Shown here one piece after another: positions 1 through 64,000 of a stretch of DNA of 64,000 nucleotides. The stretch lies in contig NC_079488.1 of the NCBI RefSeq assembly GCF_020520425.1, positions 89,757,285 to 89,821,284 of the forward strand. The letters run 5' to 3'. Origin of the DNA: Spinacia oleracea (Eukaryota; Streptophyta; Magnoliopsida; Caryophyllales; Amaranthaceae). The first letter of the stretch is position 1, and each line of letters opens with the position of its first letter. A program made the position numbers and the translations under genes. The notes under the pieces are model-generated. The model did no database searches and was not told the origin of the DNA. It worked only from the letters and a program-made list of their open reading frames with translations.

Positions 1-416
1 ACGTACCATGTTTCCGTTTCCGGCAACATCTACGACTTGGATAATATTCATATTTCCGATGCGATCCATATTTCCGTTTCCGGCAATATCATCGTTTCCG
101 GAGTATTCATTTCTTGCCTGTGACGATCTTAGCTCCCACTGAAACCAAGATCCGTCGGTTCCGAATATTCATAGATGGAGTATTTAATGCCATTAAATAC
201 TTGATCCGTTTACGTACTATTTGTGTGACCCTACGGGTTCAGTCAAGAGTAAGCTGTGGATTAATATCATTAATTCCACTTGAACTGAAGCGGCCTCTAG
301 CTAGGCATTCAGCTCACTTGATCTCACTGAATTATTAACTTGTTAATTAATACTGAACCGCATTTATTAGACTTAACATAGAATGCATACTTGGACCAAG
401 GGCATTATTTCCTTCA
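1..416 (-). repeat. Ty1/copia LTR end, truncated by window edge
   Basis: This stretch matches the terminal part of the long terminal repeats at 7303-8683, 36127-36812 and 37613-39042, including the TTCCG-rich segment and the shared terminus ending in ATTTCCTTCA at 416. Unlike the left LTR of copia-1, it is not followed by the internal sequence that begins GTCTCCCACTTG. It is therefore either a solo LTR or the right-hand LTR of a minus-strand element lying left of the window. Small variants (for example around 164-190) make it closer to the copia-2 LTR than to copia-1. The base run after the end is ATAAC, the predicted target duplication. Confidence 0.88.
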
Positions 417-2141
417 ATAACTAGACCCAGACCCTTAAAAATGGGCCGGGTCCAACCGGGTCTGGACCGAGTCCTGGACCCATGCCCATCCCTACTCACA
501 ATGCTGCCTAGCGCCCAGTCCCAGTGCCCATGTCTATGCACCATGATGCATCCCGATGAATCAACGACCCACACGACCCGATTTCCGATGGAACACCACG
601 TTGTCCGGTGGTGCCCAACGAACTTGCCGCCTCCTTTGGCGGTGCACCGCGTTGCCTTGCGATGCTTGATGCCTTGCATGTTGCTGCATGCGATGGTGTG
701 GGAGGCCATCCGTGACAAGCAGCTATCTTTGGTTACCACTTACCAAGCTCCCTACTTTTTCTCTCACCTCATGACCCCCAACTACACAAAAATGGCGGAG
801 ATTTCATCTTACTCCTCTTCACTCTACTTCGATTCTCTCTCCTCCTAGCTTCCTCTCTCTCCGAAAACTCTCTTCGCCGTCACGACCGACCTCTATTTCT
901 CCGCTAACTTCACCCCGTATTCTCCGATTAGCCGCCGCAGAATCTCTTGCCAGACCTATTATCTGGCTCAATCTTCTGCATCTGTTAGTTATTCAGGTCA
1001 TTATCTTTACTTTTATCGCTTTTTGCAATGGTTAATTTCTCATTTGTTGGAAATGCAATTGAAAGTTTAATTTTTAGGTTCATATTTTTGTTGGGTTGAT
1101 TCACAATTTATTTTTGGCTAGTCTTATGCAATTCGAACTTTATTACTCGTTATGTTATTTATTATTGAAGATTTTATAATAAAAAAATATGATTTTTTAT
1201 GGGTTGTATTGAAAGTGTTGATTTCTGGGTTAAGTCGCTAAAATGCCATGAGAAATTGAGAAACAGGAGGTTGGTTTTGTTAGGTGGCATCATAAATACT
1301 GATTGATATTGCTAAACTGCATTGAGGAGCTGACTGAGCAACAAGTAAGGCAGCTTCACTTTGATCTAGAGTCTTTGTACAACTCCTTCATGGATGTTGC
1401 CTCATGCTGAAACTTGATTCGTTTGGGTGAGCTTGTAAATAATAATCATAAATCTATTTGTTTTTGCTCTTTGTATTAAGTAGGTAATTCATATGCATGT
1501 TGTGGCTACTTTGCACCAGACAGTGTTAATCTCATTTCATGCTTATGCATTCTGATCCCTTGAAGTTAGAAATTCTGATGAGGTGAATATGTTATTGGAA
1601 ATTGGAACGGCCTCCTGAACAAAGTATATATTTCCAGATACTTGCCTGTATCTATCAGCAAAATTAAACTAGCCATATAAACTTAGTGTATGACAAAATA
1701 GTAACTCTTCACTAGAAAGAACTGATATCAGCCATGAATTAGCTAAAGCTCAATAAGGATGGATCACATAATTACTTACAGTATTTGAAACATGATACAT
1801 TATATTTTCAATCAGATTCAATGTTGGACTACAGCTGAGTTAATATCTATCAGAGATTCAGGGTAATGATTTCCTTATGCTTATCAATCGCCCTGATCGA
1901 TTTAGGCAAAGGACCTCAAATAGGAAGTTGATGTTGAACCTCCAAAAGACATGTTGAGAAAACCTAAAGAGCATTAATATTATAATTTGGGAGCACGAAG
2001 ACCAAAGGTTTAATTATTTGATCGGTCTTTTGAACTATTGGGCATGGAGAAATCTTATTTTGGGATCAATTTTTTTGTATTCCCCTGCCTAATCTTTTGA
2101 TGGCTATATATATGCTCTAATTGTGTGTTTTTATTTTTGTA
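417..2141. other. Unassigned region, no supported gene
   Basis: At 425-490 there are several GGGTC/GACCC words typical of repetitive plant DNA. At 770-960 a CT-rich, CG-containing stretch resembles a plant 5' leader, with a short open start (ATGGCGGAG near 793) that stops after 18 codons. The rest is AT-rich with an exon-like stretch at 1318-1410. I see no protein family and no consistent splice chain, so I do not call a gene. Confidence 0.4.
1318..1410 (+). other. Exon-like open stretch, unidentified
   Basis: A 30-codon open stretch ending at a TGA reads like ordinary globular or coiled protein (contains ELTEQQVRQLHFDLESLYNS), unlike the AT-rich noise around it. A donor-like GTAAGG lies inside it at about 1345. 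I do not recognise the family. It could be a degenerate exon, a captured gene fragment or chance. Confidence 0.25.
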
Positions 2142-2213
2142 AGCCTATTAGCTCAACTGGCCGAGCACCATTAAACTTGCGCGGAGATGTAGGTTCAAAT
2201 CTTACATAAGCTA
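2142..2213 (+). repeat. tRNA-like sequence (decayed tRNA or SINE head)
   Basis: Box A (TAGCTCAACTGG) and box B (GGTTCAAATC) of a Pol III type-2 promoter are both present with normal spacing. The acceptor arm pairs at 6 of 7 positions (2142-2148 with 2206-2212), the D stem GCTC/GAGC pairs fully and the T stem pairs over 5 bp with one wobble. The anticodon arm does not fold properly and there is no T at position 33, so it is unlikely to be a working tRNA. A tRNA-derived SINE head or a decayed tRNA gene fits better. Confidence 0.55.
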
Positions 2214-2335
2214 TTGGTTTCATTATGAAAAATAAATCGGCATTTTGGGGTAACTTTTACCAATTTGGACTGACTTTATAAGTCATTTCTCTGTATATCA
2301 AACCAAAACGCAACCCAAAACTCCAAAAGTATGTA

Positions 2336-2410
2336 GGCTTATACGGGACTTGAACCCACACTATGTACATATATAAATGCACATTGCTCTACCATTTGAG
2401 CTAATAGCCT
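2336..2410 (-). repeat. Second tRNA-like sequence, inverted
   Basis: Read on the minus strand it has box A (TAGCTCAAATGGTAGAGC) and box B (GGGTTCAAGTCCC). The anticodon stem can pair over 5 bp but its loop is about 10 nt instead of 7. The acceptor arm pairs poorly. It faces the sequence at 2142-2213 about 120 bp away and shares its first 20 bases closely, so the two form an inverted pair. Confidence 0.55.
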
Positions 2411-3138
2411 TATTGTTCAAATATTTACATATTGGGTAAACTGGTATAAAACCTTTCTTAACTTTTATTACACAAGAACCAACTTTTATATTGATATTCT
2501 TAACTTTTACGAAGTATATATATTGATATTCCTAATTTTTTACTTCAGTGAAACTTCAGAAGTTAAAGTTAGTCTTTTGCGTAAAAAAGAGAGTAAAAAT
2601 TAGCCTTTTTATATTAGAAGTTAGCATTCATGCGGTAAAAGTTAGGTAAACTGATATGGGACCACCATATTTGACACGATGAAGCACATCCGACCTGATG
2701 TCTCCACCGTAAGTTTTGGACTGGCAGCAAGGTGACTCTTAATACTTTCTTGATTATTTTGGATCTCTTGTTCCTTTGCTTTTATACTCATGATTCATCA
2801 TCATCGTGATTCCATTTCTATGTTTTCAAACTGGTGCATATAATAAGAATTTTGAAAGAGGAGGTTGCATTTATTATCCTGTGATTCTAACATGATAACT
2901 AATCGAAGAACACAAAAAAGAAGGAAGTTGACCTTGATTATGGAGCGGAATCAATGAAGAACAATTGCAGAGAAAATAGCAGCCAAAAATCGCAGCAAAC
3001 GATTGAAGAAAGTAGCAGGCAAAATCGCTAGAGAGAAGGAGAGAAAGAGGACAGAGAAAGAGTACACAGATAATGACGAGAGAAGAGAGAAAAAATGTGA
3101 GTCCAGCCCAAAGTAAGGAAAGCTTGTTAGTTAGGCTT
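2411..3138. other. Unassigned intergenic region
   Basis: The sequence is AT-rich up to about 2900, then strongly purine-rich (AG-rich, 2900-3100) on the plus strand. No open reading frame of family interest and no clear mobile-element termini are visible. The purine block followed by a short palindrome suggests an old transposon relic, but I cannot name it. Confidence 0.35.
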
Positions 3139-3163
3139 GGTGTACAGTAAATTACTGTACACC
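3139..3163. repeat. Perfect 12-bp palindrome
   Basis: GGTGTACAGTAA and its exact reverse complement are separated by a single A. It lies about 600 bp upstream of the LBD start codon. It could be a transposon end pair, a cruciform or a dimeric protein-binding site. No other copy was seen. Confidence 0.8.
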
Positions 3164-3248
3164 CCTTACAGGCCCGACTATAGGGCAGTCCAACCGGACA
3201 TACAAGCCCCCAATCTTAATATAATCATAATAGTTATGAGTTTTACGT

Positions 3249-3453
3249 TTAATAATTTTATTTTTTCCCTATAAATCACGAGTATTTAAGACCTCATTTT
3301 TATACTAAAACCGGACCTCCAAATAGTCGAGACGGCCATGGCCCCTTGTTTTCCTTAATAATTTTATTTTTTCCCTATAAATCACGAGTATTTAAGACCT
3401 CATTTTTATACTAAAACCGGACCTCCAAATAGTCGAGACGGCCCTGGCCCCTT
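3249..3453. repeat. 106-bp tandem promoter duplication
   Basis: Two head-to-tail copies, 3249-3354 and 3355-3453 (second lacks the last 7 bases), differ by a single substitution (GGCCATGG against GGCCCTGG). Each copy carries a TATA-like CTATAAAT (TATAAAT at 3270-3276 and 3376-3382). A further TATAAA follows immediately at 3453-3458. The block sits about 300-500 bp upstream of the LBD coding start. Confidence 0.9.
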
Positions 3454-3458
3454 ATAAA
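3453..3458 (+). promoter_or_regulatory. Candidate TATA box of the LBD gene
   Basis: TATAAA lies about 300 bp upstream of the ATG at 3759. Initiation about 30 bp downstream would give a 5' leader of roughly 270 nt, which contains (CTTCCAA)n-like repeats near 3497-3530 and a CT-rich run at 3680-3715, typical of plant leaders. The TATA copies at 3270 and 3376 are alternatives. Confidence 0.45.
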
Positions 3459-3730
3459 CAAGATTTTGTGTCATCTAATCACTTTCACTCGACTCCTACA
3501 ACTTCCAACTTCCAACTTCCAACTTCCAACCTCTCTAATCCACTATTATTACGGAGTACTACTACACAAGTAGACATAAATATACATATATAGAGACCTA
3601 GAACTTTGCTAAAGAAAACTAAATTCCCCAACTTTAATTTCCTATAATTAAAGCAAACTAGTTTATTTCCCTCCATTTCAACCTTTTCTTCTTTCTTCTT
3701 TCTTCTTTCTTCATTTGCATTTGTTTTTTT

Positions 3731-3758
3731 GACCAAGACCAAGACCAAGACCAAGACC
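3731..3758 (+). repeat. (GACCAA)n hexanucleotide repeat at the LBD start codon
   Basis: About four and a half units of GACCAA run directly into the start codon at 3759. The reading frame is open through it but has only a TTG, not an ATG, upstream, so it is best treated as leader. Confidence 0.8.
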
Positions 3759-5913
3759 ATGACCACTGAATCTGTTTCTCTTTCGTCGCAACCGCCGACC
3801 GTGGTTGTGAGCCCTTGCGCTGCCTGTAAGATCCTACGGCGACGATGCGCTGACAAATGTGTATTGGCACCTTACTTTCCGCCTACTGAGCCACTCAAGT
3901 TCACTATTGCTCACCGGGTTTTTGGGGCTAGCAATATTATTAAATTCCTCCAGGTAATATATGCTCTTTACATCCTTTTCCATCTAAACCCCTTTCTACT
4001 ATCTGCTTCTATTTCCCTCTACTTCTGCATTTTATACCCACTAACACAGTTTTTTTGCTTAAATTACCTCATATATATTCACTTACATATACTAACCATT
4101 AACAAACAAAATATTCATTTCAAATTATTTAATGTGGCGTAAACAGTAAACTATAAGGTGATCAATCTTTTTATTGTTTTTTTATTGAATTGGTTCTATG
4201 ACATGGTATTGGAGCCAGCGTGACGCAAAGGTCACGGGTTCAAATCTCATCCACCCCTTCTTTGAAAGTGGAATATTTTAAGGGCTTTCAGGGCGTGATA
4301 GAGTATAAAACTAAATTTGGGCTTCAACCGCTCAGGGTTGAGTTGGTCCTCTTACACATCTATATACAACACTTTTTTTTGTTATTTGAATTGAAAATCA
4401 GCCATATCAGTTGAATTAACTCATGGTTGAGTTGATCCTCTGACACATCTATATACTAACACTTTTTTTTTGTTATTTGAATTGAAAATCAACCATATCA
4501 GTTAATAATTCAATATCCACTTAGAAATAAATTAACTAAACATTTTAAAAAATTAATAAAGTCGTGATTTGCACAAGAGCTAATTAATTACCCCGTATAT
4601 TTGTGTTTGACAATTTGGAGGGAATTGAGAGGGGTTGTGTGAATGCAGAAAGGAGCAAATAAAATAAAAGCATGCAATGGTCCTAAAGTGCAATACAACT
4701 AATCATTCTACCACCTCATACAATAAGGTTTTAGCTTGGTGATTAAGGTAATTGAGAGTTTATGTACAATTGATCTCAGTTCCAATCCTCCCATTTCAAT
4801 TTAGATTGCTCTTTGACTCATTTGCTAAAAAAATAACTAAGATAAAAGTGTTACCCCTAAAAAAAAAAGATAAAGGTGGTCACTTAAATTACTAAAATCC
4901 CCATAGTGATATAATGGTAGATAGACATAGTAGATGGCATAATACCTTAGGATGTTTAGATTGACAAACCACCTACCAAAGTTTCATATTTTTCTTCTTT
5001 TGTTACAAGTGTTAGTTACTAAGCGAAACATCTCAATGATTTCTTGTCTGTTAACTGCATCATTTTGCTTTAACAACCACTTAGCTTTTTTACCTTTAAC
5101 TTTTCTTATCCTTAGTCTTTTCTACACCAGTAAACATGGATGACCAAGGGTATATGTGTGGCGCAATTGGATCAAGGACCCTTGTGCAATACGTTTAGTT
5201 GTTTACGGTTTACCTGAAGAATGAAAGTCTATCCATTTAATTTAAAAAATACATGGCCTTGTTTTGGATAGGAGTTGTTAGTTGTTTATATTAGTTAGTT
5301 TGACTAGCTCGTTAAATTAGTCAAACCTCTAATTCACCTCAAAAAACTAGTTTTTGAATCTTAATTCTGTTGAACTTTGCATGGGTCAATGTTTGCTTTT
5401 TCCTATTAATCATCTAATGCTAGTACTAGCTTATTTCTGAAAATGATGTTAAACCTAAACATCCAAATCCATCATATTATTTTCACAGATTATATATATG
5501 TTTTGCCCTTTTACTAGGGAATCTAGTTTGACACTTTGACCATACGTAATTGCAATTGCATTAGTTGTGGTAGCAAAAGTAAGAGTATGATTGTATGAAA
5601 TAATAAATAAATTAATGTTTGGGTTTGAAACATTGGTTAATGAAATTGGAAAACGTACATACATCAGGAGCTCCCGGAATCGCAAAGGGCGGATGCAGTG
5701 AGCAGCATGGTGTACGAAGCGAATGCACGAATAAGAGATCCTGTTTATGGATGTGCAGGAAGTATTTGTCAGCTTCAAAAACAAGTGAATGACCTCCAAG
5801 CACAGTTAGCTAAGGCTCAAGCTGACCTTCTGAATATTAAGTGTCAGCAAACTAATCTCTTAGCTTTAATCTGTATGGAAATGGCTCACCAAAATGATGA
5901 ATATATAATGTAA
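3759..5913 (+). CDS. LBD1/LBD11-like: LBD (LOB-domain) transcription factor, LBD1/LBD11 type; 2 exons
   Basis: Exon 1 is 3759-3953 and exon 2 is 5668-5913, giving 146 residues. The intron starts GT at 3954, ends AG at 5667 and is phase 0, at the usual LBD position directly before ELPESQRADAV. Seen: the zinc-binding block CX2CX6CX3C (CAACKILRRRCADKC), the GAS block (FTIAHRVFGASNIIKFLQ), the DP-V-YGCAG segment and the class I leucine-zipper-like coiled coil (LQKQVNDLQAQLAKAQADL). LBD proteins are plant-specific nuclear DNA-binding regulators; the LBD1/LBD11 group is linked to cambium and secondary growth (family knowledge). I take ATG 3759 as start; in-frame codons upstream are only a GACCAA hexamer repeat. 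The protein is shorter than most relatives at both ends, with a brief C-terminal tail after CMEM. Confident in family, less in exact orthology. Confidence 0.93.
4193..4345 (+). repeat. tRNA-derived SINE-like insertion in LBD intron
   Basis: TGGTATTGGAGCCAG followed about 30 bp later by GGGTTCAAATCTC resembles box A and box B of a tRNA-derived short interspersed element. It lies wholly inside the LBD intron in the gene's orientation. Ends and target duplications are not clear. Confidence 0.45.
4331..4507. repeat. Approximately 89-bp tandem duplication in LBD intron
   Basis: Two direct copies, about 4331-4418 and 4420-4507, both run from CTCA(G/T)GGTTGAGTTG through an ACACATCTATATA segment and a T run to CCATATCAGTT. 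They differ at several bases. They follow the SINE-like sequence and may be its duplicated tail. Confidence 0.75.
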
Positions 5914-6737
5914 TGGCATCTCTATTATATACGTAGTACTCCGTAACTGAATAGGTGAGGTGAGGTTATTTTAGTGAATTCACTTTTAGTGTCCTCCTTA
6001 GATTACTAAAATATCCTCACACTTATAGAATAAATAATATAGTGACAACATACCCCCATATGAAAAGGTCAAACAAACATTTTAATCAATTTAGCCCCTT
6101 CTATAAATTCGTACCCTTTTAATCAATATGTTTATATGCGTTCGGCTCTATCTAACTTATATGTTTATAATATTCGCGCGCATCGTATTTATATTATATT
6201 TTTTATATGTTATTTCAGATTTAAATGTAATAACACAAACGATTTCTTATATTCGTACGCATCGCGTGCATATAAGACTAGTAATTATATAGCTCAAGAA
6301 TATATATATATATATATATACGTCTATTTATTAAGTACTCCGTAGTAAACTAATGAATTAAGCAAATTAGCTTTAATTTGGGTCACGTCATCTTTATATT
6401 TTGTATGAAAAAAATTAGGTGATATGATCATATAGACATGCATAATGTAATGGCATAATTATATAGCTCCAAGTAGAAATCAAAAGACATACTTTCTTTA
6501 TAAAATCATTCAATCTAAAGCTACTTTGCCTTTTTGGTTACCTAATATCACTAACTAATGGTGATAGATTGTCACTCTTATGAGTCGCAATCGATGACTA
6601 TCTTCTTTCAAAAATATATTCCCTTCGTCCCTTTTTATCTTTACGTTTGATATCATACATACATGCGATGTAATAATTATTTATTGTGGATAAAAATTCC
6701 TTTATTTTTCTTTCAAATATATACTTCATCGTCTCAA
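5914..6737. other. AT-rich 3' flank of LBD gene
   Basis: This is the 3' flank of the LBD gene, with no supported gene. It holds TACTCCGT words near 5938 and 6336, an AATAAA-like hexamer near 6030 that could serve polyadenylation and a (TA)n microsatellite at about 6300-6320. Confidence 0.5.
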
Positions 6738-7302
6738 TTTAATCCCCGTAAATTTATAAATTTTATTAATATATTTTAACGTATAGTTATTTATATTTTA
6801 AATAGAATTTACGAATTTTAGTAATAAATATATAATTAACGTTTATTTATTTTATTTAATTACATTTTAAGTATTTTAACGGTTTATGAAATCAAAAATA
6901 ATTTTAGAATTTTACATTGAAAAGAATTCGAATTACGAAAATACGTTCGATTGAATTTGGAAAAGCAATCATAACCGTTTCGAGTTCAAACAAACAATAT
7001 CCTAGTTCTAGCCCAAATTGTAAAGGCCCAAATAAATAAACTCATAATTTCACCCTTGTTACAATTTCACGTGAAATCCTCAAAACACCAAAACCTTCCC
7101 TCCTCCTTCACTTTCACGTAAAACAAGAACCCATACCCTACCTCCATTGCTGCGGCTGCCCAGCCGCCACCACCGCCGGCTCCTCTCTTCCGTCGTCCCT
7201 CTCTGCCTCCGTACCGCCGGTAACCTTCTCCTCCTCCTCTTGTTCTTCCTTTATCTTTTTGTTTTATCTCTCCCCTTCACTCTTGATTCTGTCTGTAGCG
7301 CA
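6738..7302 (+). repeat. Old Ty3-type LTR, left piece
   Basis: Reads as the reverse complement of the inner (element-sense 5') end of the Ty3-A and Ty3-B LTRs: a degenerate start (TTTAATCCCCGTAAATTTATA in place of TGTAATCCCCC...), AT-rich block, CACGTGAAA segment, then a GC-rich leader with CCGCCGGTAACC at 7214-7225. It is interrupted at 7302 by copia-1 and resumes at 36818. Heavily diverged, so it is the oldest layer of the nest. Confidence 0.75.
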
Positions 7303-8683
7303 TGTTAGGTTATGATACTTATGACAATTCATAAATCATGCGGAAAAACCATTTAGCCAGGAATACATATTATTTACACATAATCATATAGCATAGTTTA
7401 GATGCATACTCTTTGTTGCGTGCCTTCCCTAGCTGCGCCCGAACCGAACAAGAACAAGTCTTTAGGACTCCAAGTGTCGTCCCTCCGTAGATAGTCCACA
7501 GCACGTCCGGATCCGCCTTAAGATTGACCAACTAGAATCGCCCTTAAGGTACTAAAGATTTTCGGCACTTTTAGTCAAGGAATGTGTCTGAATTTTCTCT
7601 CAAAAACTCACTTTGAATACTTGAATAATCTCTCAAAATATGTGACCCTAGGCACCTATTTATAGAGTTATGGAAAGGGTTTTGGAATCCTATTAGGATA
7701 CTAATTTATTTAATTATAACCCTACTAGGACTCTAATTAAATAATCATTATCTAATAGTTTTAGGATTTAATCACACTTCGAATCCCGATTGCTTCAGGA
7801 TTCCCGCACAAGCATTGCACGAGCACCGTACACCCGCGCAAGCCTTGCGGCCCACGCTAGGCGCACAGCGCTCGGCCCATTGCTGTGCCCTTGCGCGCGC
7901 GCCCAAGGCCTTGGCTGGGCCTGGCCTTGCGCTGGGCCTGGTCGAGGCTTGGCGTGCGATGGTGCGCGTTGGCTCGCTGGGCGACGGTCTGGCTTCGTGC
8001 TGGGCCTTCGTCTAGCGGGCCTCGTCCGATGCTAATTCGTACGATACGCTTCCGATTAAATTCCCGATTCCGGAATTCATTTCCGATACGAACAATATTT
8101 AATATTTCCGATTCCGGAATTAATTTCCGTTTCGAACAAATATTTAATATTTCCGTTTCCGGAATTATTTTCCGATTCCGATAATATTTCCGATTCTGAC
8201 AATATTTCCGTTTCCGGCAATATTTCTGATTCTGGCAATATTTCCATTTCCGATAATATTTTCCGATACATACCATGTTTCCGTTTCCGGCAACATCTAC
8301 GACTTGGATAATATTTATATTTCCGATACGATCCATATTTCCGTTTCCGGCAATATCATCGTTTCCGGAGTATTCATTTCTTGCCTGTGACGATCTCAGC
8401 TCCCACTGAAACCAAGATCCGTCGATTCCGAATATCCATAGATGGAGTATCTAATGCCATTAAATACTTGATCCGTTTACGTACTATTTGTGTGACCCTA
8501 CGGGTTCAGTCAAGAGTAAGCTGTGGATTAATATCATTAATTCCACTTGAACTGAAGCGGCCTCTAGCTAGGCATTCAGCTCACTTGATCTCACTGAATT
8601 ATTAACTTGTTAATTAATACTGAACCACATTTATTAGACTTAACATAGAATGCATACTTGGACCAAGGGCATTATTTCCTTCA
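7303..8683 (-). repeat. Copia-1 left (3') LTR
   Basis: 1381 bp, starting TGTTAGGTTATGAT and ending ATTTCCTTCA. It contains a GC-rich block at about 7800-8030 and an imperfect array of TTCCG words at 8040-8372. The same parts appear in the other copies. Confidence 0.93.
8040..8372. repeat. TTCCG-rich degenerate tandem array within the copia LTR
   Basis: By hand count 21 TTCCG words occur in about 330 bp, mostly as units like AATATTTCCGTTTCCGGC. Three TTCCGGAA palindromes fall at about 8070, 8114 and 8159. It recurs in the LTR copies at 1-110, 36175-36510 and 38405-38735. The ORFs it creates are artefacts of the repeat. Confidence 0.85.
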
Positions 8684-9450
8684 GTCTCCCACTTGTCCTT
8701 AGGGACAAGTGTGCATTTCCTAATTCCTTTGTCGCTCGATGCTTGCTCTTGAACATAAGGTAAGAGTTTTCATCCTTATTATGTCCAGAGGTGTTTCTCG
8801 GTTTCAGAGTTCAACTGATCAAATAAATAGATAATCATAGCTTATGATTCATCCGAGCACGGCCATGCATTTCACAGTTTCTAGCTCTCCGAGTGGCCTT
8901 GTACAACTTTTAAGCATCTCATCCCGATTTATGGGAGGACAATCCCAATCTTGCGATCTTGAGATTAGACTTCGTTTGATAGGTGATTACCTGAGCGTTG
9001 CCTTTATAGCCTCCTTTTACGGTGCGACGGTTGGTCAACGTCAAAGCAACCAGTTCTCAAACAAGTAATCTCAAATCACTCAGGTATTGAGGATTTAGTG
9101 TCTAATAATTTTAATGAAATTTACTTATGACAGATTTTCATCTCTTACAGTAAAGTTTCATAGGTCTTGTCCGATACTAGTCTTCCCAAAGTAAGTATCT
9201 ATGCAAATGATTATGACATTGCCATGTCCACATAGTTCAAGAAACAGAACTACTAGTCATCTTGCATTCTAGTCGTCTAACATTTTCTATGCGTCCAATT
9301 TTATAGAAAACTCCGACTAGGGACCATTTTCAACCTTTGACATTCAAGTTCACTTGATAGACATTTCTTAGTCACAGGACTGGTCCTGACAGTCTATCTT
9401 GAATATATTGTCAAATTGAAGGGACTCATCATTTAATACTAAACCAAGAT
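8684..9450 (-). other. Copia-1 subterminal noncoding block shared with copia-2
   Basis: Nearly identical to copia-2 at 39043-39442 joined to 49525-49875, despite the decay of the adjacent pol. It lies between the 3' LTR and the end of pol, so it is 3' untranslated sequence plus the polypurine region. At 9450 similarity drops sharply. Confidence 0.75.
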
Positions 9451-9539
9451 TAAATGGAATATGAAAACACATTTCATATATGATAAATGTTCAACCCCAA
9501 TGTTTTATAACCATGGGCCTCAAACCCATCTTTAAAACA

Positions 9540-11496
9540 GTTCATGGAATTCAAAGCTATTCTTGATTTCCAGTGCTACAATTTGAGTGTTGTTTCTCAC
9601 TTGTTGCATAGGTTTAGTTATCATGCTTTTCCAATCTTAATATCCTTTCATCGAATGTTCTTCGAGATATGATGATAAGATCTTTTGAGTGTGTTTATTT
9701 TGTGATCTATTCCTTCTAGCTACAAGAGTAGTTCTACGCATCTTGCAATGAAGAACCATCAAGTCAGAAGACATATGATCTACCCAAGTTCAGTGAAGAA
9801 ACTCTTTAACATAAACAAACAACCCTGTTTTATTGCTTCTTAGGCAATAAGTACTTTTACTTCAACTGTTTAGGTTGCTAGTGATGCTTTGTTTGGATTT
9901 ACTTATCCAAGCAGTTCACAGATATGTGGAAGACTTTCCAGTTGTATCTTAGAACATAGAAATTAATATTTAATTTCCCACGCAACAACTCATGGTCTCC
10001 AATCCATGTTGCCATTTCAAAACACGATGCTCTATAGCTCGTCCTTATCAATGGTTAACTCCAAAGGGTCTTGCTTGATCCTTTGCCAGCGTTTATGCGT
10101 GTAGCATCAATATTTAGCATATCTTTATTTCCTTGAATCAAGAACTATTCCTATGTACCTTTTCAAGTACCATAAGTATTCTTGATCTCAATCTAGTTGA
10201 TCTTCACTTAGATCAATAGAGATTGGTATATGTTCGTCATGCCTAAAGTCATACGATACGTTTTTGGCGATCCTCATATTATATCATACATGATAAATTC
10301 TTTTGCAGAATAATTCCCAATTGAATTCTATTCATGTAACTTTAGCTTATCTAGTTTCAGTAGATACTAAATTCAGCTAAATTCTTTGACATATAATATA
10401 GGTTAAGAATCTTATTTAGATCCTTTGATGTTTAACTTAGTAAATGCTTATACATAGTTCAAACATCCTTTACTTAGATTTATTCACATGGGTCGAATAT
10501 CTCCAATGGAGACTTTCGTGTTTGATTTAGTAAATGCCATTACTTAATCCAAAACAATATCATAAGATCTTTGTAAATAGATCTTAATACCCAGTATGTA
10601 CTAAGTTTCGCCATGGTCCATCATTGATGAATAATTTCAAATCTAAGTCATTAGCATTTGAATGTTATTTCACAATAGAGAGATATGTGTGTAATACACA
10701 TAGGACCAATTAAGTTTTAAGTACTCCCACTAAACTTCTTATATATCTATAAGAATCATGTATATTTTATGAAACTAAAATGCTTATTAGCTTCACTTAA
10801 AATACAGTTCCAATTCCCAATTGCTTGCTTAAATCTGTACTTAGATTTTATAAGCTAGCTTTCCTTTTCAAGCATTTATTTGGATCCACAAATCCTATGA
10901 CATACCATGTACATAGTTTATTCCAACATTTTATTGAGGAATTGTTTTGTCATCCAATTGCCATATGTACCAATATGCAATCATTGCTTGATTTATAGAC
11001 TTGAGCATTATGATTATGCATGAGGTTTCAACACAATCCATGCCATGAATTTTCTTGTAACCTTTAGAAACTAATCTAGCTTTGTGTGTGAACACAATTC
11101 CATGTTTGATGGTTTTTATCCTTAAAACAAACTTGCAACCAATAGGTGTGAAACTATTCTTGCAAATCAACAAAATTTCAATTTTGTCATCAAAACATTG
11201 AGTATGTTTTATGGCCTTTAACCAATTAAACATATAGTCTATATATGGCCTCTAACCATTTTAGGGAATCTGGGTTTCGTCATAGCTTTCTTACAAGTCA
11301 CTTTTTTTAGTTTGACTGCAAGTTGTAGGTTTCTTTACTATCTAATGGAAGAATCGCATAGCTTCAATGACCTGAACTCCATGTTTCTTCACTATCTAAT
11401 AGAAGAATCTCATAGTTCCAGTGACTTGAACTCTATGCCTACTAGGGTATAGAACATCAAACAATAGAATATCAATAGCCACTTGAAAGTCCTTTG
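9540..11496 (-). pseudogene. Copia-1 RT-RNase H relic
   Basis: The order of recognisable fragments matches the copia-2 reverse transcriptase/RNase H frame. The best surviving piece (10931-11233) retains THKARLVSKGYKKIHGMD and WQLDDKT where copia-2 has FKARLVAKGYRQVHGVD and WQMDVKT. The catalytic region is broken by stops and frame changes, so no enzyme can be made. The Sirevirus inserted just upstream of this piece (to the right) at 11502. Confidence 0.75.
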
Positions 11497-11501
11497 AATA
11501 T

Positions 11502-12795
11502 TGTTGTTCCTAAGTTTTGGTTGATGACACACACATATTGCAAACTTCCTGATTATGGTTGCTAAATGACTTTAGACAGGTAAATGCCCAAGTTTCTATT
11601 AGGATAGGAACTTGAATCAGATGGTGAAGTTCCTGATGTACACTTGGAACAGTCACTGGAGTTCCAGAGCTGGAAGTTGTATCTATTCCAGTTTGAGGTC
11701 ACAAGAGGAGCAACACAGTTACATATCAAGAGTTCCGAATACTCACAAGAACTATTACAGACTCATGGCCACGAGTTCCTTTGAGAGACACAGAGGAACT
11801 CATCACTGTTCCTGAGCTGGAACGTCTGAAGCTTCTGAGTTGCAAGTTCCAGACAAAAGGAAGACATAAAAGTCTAGGTAGTCTACTGTACTTAGAATTT
11901 TATGTAAATATTAATTTTGCAAAAGATATATAGGGTACTCAAGGAACTTGTGATTTAATTAGGTCATTTATTTTACTGGAAGAAATTTTTATGAAAACAT
12001 GTAATTAAATAAAAATAAGTTTTTATTATAAAATAGATTTACGTTTTATGTTATTTTTTTATCAAAACTTATTTTCCTAAAAATTTGCCACAGTTTTTGT
12101 AAACAAATAAAATCTGTTGAAGAAAATCTTTTAAGGTTTGATTGAGTCAAACCACTAACTGCCTTGTTGCTGAAACGTGGGAAGTGGTCTTCCCCTTGTT
12201 CCTCAAGTCAAGGGACGTGAAGAACAAAGCACTGGCAGTTGGCAGTTGAGGCTTTGAAGGGAACTAACCCTAGGGATAAACCTATAAAAGGGCAAGTATG
12301 TTTTCTGGAAAATTACACAAACATTCTAAGAGTTCTTGCTTTCCTAAAAACGTATTGCCAAAGATTTTCTAAAAACAGTTTGTGTCCTAGTTATTTCAAA
12401 GTTCCTAAGTGCCCTATATCCACTCAAAAGCATCATTAATATCTAGAGTTACCCAAACACGAATTGTATTTGGTATTAGTAAGGATAGAGTTATCTTGTT
12501 GAGACTTAGAGTTTAAGTCTGAGAGAGAGAAGTGAAAGAGCTGTAATCAGAGTAGATTACTGTGAGGAACACAAGTTTGAGAGGAACTTGTGTTGGAGAG
12601 ATTATTGTAATCGAGGCATTACTATAATAAAAGAATTCTCTTCTTGATTAGTGTCAAGAAGTTTTCACAATTGTTGTTATTGTCTTCTCTATTCTCAGTT
12701 CCTTGATTGTTTCTTAAGTTCCGAAAGAACCTTTATCAAAGTTCTAATTACAATTCACCCCCCCCCCTCTTGTGCGTGTTCCTACTGGAATAACA
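11502..12795 (+). repeat. Sirevirus 5' LTR
   Basis: 1294 bp, TGTTGTTCC...GGAATAACA. It carries about 20 GGAAC/GTTCC words, a perfect 10-bp inverted repeat (12568-12594) and a poly-C run near its end. A TATAAAAG at about 12281 may be its core promoter. Confidence 0.95.
12568..12594. repeat. Perfect 10-bp inverted repeat in Sirevirus LTR
   Basis: AACACAAGTT and AACTTGTGTT flank a 7-base loop. An identical copy lies in the right LTR at 20845-20871. The loop-proximal arm contains the GGAAC word. Confidence 0.9.
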
Positions 12796-12797
12796 GT

Positions 12798-12810
12798 TGG
12801 TATCAGAGCC
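12798..12810 (+). promoter_or_regulatory. Sirevirus primer-binding site
   Basis: TGGTATCAGAGCC, two bases after the LTR end, is complementary to the 3' end of plant initiator methionine tRNA, the usual primer of copia reverse transcription. Confidence 0.93.
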
Positions 12811-12860
12811 AGTACTCACTAAAACACAGGAAACCCTGTTTGAGTCAAGTTCCTGAAAGT

Positions 12861-15800
12861 ATGAACTCACAAGAGAAACTGGAAGAAGGTTACTCGACAC
12901 AAAGGCCACCTATGTTCAATGGCAAGTTCTACTCATACTGGAAGAATAGAATGGAGATATTCATCAAAGCTGAAAATTACCAAGTTTGGCGTGTAATTGA
13001 AGTTGGAGACTTCGAGGTAACAAAGACCAATGCTGAAAACGAGGTAGTTCCTAAACCAATGTCTGAATTTTCTAAAGAAGACTTTGATAAATATGAGATG
13101 AATGCCATGGCTGTCAAAATCTTGCATTGTGGGCTTGGACCTCATGAACACAACAGAGTCATGGGGTGCAAGAACGCAAAACAGATTTGGGAACTACTTC
13201 AAGTAACCCACGAAGGAACTAATGAAGTTAAGCGTTCCAAAATTGACCTTTTGATGTCTAAATATGAAAGATTTGAAATGCTTCCAAAAGAAACTATTCA
13301 AGAAATGTTCACAAGATTTACTAACATAACCAATGAATTAGTTTCTCTTGGTAGAATCATTCCCACAGATGAACAGGTAAGAAAAATACTAAGAAGCATG
13401 CCACAAGATGATCGTTGGAGAACAAAGGTCACTGCACTGTTTGAGACCAAGGACTTCACCAAGTTCAACATTGAACAACTTGCTGGTTCCTTGATGACAC
13501 ACGAATTGCATCTTGGAGCTGCTGTTCCTGAGAGCTCAAGAAGTCGAGGACTTGCTCTAAAGGCTGAGGAACTCGATGAATCTGAACCAGATGAAGAAGA
13601 GGCTGCCATGCTGGTCAGAAGAATGAGAAAGCTCTATAGGAACTTCAAACCAGGAAACCAGAAAGGAAGGAACTTTGCCAAGAAAATCACTAGTTCCAAA
13701 ACTGAGCAAGGTTGCTTCAAATGTGGAGAAACTGATCATCAAATTCGTGAATGCCCTCTGTGGGAGAATGACAAGACCAGAGGAAAAGGGAAGGAACAGG
13801 TCAAAGATCGCTTTAACAAGTCTACCTTCAACAGACCAAACTTCAAGAAGGCCATGATAGCTGCATGGGGCGAAGCAACAGACTCAGAAGACGATGAGGA
13901 ACAACCAAATGAAGAAACTGCAAATCTCTGCCTTATGGCTAGAACAGAAGGAACTGATCAAGTTCCATCAGAAGAAATTCTAGTGAAGGGGAACAGCTCG
14001 TGGTATCTCGACAGCGGGTGTTCCAAACACATGACAGGAGACAAATCTAAATTCCTCTCACTAGAAGCCTACAATGGAGGAACTGTGACCTTTGGAGACA
14101 ACATGAAAGGAGAAATTGTTGGAATTGGAAAAGTTGGAAGGTCAAGTTCCTACGCCATTGAAAATGTATTTTTAGTCGAGGGTTTGATGCACAGTCTACT
14201 AAGCATCTCTCAATTCTGTGACAAAGGAAACTCTGTAAGTTTTACTTCTGAAAACTGTCAAATCATAAACAATAACACTGGGAAGGTTATTTTGGAAGGA
14301 ACTCGTAAAGGGAACACATATTCTGTGGATCTCAATACAGTTCCCAGGAACAATCTAACCTGCCTCAGTGCCCTTGAAGAAAATTCCCTACTATGGCACA
14401 GGAGGTTTGGACATGCTAGTTTCTCTCTGCTTGACAAACTAAGATCAAAGGAACTGGTTCGAGGACTCCCCTCAATCAAGTTCCTAACTGATAAAGTGTG
14501 TGATGCATGTGCAAAAGGCAAGCATGTCCGAAGTTCCTTTAAATCTAAGAAATTGGTAAGCACCACAAAACCATTGGAACTCATTCATATGGACTTATGT
14601 GGACCAATGAGAATTCAAAGCAGAAGTGGGAAAAAATATGTATTAGTTATTGTTGATGATTACTCTCGCTTTACTTGGGTCATATTTCTAACAAGCAAGG
14701 ATGAAACGTTTGATGAGTTTGTTACATTTTCAAAGAAAATCCAGAAAACCACAGGTCACCAACTGATCCATATAAGATCAGATCATGGAACAGAATTTGA
14801 AAATTACAAATTCGATGAATACTGCAAGGAACAAGGTATGGACCACAATTTCTCAGCTCCCAGAACTCCACAACAAAATGGAGTTGTTGAGAGGAAAAAT
14901 AGAACCTTAGAGGACATGGCAAGAACCATGCTAATAGCCAGTTCCCTGCCTAGGAACTTCTGGGCTGAAGCAGTCAATACTGCTTGTCACATTATAAATA
15001 GAGTTATGATTCGAGCAATCCTAAACAAAACCCCCTATGAGCTACTAAAAGGTATAAAACCCAACATCTCTTACTTTAGAGCCTTTGGTAGCAAATGTTT
15101 TGTCCACAACAATGGAAAAAGGAACTTGGGGAAGTTTGATGAAAGAAGCGATGAGGCAGTGTTCCTAGGATATGCCTTAAATAGCAAGGCTTATAGAGTT
15201 TATAACAAAAGATCTATGTGTGTTGAGGAAAGTGTACATATAATATTTGATGAATCTAACAAAACTGACATAGTACAGGAACAAGAATTTTTCGAGATTG
15301 GTTTATCTCGTGCTGCAGAAAATGATGAGGAATTCCAACCAAGCAAACACACAGCCAGAGGAACTGCTCAACAAAATCAAGAAGTTCCCGTACTAGAGGA
15401 ACAAGCAGAAAACCAAGAAGATCCAGAAACAACACCAGAGGAACCCCACAATGACCAACAGGGAACTCAGGTCATAGAAGGAACTGACGAAAATGCCACA
15501 ACACCAGTAGCTCAATTTCAACCTAAACCTTGGAAGCATCAAAAGTCCCACCCAATGGAACTCATTGTGAGTGACATCAGAAAAGGAACTCAGACAAGGT
15601 CACAACTAAGGAACTTTTGCGCATTCCACGCGTTCCTCTCCATATTTGAGCCAAGAAATCACTCTGAGGCTCTGGAAGACGCTGACTGGATCATTGCCAT
15701 GCAAGAAGAATTAAATGAATTCAAAAGAAACAAGGTATGGCACTTGGAACCCAAACCAAAGCACCAGAAGGTGATAGGGCTGAAATGGGTGTTCCGGAAC

Positions 15801-17174
15801 AAGAAAGATGAACATGCAACAATCATAAGGAACAAAGCAAGGTTAGTGGTCAAAGGTTATAACCAACAGGAAGGTATTGACTTTGAAGAAACGTTTGCAC
15901 CTGTTGCTAGATTAGAAGCCATTAGAATCTTAATTGCTTTTGCTGCTTTCATGGGTTTTAAACTTTATCAAATGGATGTTAAATGTGCTTTCTTAAACGG
16001 TTTCTTAGAGGAAGATGTTTATGTGGAACAGCCCCCTGGATTTGAAAATCCAGAATTTCCAAATCATATTTACAAATTAGATAAGGCTCTCTATGGACTA
16101 AAACAAGCCCCTAGATCTTGGTACGAGAGATTATCAAAGTTCCTCCTTCAAAATGATTTTAAAAGAGGTAGAATAGACAAAACCTTATTCTTAAAATCTA
16201 GAGGAACTGACTTGTTAGTAGTTCAAATTTATGTTGATGATATATTATTTGGAGCAACTAATGAAAATTTGTGCAAGGATTTTGCAAGCTTGATGAGCAG
16301 TGAATTTGAAATGAGTATGATGGGGGAACTCAATTTCTTCCTTGGTTTACAAATCAAGCAAACCGAGGAGGGAATCATGATACACCAACAAAAGTATGTG
16401 AAGGAACTCCTAAAGAAATATGAGCTAGAATCAGCCAAAGTAAATCACACTCCCATGGGAACTGCTACCAGATTAGACACTGATCCAAATGGGAAAAGTG
16501 TGAATCAAACGAAATACAGAGGTATGATTGGATCACTATTATATTTAACGGCCAGTAGACCTGACATTTCTTTTAGTGTAGGACTATGTGCAAGATTTCA
16601 ATCGAATCCAAAGGAGTCCCATCTAACTGCGGTGAAAAGAATACTAAGATATCTCAAAGGAACTGATGACCTATGCCTATACTATCCAAGAAGTGGATCT
16701 TTCGAGCTAAGAGGATATGCGGATGCTGATTATGCAGGTGACTTAGTGAATAGAAAAAGCACATCAGGTATGGTACAGTTCCTAGGTCCATGCATGGTTT
16801 CTTGGGGTTCTAAGAAACAGAACACTGTTGCTCTATCCACAGCTGAAGCTGAGTATGTAGCTGCTGCAGCTTGTTGCTCACAAATTCTATGGATAAAACA
16901 ACAGCTAAGAGATTTTGGTATTATCTATGATTGTGTTCCTATCTATTGTGATAACACTAGTGCTATTTGTATTTCAAAAGATCCAGTTCATCATTCCCGA
17001 GTCAAACACATCCACATTAGACACCATTTCCTTAAAGATAATGTTGAGAAAGGTTTGATCAAATTAGATTTTTGCCAAACTGATCACCAAATTGCTGATA
17101 TTTTAACTAAGCCTTTGAACAGAGAGAAACATGAGAAAATGAGAATGGAACTCGGAATGATCAAGCTAAGGTAA
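12861..17174 (+). CDS. Sirevirus Gag-Pol polyprotein
   Basis: 1437 residues from ATG 12861, the first methionine after the primer-binding site; the open frame extends back into the LTR but that part is not expected to be translated. Domains seen: Gag (residues 1-280), CCHC zinc knuckle [14 protein letters not shown] (about 284), aspartic protease [13 protein letters not shown] (about 382), the GAG-pre-integrase HRRFGH (about 512), integrase DDE residues near 577 (MDLCGPM), 639 (RSDHGTEF) and 675 (VVERKNRT), reverse transcriptase with YVDDI (about 1123), and RNase H starting near 1286 (ADADYAGD). All motifs are intact and there are no internal stops. The order PR-IN-RT-RH defines Ty1/copia. 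Likely functional. Confidence 0.96.
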
Positions 17175-17514
17175 TTGCCAAATTGAAATTCCTCTAAGGC
17201 AAAAGCAAAAATCATGGTACATATAGACTATTACAAACACAAAATCTTGTGTGCAAACATAGTTGAAGCTTACCATCGTGGCAAATTCACTCACACTCCA
17301 AATGAGCAAGGTAAGCAGTTCCTTTCAAACTAGTTAAGTCAGAGATACGAAATCAAGCAAGTCAAAGTCAAACACAATTTTTTTTACATTTTCCTTTTAT
17401 TTTATCTATTTATTTTTTTTAAAATTCAAAACCGAATACCCATATTCAAAGAATGTTTGGAACGGTTCCATTGGCAATAAATAGGAGAAACTCTTCCCTT
17501 TCCACATTCAATCC
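17175..17514 (+). other. Spacer between Sirevirus pol and ORF2
   Basis: 340 bp with no ORF. It is AT-rich with T runs around 17375-17420. It may carry a splice acceptor or leader for ORF2, but I cannot pick one. Confidence 0.5.
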
Positions 17515-19272
17515 ATGCAACCCCCTTTCTCTCTCTCCCACACGCCTTCTCCACTGACATCACCTCTCCTTTCACCTATAAAAACCTCCACCATGGTTCT
17601 CACAAGCAACAACGCTGATCTCACATCCCTCAAACGAAAGAGAAACCCTTCATCTCCAGTTCCCATGGATACCTCACCCATTCAATCGCCAATTCCTCTT
17701 CGATCCCACAATCCAATGCTCGCAATCACTCAGGGGGAACAAACCGACACTGACATCGAAATGAAATCCCCAATCTCAAACCCTAGATCCTCCACAAGAA
17801 AATCCAAAAAACGACGAGTGGAAGCTTCTGGTGAAAACATCGAGGAAACAGAGGAGAATGCACAAACTCAGGGGGAAGCAAAAGGGTCCAAGAAACTCAC
17901 TGCAAAGGAAAACAACCTGGTCGAGGGGTTCGCAATCAACTCAACATGGTGTGAAGCCACGAAATTTAAAGAGTTGATGGAAATCCTTGAACAACAAAAA
18001 TGGGTAAGTCTGTTGAGTACCTATGCCAAATCCCCCTTAATTCCTGAAGCTATGAAAGAATTCTGCAAGAACTTTGCATGTGTTGATAATGTATGTTCAA
18101 GTAAAGTGAATGGAACTCGCATCGAATTTGATGCCTCTTATCTGGAACAGATGTTTGGTACACCCAATAGGGGTTTTGATATGTGGCTCAAAGGTCAAAT
18201 CACAGTGACCATAGATAATGTAGATGAGAAAGATATAGTTGGTTCCATTGGAGGAGATTCTAAAGTATCCACCTCCACCTCACACAACTGCTTTTCACCT
18301 CTTCAAAAATTACTGTTTAATATTGTGTGGAGAGGTGTAGTTCCTCGAACTCAGAAAAGGAACATAGCAAGTCTGTTTGATGCATGTCTCATGTATTGTC
18401 TTGAAAGGAAAATTCCCATAAACTTTCCTGCAATCATGATCAAACACTTATCCACCTGTATCCCCAAATTCAAAATTCCATACTCCTCCCTTCTTACAGA
18501 AATCTTCAAAAGCTTCTCAGTTGACCTTAGCCCATACTTTGTGATTCCCTTAAAATCCACCCAAATCCTTCAACTTGAAATGCTCCATCTATTAAATCTT
18601 AAAGTGGTTCAGGGTAAAGTCATTAGGGCTGGAAAGGAAGAGAAACAAGATGAGGAAGATCAGGAAGGAACTGTAGTTAAAGAAGAAGTGGAGGAGGAGG
18701 AGGAACTCGAACAAATAGAGGTCCCTTTATCTCGAGGGAACAGGAAGAGTGTAGGAAAAAGAAAGAGCTTGAGGGTGGCAATGAAGGAGAACAAGAAAAG
18801 AGGGCCTGTCTTCATGGAAATAAATGAGGAAGGGGATGTCAAGGAGATGCCCATAGAGGAGGATGCTGTTCCACTGAATCAAGAGGAACTGCCTGAAACT
18901 GTTGGGCCAAGAAAAAGGACACCCAGATCCTCCAAAAAGTCCAAAGCTCGTCGTGTTCCATCTGAGCAGGAACATGTTCAAGATCATGGGGGTGCCTGGA
19001 ACACAAAGGATGATCAGATATTGGAGCTGAAGGCAACAGTTGCTCGTCTGGTGGAACTACAGGAGGGAACAGATCACAGAATCAGCTCAATGCAGGCCCA
19101 CATAGGTGCATTGGTTACAAGTGTCAAGACTCTCCAAAACAATCTTCACCACTACTCAGAACAAGCCAATACTACTCGTGCCACAATCCTCACCAAGATC
19201 AACAATCTGGAATCTTTTGAGGAGACTGTGATAGAAGAAACTGCTGGTTCTGGTTCCCCATCCCAAGCCTAA
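17515..19272 (+). CDS. Sirevirus ORF2 (envelope-position protein)
   Basis: 585 residues from ATG 17515; ATG 17593 (context ACCATGG) is an alternative start that would remove a proline/serine-rich leader. Seen: a basic, low-complexity N-terminus with LKRKR and RKSKKRR nuclear-import-like clusters, a folded middle (about residues 140-365) resembling the family called putative plant transposon protein domains, an acidic and basic stretch (375-490), then a coiled coil (about 500-575). I see no signal peptide and no convincing membrane segment, so an envelope role is not supported by sequence. The gene follows pol by 340 bp, as in other Sireviruses. Function unknown; nuclear targeting is inferred. 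Confidence 0.85.
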   Translation: MQPPFSLSHTPSPLTSPLLSPIKTSTMVLTSNNADLTSLKRKRNPSSPVPMDTSPIQSPIPLRSHNPMLAITQGEQTDTDIEMKSPISNPRSSTRKSKKRRVEASGENIEETEENAQTQGEAKGSKKLTAKENNLVEGFAINSTWCEATKFKELMEILEQQKWVSLLSTYAKSPLIPEAMKEFCKNFACVDNVCSSKVNGTRIEFDASYLEQMFGTPNRGFDMWLKGQITVTIDNVDEKDIVGSIGGDSKVSTSTSHNCFSPLQKLLFNIVWRGVVPRTQKRNIASLFDACLMYCLERKIPINFPAIMIKHLSTCIPKFKIPYSSLLTEIFKSFSVDLSPYFVIPLKSTQILQLEMLHLLNLKVVQGKVIRAGKEEKQDEEDQEGTVVKEEVEEEEELEQIEVPLSRGNRKSVGKRKSLRVAMKENKKRGPVFMEINEEGDVKEMPIEEDAVPLNQEELPETVGPRKRTPRSSKKSKARRVPSEQEHVQDHGGAWNTKDDQILELKATVARLVELQEGTDHRISSMQAHIGALVTSVKTLQNNLHHYSEQANTTRATILTKINNLESFEETVIEETAGSGSPSQA

Positions 19273-19766
19273 ATCACCCTATCCCATGTTTCTTTTATCT
19301 TTTGCCATGGAACAATCTTTTTAATTTGCTTTTGGTCTGTATAATTTTCAAACTTGGGTATTTGTTCCATCTTATTTTGACTTGCTTGGTTACACATATC
19401 TGTGCTTTCTAGTTTTGATCATTACTGCTTGCTTTCAATTTATTGTATGAGTTGGCTTAATACTTTGAGGCTAGCTTAACTTGCCAAACGTTGATCGTGG
19501 GGCACTGTGTTTGGAATGGCTATATTTCGTGCTATGCTTTTTGTTGATGTCAACAGGGGGAAGTCAAGGGTGCAAACTTCCAAGGCACACTCAATCCCAG
19601 TTCCTGCATCAATCTCTCTGAATCTCTCTGTAAGTTTATTTTTCTTTCTTTCTTTCTTCTCTTTAATCTTTTTTTTCAATTTTTATGTTCTGTTTCACAA
19701 TAGTCTGTATAAGTTCCTGTTTGTACCTACTCTCTTTGTAAAAAGTTTGCAAGTGTTGTCATCACC
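19273..19766 (+). other. Sirevirus 3' untranslated region
   Basis: Noncoding, with T-rich and CTTT runs around 19630-19680. A small ORF from 19507 runs into the LTR and is not supported. Confidence 0.5.
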
Positions 19767-19781
19767 AAAAAGGGGGAATAT
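19767..19781 (+). promoter_or_regulatory. Sirevirus polypurine tract
   Basis: AAAAAGGGGGAATAT directly precedes the right LTR and would prime plus-strand synthesis. Confidence 0.88.
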
Positions 19782-21073
19782 TGTTGTTCCTAAGTTTTGG
19801 TTGATGACACACACATATTGCAAACTTCCTGATTATGGTTGCTAAATGACTTTAGACAGGTAAATGCCCAAGTTTCTATTAGGATAGGAACTTGAATCAG
19901 ATGGTGAAGTTCCTGATGTACACTTGGAACAGTCACTGGAGTTCCAGAGCTGGAAGTTGTATCTATTCCAGTTTGAGGTCACAAGAGGAGCAACACAGTT
20001 ACATATCAAGAGTTCCGAATACTCACAAGAACTATTACAGACTCATGGCCACGAGTTCCTTTGAGAGACACAGAGGAACTCATCACTGTTCCTGAGCTGG
20101 AACGTCTGAAGCTTCTGAGTTGCAAGTTCCAGACAAAAGGAAGACATAAAAGTCTAGGTAGTCTACTGTACTTAGAATTTTATGTAAATATTAATTTTGC
20201 AAAAGATATATAGGGTACTCAAGGAACTTGTGATTTAATTAGGTCATTTATTTTACTGGAAGAAATTTTTATGAAAACATGTAATTAAATAAAAATAAGT
20301 TTTTATTATAAAATAGATTTACGTTTTATGTTATTTTATCAAAACTTATTTTCCTAAAAATTTGCCACAGTTTTTGTAAACAAATAAAATCTGTTGAAGA
20401 AAATCTTTTAAGGTTTGATTGAGTCAAACCACTAACTGCCTTGTTGCTGAAACGTGGGAAGTGGTCTTCCCCTTGTTCCTCAAGTCAAGGGACGTGAAGA
20501 ACAAAGCACTGGCAGTTGGCAGTTGAGGCTTTGAAGGGAACTAACCCTAGGGATAAACCTATAAAAGGGCAAGTATGTTTTCTGGAAAATTACACAAACA
20601 TTCTAAGAGTTCTTGCTTTCCTAAAAACGTATTGCCAAAGATTTTCTAAAAACAGTTTGTGTCCTAGTTATTTCAAAGTTCCTAAGTGCCCTATATCCAC
20701 TCAAAAGCATCATTAATATCTAGAGTTACCCAAACACGAATTGTATTTGGTATTAGTAAGGATAGAGTTATCTTGTTGAGACTTAGAGTTTAAGTCTGAG
20801 AGAGAGAAGTGAAAGAGCTGTAATCAGAGTAGATTACTGTGAGGAACACAAGTTTGAGAGGAACTTGTGTTGGAGAGATTATTGTAATCGAGGCATTACT
20901 ATAATAAAAGAATTCTCTTCTTGATTAGTGTCAAGAAGTTTTCACAATTGTTGTTATTGTCTTCTCTATTCTCAGTTCCTTGATTGTTTCTTAAGTTCCG
21001 AAAGAAACTTTATCAAAGTTCTAATTACAATTCACCCCCCCCCCCTCTTGTGCGTGTTCCTACTGGAATAACA
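19782..21073 (+). repeat. Sirevirus 3' LTR
   Basis: 1292 bp. Differences from the left LTR by eye: a T run shorter by 3, a C run longer by 1 and one C-to-A change near 21007. Confidence 0.95.
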
Positions 21074-24000
21074 AATATTCTGTTCTCCTTGAAGCACTTG
21101 TAAAGTCTTCTAAGAGATGTCTATTCTTTAAAGACACTTCTAAAGTCCTTAAAGAATAAGTTCGGATTTTCTGAAGCACTTCGAAAAGCCTCCGGAATGT
21201 CCGTTTATGTTTGTTGTTCACCTCGAAGACTTTCGAGGTCTATTTTCTCCCACTTGTCATTTTGGAAACGAATCTCCAAAAGGACATTATTTCGAGCAAA
21301 CAAACATTATGTTCTCAAAAATTCGTGGTAGAAACAATACCCTTGTGTCTCATTTGAATAAATCACAATGAAACATATATCTAGACTTGGGCCTTAGTTT
21401 GTTGAATAACAAACACTAAGCTCCCACTGAGTTTAACAACTCTTTAGATATATATAATTGAAAAGATATCCTGAAATTACTTTTCAATAGCTTTGACGAA
21501 TTTGGTTTAGTTTGGTGGTAGTTGAGCATTTTGTTTTAGAAATTATAGGAAAAGTCTTTATGATTCATCATTGATCGAATCAAGTACTAATTGACTTCGA
21601 TTATTCCAACTAAGATATGCCATATCTTATGGGCCTAGATTGTGAAATTACAACACACAATCATTGATGATCATATTTGGTCTCAAGTAATCATCAACAT
21701 GATCTAACCTAGATCTTTATGATTTCTTGCCAAGTGGATTTTATACTTCTGAATCTTTGAACTAGCCAAACAGATTCAACTTATATCACATTTGAGTAAA
21801 TAAACCTATATTCACTCAAATCCATGTGAAATAATAAAGTCATAAAATCTTTCTTTAGCTTTGAACTCTATTGTCTAGGCGTTCTAACAATAGTTCATAT
21901 CTTTGTTACTTTCAACAAGTAAGACTAGCTTGTCTTAAGTTGATCTAGAAATCAACCAACTTTCAAAAGTCCATTAAAATAGAGCTTGTGAATGTTAACT
22001 TGTTGACATGGTCTAAGCAACAATGCCAAAGATTAGTGGAACTCAAATCAAGGGGTTGATTTGAACCTAGTAAAGTTCTTTAAAGAGTTGTTTGTTTTAA
22101 TCAAGCATATTGACTCAACCTGTAATTGACCATTTCATTCAAATAAACAAACAAACATTGTTTTTGTTTTTCTTGAATGTGAGTCTTTCTGTGTTTGAAA
22201 ACAGAAATTTAGGTATGTTGATTATGGAACAAAATAGCCATTAAGTTCCAGCCTTTGAAAGGACTTAAAACAAACTAGATGACCCTACAACTAATGTAGC
22301 ATTGCCATGCTTCATTTCCCACTTGTAGGTCATTAGTGTATCCTAGCTTCCATTGTTTGAGTTATTACCGAAGTAAGAACCTCAAGCGGTATATGATACC
22401 AAGGAAGTTTGATTGCTAGGTCACTTCTCTTTAAACATAAACTTATAGGTAGAAACGGAATCGTAAATTCCTTTCATTTGTTCCTTTGTTTTCCTATTTC
22501 TTGTACCCTTTCTTATAGTCTTAAGAATTGAATTCTTTAGTGTTGACTTTTATACTTTGTTAGACATGTCCAATGTCACCCCAACAAGGTTCTTACCATT
22601 TAATTTATGTTGAATATTAAGTTTCAACTAGATGATCTTACCAGAAGCTTCTAAAGTTCTCTAAGCATCGATCTATTCGAATGTCTAGGGACTAGACTCA
22701 TTCGAGAATTAAATGGACAAAGATATTAGTTTGTTAACCATTAGTAAAGCTGAGCGTATTAAACTCAATGCTTTATGATCTCAAAACTACAGTGTATTTT
22801 GAATTCACAAGCACCAATTGGTTTGCCATTCGACTTTGATGTTCGAAAACAACCATAAAAGTCGCTATAAGAAACGTACATTTTAAATTGCTCACTTTCT
22901 CTCTTTTCCGTGAATCGTTCTTGGATTCACTACCAATCGAGGAAATTTACTGTTACCTTTCTAAAAGGGTTTATTGCAGTGCAAGATATTTAATTATAAA
23001 CAATAATTAAAACATACATTGAAGCATGCAAAGTCTAAACATTTATCATGAATAATAACTTGAAAATTAAAGCAATCATGCAATTTAAACAAGTCATTAG
23101 CATTTTATTCGAATAATTGTTCTGGCAGGTGTGAATAAAATGATTCCAAGACCCTAAAACCATTGAAGAATTAAGCACAGTTTGTCGACTCAATTCTAAA
23201 ACATTTTAGGTAAGCAAAAGCCTTTTGCTAATAGTCTAGAAACTACTCTTGGTTGATAGGTACGTCTAAGAACTTATTAGGTAAACCTATCGATTTTGCC
23301 ACGACATAAAAGGACTCCTTACTTATATCGTTGAGTTTCACCAAAACTAACGTGTACTCACAATTATTTGTGTACCTTGCCCCTTTAGGACCAATAAGTA
23401 ACACCTCGCTGAGCGAAAACTATTACTAGATTGATGTAAAGGATATCCAAGCAAGTGTATATTTTGGCATGGCACCTTATAACTCATTTTTTTTTTAAGT
23501 TTGGAACTTAAGGCTCTTACTATGTTGGTTAGATTTTAAGTGAACTAAAATCCTTAATCATGCAACATAATCAAGCCACAATCTTATGCATAATTAAGAC
23601 ATATTTAAAGCAATAAATAACTTAAAGCATGCATAAGATAAATGTGATCTAGTATGGCCCGACTTCATCTTGAAGCTTTGACTTCAAAGTCCGTCTTGAA
23701 AATCTCCGTGGGAGGCACCATTTTCTTCAAATAGGATAAGCTATAATTAAAACTAATTACAACTATTTGATGGTACGCAGACCATATTTGAATTGAAAAA
23801 CGACTTTGGTACTTTAGACCAATTACATTCAAATTAATGGTACGCAGACCATATTTTCTATCCTATTTGGGCCATACTAGTCACTTCATAACCTGCAAAA
23901 CAGTACATATACAATATATACCATTCACCCATTCATTATCATGAATGGCCCACATAGCTGGTTAGTAAAACACATTATGCATCACGTAAACATTTGCAGC

Positions 24001-24429
24001 AATTAATCAAGGGCACCAATAATCTACCAATTATTCAGTCCTTATTAATTCTAATCAAGTTGTTTTAACCTTAAGGATTTGTAGACCTAATCAAGAGTTT
24101 ATGACTAAAAGGGCTCCCACTTAAACCAATAAATTCGTATGCTTTACTAATTTTAAACATAAAAATGTATTTCTAGTCTAACCGGAAACATACAAATTTA
24201 ATTAAAATTTAAAGCTCATATGAATTTATAATTGAATCCAAAAAGTTTAATTTAATTTCAGTCGTATTTAAATTAATTCATGATTTTAATTTTAGTAAAA
24301 TAATTAGAATAAATAAAATTTATTATAATTACAATATTCAAAATTAAAATCCAAGAAATAATTTAAATTATTAATTTTAAAATTAATTAAAATTACGCAA
24401 ACTGAAAATTTTCAAATTAAACATTCAAA

Positions 24430-25060
24430 ACGATCTAATCGCAACGCAAACACCCTACGTATCGCACGCCCATGGGCCACACGCACACAGCCATCGCTGG
24501 CCATGTGCGCGCAGCCCATACGCTCGTCGCATAGCTGCTGCATCTTCCATCGCAAGCTATCGCACAAGTGGTGCTCGCTGCGCGCGCGCCAGCGCTCGAT
24601 GCACGCGAGCCATCGCTCGCTGTGCGCGCTCGCCAGCGCTTACTGCGCGCGCTCCAGCGCTTGATGCACGCGAGCCATCGCTCGCTGTGCGCGAGCAATT
24701 GCGCGCGATCAACGCTGGGCGCAGCGCTCGTGGCACGCGAGCTTACGCTCGCTGCGCGCGAGGCTGCGCGCGCTTGCGCGAGGCAGTGCGCGTTGTGGCG
24801 CAGCTCGCTTGCTGCCCACACGCGACTGCCATGCCTTGCCTTCGCCCATGCCCATTCATCCATAGCTCGTGGCCCACGACACAAGGCAGGGCTGCTGCCT
24901 TGTGCTCGTGCACCATGCCCCTGCTCATTGCATTCGTGCCGCACGGGCGACGAGCTCCCTTGCTCGTCGTCGCATGCCCGCACTATACAACACCCCTTAA
25001 GGGTAACACGAAGCGTCCATTGCTTTGTGCGTGCAAGTTATATGAACGAATCGCATAAAA
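24430..25060. repeat. GC-rich island with short repeats in copia-1 leader
   Basis: CG-dense sequence flanked by very AT-rich DNA. A unit containing CACGCGAGCCATCGCTCGCT appears twice, near 24603 and 24668, with other CGCTCG variants. The apparent long ORFs on both strands come from lack of A/T and are not proteins. Confidence 0.75.
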
Positions 25061-25759
25061 ATTTAAAATTTATATTTAAAATTAATGACAAATTAATAAA
25101 TAATATTAATTTCATAATTTTAGGGCGAAAAATCGAAAATTTATTATTCAATTGATTTCCGATTATTATGGATTCAAGCCTAGGTCATAAAAATTTAAAA
25201 TTTATCATAAATTTACAATTTTTATGGTGGTTTTTAATCATAGGTTTCTAATTAAATTATAATTAATTATGAAAATCAAATTAATTCTAAATTATTCTAA
25301 TTTTCAACAAATTAATCATAATTACAAATTAGATTGCATAATTAACAAGGCTAGGCATTCAAACTTGTTAAACATATACAGTAGGTCAATCAAAAATTCA
25401 AGATTTATCAACAAGAATCGCAAATATTTAATTTAACATCTTAAATTTACGAAATTTTGCATTCGAAAAACTAAAACCTTCGAAAAGTCATAGTTAGGCT
25501 TCGAATTTGAGAATTCTGGGTTCGGCAGAAAAATATTATTTTTGTCAAAATTTTAGAATGCCTTTTACATGCGGAATTGACACAAAAATCACTCGATTTG
25601 GATGAGTAACGAAGAAACTGCCGAAAAAGTGCGTACGTATAATTAAATAAACGCAATTTGCAATTAATTAAGAATTACGAAAATTAATCACCCCTTTTAA
25701 TTCTTGCAAATTTGTAATATTTAACCATGTTCATGCAATTTAGATTATGAAAATAATAA

Positions 25760-25775
25760 GAGGCTCGTGATACCA
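25760..25775 (-). promoter_or_regulatory. Copia-1 primer-binding site
   Basis: On the minus strand it reads TGGTATCACGAGCCTC, one base from the LTR end. It resembles the Met-initiator tRNA primer site with small changes. Confidence 0.8.
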
Positions 25776-25776
25776 C

Positions 25777-26471
25777 TGTTAGGTTATGATACATATGACA
25801 ATTCATAAATCATGCGGAAAAACCATTTAGCCAGGAATACATATTATTTACACATAATCATATAGCATAGTTTAGATGCATACTCTTTGTTGCGTGCCTT
25901 CCCTAGATGCGCCCGAACCGAACAAGAACAAGTCTTTAGGACTCCAAGTGTCGTCCCTCCGTAGATAGTCCACAGCACGTCCGGATCCGCCTTAAGATTG
26001 ACCAACTAGAATCGCCCTTAAGGTACTAAAGATTTTCGGCACTTTTAGTCAAGGAATGTGTCTGAATTTTCTCTCAAAAACTCACTTTGAATACTTGAAT
26101 AATCTCTCAAAATATGTGACCCTAGGCACCTATTTATAGAGTTATGGAAAGGGTTTTGGAATCCTATTAGGATACTAATTTATTTAATTATAACCCTACT
26201 AGGACTCTAATTAAATAATCATTATCTAATAGTTTTAGGATTTAATCACACTTCGAATCCCGATTGCTTCAGGATTCCCGCACAAGCATTGCACGAGCAC
26301 CGTACACCCGCGCAAGCCTTGCGGCCCACGCTAGGCGCACATCGCTCGGCCCATTGTTGTGCCCTTGCGCGCGCGCCCAAGGCCTTGGCTGGGCCTGGCC
26401 TTGCGCTGGGCCTGGTCGAGGCTTGGCGTGCGATGGTGCGCGTTGGCTCGCTGGGCGACGGTCTGGCTTCG
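25777..26471 (-). repeat. Copia-1 right (5') LTR, first piece
   Basis: Matches 7303-7997; the second piece is at 36127-36812. The combined length of 1381 bp equals the left LTR. Ty3-A interrupts it at CTTCG. Confidence 0.93.
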
Positions 26472-29363
26472 TGTAACACCCCGACAATTCTCTCTTTTCT
26501 AAAATAACCTTTTAATATAAACGTAGAGAATTATCAAGGCATTATCGCCCGTGTGAAAACGTAACGGCTTATTCAGAATTTTGCAGCGGAAAACATAAAA
26601 CTAACTTTAGGTTTATAAATAATCGATTACAGGTTTAGTCCCAAAAATCAACCAACGAAAATAAGGAAATATAAATAGTATGACAAGTTTAAAGTCCAAT
26701 TAAGCAAACCCAAGTCAACTTAGCAAATCAAAACTAAATACAAGCTCTCTATTCCCGATCCCAATGATGCAACATCTTCAAACCTGCAGATGGACAATGC
26801 TTATTGATCCTTAGAGACTGCTCACCAAAGATTGGGTCATCACAGGGTCAATAAGGCATAGCCATGATCAACATGCACAAGCAAAAGCACGTAATCAGCA
26901 AAGCTGAGTACTACATACTAAATCAATAATAATCCTAACATGATTCTATTAAACGAGCAACCCTAACATGATACTAATGAACACAAACAAGGGCAGATAA
27001 AACATGATAGTTTGACGACCATACTTGACCAGACTAGACTAGGCTAGACTTTTAGCAATAATATTATTTTAGTTGAAATAGACAATGGACCGAGTTGACC
27101 ATCCAGAAGTCTTCACTAAGGAAGACGAGGTACGGGCGCGACTCCGTAACCTCAGTGACCTGCGATATCGAGGAACGTTTAAATAAAAATAGAACACGGT
27201 GATCAATCCGGTCCCATAAAAGGCCATGGGCTACCACCATGAACCCCAACTCCTGTTTGTCCGTCACTTCAGACGTGCACAGTCTAAAGCTATTGCTATT
27301 TAGTTTCACTTTACATGATTTACAAATTGAGATTCCGTTATGACTCAACCATTACATAAGACAGACAATTCACATTTGTTCACAACTGTTTTTATCTTGG
27401 AATTAAGTAAGTGATCATAAAAGCATCAATCAAGACTCATTCCAACTTAACCAACCTTTCCTTTAACCATGAGCAACCCTGTATATGGGCATAGAGTTTC
27501 AACTTACTAAACAAGGTCCTCCGCCCTTATAAAGTAGTGAAAAGATAGAAAGGTAATAACAACCAATTGATCCAACCCAATCATATAGAATAATCTAGTG
27601 TTCCCAACCAACATGTTTGTATCAAACATCCATACTAACATGTTACAGTTCTTATAGTGCAAAATAAGTTCAATAAGTTTGTCCAACAGTATTAAACATG
27701 CACATTCCATATAACCAAGTTTGTCTATAATATCAACATCACCAAGTTCAACAATAATATCAACATGATTTCAACAATTAGCACACATTCCAAGCACGCA
27801 GGTATGTACGTACCTTGTGTAAACAAACTGCAAGACCACTTTAATAATTCAAAAGTCGCCTACGGAGAATTCTCCACCTAACAACAACCAATATAGACTC
27901 ATATCAATTCATATTGAATTTTCAACAACATTAGGGAGCTTCAAACCCTTCCTAAACATAATTAGAACATTTTTCAATATCGAAACTTGAATATTTGGTT
28001 TCCTAGCATCATAATTATTATATTAATTATTGAAATTCGTTGAAAACTTTCAAAGCATCATACTTTAAATTTACAGCAATCTAAAATAATTAAAAGCTTA
28101 CTCAAAATATATTCGACATCTTTAAAATCATAAAAATAATAACTTTAATAATATATAATCTTTCTATTATGATTTAAAGCCTTTAAAACCTCAAAAGTCA
28201 CACTTTACTACTTAAAAGCACTAATTTAACCAATATAATATAATCTGAAAATTAGTAACTTTATTATATAATTCGTATAATCTGAAATCTATAATTTAAA
28301 TCATAAAACTATAACTTTAATTCAAGAAAATATAATTCGAATTAATAAAACATGATTAAACCCTAACTTATATTTTAATCAAAAACTGAAAATTAATTCG
28401 TTTATAATCTCAACCCAAATCTGAAAATCATGTTCAAACCATAAAAATTATAAATTTAATATCAAGAACATAATTTAAATTAACAACTATATTTAATTAA
28501 AATAATTAGTTACTTAGGGTTTAAGAAATAACCAAGAATTAAATAGGAGAGAGGAGGCTGGCCGGCGGAGCACAGGCGGCGCGGCACAGGGCGGTGGTCG
28601 CGGGGAACGGGCGACGCGGCTGGAGCCTGGTGGTGGTGACTACGGTGGTCGCACTTAGTCGTGCTTGGCTGCTGTCGTGAAAATGAAGAAACAAGAAAGA
28701 GGATGATGGAAAACGTTGGTTGGCGAGTTGGGCGGTGCAGCAACAGTGCACGGTGGCTGTGATGGTGCGGCGCAACCAGTTGCGCAGTGGTGGTGGCGGC
28801 AGAGAGCAACAAAAACAACCAAGAGGATAAGAATAAGAACGAAGGAGAAGCAAGAACAATGAAGCAAGAGATGGAGGAGTTACCGGCGTTTGAAGCTGCG
28901 GTGAGGGACAACGGTGGTCTCCGACGACTGGTCCGGCGGCGTGGCGGAAGCAACAATGAGGTTGAGGGTTGAGGGTCCTGGTTCACGTGAAAGTGAAGGA
29001 GAAGGGAAGGGTTTTGGGTTTTGGGTTTTCACGTGAAATAGAAAGAGGAGGGAGTAAAGAATTTGAGTTTTTGTTATTTGGGCTTTATCATTTTGGGCTA
29101 GAACTAGGATTGAGTTTAAGTGTTTGAATCCAAAACCCATTAGGATTGTTTTCCAAATTCAAACGGTTTTTGTAATTCGATTTCTTTTCAACAAAAAGTT
29201 CTAAAATAATTTTAATTTCATAAATCGTTGAAATATTTAAAACGTATAAAAATAAATATTCGTTACTTAAATATTTATTTCAAAATTCGTAAATTCTATT
29301 TTAATATAATTACTTATACGTTAAAATATATTAATAAAATGTATAAAATTACGGGGGATTACA
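26472..29363 (-). repeat. Ty3-A left (3') LTR
   Basis: Reads TGTAACACCCCGAC...GGGGGATTACA on the plus strand. It includes a hairpin word TCAGC-AAA-GCTGA at 26895-26907, a GTACGTACC at about 27804-27812 and a GC-rich leader-like block at 28540-29000. Confidence 0.93.
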
Positions 29364-30980
29364 ATCTACCCCTCTTAAAAGAAGTTTCGTCCCGAAACTT
29401 GACACGAAAATTCACACATTTTTCAAAAGTTTTCAACTTATTCTTACTGTAGAAGTACTTTGTGACACTCTTGTGCACTCTTTTGCCAACTCAAAGATGT
29501 TTGTGTTACTCAAGAACACCTTTTTCTTATGCGGAGAATTTATTTACTTTGCACCAACATGTTTAAGTTGCTAAAAATGAGCATAAAATGCATAAAATAC
29601 CATAAAAATAGGTAAAAAGCGCGAATTTATATCGCATTCTACCCCTCTTAAAGAAAACGAGTTACGCCCTCGTAACTCATCTCAGGGAATAACTTTGGGT
29701 ATTTCTTCCTCAACGAATTATGTCCTCAATACAATATTCTCACTAAACTCATTCCAACAAGTAAGACTTCTATAATTCTTTCCATACAATGCCTCAACAT
29801 GTGACATCGTAATGCTTGCATGGTAACTATTGATGCACGAAAATTCAATCGAACCTGGGTGGCTTTCCCAATTACCCTTAGAGTCAATAACACAGGTTTT
29901 CAACATAAATTCCGTTAGTAATCTCAATCTGTCTATCGGTTGCAGGGTGGAAAGAAATATTCATTTTCAATGTTGTCCCCAAGATTCAACTGGACCTTAT
30001 TGCCAAAATTTCAGACTTTTGTTCTCGGTAAGGATCTTATATGTTGCCCTATAAAGGTAATGTCTCCAAATATTCGTAGATAACACCATAACAGCTAACT
30101 CTAGGTCATGGGTTTGGTAATTAGCCTTATAAGGTTTCAATTGACGCGACAACAGCTAAATCTAGAAAGCTTCCTCACATTTCTCACTTCACTTGAATTT
30201 CGATTCCTTTTTCAACAAGTTGGTCATTGGTTTTGCTTTCTTCCAAAAGTCTTTCACAACCTCCTATAATGGTCATCTAGGCCTATAAAACTTCAAGTAT
30301 CGGACACGTTCTTTGGAGTAGGTCACTCACTCACAGCTTGAATCTTAGCATGATCTACAGAAACTCCTTCTGTTCAACTTTTCCTTGATACCGAACCTCA
30401 TTACACTTTTCATGGGTGTATAACTTTTGGGCTTAACTCTTAGCTCTTGCACCAATTCATGTATTTCTTTTCATCTTTTCCAGCCAACAATGATTTCCAA
30501 CGATCCTGGACCACTCAAATCTTCTCTTAAATTTATTCCCTTACGTAACATAGTTCTCAATCAATTTAGTCCTTCACTTTTCTGTCGGTGTCACTTATAC
30601 ACATATGACTTCAAGATTTGTATACTTCATTTAATAAAACTAGATTCTTCCTAAGCGTCTCCAAGTAATCCTCAAGTGTTTGTCATGCTCTTTCTCATTC
30701 CTTGCATAAATAGGGATATCATTAATAACATCATAACGAACTTAATTCGGAATTCGTAGAAAATCTCATTCATCAAATCCATAATTAATGCAGGTGACAT
30801 ACTCGCAATTTCACTCGGAAACACATCAATGAATCCATTCACAAAGGTAACATCCTCGATTTTCACTCCAACTTCTTTACTAACCTCTAACACACTATCG
30901 AAAAATAGTTCACACTTCTTGTTCATCAAGTCCTCACTTGCATTACAGAAATAACTAAAGGTTCTTGGACTTCTCAAAAC
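29364..30980 (-). pseudogene. Ty3-A scrambled pol remnants
   Basis: Short pieces align with the intact Ty3 pol at 54524-59158: integrase-like near 29930-29960, RNase H-like near 30030-30150, post-RT sequence near 30300-30360, chromodomain-side sequence near 30395-30420 and the RT-upstream segment at 30780-30977 (contains FIDVFPSEIASMSPA). Large deletions separate them and the catalytic sites are absent. Relative to Ty3-B about 430 bp are missing at about 30792. Confidence 0.7.
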
Positions 30981-31049
30981 ATCTATACGAGGTCAATCTT
31001 CCAATATGGTTCCTTAAATTTACTTTCTGAATTTCACAGTACGTCTATC

Positions 31050-31517
31050 TTAGCGTTGTACAAACTTAGCCAATCCCATCCTAAGGTTTATGAATTCTTG
31101 TGCCTTTTGTTTTCTCATAAAAAGAGGATAAAACTTTTTCCTTAAGACGGTAACAAATGAATCCCAATTGAATCTCTCAACAACGCTAAGTCTAACCCCA
31201 TTTTCTCTCCACCACAAATCAGCTTCATCTTCCAAGTACAGTGCAACTTGACCCACTCTCATGTTCTCAAGACAGTTCACATCCCCAAACAGTTTCTCAA
31301 ACTCTCTAACCCAGTTCTCTAGAAAGGTAGGATCAGCTTGCTTCTTAAAGTATGGTGGCTTAACTTTGGTTAGTCTCTCAAACATGTCCCCAGTAGAATC
31401 AGGACGCTCAGTTCTCTCTTCAGCCAGTCTTCCCGCCAAAAGGCGAATAGTAGCAACTAACTCACTATTGCTTGACATTCTAGTGTGCGACCTAAAATTA
31501 ATTACTCTACGATACAT
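31050..31517 (-). pseudogene. Ty3-A truncated Gag
   Basis: 155 residues still open. It keeps the retrotransposon Gag core (PTFLENWVREFEKLFGD, then ALYLEDEADLWWRENG and KFYPLFMRKQKAQEF), homologous to the Gag of the intact Ty3 at residues about 60-160. It stops just after the helix that precedes the CCHC knuckle, so nucleic-acid binding is lost. An almost identical copy is at 44337-44804. Whether it is translated is unknown. Confidence 0.75.
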
Positions 31518-32118
31518 AACTCATATGTCCCCTCTACGAAAGGAATTTAGATTTGATCATAGAGATCGCATCAACAAACACTTATTCAAGAATGTACACC
31601 AATAATAGAGCAATCATCGTCACTCATTCAAGAAAATATCCCTATCAAGGTCATACAATTTGAAAACCAATGAATGGAAGTTCAATCACAACAAATAAGT
31701 AATAATATTCCCATTCGCGTGCCCAAAATAAACTTTTGATCATTTGGATTATCAATAATCTAACTCTATTCCTCAAAAGAATGTTAATAACAATTTCTAA
31801 ACCATAATAACGCACTTGTCCTCAAATTAACATAAAGGTTCTACGACACAAACATAAACTATTGTTGTTGAATAACGAAACTCTCAAACTGGAAATGAAT
31901 ACTTTAACTTCTATTGCTAACTCTATAAAGGCTTATTATATCCTTGAAGAGAATAAAGAATAACTCAAACTCTTATTGCTTTAACTTTAAACCGTTGCTG
32001 ATATGCCACTTATTCTTTAAAACATAAAAGAACTAACTAACTATTACAACTTAAAATGTTTAAGGCATCTTGCCTACCTATTCTTTCCTTGGAAACTTGT
32101 GGAGTAAGATCTAGATCT

Positions 32119-32304
32119 TCAATATTCGTCGAATTCTTCTTCCGAGTATGAGTCTTCTTTCATGTCTTTATCTTGATGAGACTCACTTGCCACCTCACCA
32201 TCACCTTTAGGTTCCACATCCGACTCACTAGGAATCTCAATGGTAGGCTCATGGGCCACTGGGTTAGGGTTATTTGCCTCAACCACTACATTCTCATTCT
32301 CCAC
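32119..32304 (-). CDS. Small acidic ORF between PBS and gag of Ty3-A
   Basis: 61 residues, strongly acidic (ends EDSYSEEEFDEY), located between the primer-binding site and truncated gag. The copy in Ty3-B (45406-45591) differs by one residue (K to E). I recognise no family. Conservation between A and B may only reflect recent common descent. It could be a leader peptide, a piece of a lost upstream ORF or chance. Confidence 0.35.
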   Translation of the reverse strand: MENENVVVEANNPNPVAHEPTIEIPSESDVEPKGDGEVASESHQDKDMKEDSYSEEEFDEY

Positions 32305-33211
32305 GGTTACATCATTTCCCTCTAGATATTTACAACTCTAATAGGTTCATCTATAACTGCATCCCAAGCATGACTCCATGAGTTTCTACCCTCCTTGAAC
32401 CCATTTTCTACGACCTCAATAATGGTGGTCAGGATCTCTACGTCATATCTCTACCTACCATCCCTAGTCCCATACTTAATCAACTTTGGTGTTCCATCAT
32501 CAGAATGCATGTCTTTAAACCTATATTTGAGTTCTAGGTATGGCATTTTTGGTTAGGTAAGCAATGAACAATAGTGGATGCTATGATGGTCTCTCTTATT
32601 AAGATGGGTTGGTCTTGTATCTAGCAAAATACTCACATCCAAACACGACTTTCTTCATAAAGGGATATTTTATTCCTTAAAGAAACAACTTAAGGCCTCA
32701 CTAACGATTTCCCAACCAAACCATAATCAAAGTTCAATAAAGCAATAAGTTCGATGGAATCAAACAATCTCTCTAATGCAGATTTAAATGCAACACTTAA
32801 ACATTTAGTACACGCACGTTCATAACAATCAACTTCTTATCATTGACTAGCTACTAATGCACATATAATTCTATCTTATATGCCCTTCTTATACTACCCA
32901 TCTCTCATAAACTAAAGCATTGAAATAATTTAATTAACAAAGTAAAATGACGATAATATGAGAAAATTATAACATAGAATAATAACATAAATAAAAATAT
33001 AAAATAAATAAAGTGAAATAAATTAAGGAAATGCGTAGCGAATAAATATAAAAATATTATGTTCTTTCAAACAAGATAAAAGGAAATCGGCCCCCCAAAA
33101 AAAAGTACCAATTTTTTTTTAACACTATAATACGTAGAAGCTCGATTTTTAAGAAATTTATTTTAAATAACTAGATAGTTAGGCGCCTAAAAATTTATTA
33201 AAGTAAAACCT

Positions 33212-33227
33212 TAGCTTCTAGATACCA
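33212..33227 (-). promoter_or_regulatory. Ty3-A primer-binding site
   Basis: On the minus strand it begins TGGTATCTAGAAGC, three bases after the LTR end. This fits the TGGTATC start of Met-tRNA primer sites. The same sequence is in Ty3-B before 46746. Confidence 0.75.
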
Positions 33228-33230
33228 CTT

Positions 33231-36121
33231 TGTAACACCCCGACAATTCTCTCTTTTCTAAAATAACCTTTTAATATAAACGTAGAGAATTATCAAGGCA
33301 TTATCGCCCGTGTGAAAACGTAACGGCTTATTCAGAATTTTGCAGCGGAAAACATAAAACTAACTTTAGGTTTATAAATAATCGATTACAGGTTTAGTCC
33401 CAAAAATCAACCAACGAAAATAAGGAAATATAAATAGTATGACAAGTTTAAAGTCCAATTAAGCAAACCCAAGTCAACTTAGCAAATCAAAACTAAATAC
33501 AAGCTCTCTATTCCCGATCCCAATGATGCAACATCTTCAAACCTGCAGATGGACAATGCTTATTGATCCTTAGAGACTGCTCACCAAAGATTGGGTCATC
33601 ACAGGGTCAATAAGGCATAGCCATGATCAACATGCACAAGCAAAAGCACGTAATCAGCAAAGCTGAGTACTACATACTAAATCAATAATAATCCTAACAT
33701 GATTCTATTAAACGAGCAACCCTAACATGATACTAATGAACACAAACAAGGGCAGATAAAACATGATAGTTTGACGACCATACTTGACCAGACTAGACTA
33801 GGCTAGACTTTTAGCAATACATTATTTTAGTTGAAATAGACAATGGACCGAGTTGACCATCCAGAAGTCTTCACTAAGGAAGACGAGGTACGGGCGCGAC
33901 TCCGTAACCTCAGTGACCTGCGATATCGAGGAACGTTTAAATAAAAATAGAACACGGTGATCAATCCGGTCCCATAAAAGGCCATGGGCTACCACCATGA
34001 ACCCCAACTCCTGTTTGTCCGTCACTTCAGACGTGCACAGTCTAAAGCTATTGCTATTTAGTTTCACTTTACATGATTTACAAATTGAGATTCCGTTATG
34101 ACTCAACCATTACATAAGACAGACAATTCACATTTGTTCACAACTGTTTTTATCTTGGAATTAAGTAAGTGATCATAAAAGCATCAATCAAGACTCATTC
34201 CAACTTAACCAACCTTTCCTTTAACCATGAGCAACCCTGTATATGGGCATAGAGTTTCAACTTACTAAACAAGGTCCTCCGCCCTTATAAAGTAGTGAAA
34301 AGATAGAAAGGTAATAACAACCAATTGATCCAACCCAATCATATAGAATAATCTAGTGTTCCCAACCAACATGTTTGTATCAAACATCCATACTAACATG
34401 TTACAGTTCTTATAGTGCAAAATAAGTTCAATAAGTTTGTCCAACAGTATTAAACATGCACATTCCATATAACCAAGTTTGTCTATAATATCAACATCAC
34501 CAAGTTCAACAATAATATCAACATGATTTCAACAATTAGCACACATTCCAAGCACGCAGGTATGTACGTACCTTGTGTAAACAAACTGCAAGACCACTTT
34601 AATAATTCAAAAGTCGCCTACGGAGAATTCTCCACCTAACAACAACCAATATAGACTCATATCAATTCATATTGAATTTTCAACAACATTAGGGAGCTTC
34701 AAACCCTTCCTAAACATAATTAGAACATTTTTCAATATCGAAACTTGAATATTTGGTTTCCTAGCATCATAATTATTATATTAATTATTGAAATTCGTTG
34801 AAAACTTTCAAAGCATCATACTTTAAATTTACAGCAATCTAAAATAATTAAAAGCTTACTCAAAATATATTCGACATCTTTAAAATCATAAAAATAATAA
34901 CTTTAATAATATATAATCTTTCTATTATGATTTAAAGCCTTTAAAACCTCAAAAGTCACACTTTACTACTTAAAAGCACTAATTTAACCAATATAATATA
35001 ATCTGAAAATTAGTAACTTTATTATATAATTCGTATAATCTGAAATCTATAATTTAAATCATAAAACTATAACTTTAATTCAAGAAAATATAATTCGAAT
35101 TAATAAAACATGATTAAACCCTAACTTATATTTTAATCAAAAACTGAAAATTAATTCGTTTATAATCTCAACCCAAATCTGAAAATCATGTTCAAACCAT
35201 AAAAATTATAAATTTAATATCAAGAACATAATTTAAATTAACAACTATATTTAATTAAAATAATTAGTTACTTAGGGTTTAAGAAATAACCAAGAATTAA
35301 ATAGGAGAGAGGAGGCTGGCCGGCGGAGCACAGGCGGCGCGGCACAGGGCGGTGGTCGCGGGGAACGGGCGACGCGGCTGGAGCCTGGTGGTGGTGACTA
35401 CGGTGGTCGCACTTAGTCGTGCTTGGCTGCTGTCGTGAAAATGAAGAAACAAGAAAGAGGATGATGGAAAACGTTGGTTGGCGAGTTGGGCGGTGCAGCA
35501 ACAGTGCACGGTGGCTGTGATGGTGCGGCGCAACCAGTTGCGCAGTGGTGGTGGCGGCAGAGAGCAACAAAAACAACCAAGAGGATAAGAATAAGAACGA
35601 AGGAGAAGCAAGAACAATGAAGCAAGAGATGGAGGAGTTACCGGCGTTTGAAGCTGCGGTGAGGGACAACGGTGGTCTCCGACGACTGGTCCGGCGGCGT
35701 GGCGGAAGCAACAATGAGGTTGAGGGTTGAGGGTCCTGGTTCACGTGAAAGTGAAGGAGAAGGGAAGGGTTTTGGGTTTTGGGTTTTCACGTGAAATAGA
35801 AAGAGGAGGGAGTAAAGAATTTGAGTTTTTGTTATTTGGGCTTTATCATTTTGGGCTAGAACTAGGATTGAGTTTAAGTGTTTGAATCCAAAACCCATTA
35901 GGATTGTTTTCCAAATTCAAACGGTTTTTGTAATTCGATTTCTTTTCAACAAAAAGTTCTAAAATAATTTTAATTTCATAAATCGTTGAAATATTTAAAA
36001 CGTATAAAAATAAATATTCGTTACTTAAATATTTATTTCAAAATTCGTAAATTCTATTTTAATATAATTACTTATACGTTAAAATATATTAATAAAATGT
36101 ATAAAATTACGGGGGATTGCA
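33231..36121 (-). repeat. Ty3-A right (5') LTR
   Basis: 2891 bp, nearly identical to 26472-29363. Its terminus is TTGCA instead of TTACA. Confidence 0.93.
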
Positions 36122-36126
36122 CTTCG

Positions 36127-36812
36127 TGCTGGGCCTTCGTCTAGCGGGCCTCGTCCGATGCTAATTCGTACTATACGCTTCCGATTAAATTCCCGATTCC
36201 GGAATTCATTTCCGATATGAACAATATTTAATATTTCCGATTCCGGAATTAATTTCCGTTTCGAACAAATATTTAATATTTCCGTTTCCGGAATTATTTT
36301 CCGATTCCGATAATATTTCCGATTCTGACAATATTTCCGTTTCCGGCAATATTTCCGATTCTGGCAATATTTCCATTTCCGATAATATTTTCCGATACAT
36401 ACCATGTTTCCGTTTCCGGCAACATCTACGACTTGGATAATATTTATATTTCCGATACGATCCATATTTCCGTTTCCGGCAATATCATCGTTTCCGGAGT
36501 ATTCATTTCTTGCGTGTGACGATCTCAGCTCCCACTGAAACCAAGATCCGTCGATTCCGAATATCCATAGATGGAGTATCTAATGCCAATAAATACTTGA
36601 TCCGTTTACGTACTATTTGTGTGACCATACGGGTTCAGTCAAGAGTAAGCTGTGGATTAATATCATTAATTCCACTTGAACTGAAGCGGCCTCTAGCTAG
36701 GCATTCAGCTCACTTGATCTCACTGAATTATTAACTTGTTAATTAATACTGAACCACATTTATTAGACTTAACATAGAATGCATACTTGGACCAAGGGCA
36801 TTATTTCCTTCA
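36127..36812 (-). repeat. Copia-1 right (5') LTR, second piece
   Basis: Continuation of 25777-26471 after Ty3-A, ending ATTTCCTTCA and followed by the GCGCA target duplication. Confidence 0.93.
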
Positions 36813-36817
36813 GCGCA

Positions 36818-37612
36818 GCCATAACCACTAGCAAAACCGGCTGCGACGACCACCAGTGCTGTACTACCGCGTCGCCGCCGCCGACCAACCGACACCAGCC
36901 AACGCTCCTCTTGTTTTCCCTCACGCTCTCGAAGCCCTCCTCTTCGTTTGCCCTATTCTGCACGCACAAGTCATTCGCAGCCGCGAGTAACCACCGCTGC
37001 GCCACCGGCCAACTAGCCGTGCTCCGAGCTTAGATCGTCGTTGCCGCGCCGTGCGCCGCCGCCCTGCCTACTTCTCTCCTCTCCTTTTGGTTGTTTCTTA
37101 TACTCTAAGTAATTTAATAAAATATTCTAATTTTTTTTTGTTACCGATTTAAGTTATGTTTTAATTGTATTGAATTTAGAATTTTTATAATTAAATTAGA
37201 ATTTTTGGATTTATATATTTTATTTAAGTAATAAATTTAATTTTCAGATTATATAAATGCATTGAAATAACGATTTTAATTATTTGAATCTTGAATTTTA
37301 AATCTTTAATGGTTGGAAATCATAGTGGGATGATTAGGGATTTTGAAATTGATTGTTTCAACGTTCTAAGAACGTTAATTGGTCTTGGTGAAGTTTGTAA
37401 ACAAGTTTTATTGCTGAAAATTTTAAAGTATAATGTTTGCGAAGAGTTTTCAACGAATTTCAATAATTAATTCAATAATTATGATGCTAGGAAATCAAAT
37501 GGTCAAGTTTTAATGTTAGGGAATGTTCTAAATATGTTTAGGATGTATTTAGAATGCTTTGTTATTGTTGTGAGTGATTAGAAGTTGATTGGGAATACTT
37601 GTTGGTTGTTTT
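36818..37612 (+). repeat. Old Ty3-type LTR, right piece
   Basis: Continues 6738-7302 across copia-1. The GC-rich leader ends near 37080; the following part (37400-37560) is the reverse complement of Ty3-B LTR sequence near 40890-41040, for example the shared ATGATGCTAGGAAATCAAAT. It is cut at 37612 by copia-2, so its far end lies beyond the window. Confidence 0.75.
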
Positions 37613-39042
37613 TGTTAGGTTATGATACATATGATATTACATAAATCATGCGGAAACAACCATTAACCCAGGAATACATATTATTTACACATAATCATAT
37701 AGCATAATTTAGATGCATACTCTTTGTTGCGTGCCTTCCCTAGCTGCGCCCGAACCGAACAAGAACAAGTCTTTAGGACTCCAAGTGTCGTCCCTCCGTA
37801 GATAGTCCACAGCACGTCCGGATCCGCCTTAAGATTGACCAACTAGAATCGCCCTCAAGGTACTAGAAATTTCGGCACTTTTGAGCAAGATGTGTGATTG
37901 AATTTTTCTCTCAAAAACTCACTTTGAATACTTTTTAAACTCGTTATAAATTGTGAACCCAGGCCACATATTTATAGGGGTATGGAAAGGGAATTGGAAT
38001 CCTATTCAGATACAAATTAATTAAACCTAGAATCCTACAAGAACTCTAATTAATTAATTTATCAAATAGAATTAGGAATTTAATCATTAACCGAACTCTG
38101 CATGTTTTAGGAATCGTGCATGAACACAAACACTTACGCACACACACACGGCAACCACGATGGGCAGCCCATGCGCGTGCGTGCGAGCAGCAGCCCACGC
38201 AGCGAGGCCTACGCGAGCTACAAGCCCACGTAGCTCCTGCGCGCGCTGCCACGGCCTGCTGGGCCTGGCCTTGCGCTGGGCCTGGCGTGGCCTTGGCTGT
38301 TCGTGTGGCGCGCTTGGCTTGCTGGGCGATGGCCTGGCTTCGTGCTGGGCCCTCGTCCGGCAGGCCTCGTCCGGCAGGCCTCGTCCGATGCTTATTCGTA
38401 CGATACGCTTCCGATTAAATTTCCGATTCCGGAATTCATTTCCGATACGAACAATATTTAATATTTCCGATTCCGTAATTAATTTCCGTTTCGAACAAAT
38501 ATTTAATATTTCCGTTTCCGGAATTATTTTCCGATTCCGATAATATTTCCGATTCTGACAATATTTCCGTTTCCGGCAATATTTCCGATTCTGGCAATAT
38601 TTCCATTTCCGATAATATTTTCCGATACGTACCATGTTTCCGTTTCCGGCAACATCTACGACTTGGATAATATTTATATTTCCGATACGATCCATATTTC
38701 CGTTTCCGGCAATATCATCGTTTCCGGAGTATTCATTTCTTGCCTGTGACGATCTCAGCTCCCACTGAAACCAAGATCCGTCGATTCCGAATATTCATAG
38801 ATGGAGTATTTAATGCCATTAAATACTTGATCCGTTTACGTACTATTTGTGTGACCCTACGGGTTCAGTCAAGAGTAAGCTGTGGATTAATATCATTAAT
38901 TCCACTTGAACTGAAGCGGCCTCTAGCTAGGCATTCAGCTCACTTGATCTCACTGAATTATTAACTTGTTAATTAATACTGAACCGCATTTATTAGACTT
39001 ATCATAGAATGCATACTTGGACCAAGGGCATTATTTCCTTCA
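37613..39042 (-). repeat. Copia-2 left (3') LTR
   Basis: 1430 bp with the same ends as the copia-1 LTR. The GC-rich block at 38100-38380 differs greatly from copia-1 (it includes ACACACACACGGC), while the TTCCG array and 3' 300 bp are nearly the same. Confidence 0.92.
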
Positions 39043-39442
39043 GTCTCCCACTTGTCCTTAGGGACAAGTGTGCATTTCCTAATTCCTTTGTCACTCGATG
39101 CTTGCTCTTGAACATAAGGTAAGAGTTGTCATCCTTATTATGTCCAGAGGTGTTCCTCGGTTTCAGAGTTAAACTGATCAAATAAACAGATAATCATAGC
39201 CTATGATTCATCCGAGCACGGCCATGCATTTCACAGTTTCTAGCTCTCCGAGTGGCCTTGTACAACTTTTAAGCATCTCATCCCGATTTATGGGAGGACA
39301 ATCCCAATCTTGCGATCTTGAGATTAGACTTCGTTTGATAGGTGATTACCTGAGCGTTGCCTTTATAGCCTCCTTTTACGGTGCGACGGTTGTTCAACGT
39401 CAAAGCAACCAGTTCTCAAACAAGTAATCTCAAATCACTCAG
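39043..39442 (-). other. Copia-2 subterminal noncoding block
   Basis: 400 bp between LTR and pol end, nearly identical to copia-1 at 8684-9080, interrupted by Ty3-B after CTCAG and resumed at 49525. It begins with the C/T-rich complement of the polypurine tract. Confidence 0.8.
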
Positions 39443-42221
39443 TGTAACACCCCGACAATTCTCTCTTTTCTAAGATAATCTTTTAATATAAAACGTAGAG
39501 AATTATCAAGGCATTATCGCCCGTGTGAAAACGTAACGGCTTATTCAGAATTTTGCAGCGGAAAACATAAAACTAACTTTAGGTTTATAAATAATCGATT
39601 ACAGATTTAGTCCCCAAAAATCAACCAACGAAAATAAGGAAATATAAATAGTACGACAAGTTTAAAGTCCCAATTAACAAACCCAAGTTAACTTAGCAAA
39701 TCAAAACTAAATACAAGCTCTCTATTCCCGATCCCAATGATGCAACATCTTCAAACCTGCAGATGGACAATGCTTATTGATCCTTAGAGACTGCTCACCA
39801 AAGATTGGGTCATCACAGGATCAATAAGGCATAGCCATGATCAACATGCACAAGCAAAAGCACGTAATCAGCAAAGCTGAGTACTACATACTAAATCAAT
39901 AATAATCCTAACATGATACTATTAAACGATCAATCCTAACATGACACTAATGAACATAAATAAGGGCAGACAAATCATGATAATCTGAAGACCATACTTG
40001 ACTAGACTAGGCTAGACTGGACTAGACTTTTATAACAATAATATTATTTTAATTGAAATAGGCAATGGACCGAGTTTTCTAGCTAGACGAGGTACGGGCG
40101 CGACTCCGTAACCTCAGTGACCTGCGATATCGAGGAACGTTTGACTGAAAATAGGACGCGGTGATCAATCCGGTCCGAATGAAAGGCCATGGGCTACCAC
40201 CATGAACCCCAACTCCTGTTTGTCCGTCACTTTAGACGTGCACAGTCTAAAGCTATTGCTACTCAGTTTCACTTTACATGATTTACAAATTGACACCCAG
40301 TTATGACTCAACAATCACATAAGGCATACAACTCACATTTATTTACAACTGCTTTTATCCTGGAATTAAGTAAGTGATCACAAAGGCATCAAACAAGACT
40401 CATTCCAATTAACTCCAATCTTTTCTTTAATACTGATCAACCCCTGAATATGGGTATAAGGTTTCAACTTACTAAATGAGGTCCTCCGCCCTCATAAAGT
40501 AGTGAAAAGCTAAAAAGGGAACAACAATTAACTGATCTGAATTGTATACTAAATACTCTAGTGTTCCCAATCAAACATGTTTGCATCAATCTTCCATACT
40601 AACATGTTATAATCCTCAAAATGCAATAAAGGTTTAATATGTTCATCCAACAGTATCAAACATGCAATTTCAACCTGACTAAGTTCATCAACAACATTAA
40701 CATAACCAAGTTTATCAACAATTCAACATGGTTTCAACAATTGGCACGCATTCCAAGCACACGGGTATGTACGTACCTTGTGTAAACAAACTGATACGTC
40801 ACTTTAACACTTTTAAAAGTCGCCTAAAGAGAATTCTCCACCTAACAACAATCCAACAAGTAATCTCAATCAATTTCTAATCATTCACAACTATAATAAA
40901 GCATTCTAAATGCATCCTAAACATATTTAGAACGTTCCCCAATATCAAAACTTGAATATTTGATTTCCTAGCATCATGATTATTGAATTAGAGATTGAAA
41001 TTCGTTGAAAACTTTTCGCAAACATCGTACTTTAAATTTTCAGCATATAAACTCGTTTAAAAACTTCCCAAAACCAACTTATCATGCTTAGAACAAAAAA
41101 AAATAATGGTTTCAATAATTCATACTCATTCTACCATGATTTAAAACCATTAAAACATTAAAATTCATGCCTTAAATAATTAAAATTCTTGTTTCAATCG
41201 AATTATGAAATCTGAAATTTGATAATTTTTAATTATGCAAACAAGTAAATCTGAAATTCGTAAAAATCATAAACTTAACTCAAGAAAAATATAAATTGAA
41301 TTAATAAAACATAATTAAACCTTAGCTTAGGGTTTTAAAGGAATTAACCAAAGAAAAGAAAGAGGAGGCTGGCCGGCGGCAGATTTCGCGGCAGCAACAC
41401 GACTGGTCGCGGAGACTGGTGGTGCGACGGTGGAGCAGGGTGGTGGCTGCGCTGGTGGGCGTGCGTTGGTGGTGGTAGCACGCAAAGGAAGGAAAGAGGA
41501 GTTAAGGAGCGTTGGTGTTTCGTGAAGAAGAAGGAAAGAGGAGGTGGCCGACGGAGGTGCGACAGAGATAAGGTGGTCGCAGGACCAGGCGGCGTGGCTG
41601 GCTGCAGCAGGCGGCCGTGAGGTGGTGGCTGTTGCGAGCAAACAGAAATAAATCAAGAAGTAAGAAGGAGAGAAAACAAGAACAAGAGAAGGAGAAGGGA
41701 GGAGTTACCGGCGGCAGGGGAGGACGACGGTGGTCCGACTTGGTGGTCGCAGCGCTGGCGGCAGCAATGGCTGCGTGGTTACGTGAGGGAAGCAGTACGT
41801 GAATGAGGAAGAAGGGTGGCTTCCCTTTTCTTTTTCTTTTTCCTTTGGCTTTCACGTGCAGAGAATGGGGGGAGGGTTATGGGTGTTTGTATTTGGGCTA
41901 TTTCCAATTTGGGCTAAGATTAGGATTTGAGTTTGAGTGTTTGGATCAAAACCGATTAAGATCGTTTTCCAAATTCGAATTCTTTTCAAAGTAAAATTCT
42001 AAAACTATTTTGATTTCACAAATCGTTAAATATTTAGAACGTAATTAAAATAAAATAAATGCACGTTAATTATAAATTTATTACTAAAATTCATCAATTC
42101 TATTTAAATATAAATAAATATACGTTAAGAAATATTAATAAATTTCATAAATTTCATTGAAATATAAATAACTATACGTTAAAATATATTAATAAAATTT
42201 ATAAATTTACGGGGGATTACA
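39443..42221 (-). repeat. Ty3-B left (3') LTR
   Basis: 2779 bp. The hairpin word TCAGC-AAA-GCTGA is at 39868-39880, GTACGTACC near 40769, and the GC-rich leader block at 41370-41790. GTTACCGGCGG (leader donor-like word on the minus strand) is near 41704. Confidence 0.94.
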
Positions 42222-43708
42222 ATCTACCCCTCTTAAAAGAAGTTTCGTCCCGAAACTTGACACGAAAATTCACCCGTTTTTCAAAAGTTTTGAACTTATT
42301 CTTATTGGAGAAGTACTTGTGCCACTCATGTGCAATTTTTTTTTTTTTTTTGCCAACTTAAAATTGCTTGTGTTACTCATGAACACCTTTTTCTTATGCG
42401 GAGAATCTATTTACTTTGCACCAACATGTATAAGTTGCAAAAAATGAGCATAAAATGAATAAAATTGCAATAAAAATAGGTAAAAAGCGCGAATTTCTAT
42501 CGCAATCTACCCCCTTAAAGAAAACGAGTTACGCCCTCGTAACTCATCCCAGGGAATAACTTTGGATATTTCTACTTCAACGAATCATGCCCCAAGGCTA
42601 TATTTCCACTAAAATCATAGCAAGTGGGATTTCTACACTTCTTTCCACACAATGCCTCAACAGGTTCCATCTTAAAGCTCGCATAGTAACTATTGTTGTA
42701 AGAAATTCAATCACTCTAGTTGGTCTTTTCAATTACCCTTAAATTAATAACACAGGATCTCAACATATATTCGTTAGTAATCTCAATCTGTCTATCGGTT
42801 GCAGGGTGGAAAGAAATATTCATTTTCAATGTTGTCCCCAAGATTCAACTGGACCTTATTGCCAAAATTTCAGACTTTTGTTCTCGGTAAGGATCTTATA
42901 TGTTGCCCTATAAAGGTAATGTCTCCAAATATTCGTAGATAACACCATAACAGCTAACTCTAGGTCATGGGTTTGGTAATTAGCCTTATAAGGTTTCAAT
43001 TGACGCGACAACAGCTAAATCTAGAAAGCTTCCTCACATTTCTCACTTCACTTGAATTTCGATTCCTTTTTCAACAAGTTGGTCATTGGTTTTGCTTTCT
43101 TCCAAAAGTCTTTCACAACCTCCTATAATGGTCATCTAGGCCTATAAAACTTCAAGTATCGGACACGTTCTTTGGAGTAGGTCACTCACTCACAGCTTGA
43201 ATCTTAGCATGATCTACAGAAACTCCTTCTGTTCAACTTTTCCTTGATACCGAACCTCATTACACTTTTCATGGGTGTATAACTTTTGGGCTTAACTCTT
43301 AGCTCTTGCACCAATTCATGTATTTCTTTTTATCTTTTCCAGCCAACAATGATTTCCAACGATCCTGGACCACTCAAATCTTCTCTTAAATTTATTCCCT
43401 TACGTAACATAGTTCTCAATCAATTTAGTCCTTCACTTTTCTGTCGGTGTCACTTATACACATATGACTTCAAGATTTGTATACTTCATTTAATAAAACT
43501 AGATTCTTCCTAAGCGTCTCCAAGTAATCCTCAAGTGTTTGTCATGCTCTTTCTCATTCCTTGAATAAATCAGGGTATCATCAATAACACAATAACGAAC
43601 TTAATTCGGAATTCGTAGAAAATCTCATTCATCAAGTCCATAATTAATGAAGGTGCATTGGTTAACCCAAAAGACGTTACTATAAACCTTTAATGACAAT
43701 GGCGAATC
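42222..43708 (-). pseudogene. Ty3-B scrambled pol remnants
   Basis: Same order of fragments as Ty3-A 29364-30670. Up to about 42770 it differs from Ty3-A at many positions; from there (the stretch reading TCTGTCTATCGGTTGCAGGG) it is almost identical. No catalytic domain is intact. Confidence 0.7.
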
Positions 43709-44264
43709 CTAATGAGGTCTTAGGCCCTTATCAGCTATTCTCAATTGGTGGTACTTCAAACGCAAATCAGTCTTCGAGAACACACTCGCCCAATTCAATT
43801 GATCCAATATGTCATCTATCCTAGGCAAGGGATACTTGTTATTCATGGTGTTTAGCTCCCTAAAATCGATGCATAATTCCATACTCTTATCTTTCTCCTT
43901 AACAAACAACACAGGAGCTCCCCACGGTGATGCACTAGGCCTAATATATTCCTTGACCAAAAAGACTCTTACAACTGTGTCCTAATTAGCTCATTTCAGG
44001 AGGTGTCATGCTATAAGGTTCCTTGGATATAGGTGTCGTTTCAGGATTTAACTCTATAATGAACTCAAAGACTCTAGCAGGTGACATACTCGCAATTTCA
44101 CTCGGAAACACATCAATGAATCCATTCGCAAAGGTAACATCCTCGATTTTCACTCCAACTTCTTTACTAACCTCTAACACACTATCGAAAAATAGTTCAC
44201 ACTTCTTGTTCATCAAGTCCTCACTTGCATTACAGAAATAACTAAAGGTTCTTGGACTTCTCAA
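43709..44264 (-). pseudogene. Ty3-B partial reverse transcriptase
   Basis: Two frames: 43986-44264 is the segment before RT (contains FIDVFPSEIASMSPARVFEF, PISKEPYSMTPPEMS), and 43709-43960 is the RT finger/palm start ([49 protein letters not shown]). The frame is broken between them and the YVDD-type active-site block is lost. Most of this segment is deleted in Ty3-A. Confidence 0.8.
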
Positions 44265-44336
44265 AATATCTATACGAGGTCAATCTTCCAATATGGTTCC
44301 TTAAATTTACTTTCTGAATTTCACAGTACGTCTATC

Positions 44337-44804
44337 TTAGCGTTGTACAAATTTAGCCAATCCCATCCTAAGGTTTATGAATTCTTGTGCCTTTTGTTTT
44401 CTCATAAAAAGAGGATAAAACTTTTTCCTTAAGACGGTAACAAATGAATCCCAATTGAATCTCTCAACAACGCTAAGTCTAACCCCATTTTCTCTCCACC
44501 ACAAATCAGCTTCATCTTCCAAGTACAGTGCAACTTGACCCACTCTCATGTTCTCAAGACAGTTCACATCCCCAAACAGTTTCTCAAACTCTCTAACCCA
44601 GTTCTCTAGAAAGGTAGGATCAGCTTGCTTCTTAAAGTATGGTGGCTTAACTTTGGTTAGTCTCTCAAACATGTCCCCAGTAGAATCAGGACGCTCAGTT
44701 CTCTCTTCAGCCAGTCTTCCCGCCAAAAGGCGAATAGTAGCAACTAACTCACTATTACTTGACATTCTAGTGTGCGACCTAAAATTAATTACTCTACGAT
44801 ACAT
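44337..44804 (-). pseudogene. Ty3-B truncated Gag
   Basis: 155 residues matching the Ty3-A copy, with Gag core motifs but no zinc knuckle. Confidence 0.75.
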
Positions 44805-45405
44805 AACTCATATGTCCCCTCTACGAAAGAAATTTAGATTTGATCATAGAGATCGCATCAACAAACACTTATTCAAGAATGTACACCAATAATAAAGCAA
44901 TCATCGTCACTCATTCAAGAAAATATCCCTATCAAGGACATACAATTTGAAAACCAATGAATGGAAGTTCAATCACAACAAATAAGTAATAATATTCCCA
45001 TTCGCGTGCCCAAAATAAACTTTTGATCATTTGGATTATCAATAATCTAACTCTATTCCTCAAAAGAATGTTAATAACAATTTCTAAACCATAATAACGC
45101 ACTTGTCCTCAAATTAACATAAAGGTTCTACGACACAAACATAAACTATTGTTGGCGAATAACGAAACTCTCAAGCTGGAAATGAATACTTTAACTTCTA
45201 TTGCTAACTCTATAAAGGCTTATTATATCCTTGAAGAGAATAAAGAATAACTCAAACTCTTATTGCTTTAACTTTAAACCGTTGCTGATATGCCACTTAT
45301 TCTTTAAAACATAAAAGAACTAACTAACTATTACAACTTCAAATGTTTAAGGCATCTTGCCTACCTATTCTTTCCTTGGAAACTTGTGGAGTAAGATCTA
45401 GATCT

Positions 45406-45591
45406 TCAATATTCGTCGAATTCTTCTTCCGAGTATGAGTCTTCTTTCATGTCTTCATCTTGATGAGACTCACTTGCCACCTCACCATCACCTTTAGGTT
45501 CCACATCCGACTCACTAGGAATCTCAATGGTAGGCTCATGGGCCACTGGGTTAGGGTTATTTGCCTCAACCACTACATTCTCATTCTCCAC
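45406..45591 (-). CDS. Small acidic ORF between PBS and gag of Ty3-B
   Basis: 61 residues, one residue different from the Ty3-A copy. Function unknown and coding status uncertain. Confidence 0.35.
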   Translation of the reverse strand: MENENVVVEANNPNPVAHEPTIEIPSESDVEPKGDGEVASESHQDEDMKEDSYSEEEFDEY

Positions 45592-46329
45592 GGTTACATC
45601 ATTTCCCTCTAGATATTTACAACTCTAATAGGTTCATCTATAACTGCATCCCAAGCATGACTCCATGAGTTTCTACCCTCCTTGAACCCATTTTCTACGA
45701 CCTCAATAATGGTGGTCAGGATCTCTAAGTCATATCTCTACCTACCATCCCTAGTCCCATACTTAATCAACTTTGGTGTTCCATCATCAAAATGCATGTC
45801 TTTAAACCTATATTTGAGTTCTAGGTATGGCATTTTGGTTAGGTAAGCAATGAACAATAGTGGATGCTATGATGGTCTCTCTTATTAAGATGGGTTGGTC
45901 TTGTATCTAGCAAAATACTCACATCCAAACACGACTTTCTTCATAAAGGGATATTTTATTCCTTAAAGAAACAACTTAAGGCCTCACTAACGATTTCCCA
46001 ACCAAACCATAATCAAAGTTCAATAAAGCAATAAGTTCGATGGAATCAAACAATCTCTCTAATGCAGATTTAAATGCAACACTTAAACATTTAGTACACG
46101 CACGTTCATAACAATCAACTTCTTATCATTGACTAGCTACTAATGCACATATAATTCTATCTTATATGCCCTTCTTATACTACCCATCTCTCATAAACTA
46201 AAGCATTGAAATAATTTAATTAACAAAGTAAAATGACGATAATATAAGAAAATTATAACATAGAATAATAACATAAATAAAAATATAAAATAAATAAAGT
46301 TAAATAAATTAAGGAAATGCGTAGCGAAT

Positions 46330-46404
46330 AAATTCGAAAATAAAGTTATTAATTCGAAAAAGTTTATATTTCCTAAATAACGAATTCTAAATCTTGAAAC
46401 AACT

Positions 46405-46444
<40 letters not shown>

Positions 46445-46575
46445 AACTTCTTTTTTTTAAAAAAAAAAAAAATGTACTCATTTTTTGAATAATAAATAAT
46501 AAGAAAAATAAAAATTTCGAAAGTATCGCTTTAACTTGAATAAATAATTTGATTTCGAACTTAAATAAAAAATAT
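46330..46575. repeat. Ty3-B-specific insertion with poly-T/poly-A runs
   Basis: About 235 bp absent from Ty3-A at the matching site (about 33050). It contains a T run of about 33 at 46411-46443 and an A run near 46459-46471, which can pair with it. Confidence 0.7.
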
Positions 46576-46745
46576 TATGTTCTTTCAAACAAGATAAAAG
46601 GAAATCGGCCCCCCAAAAAAAAGTACCAATTTTTGAACACTATAATACGTAGAAGCTCGATTTTTAAGAATTTTATTTTAAATAACTAGATAGTTAGGCG
46701 CCTAAAAATTTATTAAAGTAAAACCTTAGCTTCTAGATACCACTT

Positions 46746-49524
46746 TGTAACACCCCGACAATTCTCTCTTTTCTAAGATAATCTTTTAATATAAAACGTA
46801 GAGAATTATCAAGGCATTATCGCCCGTGTGAAAACGTAACGGCTTATTCAGAATTTTGCAGCGGAAAACATAAAACTAACTTTAGGTTTATAAATAATCG
46901 ATTACAGATTTAGTCCCCAAAAATCAACCAACGAAAATAAGGAAATATAAATAGTACGACAAGTTTAAAGTCCCAATTAACAAACCCAAGTTAACTTAGC
47001 AAATCAAAACTAAATACAAGCTCTCTATTCCCGATCCCAATGATGCAACATCTTCAAACCTGCAGATGGACAATGCTTATTGATCCTTAGAGACTGCTCA
47101 CCAAAGATTGGGTCATCACAGGATCAATAAGGCATAGCCATGATCAACATGCACAAGCAAAAGCACGTAATCAGCAAAGCTGAGTACTACATACTAAATC
47201 AATAATAATCCTAACATGATACTATTAAACGATCAATCCTAACATGACACTAATGAACATAAATAAGGGCAGACAAATCATGATAATCTGAAGACCATAC
47301 TTGACTAGACTAGGCTAGACTGGACTAGACTTTTATAACAATAATATTATTTTAATTGAAATAGGCAATGGACCGAGTTTTCTAGCTAGACGAGGTACGG
47401 GCGCGACTCCGTAACCTCAGTGACCTGCGATATCGAGGAACGTTTGACTGAAAATAGGACGCGGTGATCAATCCGGTCCGAATGAAAGGCCATGGGCTAC
47501 CACCATGAACCCCAACTCCTGTTTGTCCGTCACTTTAGACGTGCACAGTCTAAAGCTATTGCTACTCAGTTTCACTTTACATGATTTACAAATTGACACC
47601 CAGTTATGACTCAACAATCACATAAGGCATACAACTCACATTTATTTACAACTGCTTTTATCCTGGAATTAAGTAAGTGATCACAAAGGCATCAAACAAG
47701 ACTCATTCCAATTAACTCCAATCTTTTCTTTAATACTGATCAACCCCTGAATATGGGTATAAGGTTTCAACTTACTAAATGAGGTCCTCCGCCCTCATAA
47801 AGTAGTGAAAAGCTAAAAAGGGAACAACAATTAACTGATCTGAATTGTATACTAAATACTCTAGTGTTCCCAATCAAACATGTTTGCATCAATCTTCCAT
47901 ACTAACATGTTATAATCCTCAAAATGCAATAAAGGTTTAATATGTTCATCCAACAGTATCAAACATGCAATTTCAACCTGACTAAGTTCATCAACAACAT
48001 TAACATAACCAAGTTTATCAACAATTCAACATGGTTTCAACAATTGGCACGCATTCCAAGCACACGGGTATGTACGTACCTTGTGTAAACAAACTGATAC
48101 GTCACTTTAACACTTTTAAAAGTCGCCTAAAGAGAATTCTCCACCTAACAACAATCCAACAAGTAATCTCAATCAATTTCTAATCATTCACAACTATAAT
48201 AAAGCATTCTAAATGCATCCTAAACATATTTAGAACGTTCCCCAATATCAAAACTTGAATATTTGATTTCCTAGCATCATGATTATTGAATTAGAGATTG
48301 AAATTCGTTGAAAACTTTTCGCAAACATCGTACTTTAAATTTTCAGCATATAAACTCGTTTAAAAACTTCCCAAAACCAACTTATCATGCTTAGAACAAA
48401 AAAAAATAATGGTTTCAATAATTCATACTCATTCTACCATGATTTAAAACCATTAAAACATTAAAATTCATGCCTTAAATAATTAAAATTCTTGTTTCAA
48501 TCGAATTATGAAATCTGAAATTTGATAATTTTTAATTATGCAAACAAGTAAATCTGAAATTCGTAAAAATCATAAACTTAACTCAAGAAAAATATAAATT
48601 GAATTAATAAAACATAATTAAACCTTAGCTTAGGGTTTTAAAGGAATTAACCAAAGAAAAGAAAGAGGAGGCTGGCCGGCGGCAGATTTCGCGGCAGCAA
48701 CACGACTGGTCGCGGAGACTGGTGGTGCGACGGTGGAGCAGGGTGGTGGCTGCGCTGGTGGGCGTGCGTTGGTGGTGGTAGCACGCAAAGGAAGGAAAGA
48801 GGAGTTAAGGAGCGTTGGTGTTTCGTGAAGAAGAAGGAAAGAGGAGGTGGCCGACGGAGGTGCGACAGAGATAAGGTGGTCGCAGGACCAGGCGGCGTGG
48901 CTGGCTGCAGCAGGCGGCCGTGAGGTGGTGGCTGTTGCGAGCAAACAGAAATAAATCAAGAAGTAAGAAGGAGAGAAAACAAGAACAAGAGAAGGAGAAG
49001 GGAGGAGTTACCGGCGGCAGGGGAGGACGACGGTGGTCCGACTTGGTGGTCGCAGCGCTGGCGGCAGCAATGGCTGCGTGGTTACGTGAGGGAAGCAGTA
49101 CGTGAATGAGGAAGAAGGGTGGCTTCCCTTTTCTTTTTCTTTTTCCTTTGGCTTTCACGTGCAGAGAATGGGGGGAGGGTTATGGGTGTTTGTATTTGGG
49201 CTATTTCCAATTTGGGCTAAGATTAGGATTTGAGTTTGAGTGTTTGGATCAAAACCGATTAAGATCGTTTTCCAAATTCGAATTCTTTTCAAAGTAAAAT
49301 TCTAAAACTATTTTGATTTCACAAATCGTTAAATATTTAGAACGTAATTAAAATAAAATAAATGCACGTTAATTATAAATTTATTACTAAAATTCATCAA
49401 TTCTATTTAAATATAAATAAATATACGTTAAGAAATATTAATAAATTTCATAAATTTCATTGAAATATAAATAACTATACGTTAAAATATATTAATAAAA
49501 TTTATAAATTTACGGGGGATTACA
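46746..49524 (-). repeat. Ty3-B right (5') LTR
   Basis: 2779 bp, apparently identical to 39443-42221. The primer-binding sequence TGGTATCTAGAAGC (minus strand) precedes it. Confidence 0.94.
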
Positions 49525-49529
49525 CTCAG

Positions 49530-49993
49530 GTATTGAGGATTTAGTGTCTAATAATTTAATGAAATTTACTTATGACAGATTTTCATCTCTTACAGTAAAG
49601 TTTCATAGGTCTTGTCCGATACTAGTCTTCCCAAAGTAAGTATCTATGCAAATGATTATGACATTGCCATGTCCACATAGTTCAAGAAACAGAACTACTA
49701 GTCATCTTGCATTCTAATCGTCTAACGTTTTCTATGCGTCCAATTTTATAGAAAACTCCGATTAGGGACCATTTTCAACCTTTGACCTTCAAGTTCACTT
49801 GATAGACATTTCTTAGTCACAGGACTGGTCCTGACAGTCTATCTTGAATATATCGTCAAATTGAAGGGACTCATCATTTAATAAACTACAAATTAAATGG
49901 AAAAATGAATTCTTTTCATTTGTTGTGAATGATTAACCAATAATGTTTTACAAAGATTTAAACTCTAAAACTTTAAAACATTAAATAGAGACA
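49530..49993 (-). other. Copia-2 3' untranslated block after Ty3-B
   Basis: Resumes copia-2 immediately after the CTCAG duplication. It matches copia-1 9081-9450 up to about 49875, then diverges. No gene. Confidence 0.75.
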
Positions 49994-51643
49994 TCAAAGC
50001 CATTCTCCAATATGCTTGATTCCCATAGCTGCAGTGTGCGAGTTGTGCTTCGCTTGCGGCAGAGGTTTAGTCAATGGATCTGATATGTTGTCATCAGTTC
50101 CAATTTTGCTTATCTCGACTTCTTTTCTTTCAACGAACTCTCGTAGAAGGTGAAATCTACGAAGTACATGCTTGACTCTCTGGTGGTGTCTAGGCTCTTT
50201 TGCCTGTGCAATAGCTCCGTTATTGTCACAATACAGGGCTATTGGTCCTTTAATGGAGGGGACTACACCAAGTTCACCTATGAACTTCCTTAGCCATATA
50301 GCTTCCTTTGCTGCTTCATGTGCAGCAATGTACTCCGCTTCAGTTGTAGAATCCGCAATGGTGCTTTGCTTAGCACTTTTCCAGCTTACTGCTCCTCCGT
50401 TGAGGCAGAAGACAAACCCAGACTGTGATCTGAAATCATCTTTGTCGGTTTGGAAACTTGCGTCCGTATAGCCTTTAACAATTAATTCATCATCTCCACC
50501 ATAGACCAGGAAGTCATCTTTGTGCCTTTTCAGGTACTTCAGAATATTCTTGGCAGCAGTCCAATGCGCCTCTCCTGGGTCTGACTGGTATATGCTCGTA
50601 GCAGTGAGTGCGTACGCAACATCCGGGCGTGTACATATCATAGCATACATTATTGAACCAATCAATGATGCATATGGAATCCCATTCATTCGTCTACGCT
50701 CATCAAGTGTTTTTGGGCACTGAGTCTTGCTTAGAGTCATTCCATGAGACATGGGTAGGTAGCCTCGCTTGGAGTCCGCCATCTTGAACCTATCAAGCAC
50801 CTTATTGATATAAGTGCTTTGACTAAGTCCAATCATCCTTTTAGATCTATCTCTGTAAATCTTGATGCCCAATATGTACTGTGCTTCTCCTAGATCCTTC
50901 ATCGAAAAACATTTCCCAAGCCAAATCTTGACAGAGTTCAACATAGGAATGTCATTTCCGATAAGTAATATGTCGTCGACATATAATACTAGGAAAGCAA
51001 TTTTGCTCCCACTGACCTTCTTGTATACACAAGATTCGTCTGCGTTCTTGATGAAACCAAAGTCACTGACTGCTTCATCAAAACGTATATTCCAGCTCCT
51101 GGATGCCTGCTTCAATCCGTAGATTGATTTCTTTAGCTTGCATACCTTTTTAGCATTCTTTGGATCCTCAAAACCTTCAGGCTGTGTCATAAACACAGTT
51201 TCTGTTAAAACGCCGTTTAAGAAAGCAGTTTTGACATCCATCTGCCATATTTCGTAATCGTAATATGCAGCGATTGCTAACATTATCCGAATAGATTTTA
51301 GCATTGCAACTGGTGAAAAGGTTTCATCGTAATCCACACCGTGGACTTGCCTGTAACCTTTTGCAACCAATCTAGCTTTGAAAACTTCAAGTTTCCCATC
51401 CTTGTCCTTTTTCAGTTTGAAAACCCATTTGCTTCCAATGGCTTGGTAGCCATCTGGCAAATCGACCAAATCCCATACTTGGTTTTCAGACATGGAGTCT
51501 AATTCAGATTGCATGGCTTCTTGCCACTGCTTGGAGCTAGGGCTCGTCATAGCTTGTTTGTAAGTCGCAGGTTCATCACTTTCAAGTAATAGAACGTCAT
51601 AGCTCTCGTTCGTCAACATTTCTAGATTGACCATGATTCTCAC
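49994..51643 (-). CDS. Copia-2 RT-RNase H part of pol
   Basis: 549 residues. RT motifs: QVWDLVDLPDGYQAIGSKWV, FKARLVAKGYRQVHGVDYDE, IWQMDVKTAFLNG, YGLKQASRSW and the active site YVDDILLIGND near 50975. RNase H motifs: GYTDASFQTDKDD, STTEAEYIAA, LYCDNNGAIA and the closing DPLTKPL. Catalytic acidic residues appear intact. The methionine start is arbitrary: this is the 3' half of a polyprotein whose upstream part is in another frame (51597-51895). Class: Ty1/copia. Confidence 0.92.
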   Translation of the reverse strand: MRIMVNLEMLTNESYDVLLLESDEPATYKQAMTSPSSKQWQEAMQSELDSMSENQVWDLVDLPDGYQAIGSKWVFKLKKDKDGKLEVFKARLVAKGYRQVHGVDYDETFSPVAMLKSIRIMLAIAAYYDYEIWQMDVKTAFLNGVLTETVFMTQPEGFEDPKNAKKVCKLKKSIYGLKQASRSWNIRFDEAVSDFGFIKNADESCVYKKVSGSKIAFLVLYVDDILLIGNDIPMLNSVKIWLGKCFSMKDLGEAQYILGIKIYRDRSKRMIGLSQSTYINKVLDRFKMADSKRGYLPMSHGMTLSKTQCPKTLDERRRMNGIPYASLIGSIMYAMICTRPDVAYALTATSIYQSDPGEAHWTAAKNILKYLKRHKDDFLVYGGDDELIVKGYTDASFQTDKDDFRSQSGFVFCLNGGAVSWKSAKQSTIADSTTEAEYIAAHEAAKEAIWLRKFIGELGVVPSIKGPIALYCDNNGAIAQAKEPRHHQRVKHVLRRFHLLREFVERKEVEISKIGTDDNISDPLTKPLPQAKHNSHTAAMGIKHIGEWL

Positions 51644-51895
51644 CAGATTCTTCTAAAGATCTCTGAGTTTCATCCTGAATGTCATCTTGAGCATTCTCTA
51701 GAGTTTGTTGTTCGACTCGAATTTCTTCGAGGTCTACTTTTCTCCCACTTGTCATTTTGGAAATGTGATCTTTCTCCAAAAAGACACCATCTCGAGCAAC
51801 AAATACCTTGTTCTCAGATGTATTGTAGAAGTAATACCCCTTTGTTTCCTTTGGATAGCCCACAAGGATACATTTGTCAGATTTTGGATGAAGTT
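51597..51895 (-). pseudogene. Copia-2 integrase C-terminus and linker, frame-shifted from RT
   Basis: Continues the integrase frame of 62839-64000 across the intact Ty3 insertion (GYPKETKGYYFYNTSENKVF, then the acidic linker) but ends at a stop at 51597, overlapping the RT frame by 47 bp in a different phase. One base gained or lost near 51600-51643 would explain it. The original protein is therefore broken twice: by the insertion and by this shift. Confidence 0.85.
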
Positions 51896-54293
51896 TGTAA
51901 CACCCCCATAATCCTCCCTATTTAAAACACCTTATATTTGAGAGTAGAGAAACATTGGGGTGTTACTGCCACGATGGAACGTATAAGGCAGATGAAATAA
52001 TTAAATAAAAAAAAAAAAAACAGTTTACCTTTTATAGTCTAACTTTGAAAATAAACAGCGGAAGTCTTAAAACGAATATTTCAAATACAATATGGAGACC
52101 TCAATAGGCCCCTTCTTAAATCCAAACTCCAACACAAGAAATAAGTTAAGTTAAGCAGTTGCAACAAATTAAAATCCAAAACTAATGTAATACTTAAAGG
52201 GAAAAGGTACTTCAAAAATCTATCCCCATGCATGCTTATTTGCAAACCTGTAGATTGCCTGCTCCCCATAATCCCAAGTGAAATTATGGTTCACCGCAGG
52301 GCCATCATATAAAGAGACATGGCCAACAACAACAAAGATCAAGTCAGCTAATGCTGAATACGCACTAAAGCAATAATCATTTAGTAATAAACACTCTAGA
52401 CACTCAATACTATTAAATAATGCACCTCAGGACACGACACTAACTTACCGACTCAACCTTGATTTATGTGAATTAGAATTGGCATTGTAATATAAAAGAT
52501 TGATCATAGGCCGTCCTTGACCGCACCTAACGATCCTATAAGAGTATCGAAGAGTCCTAGACGTGCCTTCGAATATGTAACTTTAAACTTACTAGAGCGT
52601 CCTCTAGTATAAACAACCCTTGAATCAGTATGCATACCCCCGAGAAGAGTCCTTGACGTACCTTCTCTAGGAAGTTTAACTACTTAGTTAACTCGATTTC
52701 TGTAGGTAAAAGCGCCCTAGCGCATAATAAAGAGTGCAGGATACTAATACAAAGATTGTCCCTTTACCCATACTACTACTCGAGAAATTATCTCTGAGAG
52801 CTTACAAGCCATTCCTTTCACTTTAAGTGCTTTAGTAATTTCCTTGTTATTCAATTTGTTTAGACCTTAAACAAAATATAAATACGCAACATAAGAAACA
52901 CGACTTCTCTTTTAATTCCTTTAGGACGAGTGATCAAACAATTACGACACTCATTATTAGGCCATTAGTCCTTGGCTCAGAGGTTTTGAGAGACCTCCTA
53001 ACATACTATGTCTAAACTTAGTCTAATTGACAATAGTAAAACTTGTAAAGACAATAATATGAAAGATCATGCTTGCTTCTTATAATAAACAAACAACGAC
53101 ATAATCCCAAGTGTACGCATCACCACACATTCATTGAAATATAAATAATCCTAAGGCCTACTCATGCCACTAATACTACAAGTACGTTCTAGGACTAGTA
53201 CGTACCTTTTGAAGTACGAAAACAGATTAAGGGTAACGAGCTAGCTAGAATCTCCCTTCTACGAACTTGGTACCTAAAAATTGTATAATAATACAATTAG
53301 TTTCTGGATTACATAAATTAACATCTAAAGTACTAAAAATCAGATTTATATATCTACCTAACAATCTGATTTTTTTAGGCTCTTATAATCTGATAACAAA
53401 ACTCACTTAAACGTAGTACTTTAAGAGGTTTTTAAAACGGTTTTAATAAATCAAATGTAAACTGATCCATGTACTTCTTTTCATAATGACTTAATTTTAT
53501 ACTTCATACTCCCATTCTGACACTAATTATAGTAGTTAGAATTGTCAAATGCTTAATAGAGTAATCAACCAAACACGTAGCAATAAGGCATCATTATAAC
53601 CTTAACACACTTCAAAATATTCTACGTGGTATTTACTATTCCAAAAACAACCAAGACCTAGGTAGTTGAAAAAAAATCTGACTTTTGCCTTTGGTTTAAA
53701 TATTAGTAATCATTAGCAATGATTAAACAACAACAACAATCTAAATATTAAGATGAAACACGACAAACAACAACAACAACACGCAGCAGCAACGCTGCTT
53801 CTTGCGGTTGATGTTGCTGCTGTTGTGATGGCTACACAAAGAAGTACCGATAGAAGGCGAGAAGGTGAGAGTACAGATTATTCGGCAGCAATGGTAGGTG
53901 TGGCGAGATCGCAGGAACAAGGTACGAGTAGAGAAGGAAAACGGCGACAGTAGAATAGGAAACAACACTACGCGAGAAGGGGATATAAATAAGGGTTTTG
54001 GGTTTTCTTTATAATAAAATTCAGATCTTCCCTTAATTTAAAATATTTGGAAATTATAATCTGAACTCCTTTTTAATCTAAACTCCTTTTCTAAATCGTA
54101 ACCTTGTAAACTAATTGTTTCCTTATTTTTTTCTTGAAATAAAACGTTTTGTTTTTCTTTGAGGTTAAAATAACTTTTATAATATGTATACTCTTGTTTA
54201 AAATGTAACATTGCTCTGAATATTTAAAACGTAAAACTCCGTATATTTCCTTGAAATATAAAATAGGGCGACATAAAAATACGGAGTATCACA
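51896..54293 (-). repeat. Intact Ty3 left (3') LTR
   Basis: 2398 bp, TGTAACACCCCCAT...GAGTATCACA on the plus strand. Contains hairpin word TCAGC-TAAT-GCTGA at 52344-52357 and GTACGTACC near 53199. Confidence 0.95.
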
Positions 54294-54308
54294 GGCTTTC
54301 CCCCTTAA
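54294..54308 (-). promoter_or_regulatory. Intact Ty3 polypurine tract
   Basis: On the minus strand AAGGGGGAAAGCC abuts the 3' LTR. Confidence 0.85.
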
Positions 54309-54523
54309 AAGAAGTTTCGTCCTCGAAACTTGGGGTTTCTAGTTTTTGTGAAAACTTAGAGAAAACTTATAGGTTTCATTCTTGATATAAAATAATAGGT
54401 GGAAAGCATAGGCTGAACATATAAAGCACACAACTATCCTCAGAATTTACTAAAACTACATAAAAGATGGGCGACAATTCGGACGCCTTCTACCCCCCTT
54501 AAAAGGAGTGACGTCCCCGGAAC

Positions 54524-57500
54524 TCATCGTACCTTGGCAAATAGGTCTGGGTATCTATTCCTCATGTCATCTTCGGCTTCCCAAGTGGCCTCTTCAGTTA
54601 CCTGGTTCAACCATAGGACCTTGACGATACTAACATCCTTATTTCTTGTACTCCGAACCTTTCTGTCCAATATCTTGATTGGTTTTTCTTCATAGGACAG
54701 TGACTCATCTAGCTCGATTGACTCAGGTTGCAAAATGTGTGAAGCATCTGGGATGTATCTCTTAAGTTGTGACACATGGAAAACATTGTGCACGCGATCT
54801 AGCTCATTTGGCAGAGCTAGCTTATAGGCTACCTGGCCAACTTTCTTTAAAATCTGATATGGGCCTAGAAACTTTGGGCTCAACTTTCCCTTTTTACCGA
54901 ACCTCATTACGCCTTTCATGGGTGAAACTCGTAAAAGAACTTTTTCACCAACTTTGTACTGTTCTTCCCTTCTTTTCAAGTCAGCATACGATTTCTGACG
55001 ATCCTGGGCCGCACGAATCCTCTCTTGAATGATCTTGACTTGATTTATAGTTTCCTCGATTAACTCGGGCCCTAAGATAATCTTCTCGCTAATATCGCTC
55101 CAACAAACAGGACTTCGACACTTTCTTCCATAAAGTGCCTCGAATGGGGCCATTCCAATGCTTGCATGATGGCTGTTGTTGTACGAGAATTCTATGAGGT
55201 CAAGGTGGTCTTCCCACGATCCTTGAAAATCAAGTACACAGGCCCTGAGCATTGCCTCTAATGTTTGAATTGTCCTCTCGGTCTGACCATCGGTTGCAGG
55301 GTGAAAAGCTGTACTTTTCAGAAGTTTAGTACCATAAGCCTTTTGAAATGCTTCCCAAAAGTTAGACAAGAATCTTGAATCTCTGTCTGAAACTATGTCC
55401 GACGGAACACCATGGAGTCGCACCACATTCTTAATGTAGACCTTTGCTAACTTTTCAACTTTCCAGGTTTCCTTTATAGGAATGAACACCGCAGACTTAG
55501 TTAATCGGTCGATCACTACCCAAATTGTGTCTAAGCCTGTTCGGGTCTTGGGTAAGGCAGTAACGAAGTCCATTGCTATGGAATCCCACTTCCATACTGG
55601 GACATCTAAAGGTTGAATCTTTCCTTGGGGCCTTTTGTTCTCATGCTTCACCTTCTGGCATGTCAGGCAACGAGACACAAATTCTGCTACCTCCTTTTTC
55701 ATTCCGGGCCACCAAAACATGTTCTTTAGATCCTTGTAAAGCTTATCTCCTCCAGGATGTACCGAGTACGGTGTACTATGTGCTTCGTCCATGATTTTCT
55801 TTTTGATCTCTTCACATTTCTGGGGTATACACCATCTACCCTTATATCGGACACTACCATCATCATGGATTACAAACCCCTCGGCCTTGCCTTCACTCAA
55901 TTTCTTCTTCACTTTTTCTAACTCAGGATCCCCAGGTTGATTAACTAGAATTTCTTGAAAGAACGTAGGTTGGATTGTTAGAGCACATAATCTAGCTTCT
56001 AATCCCCCTGGACGAATAATTTCAATACTCAGCTTCTCGAACTCCTCACAAAGTGCATCAGGAACTACCAAGGCTTTCAAACTGTGATTTGTTTTTCTGC
56101 TAAGGGCGTCAGCTACTACATTGGCTTTTCCTTCATGGTATTGGATGTCTAAGTCGTAGTCTTTGATCAATTCTAACCACCTTCTTTGTCTCATGTTGAG
56201 GTCTTTTTGGGTGAAGATATATTTCAGGCTCTTGTGATCAGTGAAAATTTTGCAAGTTATTCCGTACAGGTAATGTCTCCATATCTTTAAAGCAAATACT
56301 ATAGCAGCAAGTTCTAAGTCGTGAGTGGGATAGTTGGCTTCATATGGTTTTAGCTGTCTAGAGGCATAGGCTATCACTTTTCTGTTCTGCATTAGTACAC
56401 AACCTAATCCATTCTTTGACGCATCGCTGTAAACCTCAAAGCCATCTGTACCATCAGGTAGAGTCAATACTGGTGCTGTAGTCAATCTCTCTTTCAATGT
56501 TTGGAAAGCATGCTCGCAGCCTTCGGTCCACTCAAACTTTGTCTCTTTTTTCATGAGATTGGTCATGGGTCTAGCTACTTTCGAAAAGTCCTTCACGAAT
56601 CTTCTATAATACCCGGCTAAACCCAAGAAACTCCTTACTTCAGTGACATTCTTTGGAGCAACCCATTCACTCACAGCCTTTATCTTTGCAGGGTCTACAG
56701 ACACTCCTTCCTTAGAAATAAAATGGCCTAAGAATGATACTTTTTCAAGCCAAAACTCACACTTGGAAAATTTTGCATACAGCTGGCTATCCCTAAGTGT
56801 TTGAAGGGTGGTTCTAAGGTGTCCCTCGTGCTCTTCACGATCTCTAGAATAAATGAGAATGTCATCAATGAACACTACCACGAACTTGTCTAAGTAAGGC
56901 CTGAAGATACGGTTCATTAGGTCCATAAACACGGCTGGGGCATTAGTCAATCCAAAAGGCATCACTGTAAACTCATAGTGGCCATAACGGGTCCTAAAGG
57001 CAGTTTTGGGTATGTCTTGATCAACTATTCTGACTTGGTGGTAACCCGAACGAAGGTCTATCTTGGAGAAAATTCCGGCTCCCTTGAGCTGATCGAACAA
57101 ATCGTCAATCCTGGGCAAAGGGTACTTATTTTTCACGGTGACATTATTGAGTTCACGGTAATCAATGCATAGCCTAAGGGTTCCATCCTTCTTTTTCACA
57201 AACAATACGGGTGCACCCCATGGGGAGGTGCTAGGCCTAATATACCCCTTATCCAACAGCTCCTCTAGTTGACCTTTCAACTCATTCATCTCGGCAGGTG
57301 CCATCCTATAAGGTGCCTTAGAGATCGGTCCTGTGCCTGGAACTAGATCTATGGTAAACTCGACATCTCTCTTAGGTGGCATATCTGGAACTTCATCAGG
57401 GAAAACATCTTGGAACTCGTTCACTATTGGGATATCCTCTAGTAAGACTACTTCTTCCTCCATGCGTCTCACACAGCAAAAATATAGAGGAGAACCTTTC

Positions 57501-59158
57501 TGAACATACTTCTTTAGTCTCAAAGCACTAATGATTCTCACCCCTGGTTTATTCCCAATCTTCTGGTATGAAACATCATTTCCTAATGGGCTTTTTAGCT
57601 CAACTTTTTGCGCTTGGCAATCTATCCTTGCCTGATATTTCCCTAACCAATCCATTCCTAAAATAACATCTAGACCACCCAACTGAAATTCATAAAGGTT
57701 TGAAGGAAAAATAGCATCAGCAATACAAATTTCTACCCCATCGTAACACTTTTTACAATTTATTATTTCCCCAGAAGGAACAGCTATAGGAACAGACACA
57801 GATTTCGGATTATCTAAGTATAAGGTTTCTAAAATAGAACTGGAAATGAAAGAATATGAAGCTCCTGAATCAAATAAAACTCTAACAGGTGTTGAGTTAA
57901 TAGAAAATGTACCCGTCACCACATCATGTGACGCTCCAGCCTCTTGGTTATTCATCACGTTGAGCTTTCCCGGTGTATTGCCATTTCTGTTTCCGTTACC
58001 ATTAGGCTTGGCTCCATTTCCATTCTCGTTCGCCTTGAATCCTTGGCCTTGCTGAGAATTGTAACCTTTGTTCCCATTACCGTTCTTGTACTGCTGATTC
58101 CCGTTGCCATTCCTATACTGGTGATTACCATTTCCCCCATTGCCTGAACGAGTTTGGTTGCTCCCATTGCCATTAGTGTTCTTAACATTGGAATAACATT
58201 CATAGCGTCGGTGACCTTTCTTTCCACACTTGTTGCACTCCACTAATTCCCCATTACAGTCTTTTCCTGGGTGGTTGTTTGGGCAGTTTTTGCAGTAGTG
58301 GTACCGTTGGCCTTGACCACCATTCCCATTCCTTTTCCCTTCAAAGCGATTCCCATTCGGCTGCTTGCCATTGCTGTGTGAACTACCATTGAAATTATTC
58401 CCGAACTTGGGCTTCTTATCAAATCGCTGATGGTTTTGAACAGGGTTGTCTTTCCTCTTATCCCCAACAGAGCTTGCCTCTTTCCTTAGCTTTATACCCT
58501 CCAGATGGGCAGCTCTTCCATAGCAGACATCCATGCAAGTGAAGTTTTCTCCAGACAGTTTCTCTTGAAGTTCATAGGATAGCCCCAATTCAAACTTTTG
58601 GGCCTTGATTTCTTCAGTTGGGACAGTTTCAGGTGCGAACCTCATAAGATCAATAAACTTTTGGTGGTACTCATGAACTGTCATGTTTGTCCCTTCCATC
58701 TTCAGAGATATGAACTCCAGGTTTTTCTGCTTCTTGACATGGGGAGGTAGAAACTTTGCACGAATAGCGATCTTGAATTGTTCCCAGCCAAAGTTTGTCT
58801 GTTGCTGCAGGGTCGCTTTAGCACGATTCCACCACATGTCAGCTTCTTCGCGGATGTAGAACACCGCACTAGGTACTTTCAAATTTTCCGGACAGTTGAG
58901 GGTCTCAAACAATCGCTCGAATTCGCGAAACCAATCTTCCAGGGCGGCTGGATCCCCCTTTCCGGTGAAGTATGTAGGTTTATTCATGCTTATCTTCTTA
59001 TATAGTTCACCAGCTACATCTTGGTGAGGTTGGTGTAAATGCCCAAGATTATTCTGAGCCAGGTTCTGCGTAACCTGAATCAGTTGCCTTAACGTATCCC
59101 TCATAGCTTGGATTTCGGTATCAACCCGTCTACCACGGCCAGCCATTAGTTCCTGCAT
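54524..59158 (-). CDS. Ty3 Gag-Pol polyprotein (chromovirus type)
   Basis: 1544 residues, fully open. Gag core at about residues 50-230 ([20 protein letters not shown]); CCHC knuckle [14 protein letters not shown] at about 308 followed by an Asn/Gly-rich tract; protease [10 protein letters not shown] at about 430; RT from about 620 with [13 protein letters not shown] and the active site FIDDILIYS at about 764; RNase H from about 911 ([11 protein letters not shown]); integrase with zinc-binding HPGGDKLY and [10 protein letters not shown] (about 1120-1155) and DDE residues in [13 protein letters not shown] and [12 protein letters not shown] (about 1190-1295); a chromodomain-like C-terminus ([16 protein letters not shown]). 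The order PR-RT-RH-IN-chromodomain defines Ty3 chromoviruses. In this group the chromodomain steers integration to heterochromatin (family knowledge). Confidence 0.96.
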
Positions 59159-60440
59159 CGGTAGGCGGAACGCTTATTTATAGATTTAAATTAAGTTTCA
59201 CTATGCAATCATACCAGACTACACGTGCCATTTTCCCTTCTCTCAAGTAGATTTTTTTTTTTTTTTTTTTTTTTAATCCATAAGTAACCAAAAAATTATA
59301 TAAATATATATATAGTACTACTCCTAACTTGTCAAAGTTAAGACTAACTTCACACATAGATTAGTCGTAAGAACAAAATACTATTTCTAATGATATAAGT
59401 CCCATTTGTACGAACATATATTTTAAAAGGATCCAAAACTAGCCTTACACTTTCTAATAACATATACTAGGTTAACCGCGTGTACGATAGTAAAATGGGA
59501 GTAGCCCATTGAATAATGGAGGGCTGATACAGACATACAGTCGTGTGCCTTTATTTTACTTCAGCAACTACTACAGGGATACTTATTATATTTCATCTAT
59601 TAACTCCATCATTTTTCGACTCCATCATTATTCTTTGTTACTACATACAGTAACAACCACATGTATGACATCACAAATAAAGTCAAAGCTTTGTGTAGCT
59701 TATACACACATCAAGTAGACAATTATACCCGTATAAGAAAGCCATTTTAATTAATACCTTGCATTATCAAACAACCTAATGAAATAACACACTTGATCAT
59801 ACGGTACTTTTAAACTGCCTAACTAATTAATAAACACATCCCTATAGATCATACAATGATCCCATACTGTCTAAATACTAGAATATGGCTTTATAGCTCA
59901 CATATCATGGCTAATCTCACTATATTGAGATAATTCTTTCTCGTTCCACACTAATACGATTAATACTAGTGCTCAACTTACTACTCAAATAGTCCTAATT
60001 AAAAGGATAAAAGGACTAATAGTGTATTGCGGATCAAAGCATAGACAACTAGTCTAAGGAAGTGTATAAACACCACTTTATAATGAAACAACACTAGCAG
60101 TTAAACTAACCATCAAATCGTTCATGTAATACCCACACTTAAGATTCCAATATAATTACTAACTTCAATTGTACGAAATACATGTACAGTTAACAGGCTA
60201 CAAAAAAACTCGAACAAATTGAGTGTGCGTGATAATGTCAAATATGCCGATCACTTAGACATCTTAATCACTTATTTAATGCACTTTAACAGATCAGTCT
60301 ATATGCAATACTCCCTTTTTCCACCCTTAGTAAAGGAACATTTTATTTCGTAAACTTTGAAAACAAAATTAAATAATTTTTTTTTTTTTTTTCAAGAATG
60401 ACATTAGTAAGACTGAAACCAATAGCTCTGGCTACCATTT
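59159..60440 (-). other. Intact Ty3 5' leader
   Basis: 1.28 kb between primer-binding site and gag start with no supported ORF. It is AT-rich, with T runs at about 59251-59272 and 60379-60392. Confidence 0.7.
60421..60437 (-). promoter_or_regulatory. Intact Ty3 primer-binding site
   Basis: On the minus strand TGGTAGCCAGAGCTATT, three bases after the LTR end. It resembles but does not fully match the initiator-Met site (TGGTATCAGAGC). Confidence 0.7.
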
Positions 60441-62838
60441 TGTAACACCCCCATAATCCTCCCTATTTAAAACACCTTATATTTGAGAGTAGAGAAACAT
60501 TGGGGTGTTACTGCCACGATGGAACGTATAAGGCAGATGAAATAATTAAATAAAAAAAAAAAAAACAGTTTACCTTTTATAGTCTAACTTTGAAAATAAA
60601 CAGCGGAAGTCTTAAAACGAATATTTCAAATACAATATGGAGACCTCAATAGGCCCCTTCTTAAATCCAAACTCCAACACAAGAAATAAGTTAAGTTAAG
60701 CAGTTGCAACAAATTAAAATCCAAAACTAATGTAATACTTAAAGGGAAAAGGTACTTCAAAAATCTATCCCCATGCATGCTTATTTGCAAACCTGTAGAT
60801 TGCCTGCTCCCCATAATCCCAAGTGAAATTATGGTTCACCGCAGGGCCATCATATAAAGAGACATGGCCAACAACAACAAAGATCAAGTCAGCTAATGCT
60901 GAATACGCACTAAAGCAATAATCATTTAGTAATAAACACTCTAGACACTCAATACTATTAAATAATGCACCTCAGGACACGACACTAACTTACCGACTCA
61001 ACCTTGATTTATGTGAATTAGAATTGGCATTGTAATATAAAAGATTGATCATAGGCCGTCCTTGACCGCACCTAACGATCCTATAAGAGTATCGAAGAGT
61101 CCTAGACGTGCCTTCGAATATGTAACTTTAAACTTACTAGAGCGTCCTCTAGTATAAACAACCCTTGAATCAGTATGCATACCCCCGAGAAGAGTCCTTG
61201 ACGTACCTTCTCTAGGAAGTTTAACTACTTAGTTAACTCGATTTCTGTAGGTAAAAGCGCCCTAGCGCATAATAAAGAGTGCAGGATACTAATACAAAGA
61301 TTGTCCCTTTACCCATACTACTACTCGAGAAATTATCTCTGAGAGCTTACAAGCCATTCCTTTCACTTTAAGTGCTTTAGTAATTTCCTTGTTATTCAAT
61401 TTGTTTAGACCTTAAACAAAATATAAATACGCAACATAAGAAACACGACTTCTCTTTTAATTCCTTTAGGACGAGTGATCAAACAATTACGACACTCATT
61501 ATTAGGCCATTAGTCCTTGGCTCAGAGGTTTTGAGAGACCTCCTAACATACTATGTCTAAACTTAGTCTAATTGACAATAGTAAAACTTGTAAAGACAAT
61601 AATATGAAAGATCATGCTTGCTTCTTATAATAAACAAACAACGACATAATCCCAAGTGTACGCATCACCACACATTCATTGAAATATAAATAATCCTAAG
61701 GCCTACTCATGCCACTAATACTACAAGTACGTTCTAGGACTAGTACGTACCTTTTGAAGTACGAAAACAGATTAAGGGTAACGAGCTAGCTAGAATCTCC
61801 CTTCTACGAACTTGGTACCTAAAAATTGTATAATAATACAATTAGTTTCTGGATTACATAAATTAACATCTAAAGTACTAAAAATCAGATTTATATATCT
61901 ACCTAACAATCTGATTTTTTTAGGCTCTTATAATCTGATAACAAAACTCACTTAAACGTAGTACTTTAAGAGGTTTTTAAAACGGTTTTAATAAATCAAA
62001 TGTAAACTGATCCATGTACTTCTTTTCATAATGACTTAATTTTATACTTCATACTCCCATTCTGACACTAATTATAGTAGTTAGAATTGTCAAATGCTTA
62101 ATAGAGTAATCAACCAAACACGTAGCAATAAGGCATCATTATAACCTTAACACACTTCAAAATATTCTACGTGGTATTTACTATTCCAAAAACAACCAAG
62201 ACCTAGGTAGTTGAAAAAAAATCTGACTTTTGCCTTTGGTTTAAATATTAGTAATCATTAGCAATGATTAAACAACAACAACAATCTAAATATTAAGATG
62301 AAACACGACAAACAACAACAACAACACGCAGCAGCAACGCTGCTTCTTGCGGTTGATGTTGCTGCTGTTGTGATGGCTACACAAAGAAGTACCGATAGAA
62401 GGCGAGAAGGTGAGAGTACAGATTATTCGGCAGCAATGGTAGGTGTGGCGAGATCGCAGGAACAAGGTACGAGTAGAGAAGGAAAACGGCGACAGTAGAA
62501 TAGGAAACAACACTACGCGAGAAGGGGATATAAATAAGGGTTTTGGGTTTTCTTTATAATAAAATTCAGATCTTCCCTTAATTTAAAATATTTGGAAATT
62601 ATAATCTGAACTCCTTTTTAATCTAAACTCCTTTTCTAAATCGTAACCTTGTAAACTAATTGTTTCCTTATTTTTTTCTTGAAATAAAACGTTTTGTTTT
62701 TCTTTGAGGTTAAAATAACTTTTATAATATGTATACTCTTGTTTAAAATGTAACATTGCTCTGAATATTTAAAACGTAAAACTCCGTATATTTCCTTGAA
62801 ATATAAAATAGGGCGACATAAAAATACGGAGTATCACA
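60441..62838 (-). repeat. Intact Ty3 right (5') LTR
   Basis: 2398 bp, same length as 51896-54293 and apparently identical. Confidence 0.95.
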
Positions 62839-64000
62839 AAGTTTGTCTGAAATTAATCGTTTGACGTATACTTCACATCCCCAAATCTTAAGAAAAGACA
62901 CATTTGGAGGCTTTCCAAACCATAATTCGTATGGCGTCTTTTCGACAGCTTTAGACGGAGCTCTATTTATAGTGAGTGCAGCTGTATTTAGTGCATGTCC
63001 CCAAAATTCTAATGGAAGTTCGGCCTGACCCATCATTGACCTGACCATGTCTAGCAAGGTTCTGTTCCTCCGTTCTGACACACCGTTCCATTGTGGTGTT
63101 CCCGGAGGAGTCAATTCTGATAGAATTCCACATTCTTTCAGATGGTCATCAAATTCATAGCTCAGATATTCACCGCCTCTATCAGACCGCAGTGCCTTAA
63201 TCTTCTTGCCTAATTGATTCTCTACTTCACTCTGAAATTCCTTGAATTTGTCAAAGGATTCAGACTTATGCTTCATTAGGTAGACATAACCATACCTACT
63301 GAAGTCATCAGTGAAAGTGATAAAGTAGCTGAAACCACCTCTAGCATTTGTACTCATTGGTCCACATACATCTGTATGGATTAAACCCAATAGTTCATTT
63401 GCTCTTTCTCCAACTTTAGAGAAAGGTTGCTTTGTCATTTTGCCAAGTAAACATGATTCGCATTTACCATAATCCTCTAAGTCAAATGGTTCTAGAATTC
63501 CTTCCTTTTGAAGTCTTTCTAAGCGTTTCAAGTTTATATGGCCTAATCGACAATGCCACAGATAGGTGAGATCTGAATCATCCTTTTTGGCCTTTTTGGT
63601 ATTTATGTTATATACTTGTTTGTCGTGATCTAATAAATAAAGTCCATTGACTAATCTAGCAGATCCATAAAACATCTCTTTAAAATAAAACGAACAACTA
63701 TTGTCTTTTATTAAAAAGGAAAATCCCTTAGCATCTAAGCAAGAAACTGAAATGATGTTTTTAGTAAGACTTGGAACATGGAAACATTCTTCCAGTTCCA
63801 AAACTAGCCCGGAGGGCAACGACAAATAGTAAGTTCCTACAGCTAATGCAGCAATCCGTGCTCCATTTCCCACTCGTAGGTCGACTTCACCCTTGCTTAA
63901 CTTTCTACTTCTTCTTAGTCCCTGTGGATTGGAACATAAGTGTGAGCCACAACCTGTATCTAATACCCGAGAAGTTGAATTAGCAAGTATACAGTCTATA
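62839..64000 (-). pseudogene. Copia-2 protease-integrase part of pol, cut by Ty3 and window edge
   Basis: Open from the window edge to 62839. Reading leftward: protease motif LDTGCGSHL near 63945, GAG-pre-integrase WHCRLGHINLKRL, CESCLLGKMTKQPF, then integrase DDE motifs HTDVCGPM, LRSDRGGEY and VSERRNRTLLDMV, ending at WGCEVYVKRLISDK. There the Ty3 LTR starts and the real frame resumes at 51895. The tail beyond 62843 in the open frame is Ty3 LTR sequence, not copia protein. The catalytic residues look intact. Confidence 0.92.

Follow-up and report, generated by a model that had tools for sequence, protein, structure and literature searches.

Why should one five-base word recur along the whole length of a retrotransposon, in its coding frames as well as its LTRs, and what would read it? 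A sequence-only reading of a 64-kb stretch of the spinach genome (the window) had pointed to an element saturated with GGAAC and its complement GTTCC, and had proposed a DNA-level recognition word for a protein that the element itself encodes. The element is a recent LTR retrotransposon, with LTRs that are 99.6% identical and the direct repeat AATAT on both flanks (11497–11501 and 21074–21078). Its features are given below, with GGAAC and GTTCC counted together as words.

11502–21073, forward strand: LTR retrotransposon, whole element, 9.57 kb
11502–12795, forward strand: 5' LTR with TG...CA ends; 20 words (8 GGAAC, 12 GTTCC)
12796–12860, forward strand: leader, containing TGGTATCAGAGCC; 1 word
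12861–17174, forward strand: gag-pol frame, from Pfam matches; 57 words (38 GGAAC, 19 GTTCC)
17175–17514, forward strand: spacer; 3 words
17515–19272, forward strand: ORF2, 585 aa, PF20167 Transposase_32; 18 words; candidate reader
19273–19781, forward strand: linker with polypurine tract AAAAAGGGGGAA at 19767; 4 words
19782–21073, forward strand: 3' LTR; 20 words, at positions matching those of the 5' LTR
11502–19781, no strand assigned: GGAAC/GTTCC word set, 103 copies; preferred context A-GGAAC-T

We take TGGTATCAGAGCC in the leader to resemble the primer-binding site for initiator tRNA-Met. Pfam domains run in the order gag_2, CCHC (zinc knuckle), Pol_BBD, gag_pre-integrs, rve, SH3 and RVT_2, and the integrase thus precedes the reverse transcriptase, confirming a copia-type gag-pol; about 728 bp present in 15 of 15 compared family loci are absent from the window's copy. 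The element is likely a Sirevirus (Ty1/copia), a label that comes from the sequence-only reading and that has to be set against the absence of two listed features. An extra ORF between pol and the 3' LTR, as in the envelope-like subgroup, is present as ORF2. Several identical polypurine tracts upstream of the 3' LTR were absent in a simple pattern scan of this one copy, the linker holding a single full AAAAAGGGGGAA and only a short AAGGG at 19566, and CGG-CCG repeated motif boxes were absent, the 1294-bp LTR having only 2 CGG/CCG. Our pol tree was built from plant and environmental proteins, none labelled Sirevirus, and without SIRE1, Opie and PREM-2. The family is abundant in the spinach genome (894 Mb), with 1334 preliminary candidates carrying an LTR piece (40 scored) and 1335 carrying ORF2 (75 scored). 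Passages of one report place SIRE elements at <1% of Spinacia genomes (PMC7840529).

Exact counting gave 68 GGAAC and 55 GTTCC, or 123 words, in 11502–21073, close to the roughly 120 that had been counted by hand. The partial estimates held equally well: about 20 per LTR (exactly 20 each), about 58 in gag-pol (57 in 12861–17174) and about 24 in 17175–19781 (25, as 3 + 18 + 4). When one LTR and the internal region were taken together (8,280 bp), the 103 words compared with a mean of 15.7 in 100 dinucleotide shuffles (sd 3.5, maximum 26), and GGAAC ranked first, by far, of the 512 five-mers. The context AGGAACT/AGTTCCT, which had been named as the commonest, was the top seven-mer in this sequence (39 versus 2.1 expected). 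Word density was 15.5 per kb in the LTRs, 13.2 in gag-pol, 10.2 in ORF2 and 8–9 in the spacers, so that the described presence in LTRs, both ORFs and spacers, and in both orientations, was borne out.

The enrichment is particular to the element. The rest of the window holds 62 words in 54.4 kb (1.14 per kb), and five random 10-kb stretches of the spinach genome had 0.6–1.7 words per kb compared to 12.9 in the element; a sixth, L028, had 6.3 because it holds a family copy. The element's z of 21 compares with a maximum of 12.5 for other words in 27 other overlapping 8.28-kb windows of the 64-kb stretch. Window counts, random stretches and control windows together rule out genome-wide composition as the cause. 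Other high-scoring words of the 64-kb stretch (CGGAA, CCACC and CGCGC) occur mostly in clusters at single places.

Among other copia sequences, a fragment at the window's right end (62863–63996) showed a mild excess (7 words versus 1.9 expected), and one at 50018–51574 showed none (1 versus 2.1). Locus L039, checked for the right-end fragment, gave a fragment only, with 13 words in 4.5 kb and CG-rich top words. Two plant-like copia fragments from a bacterial assembly had no GGAAC excess (9 versus 8.7 and 6 versus 7.5), and scans of viral contigs found no relative. Equal enrichment was thus absent from the five random stretches and from these two outside copia elements. One of the two fragments in the bacterial assembly has another frequent word.

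We then asked how far protein coding accounts for the word, using 200 synonymous-codon shuffles. In the open frame 12651–17174, which begins within the 5' LTR, there were 38 GGAAC versus 11.8 in shuffles (maximum 18) and 23 GTTCC versus 5.0 (maximum 12). ORF2 had 12 GGAAC versus 3.9 (maximum 8), and its 6 GTTCC fell within the shuffled range (3.3, maximum 7); the codon-preserving excess therefore held for both words in gag-pol and for GGAAC in ORF2, and not for GTTCC in ORF2. Words lie on both strands and in all three frames, the exception being GTTCC in ORF2, which uses two. For gag-pol, synonymous and codon-order shuffles, together with the use of all three frames, rule out codon use and amino-acid composition. 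That neither codon use nor a one-strand RNA signal explains the word, as had been argued, agrees with the dinucleotide and codon shuffles and with the presence of words on both strands.

The arrangement of the sites is unordered. The base 5' of the word is most often A, followed by T, G and, far behind, C; the 3' base is T, then A, with C and G far behind, and there is little signal further out. Spacing averages 80 bp, with a largest gap of 376 bp, and resembles random placement (CV 0.91; random 95% range, 0.83–1.16), with no helical phase at 10–11 bp. As a group, the 15 words one mismatch away show no enrichment (210 versus 234 expected). Because of this random-like, unphased spacing and the lack of any excess of near-matches, the sites are probably not copies of a longer unit, and each seems to have arisen independently. 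Tandem expansion was not seen in the element.

Next, we compared related spinach loci (numbered with L) for retention of the sites. Copies that are 99% identical say little, and retention was therefore tested on LTRs of about 85% identity and on other families; the comparison of close copies excluded those matching <90% of a piece (L011 and L020 for gag5, L010 and L019 for pol, L017 for the linker). LTRs of the family fall into two types, about 85% identical. The six type-B LTRs (L017–L022) keep 18–19 of the 20 sites of the window LTR; among other five-mers 57–59% are kept, and among those matched in composition 58% (21/36). Counted from the type-B side, shared sites were 18/20 to 19/21. One of the two misses in L018 reflects a fetched stretch that starts a few bases late, as is probably also the case for L022. 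The L028 LTR, 91% identical, keeps 17/20 sites (64% of other five-mers).

Among the other loci, L032 (pol 91% identical) keeps 74/81 sites versus 59% of other five-mers, and L031 (pol 83% identical) keeps 45/64 versus 33%. In a more distant clade (L029, L030, L033 and L034; pol 71–74%), 14–15 of 49–50 sites are kept versus 19–20%, and in L035 the figures are 12/29 versus 28%. For gag-pol codons with the identical amino acid on both sides, we scored third bases within words. These silent bases were kept at 88/90 in L032 (74.5 expected; binomial p 8e-6), 76/82 in L031 (49.0; p 2e-11) and 43/59 in L029 (27.5; p 4e-5), and weakly so in L030 (31/56 versus 23.3; p 0.026). The word is retained at the DNA level inside coding sequence, and from these comparisons it looks to be under selection.

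The words may also have been gained at some cost to the protein, although the signal is suggestive and statistically weak. The comparison with outside relatives covered 120 proteins (40 of 120 listed), and 24 rows were tested besides the window. Residues under words were less conserved in 18 of the 24 rows and about equally conserved in P0023; the difference reached uncorrected p < 0.05 in only 5 of 24 (L034 at 0.05). L029, L030, L033 and L034, which are close kin and not independent, each gave 0.65–0.66 versus 0.75–0.76 (p 0.03–0.05 each), and sugar beet P0004 gave 0.66 versus 0.76 (p 0.07). Residues under words were more conserved in L031, L032, P0005, P0007 and P0033, in no case significantly.

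The word itself varies between families, all of the word-bearing relatives coming from the one spinach genome. GGAAC ranks first among five-mers in L029, L030, L031, L032, L033 and L035 and third in L034; the stretches L029–L035 include flanks or cover part of an element, and their counts are not per element. Enrichment is moderate in L029, L030, L033 and L034 (40–51 words versus 17–19 expected in 9.9 kb). The ratio of GGAACT to GGAACA is 59/34 in the window element, and ratios of 58/28 in L032 and 45/40 in L031 are no different from it (p 0.64 and 0.17). It is reversed in L035 (15/55; Fisher 1e-7) and L030 (8/38; Fisher 2.6e-7), with 9/31 in L029, 6/28 in L033 and 9/28 in L034. GGAACT is near chance in L029, L030, L033 and L034 (6–9 versus 5.6–6.7 expected), and GGAACA therefore carries almost all of the excess there.

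Two loci also carry a sister word, GGATC, which is frequent in L031 (46 versus 17.8 expected; orientations 22/24) and L035 (40 versus 15.6; 22/18) and shows no excess in the window element (11 versus 14.2). Its flank follows T in L031 (23 GGATCT versus 11 GGATCA) and A in L035 (23 GGATCA versus 9 GGATCT), in L035 the same direction as that locus's main word. GGATC is the commonest replacement of the window's GGAAC at homologous places in L031 (8; next 2) and L035 (5; next 2), is tied with other replacements in L029 (2), and is not among the replacements listed for L030, L033 and L034. The replacement tally left out sites with alignment gaps, and one count left out bases 6801–7382 of L036. Taken at sequence level, the pattern is what one would expect if the reader had changed and its recognition sites had followed. 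Selection is a more probable source than directed mutation, given the silent-site retention and the drift between families.

A reader supplied by the host is an unlikely explanation, by which a DNA-binding protein (a transcription, architectural or chromatin factor) reads the word and the element accumulated the host's site. Enrichment and retention need only some reader, and the LTR sites alone could serve as enhancers. However, the 57 sites in gag-pol would be needless for a transcription factor, and families of one genome differ in their flanks (GGAACT or GGAACA), with GGATC at two loci; such different preferences within one genome therefore argue against a single shared host factor.

The natural candidate is ORF2, because it diverges quickly yet keeps its PF20167 core and basic stretches. 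Identity to the window's ORF2 is 31–49% at six loci, and the core and basic stretches such as RKSLR/RKSMR/RRSSR are kept. PF20167 Transposase_32 (residues 162–337) is its sole Pfam match at E <= 0.1. The protein has basic clusters and a long predicted helix (498–578), interpreted as a coiled coil; in L029, L030 and L033 the C-terminal portions of ORF2 align to this helix. The frame is stop-free in 68 of the best 75 matches listed, the window's own included, and no ORF2 match was found in the fetched stretch of L032, which ends before its 3' LTR. Homologue searches with the protein matched one and two proteins. Because the structure prediction was poor (mean pLDDT 38, with confidence in the long helix only) and the profile gave only two weak matches to solved structures (E 0.04, CASP8-associated protein 2), no DNA-binding fold emerged for ORF2. 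A different PF20167 gene in the spinach genome (L038, 6 kb) had no GGAAC excess and no strong word nearby, and PF20167 alone therefore does not imply the word.

Our preferred account, to which we give about an even chance, is that GGAAC is a recognition word in double-stranded DNA, kept by selection, with the ORF2 protein as candidate reader and anti-silencing as the most likely pay-off. AGGAACT would be the best form of the word. The element would accumulate GGAAC along its whole length by point substitution, selection would maintain the sites, and the element itself would most likely encode the reader. The ORF2 protein, with its PF20167 core, basic stretches and long helix, is the leading candidate; the helix could form multimers, and a multimeric protein could tell its own DNA from host DNA by the density of many short sites over 9.6 kb. 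Its most likely benefit would be to keep the chromatin of the element's own copies open, as VANC proteins do in anti-silencing, and a second could be the coating or protection of its own cDNA. We infer each step separately: that the reader is a protein, that this protein is ORF2, and what its function is. A wider version, somewhat less probable than not, is that elements of the clade are tagged along their full length, codons included, by a word for self-recognition with their own ORF2 as its reader, word and reader co-evolving at a cost to protein sequence; it is to the same degree tentative that AGGAACT, AGGAACA and AGGATC[A/T] are, jointly with reading by ORF2, the co-evolving variants.

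Less likely than a host factor is a self-encoded reader with another task, one that would cover the cDNA of the element or label it so that it escapes self-integration or degradation, much as BAF or target immunity work, or a reader that is the integrase or gag. The word spans the whole cDNA, coding part included, unphased and on both strands, and this would suit coating over promoter control. Improbable, too, is a role in RNA, by which complementary GGAAC and GUUCC would act as interchangeable 5–7 bp stickers in the folding or dimerisation of genomic RNA (packaging, condensation). Both orientations are present; among 20 folded 400-nt pieces, 20 word–word helices were predicted, word bases were paired above average (0.71 versus 0.57) and for 5 of 20 pieces the folding z was below -2. 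However, the mean folding z over the 20 pieces was only slightly below shuffles (-0.70), the two orientations are often unequal in number locally (4:0, 7:2), and pairing would tolerate compensatory words, whereas the ~100 sites all carry the one word. Very improbable is a mutational origin with no reader, in which a reverse transcriptase error context, templated repair or gene conversion keeps creating the word: a steady bias would also look like retention, but one-mismatch words are unshifted as a group, no tandem or copied context was seen, and silent-site retention and family-specific flanks suggest position-aware maintenance.

The preferred account, of a recognition word read by a protein of the element, draws on an analogy with VANDALs, which are Mutator-like DNA transposons, whereas the spinach element is an LTR retrotransposon. 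Passages of two papers describe a similar short word that has built up within a single element family and varies by subfamily (PMC5735166, PMC10398659). According to them the VANDAL motif is rare elsewhere at high density and is read by density by the self-encoded VANC (Hosaka et al. 2017, PMC5735166; Sasaki et al. 2023, PMC10398659), and the 9-base motif of VANC21 lies mainly in non-coding DNA, in same-orientation arrays that spread by tandem repeat formation (PMC5735166, PMC10398659). The spinach word, in contrast, has 5 bases and is dispersed, in both orientations and in coding sequence, with no tandem arrays. The analogy drawn in the sequence-only reading therefore holds for family-specific accumulation and subfamily variants, and fails for dispersal, coding location and the absence of tandem growth. 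The recognition-word idea itself fared better, with sites retained as under selection and flanks and sister words drifting as expected of an evolving reader. Overall, the earlier interpretation is partly supported: the data fit a putative word for recognition at the DNA level, with a reader that varies from element to element and is best taken as self-encoded.

Bacterial DNA uptake sequences are another case of a short word in coding and non-coding DNA, on both strands, that marks a cell's own DNA; theirs are far sparser, serve uptake and bear no relation by descent. For Sireviruses, passages of one study describe high-copy short motifs with a CGG-CCG core, proposed to be regulatory, that lie upstream of the envelope-like gene and in the LTRs, where boxes of them were reported in 13 elements (Bousios et al. 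2010, PMC2829016). The likeness lies in high-copy short words; GGAAC, GTTCC and GAACT do not occur in the main text of that paper. In sunflower, passages of one report describe SIRE elements with a dramatic drop of CG methylation over their central part and CHG still high (PMC12844716); this would fit partial anti-silencing, in another species and in passages that link it to no word or protein. A 2026 meeting report mentions, in part of its text, unpublished work on VANC and target structures. No published report of a GGAAC word was found in passages of the openly licensed literature on Sireviruses (those of spinach and beet included), VANC, retrotransposon anti-silencing and GGAAC in retrotransposons.

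If the proposed account is true, it would give a role to the unexplained third gene, downstream of pol, of these elements, and would add to VANC a counterpart in retrotransposons, one that arose by point substitution. Sequence-specific self-recognition would then not be limited to VANDAL DNA transposons, and the spinach families would form an evolutionary series of word–reader co-evolution within one genome, in which demands at the DNA level may distort part of the protein sequence of an element.

The family of the window element carries two types of LTR, one in L009-L016 and the other in L017-L022, which are 85% identical to each other and flank internal regions sharing, for the most part, 99% identity. 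Judged from these sequence identities, the combination suggests LTR exchange within the family, via recombination or template switching. Inside gag-pol, the window copy lacks a segment of ~728 bp (at window position ~13976, element base 2475/2476) that is present in all 15 of the 15 compared loci of the family (L009-L022 and L028) and that contains nine GGAAC/GTTCC words in the version from L012. The 1508-aa open frame of the window copy is also listed for other genome copies, and these may share the loss.

Elsewhere in the window, a copia fragment at 62863-63996, with 31% identity to the gag-pol of the element, contains seven GGAAC/GTTCC words compared to 1.9 expected; it is truncated by the window end and continues in the stretch L039. 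Identical GGAAC contexts recur at 27172/33930, 40134/47437 and 31009/44296, so that the window appears to contain duplicated blocks in its 27-49 kb part. Three minisatellite-like clusters, related to one another, were also found:

8050-8426, TTCCG/CGGAA-rich cluster
36179-36555, TTCCG/CGGAA-rich cluster
38409-38785, TTCCG/CGGAA-rich cluster

In L031 and L035, spinach loci of related families, GGATC (as AGGATC) is a second saturating word alongside GGAAC. Two plant-like copia elements, L036 and L037, lie on contigs of the bacterial assembly of Labilibacter sediminis, where they are probably contamination. In L036 (bases 1-6800), CAGAA is frequent (79 versus 30.0 expected), as is its longer form CAGAAG (32 versus 5.5), with occurrences on both strands, and L037 contains TACGCA 13 times (versus 1.2). 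Other elements, too, may carry words of their own.
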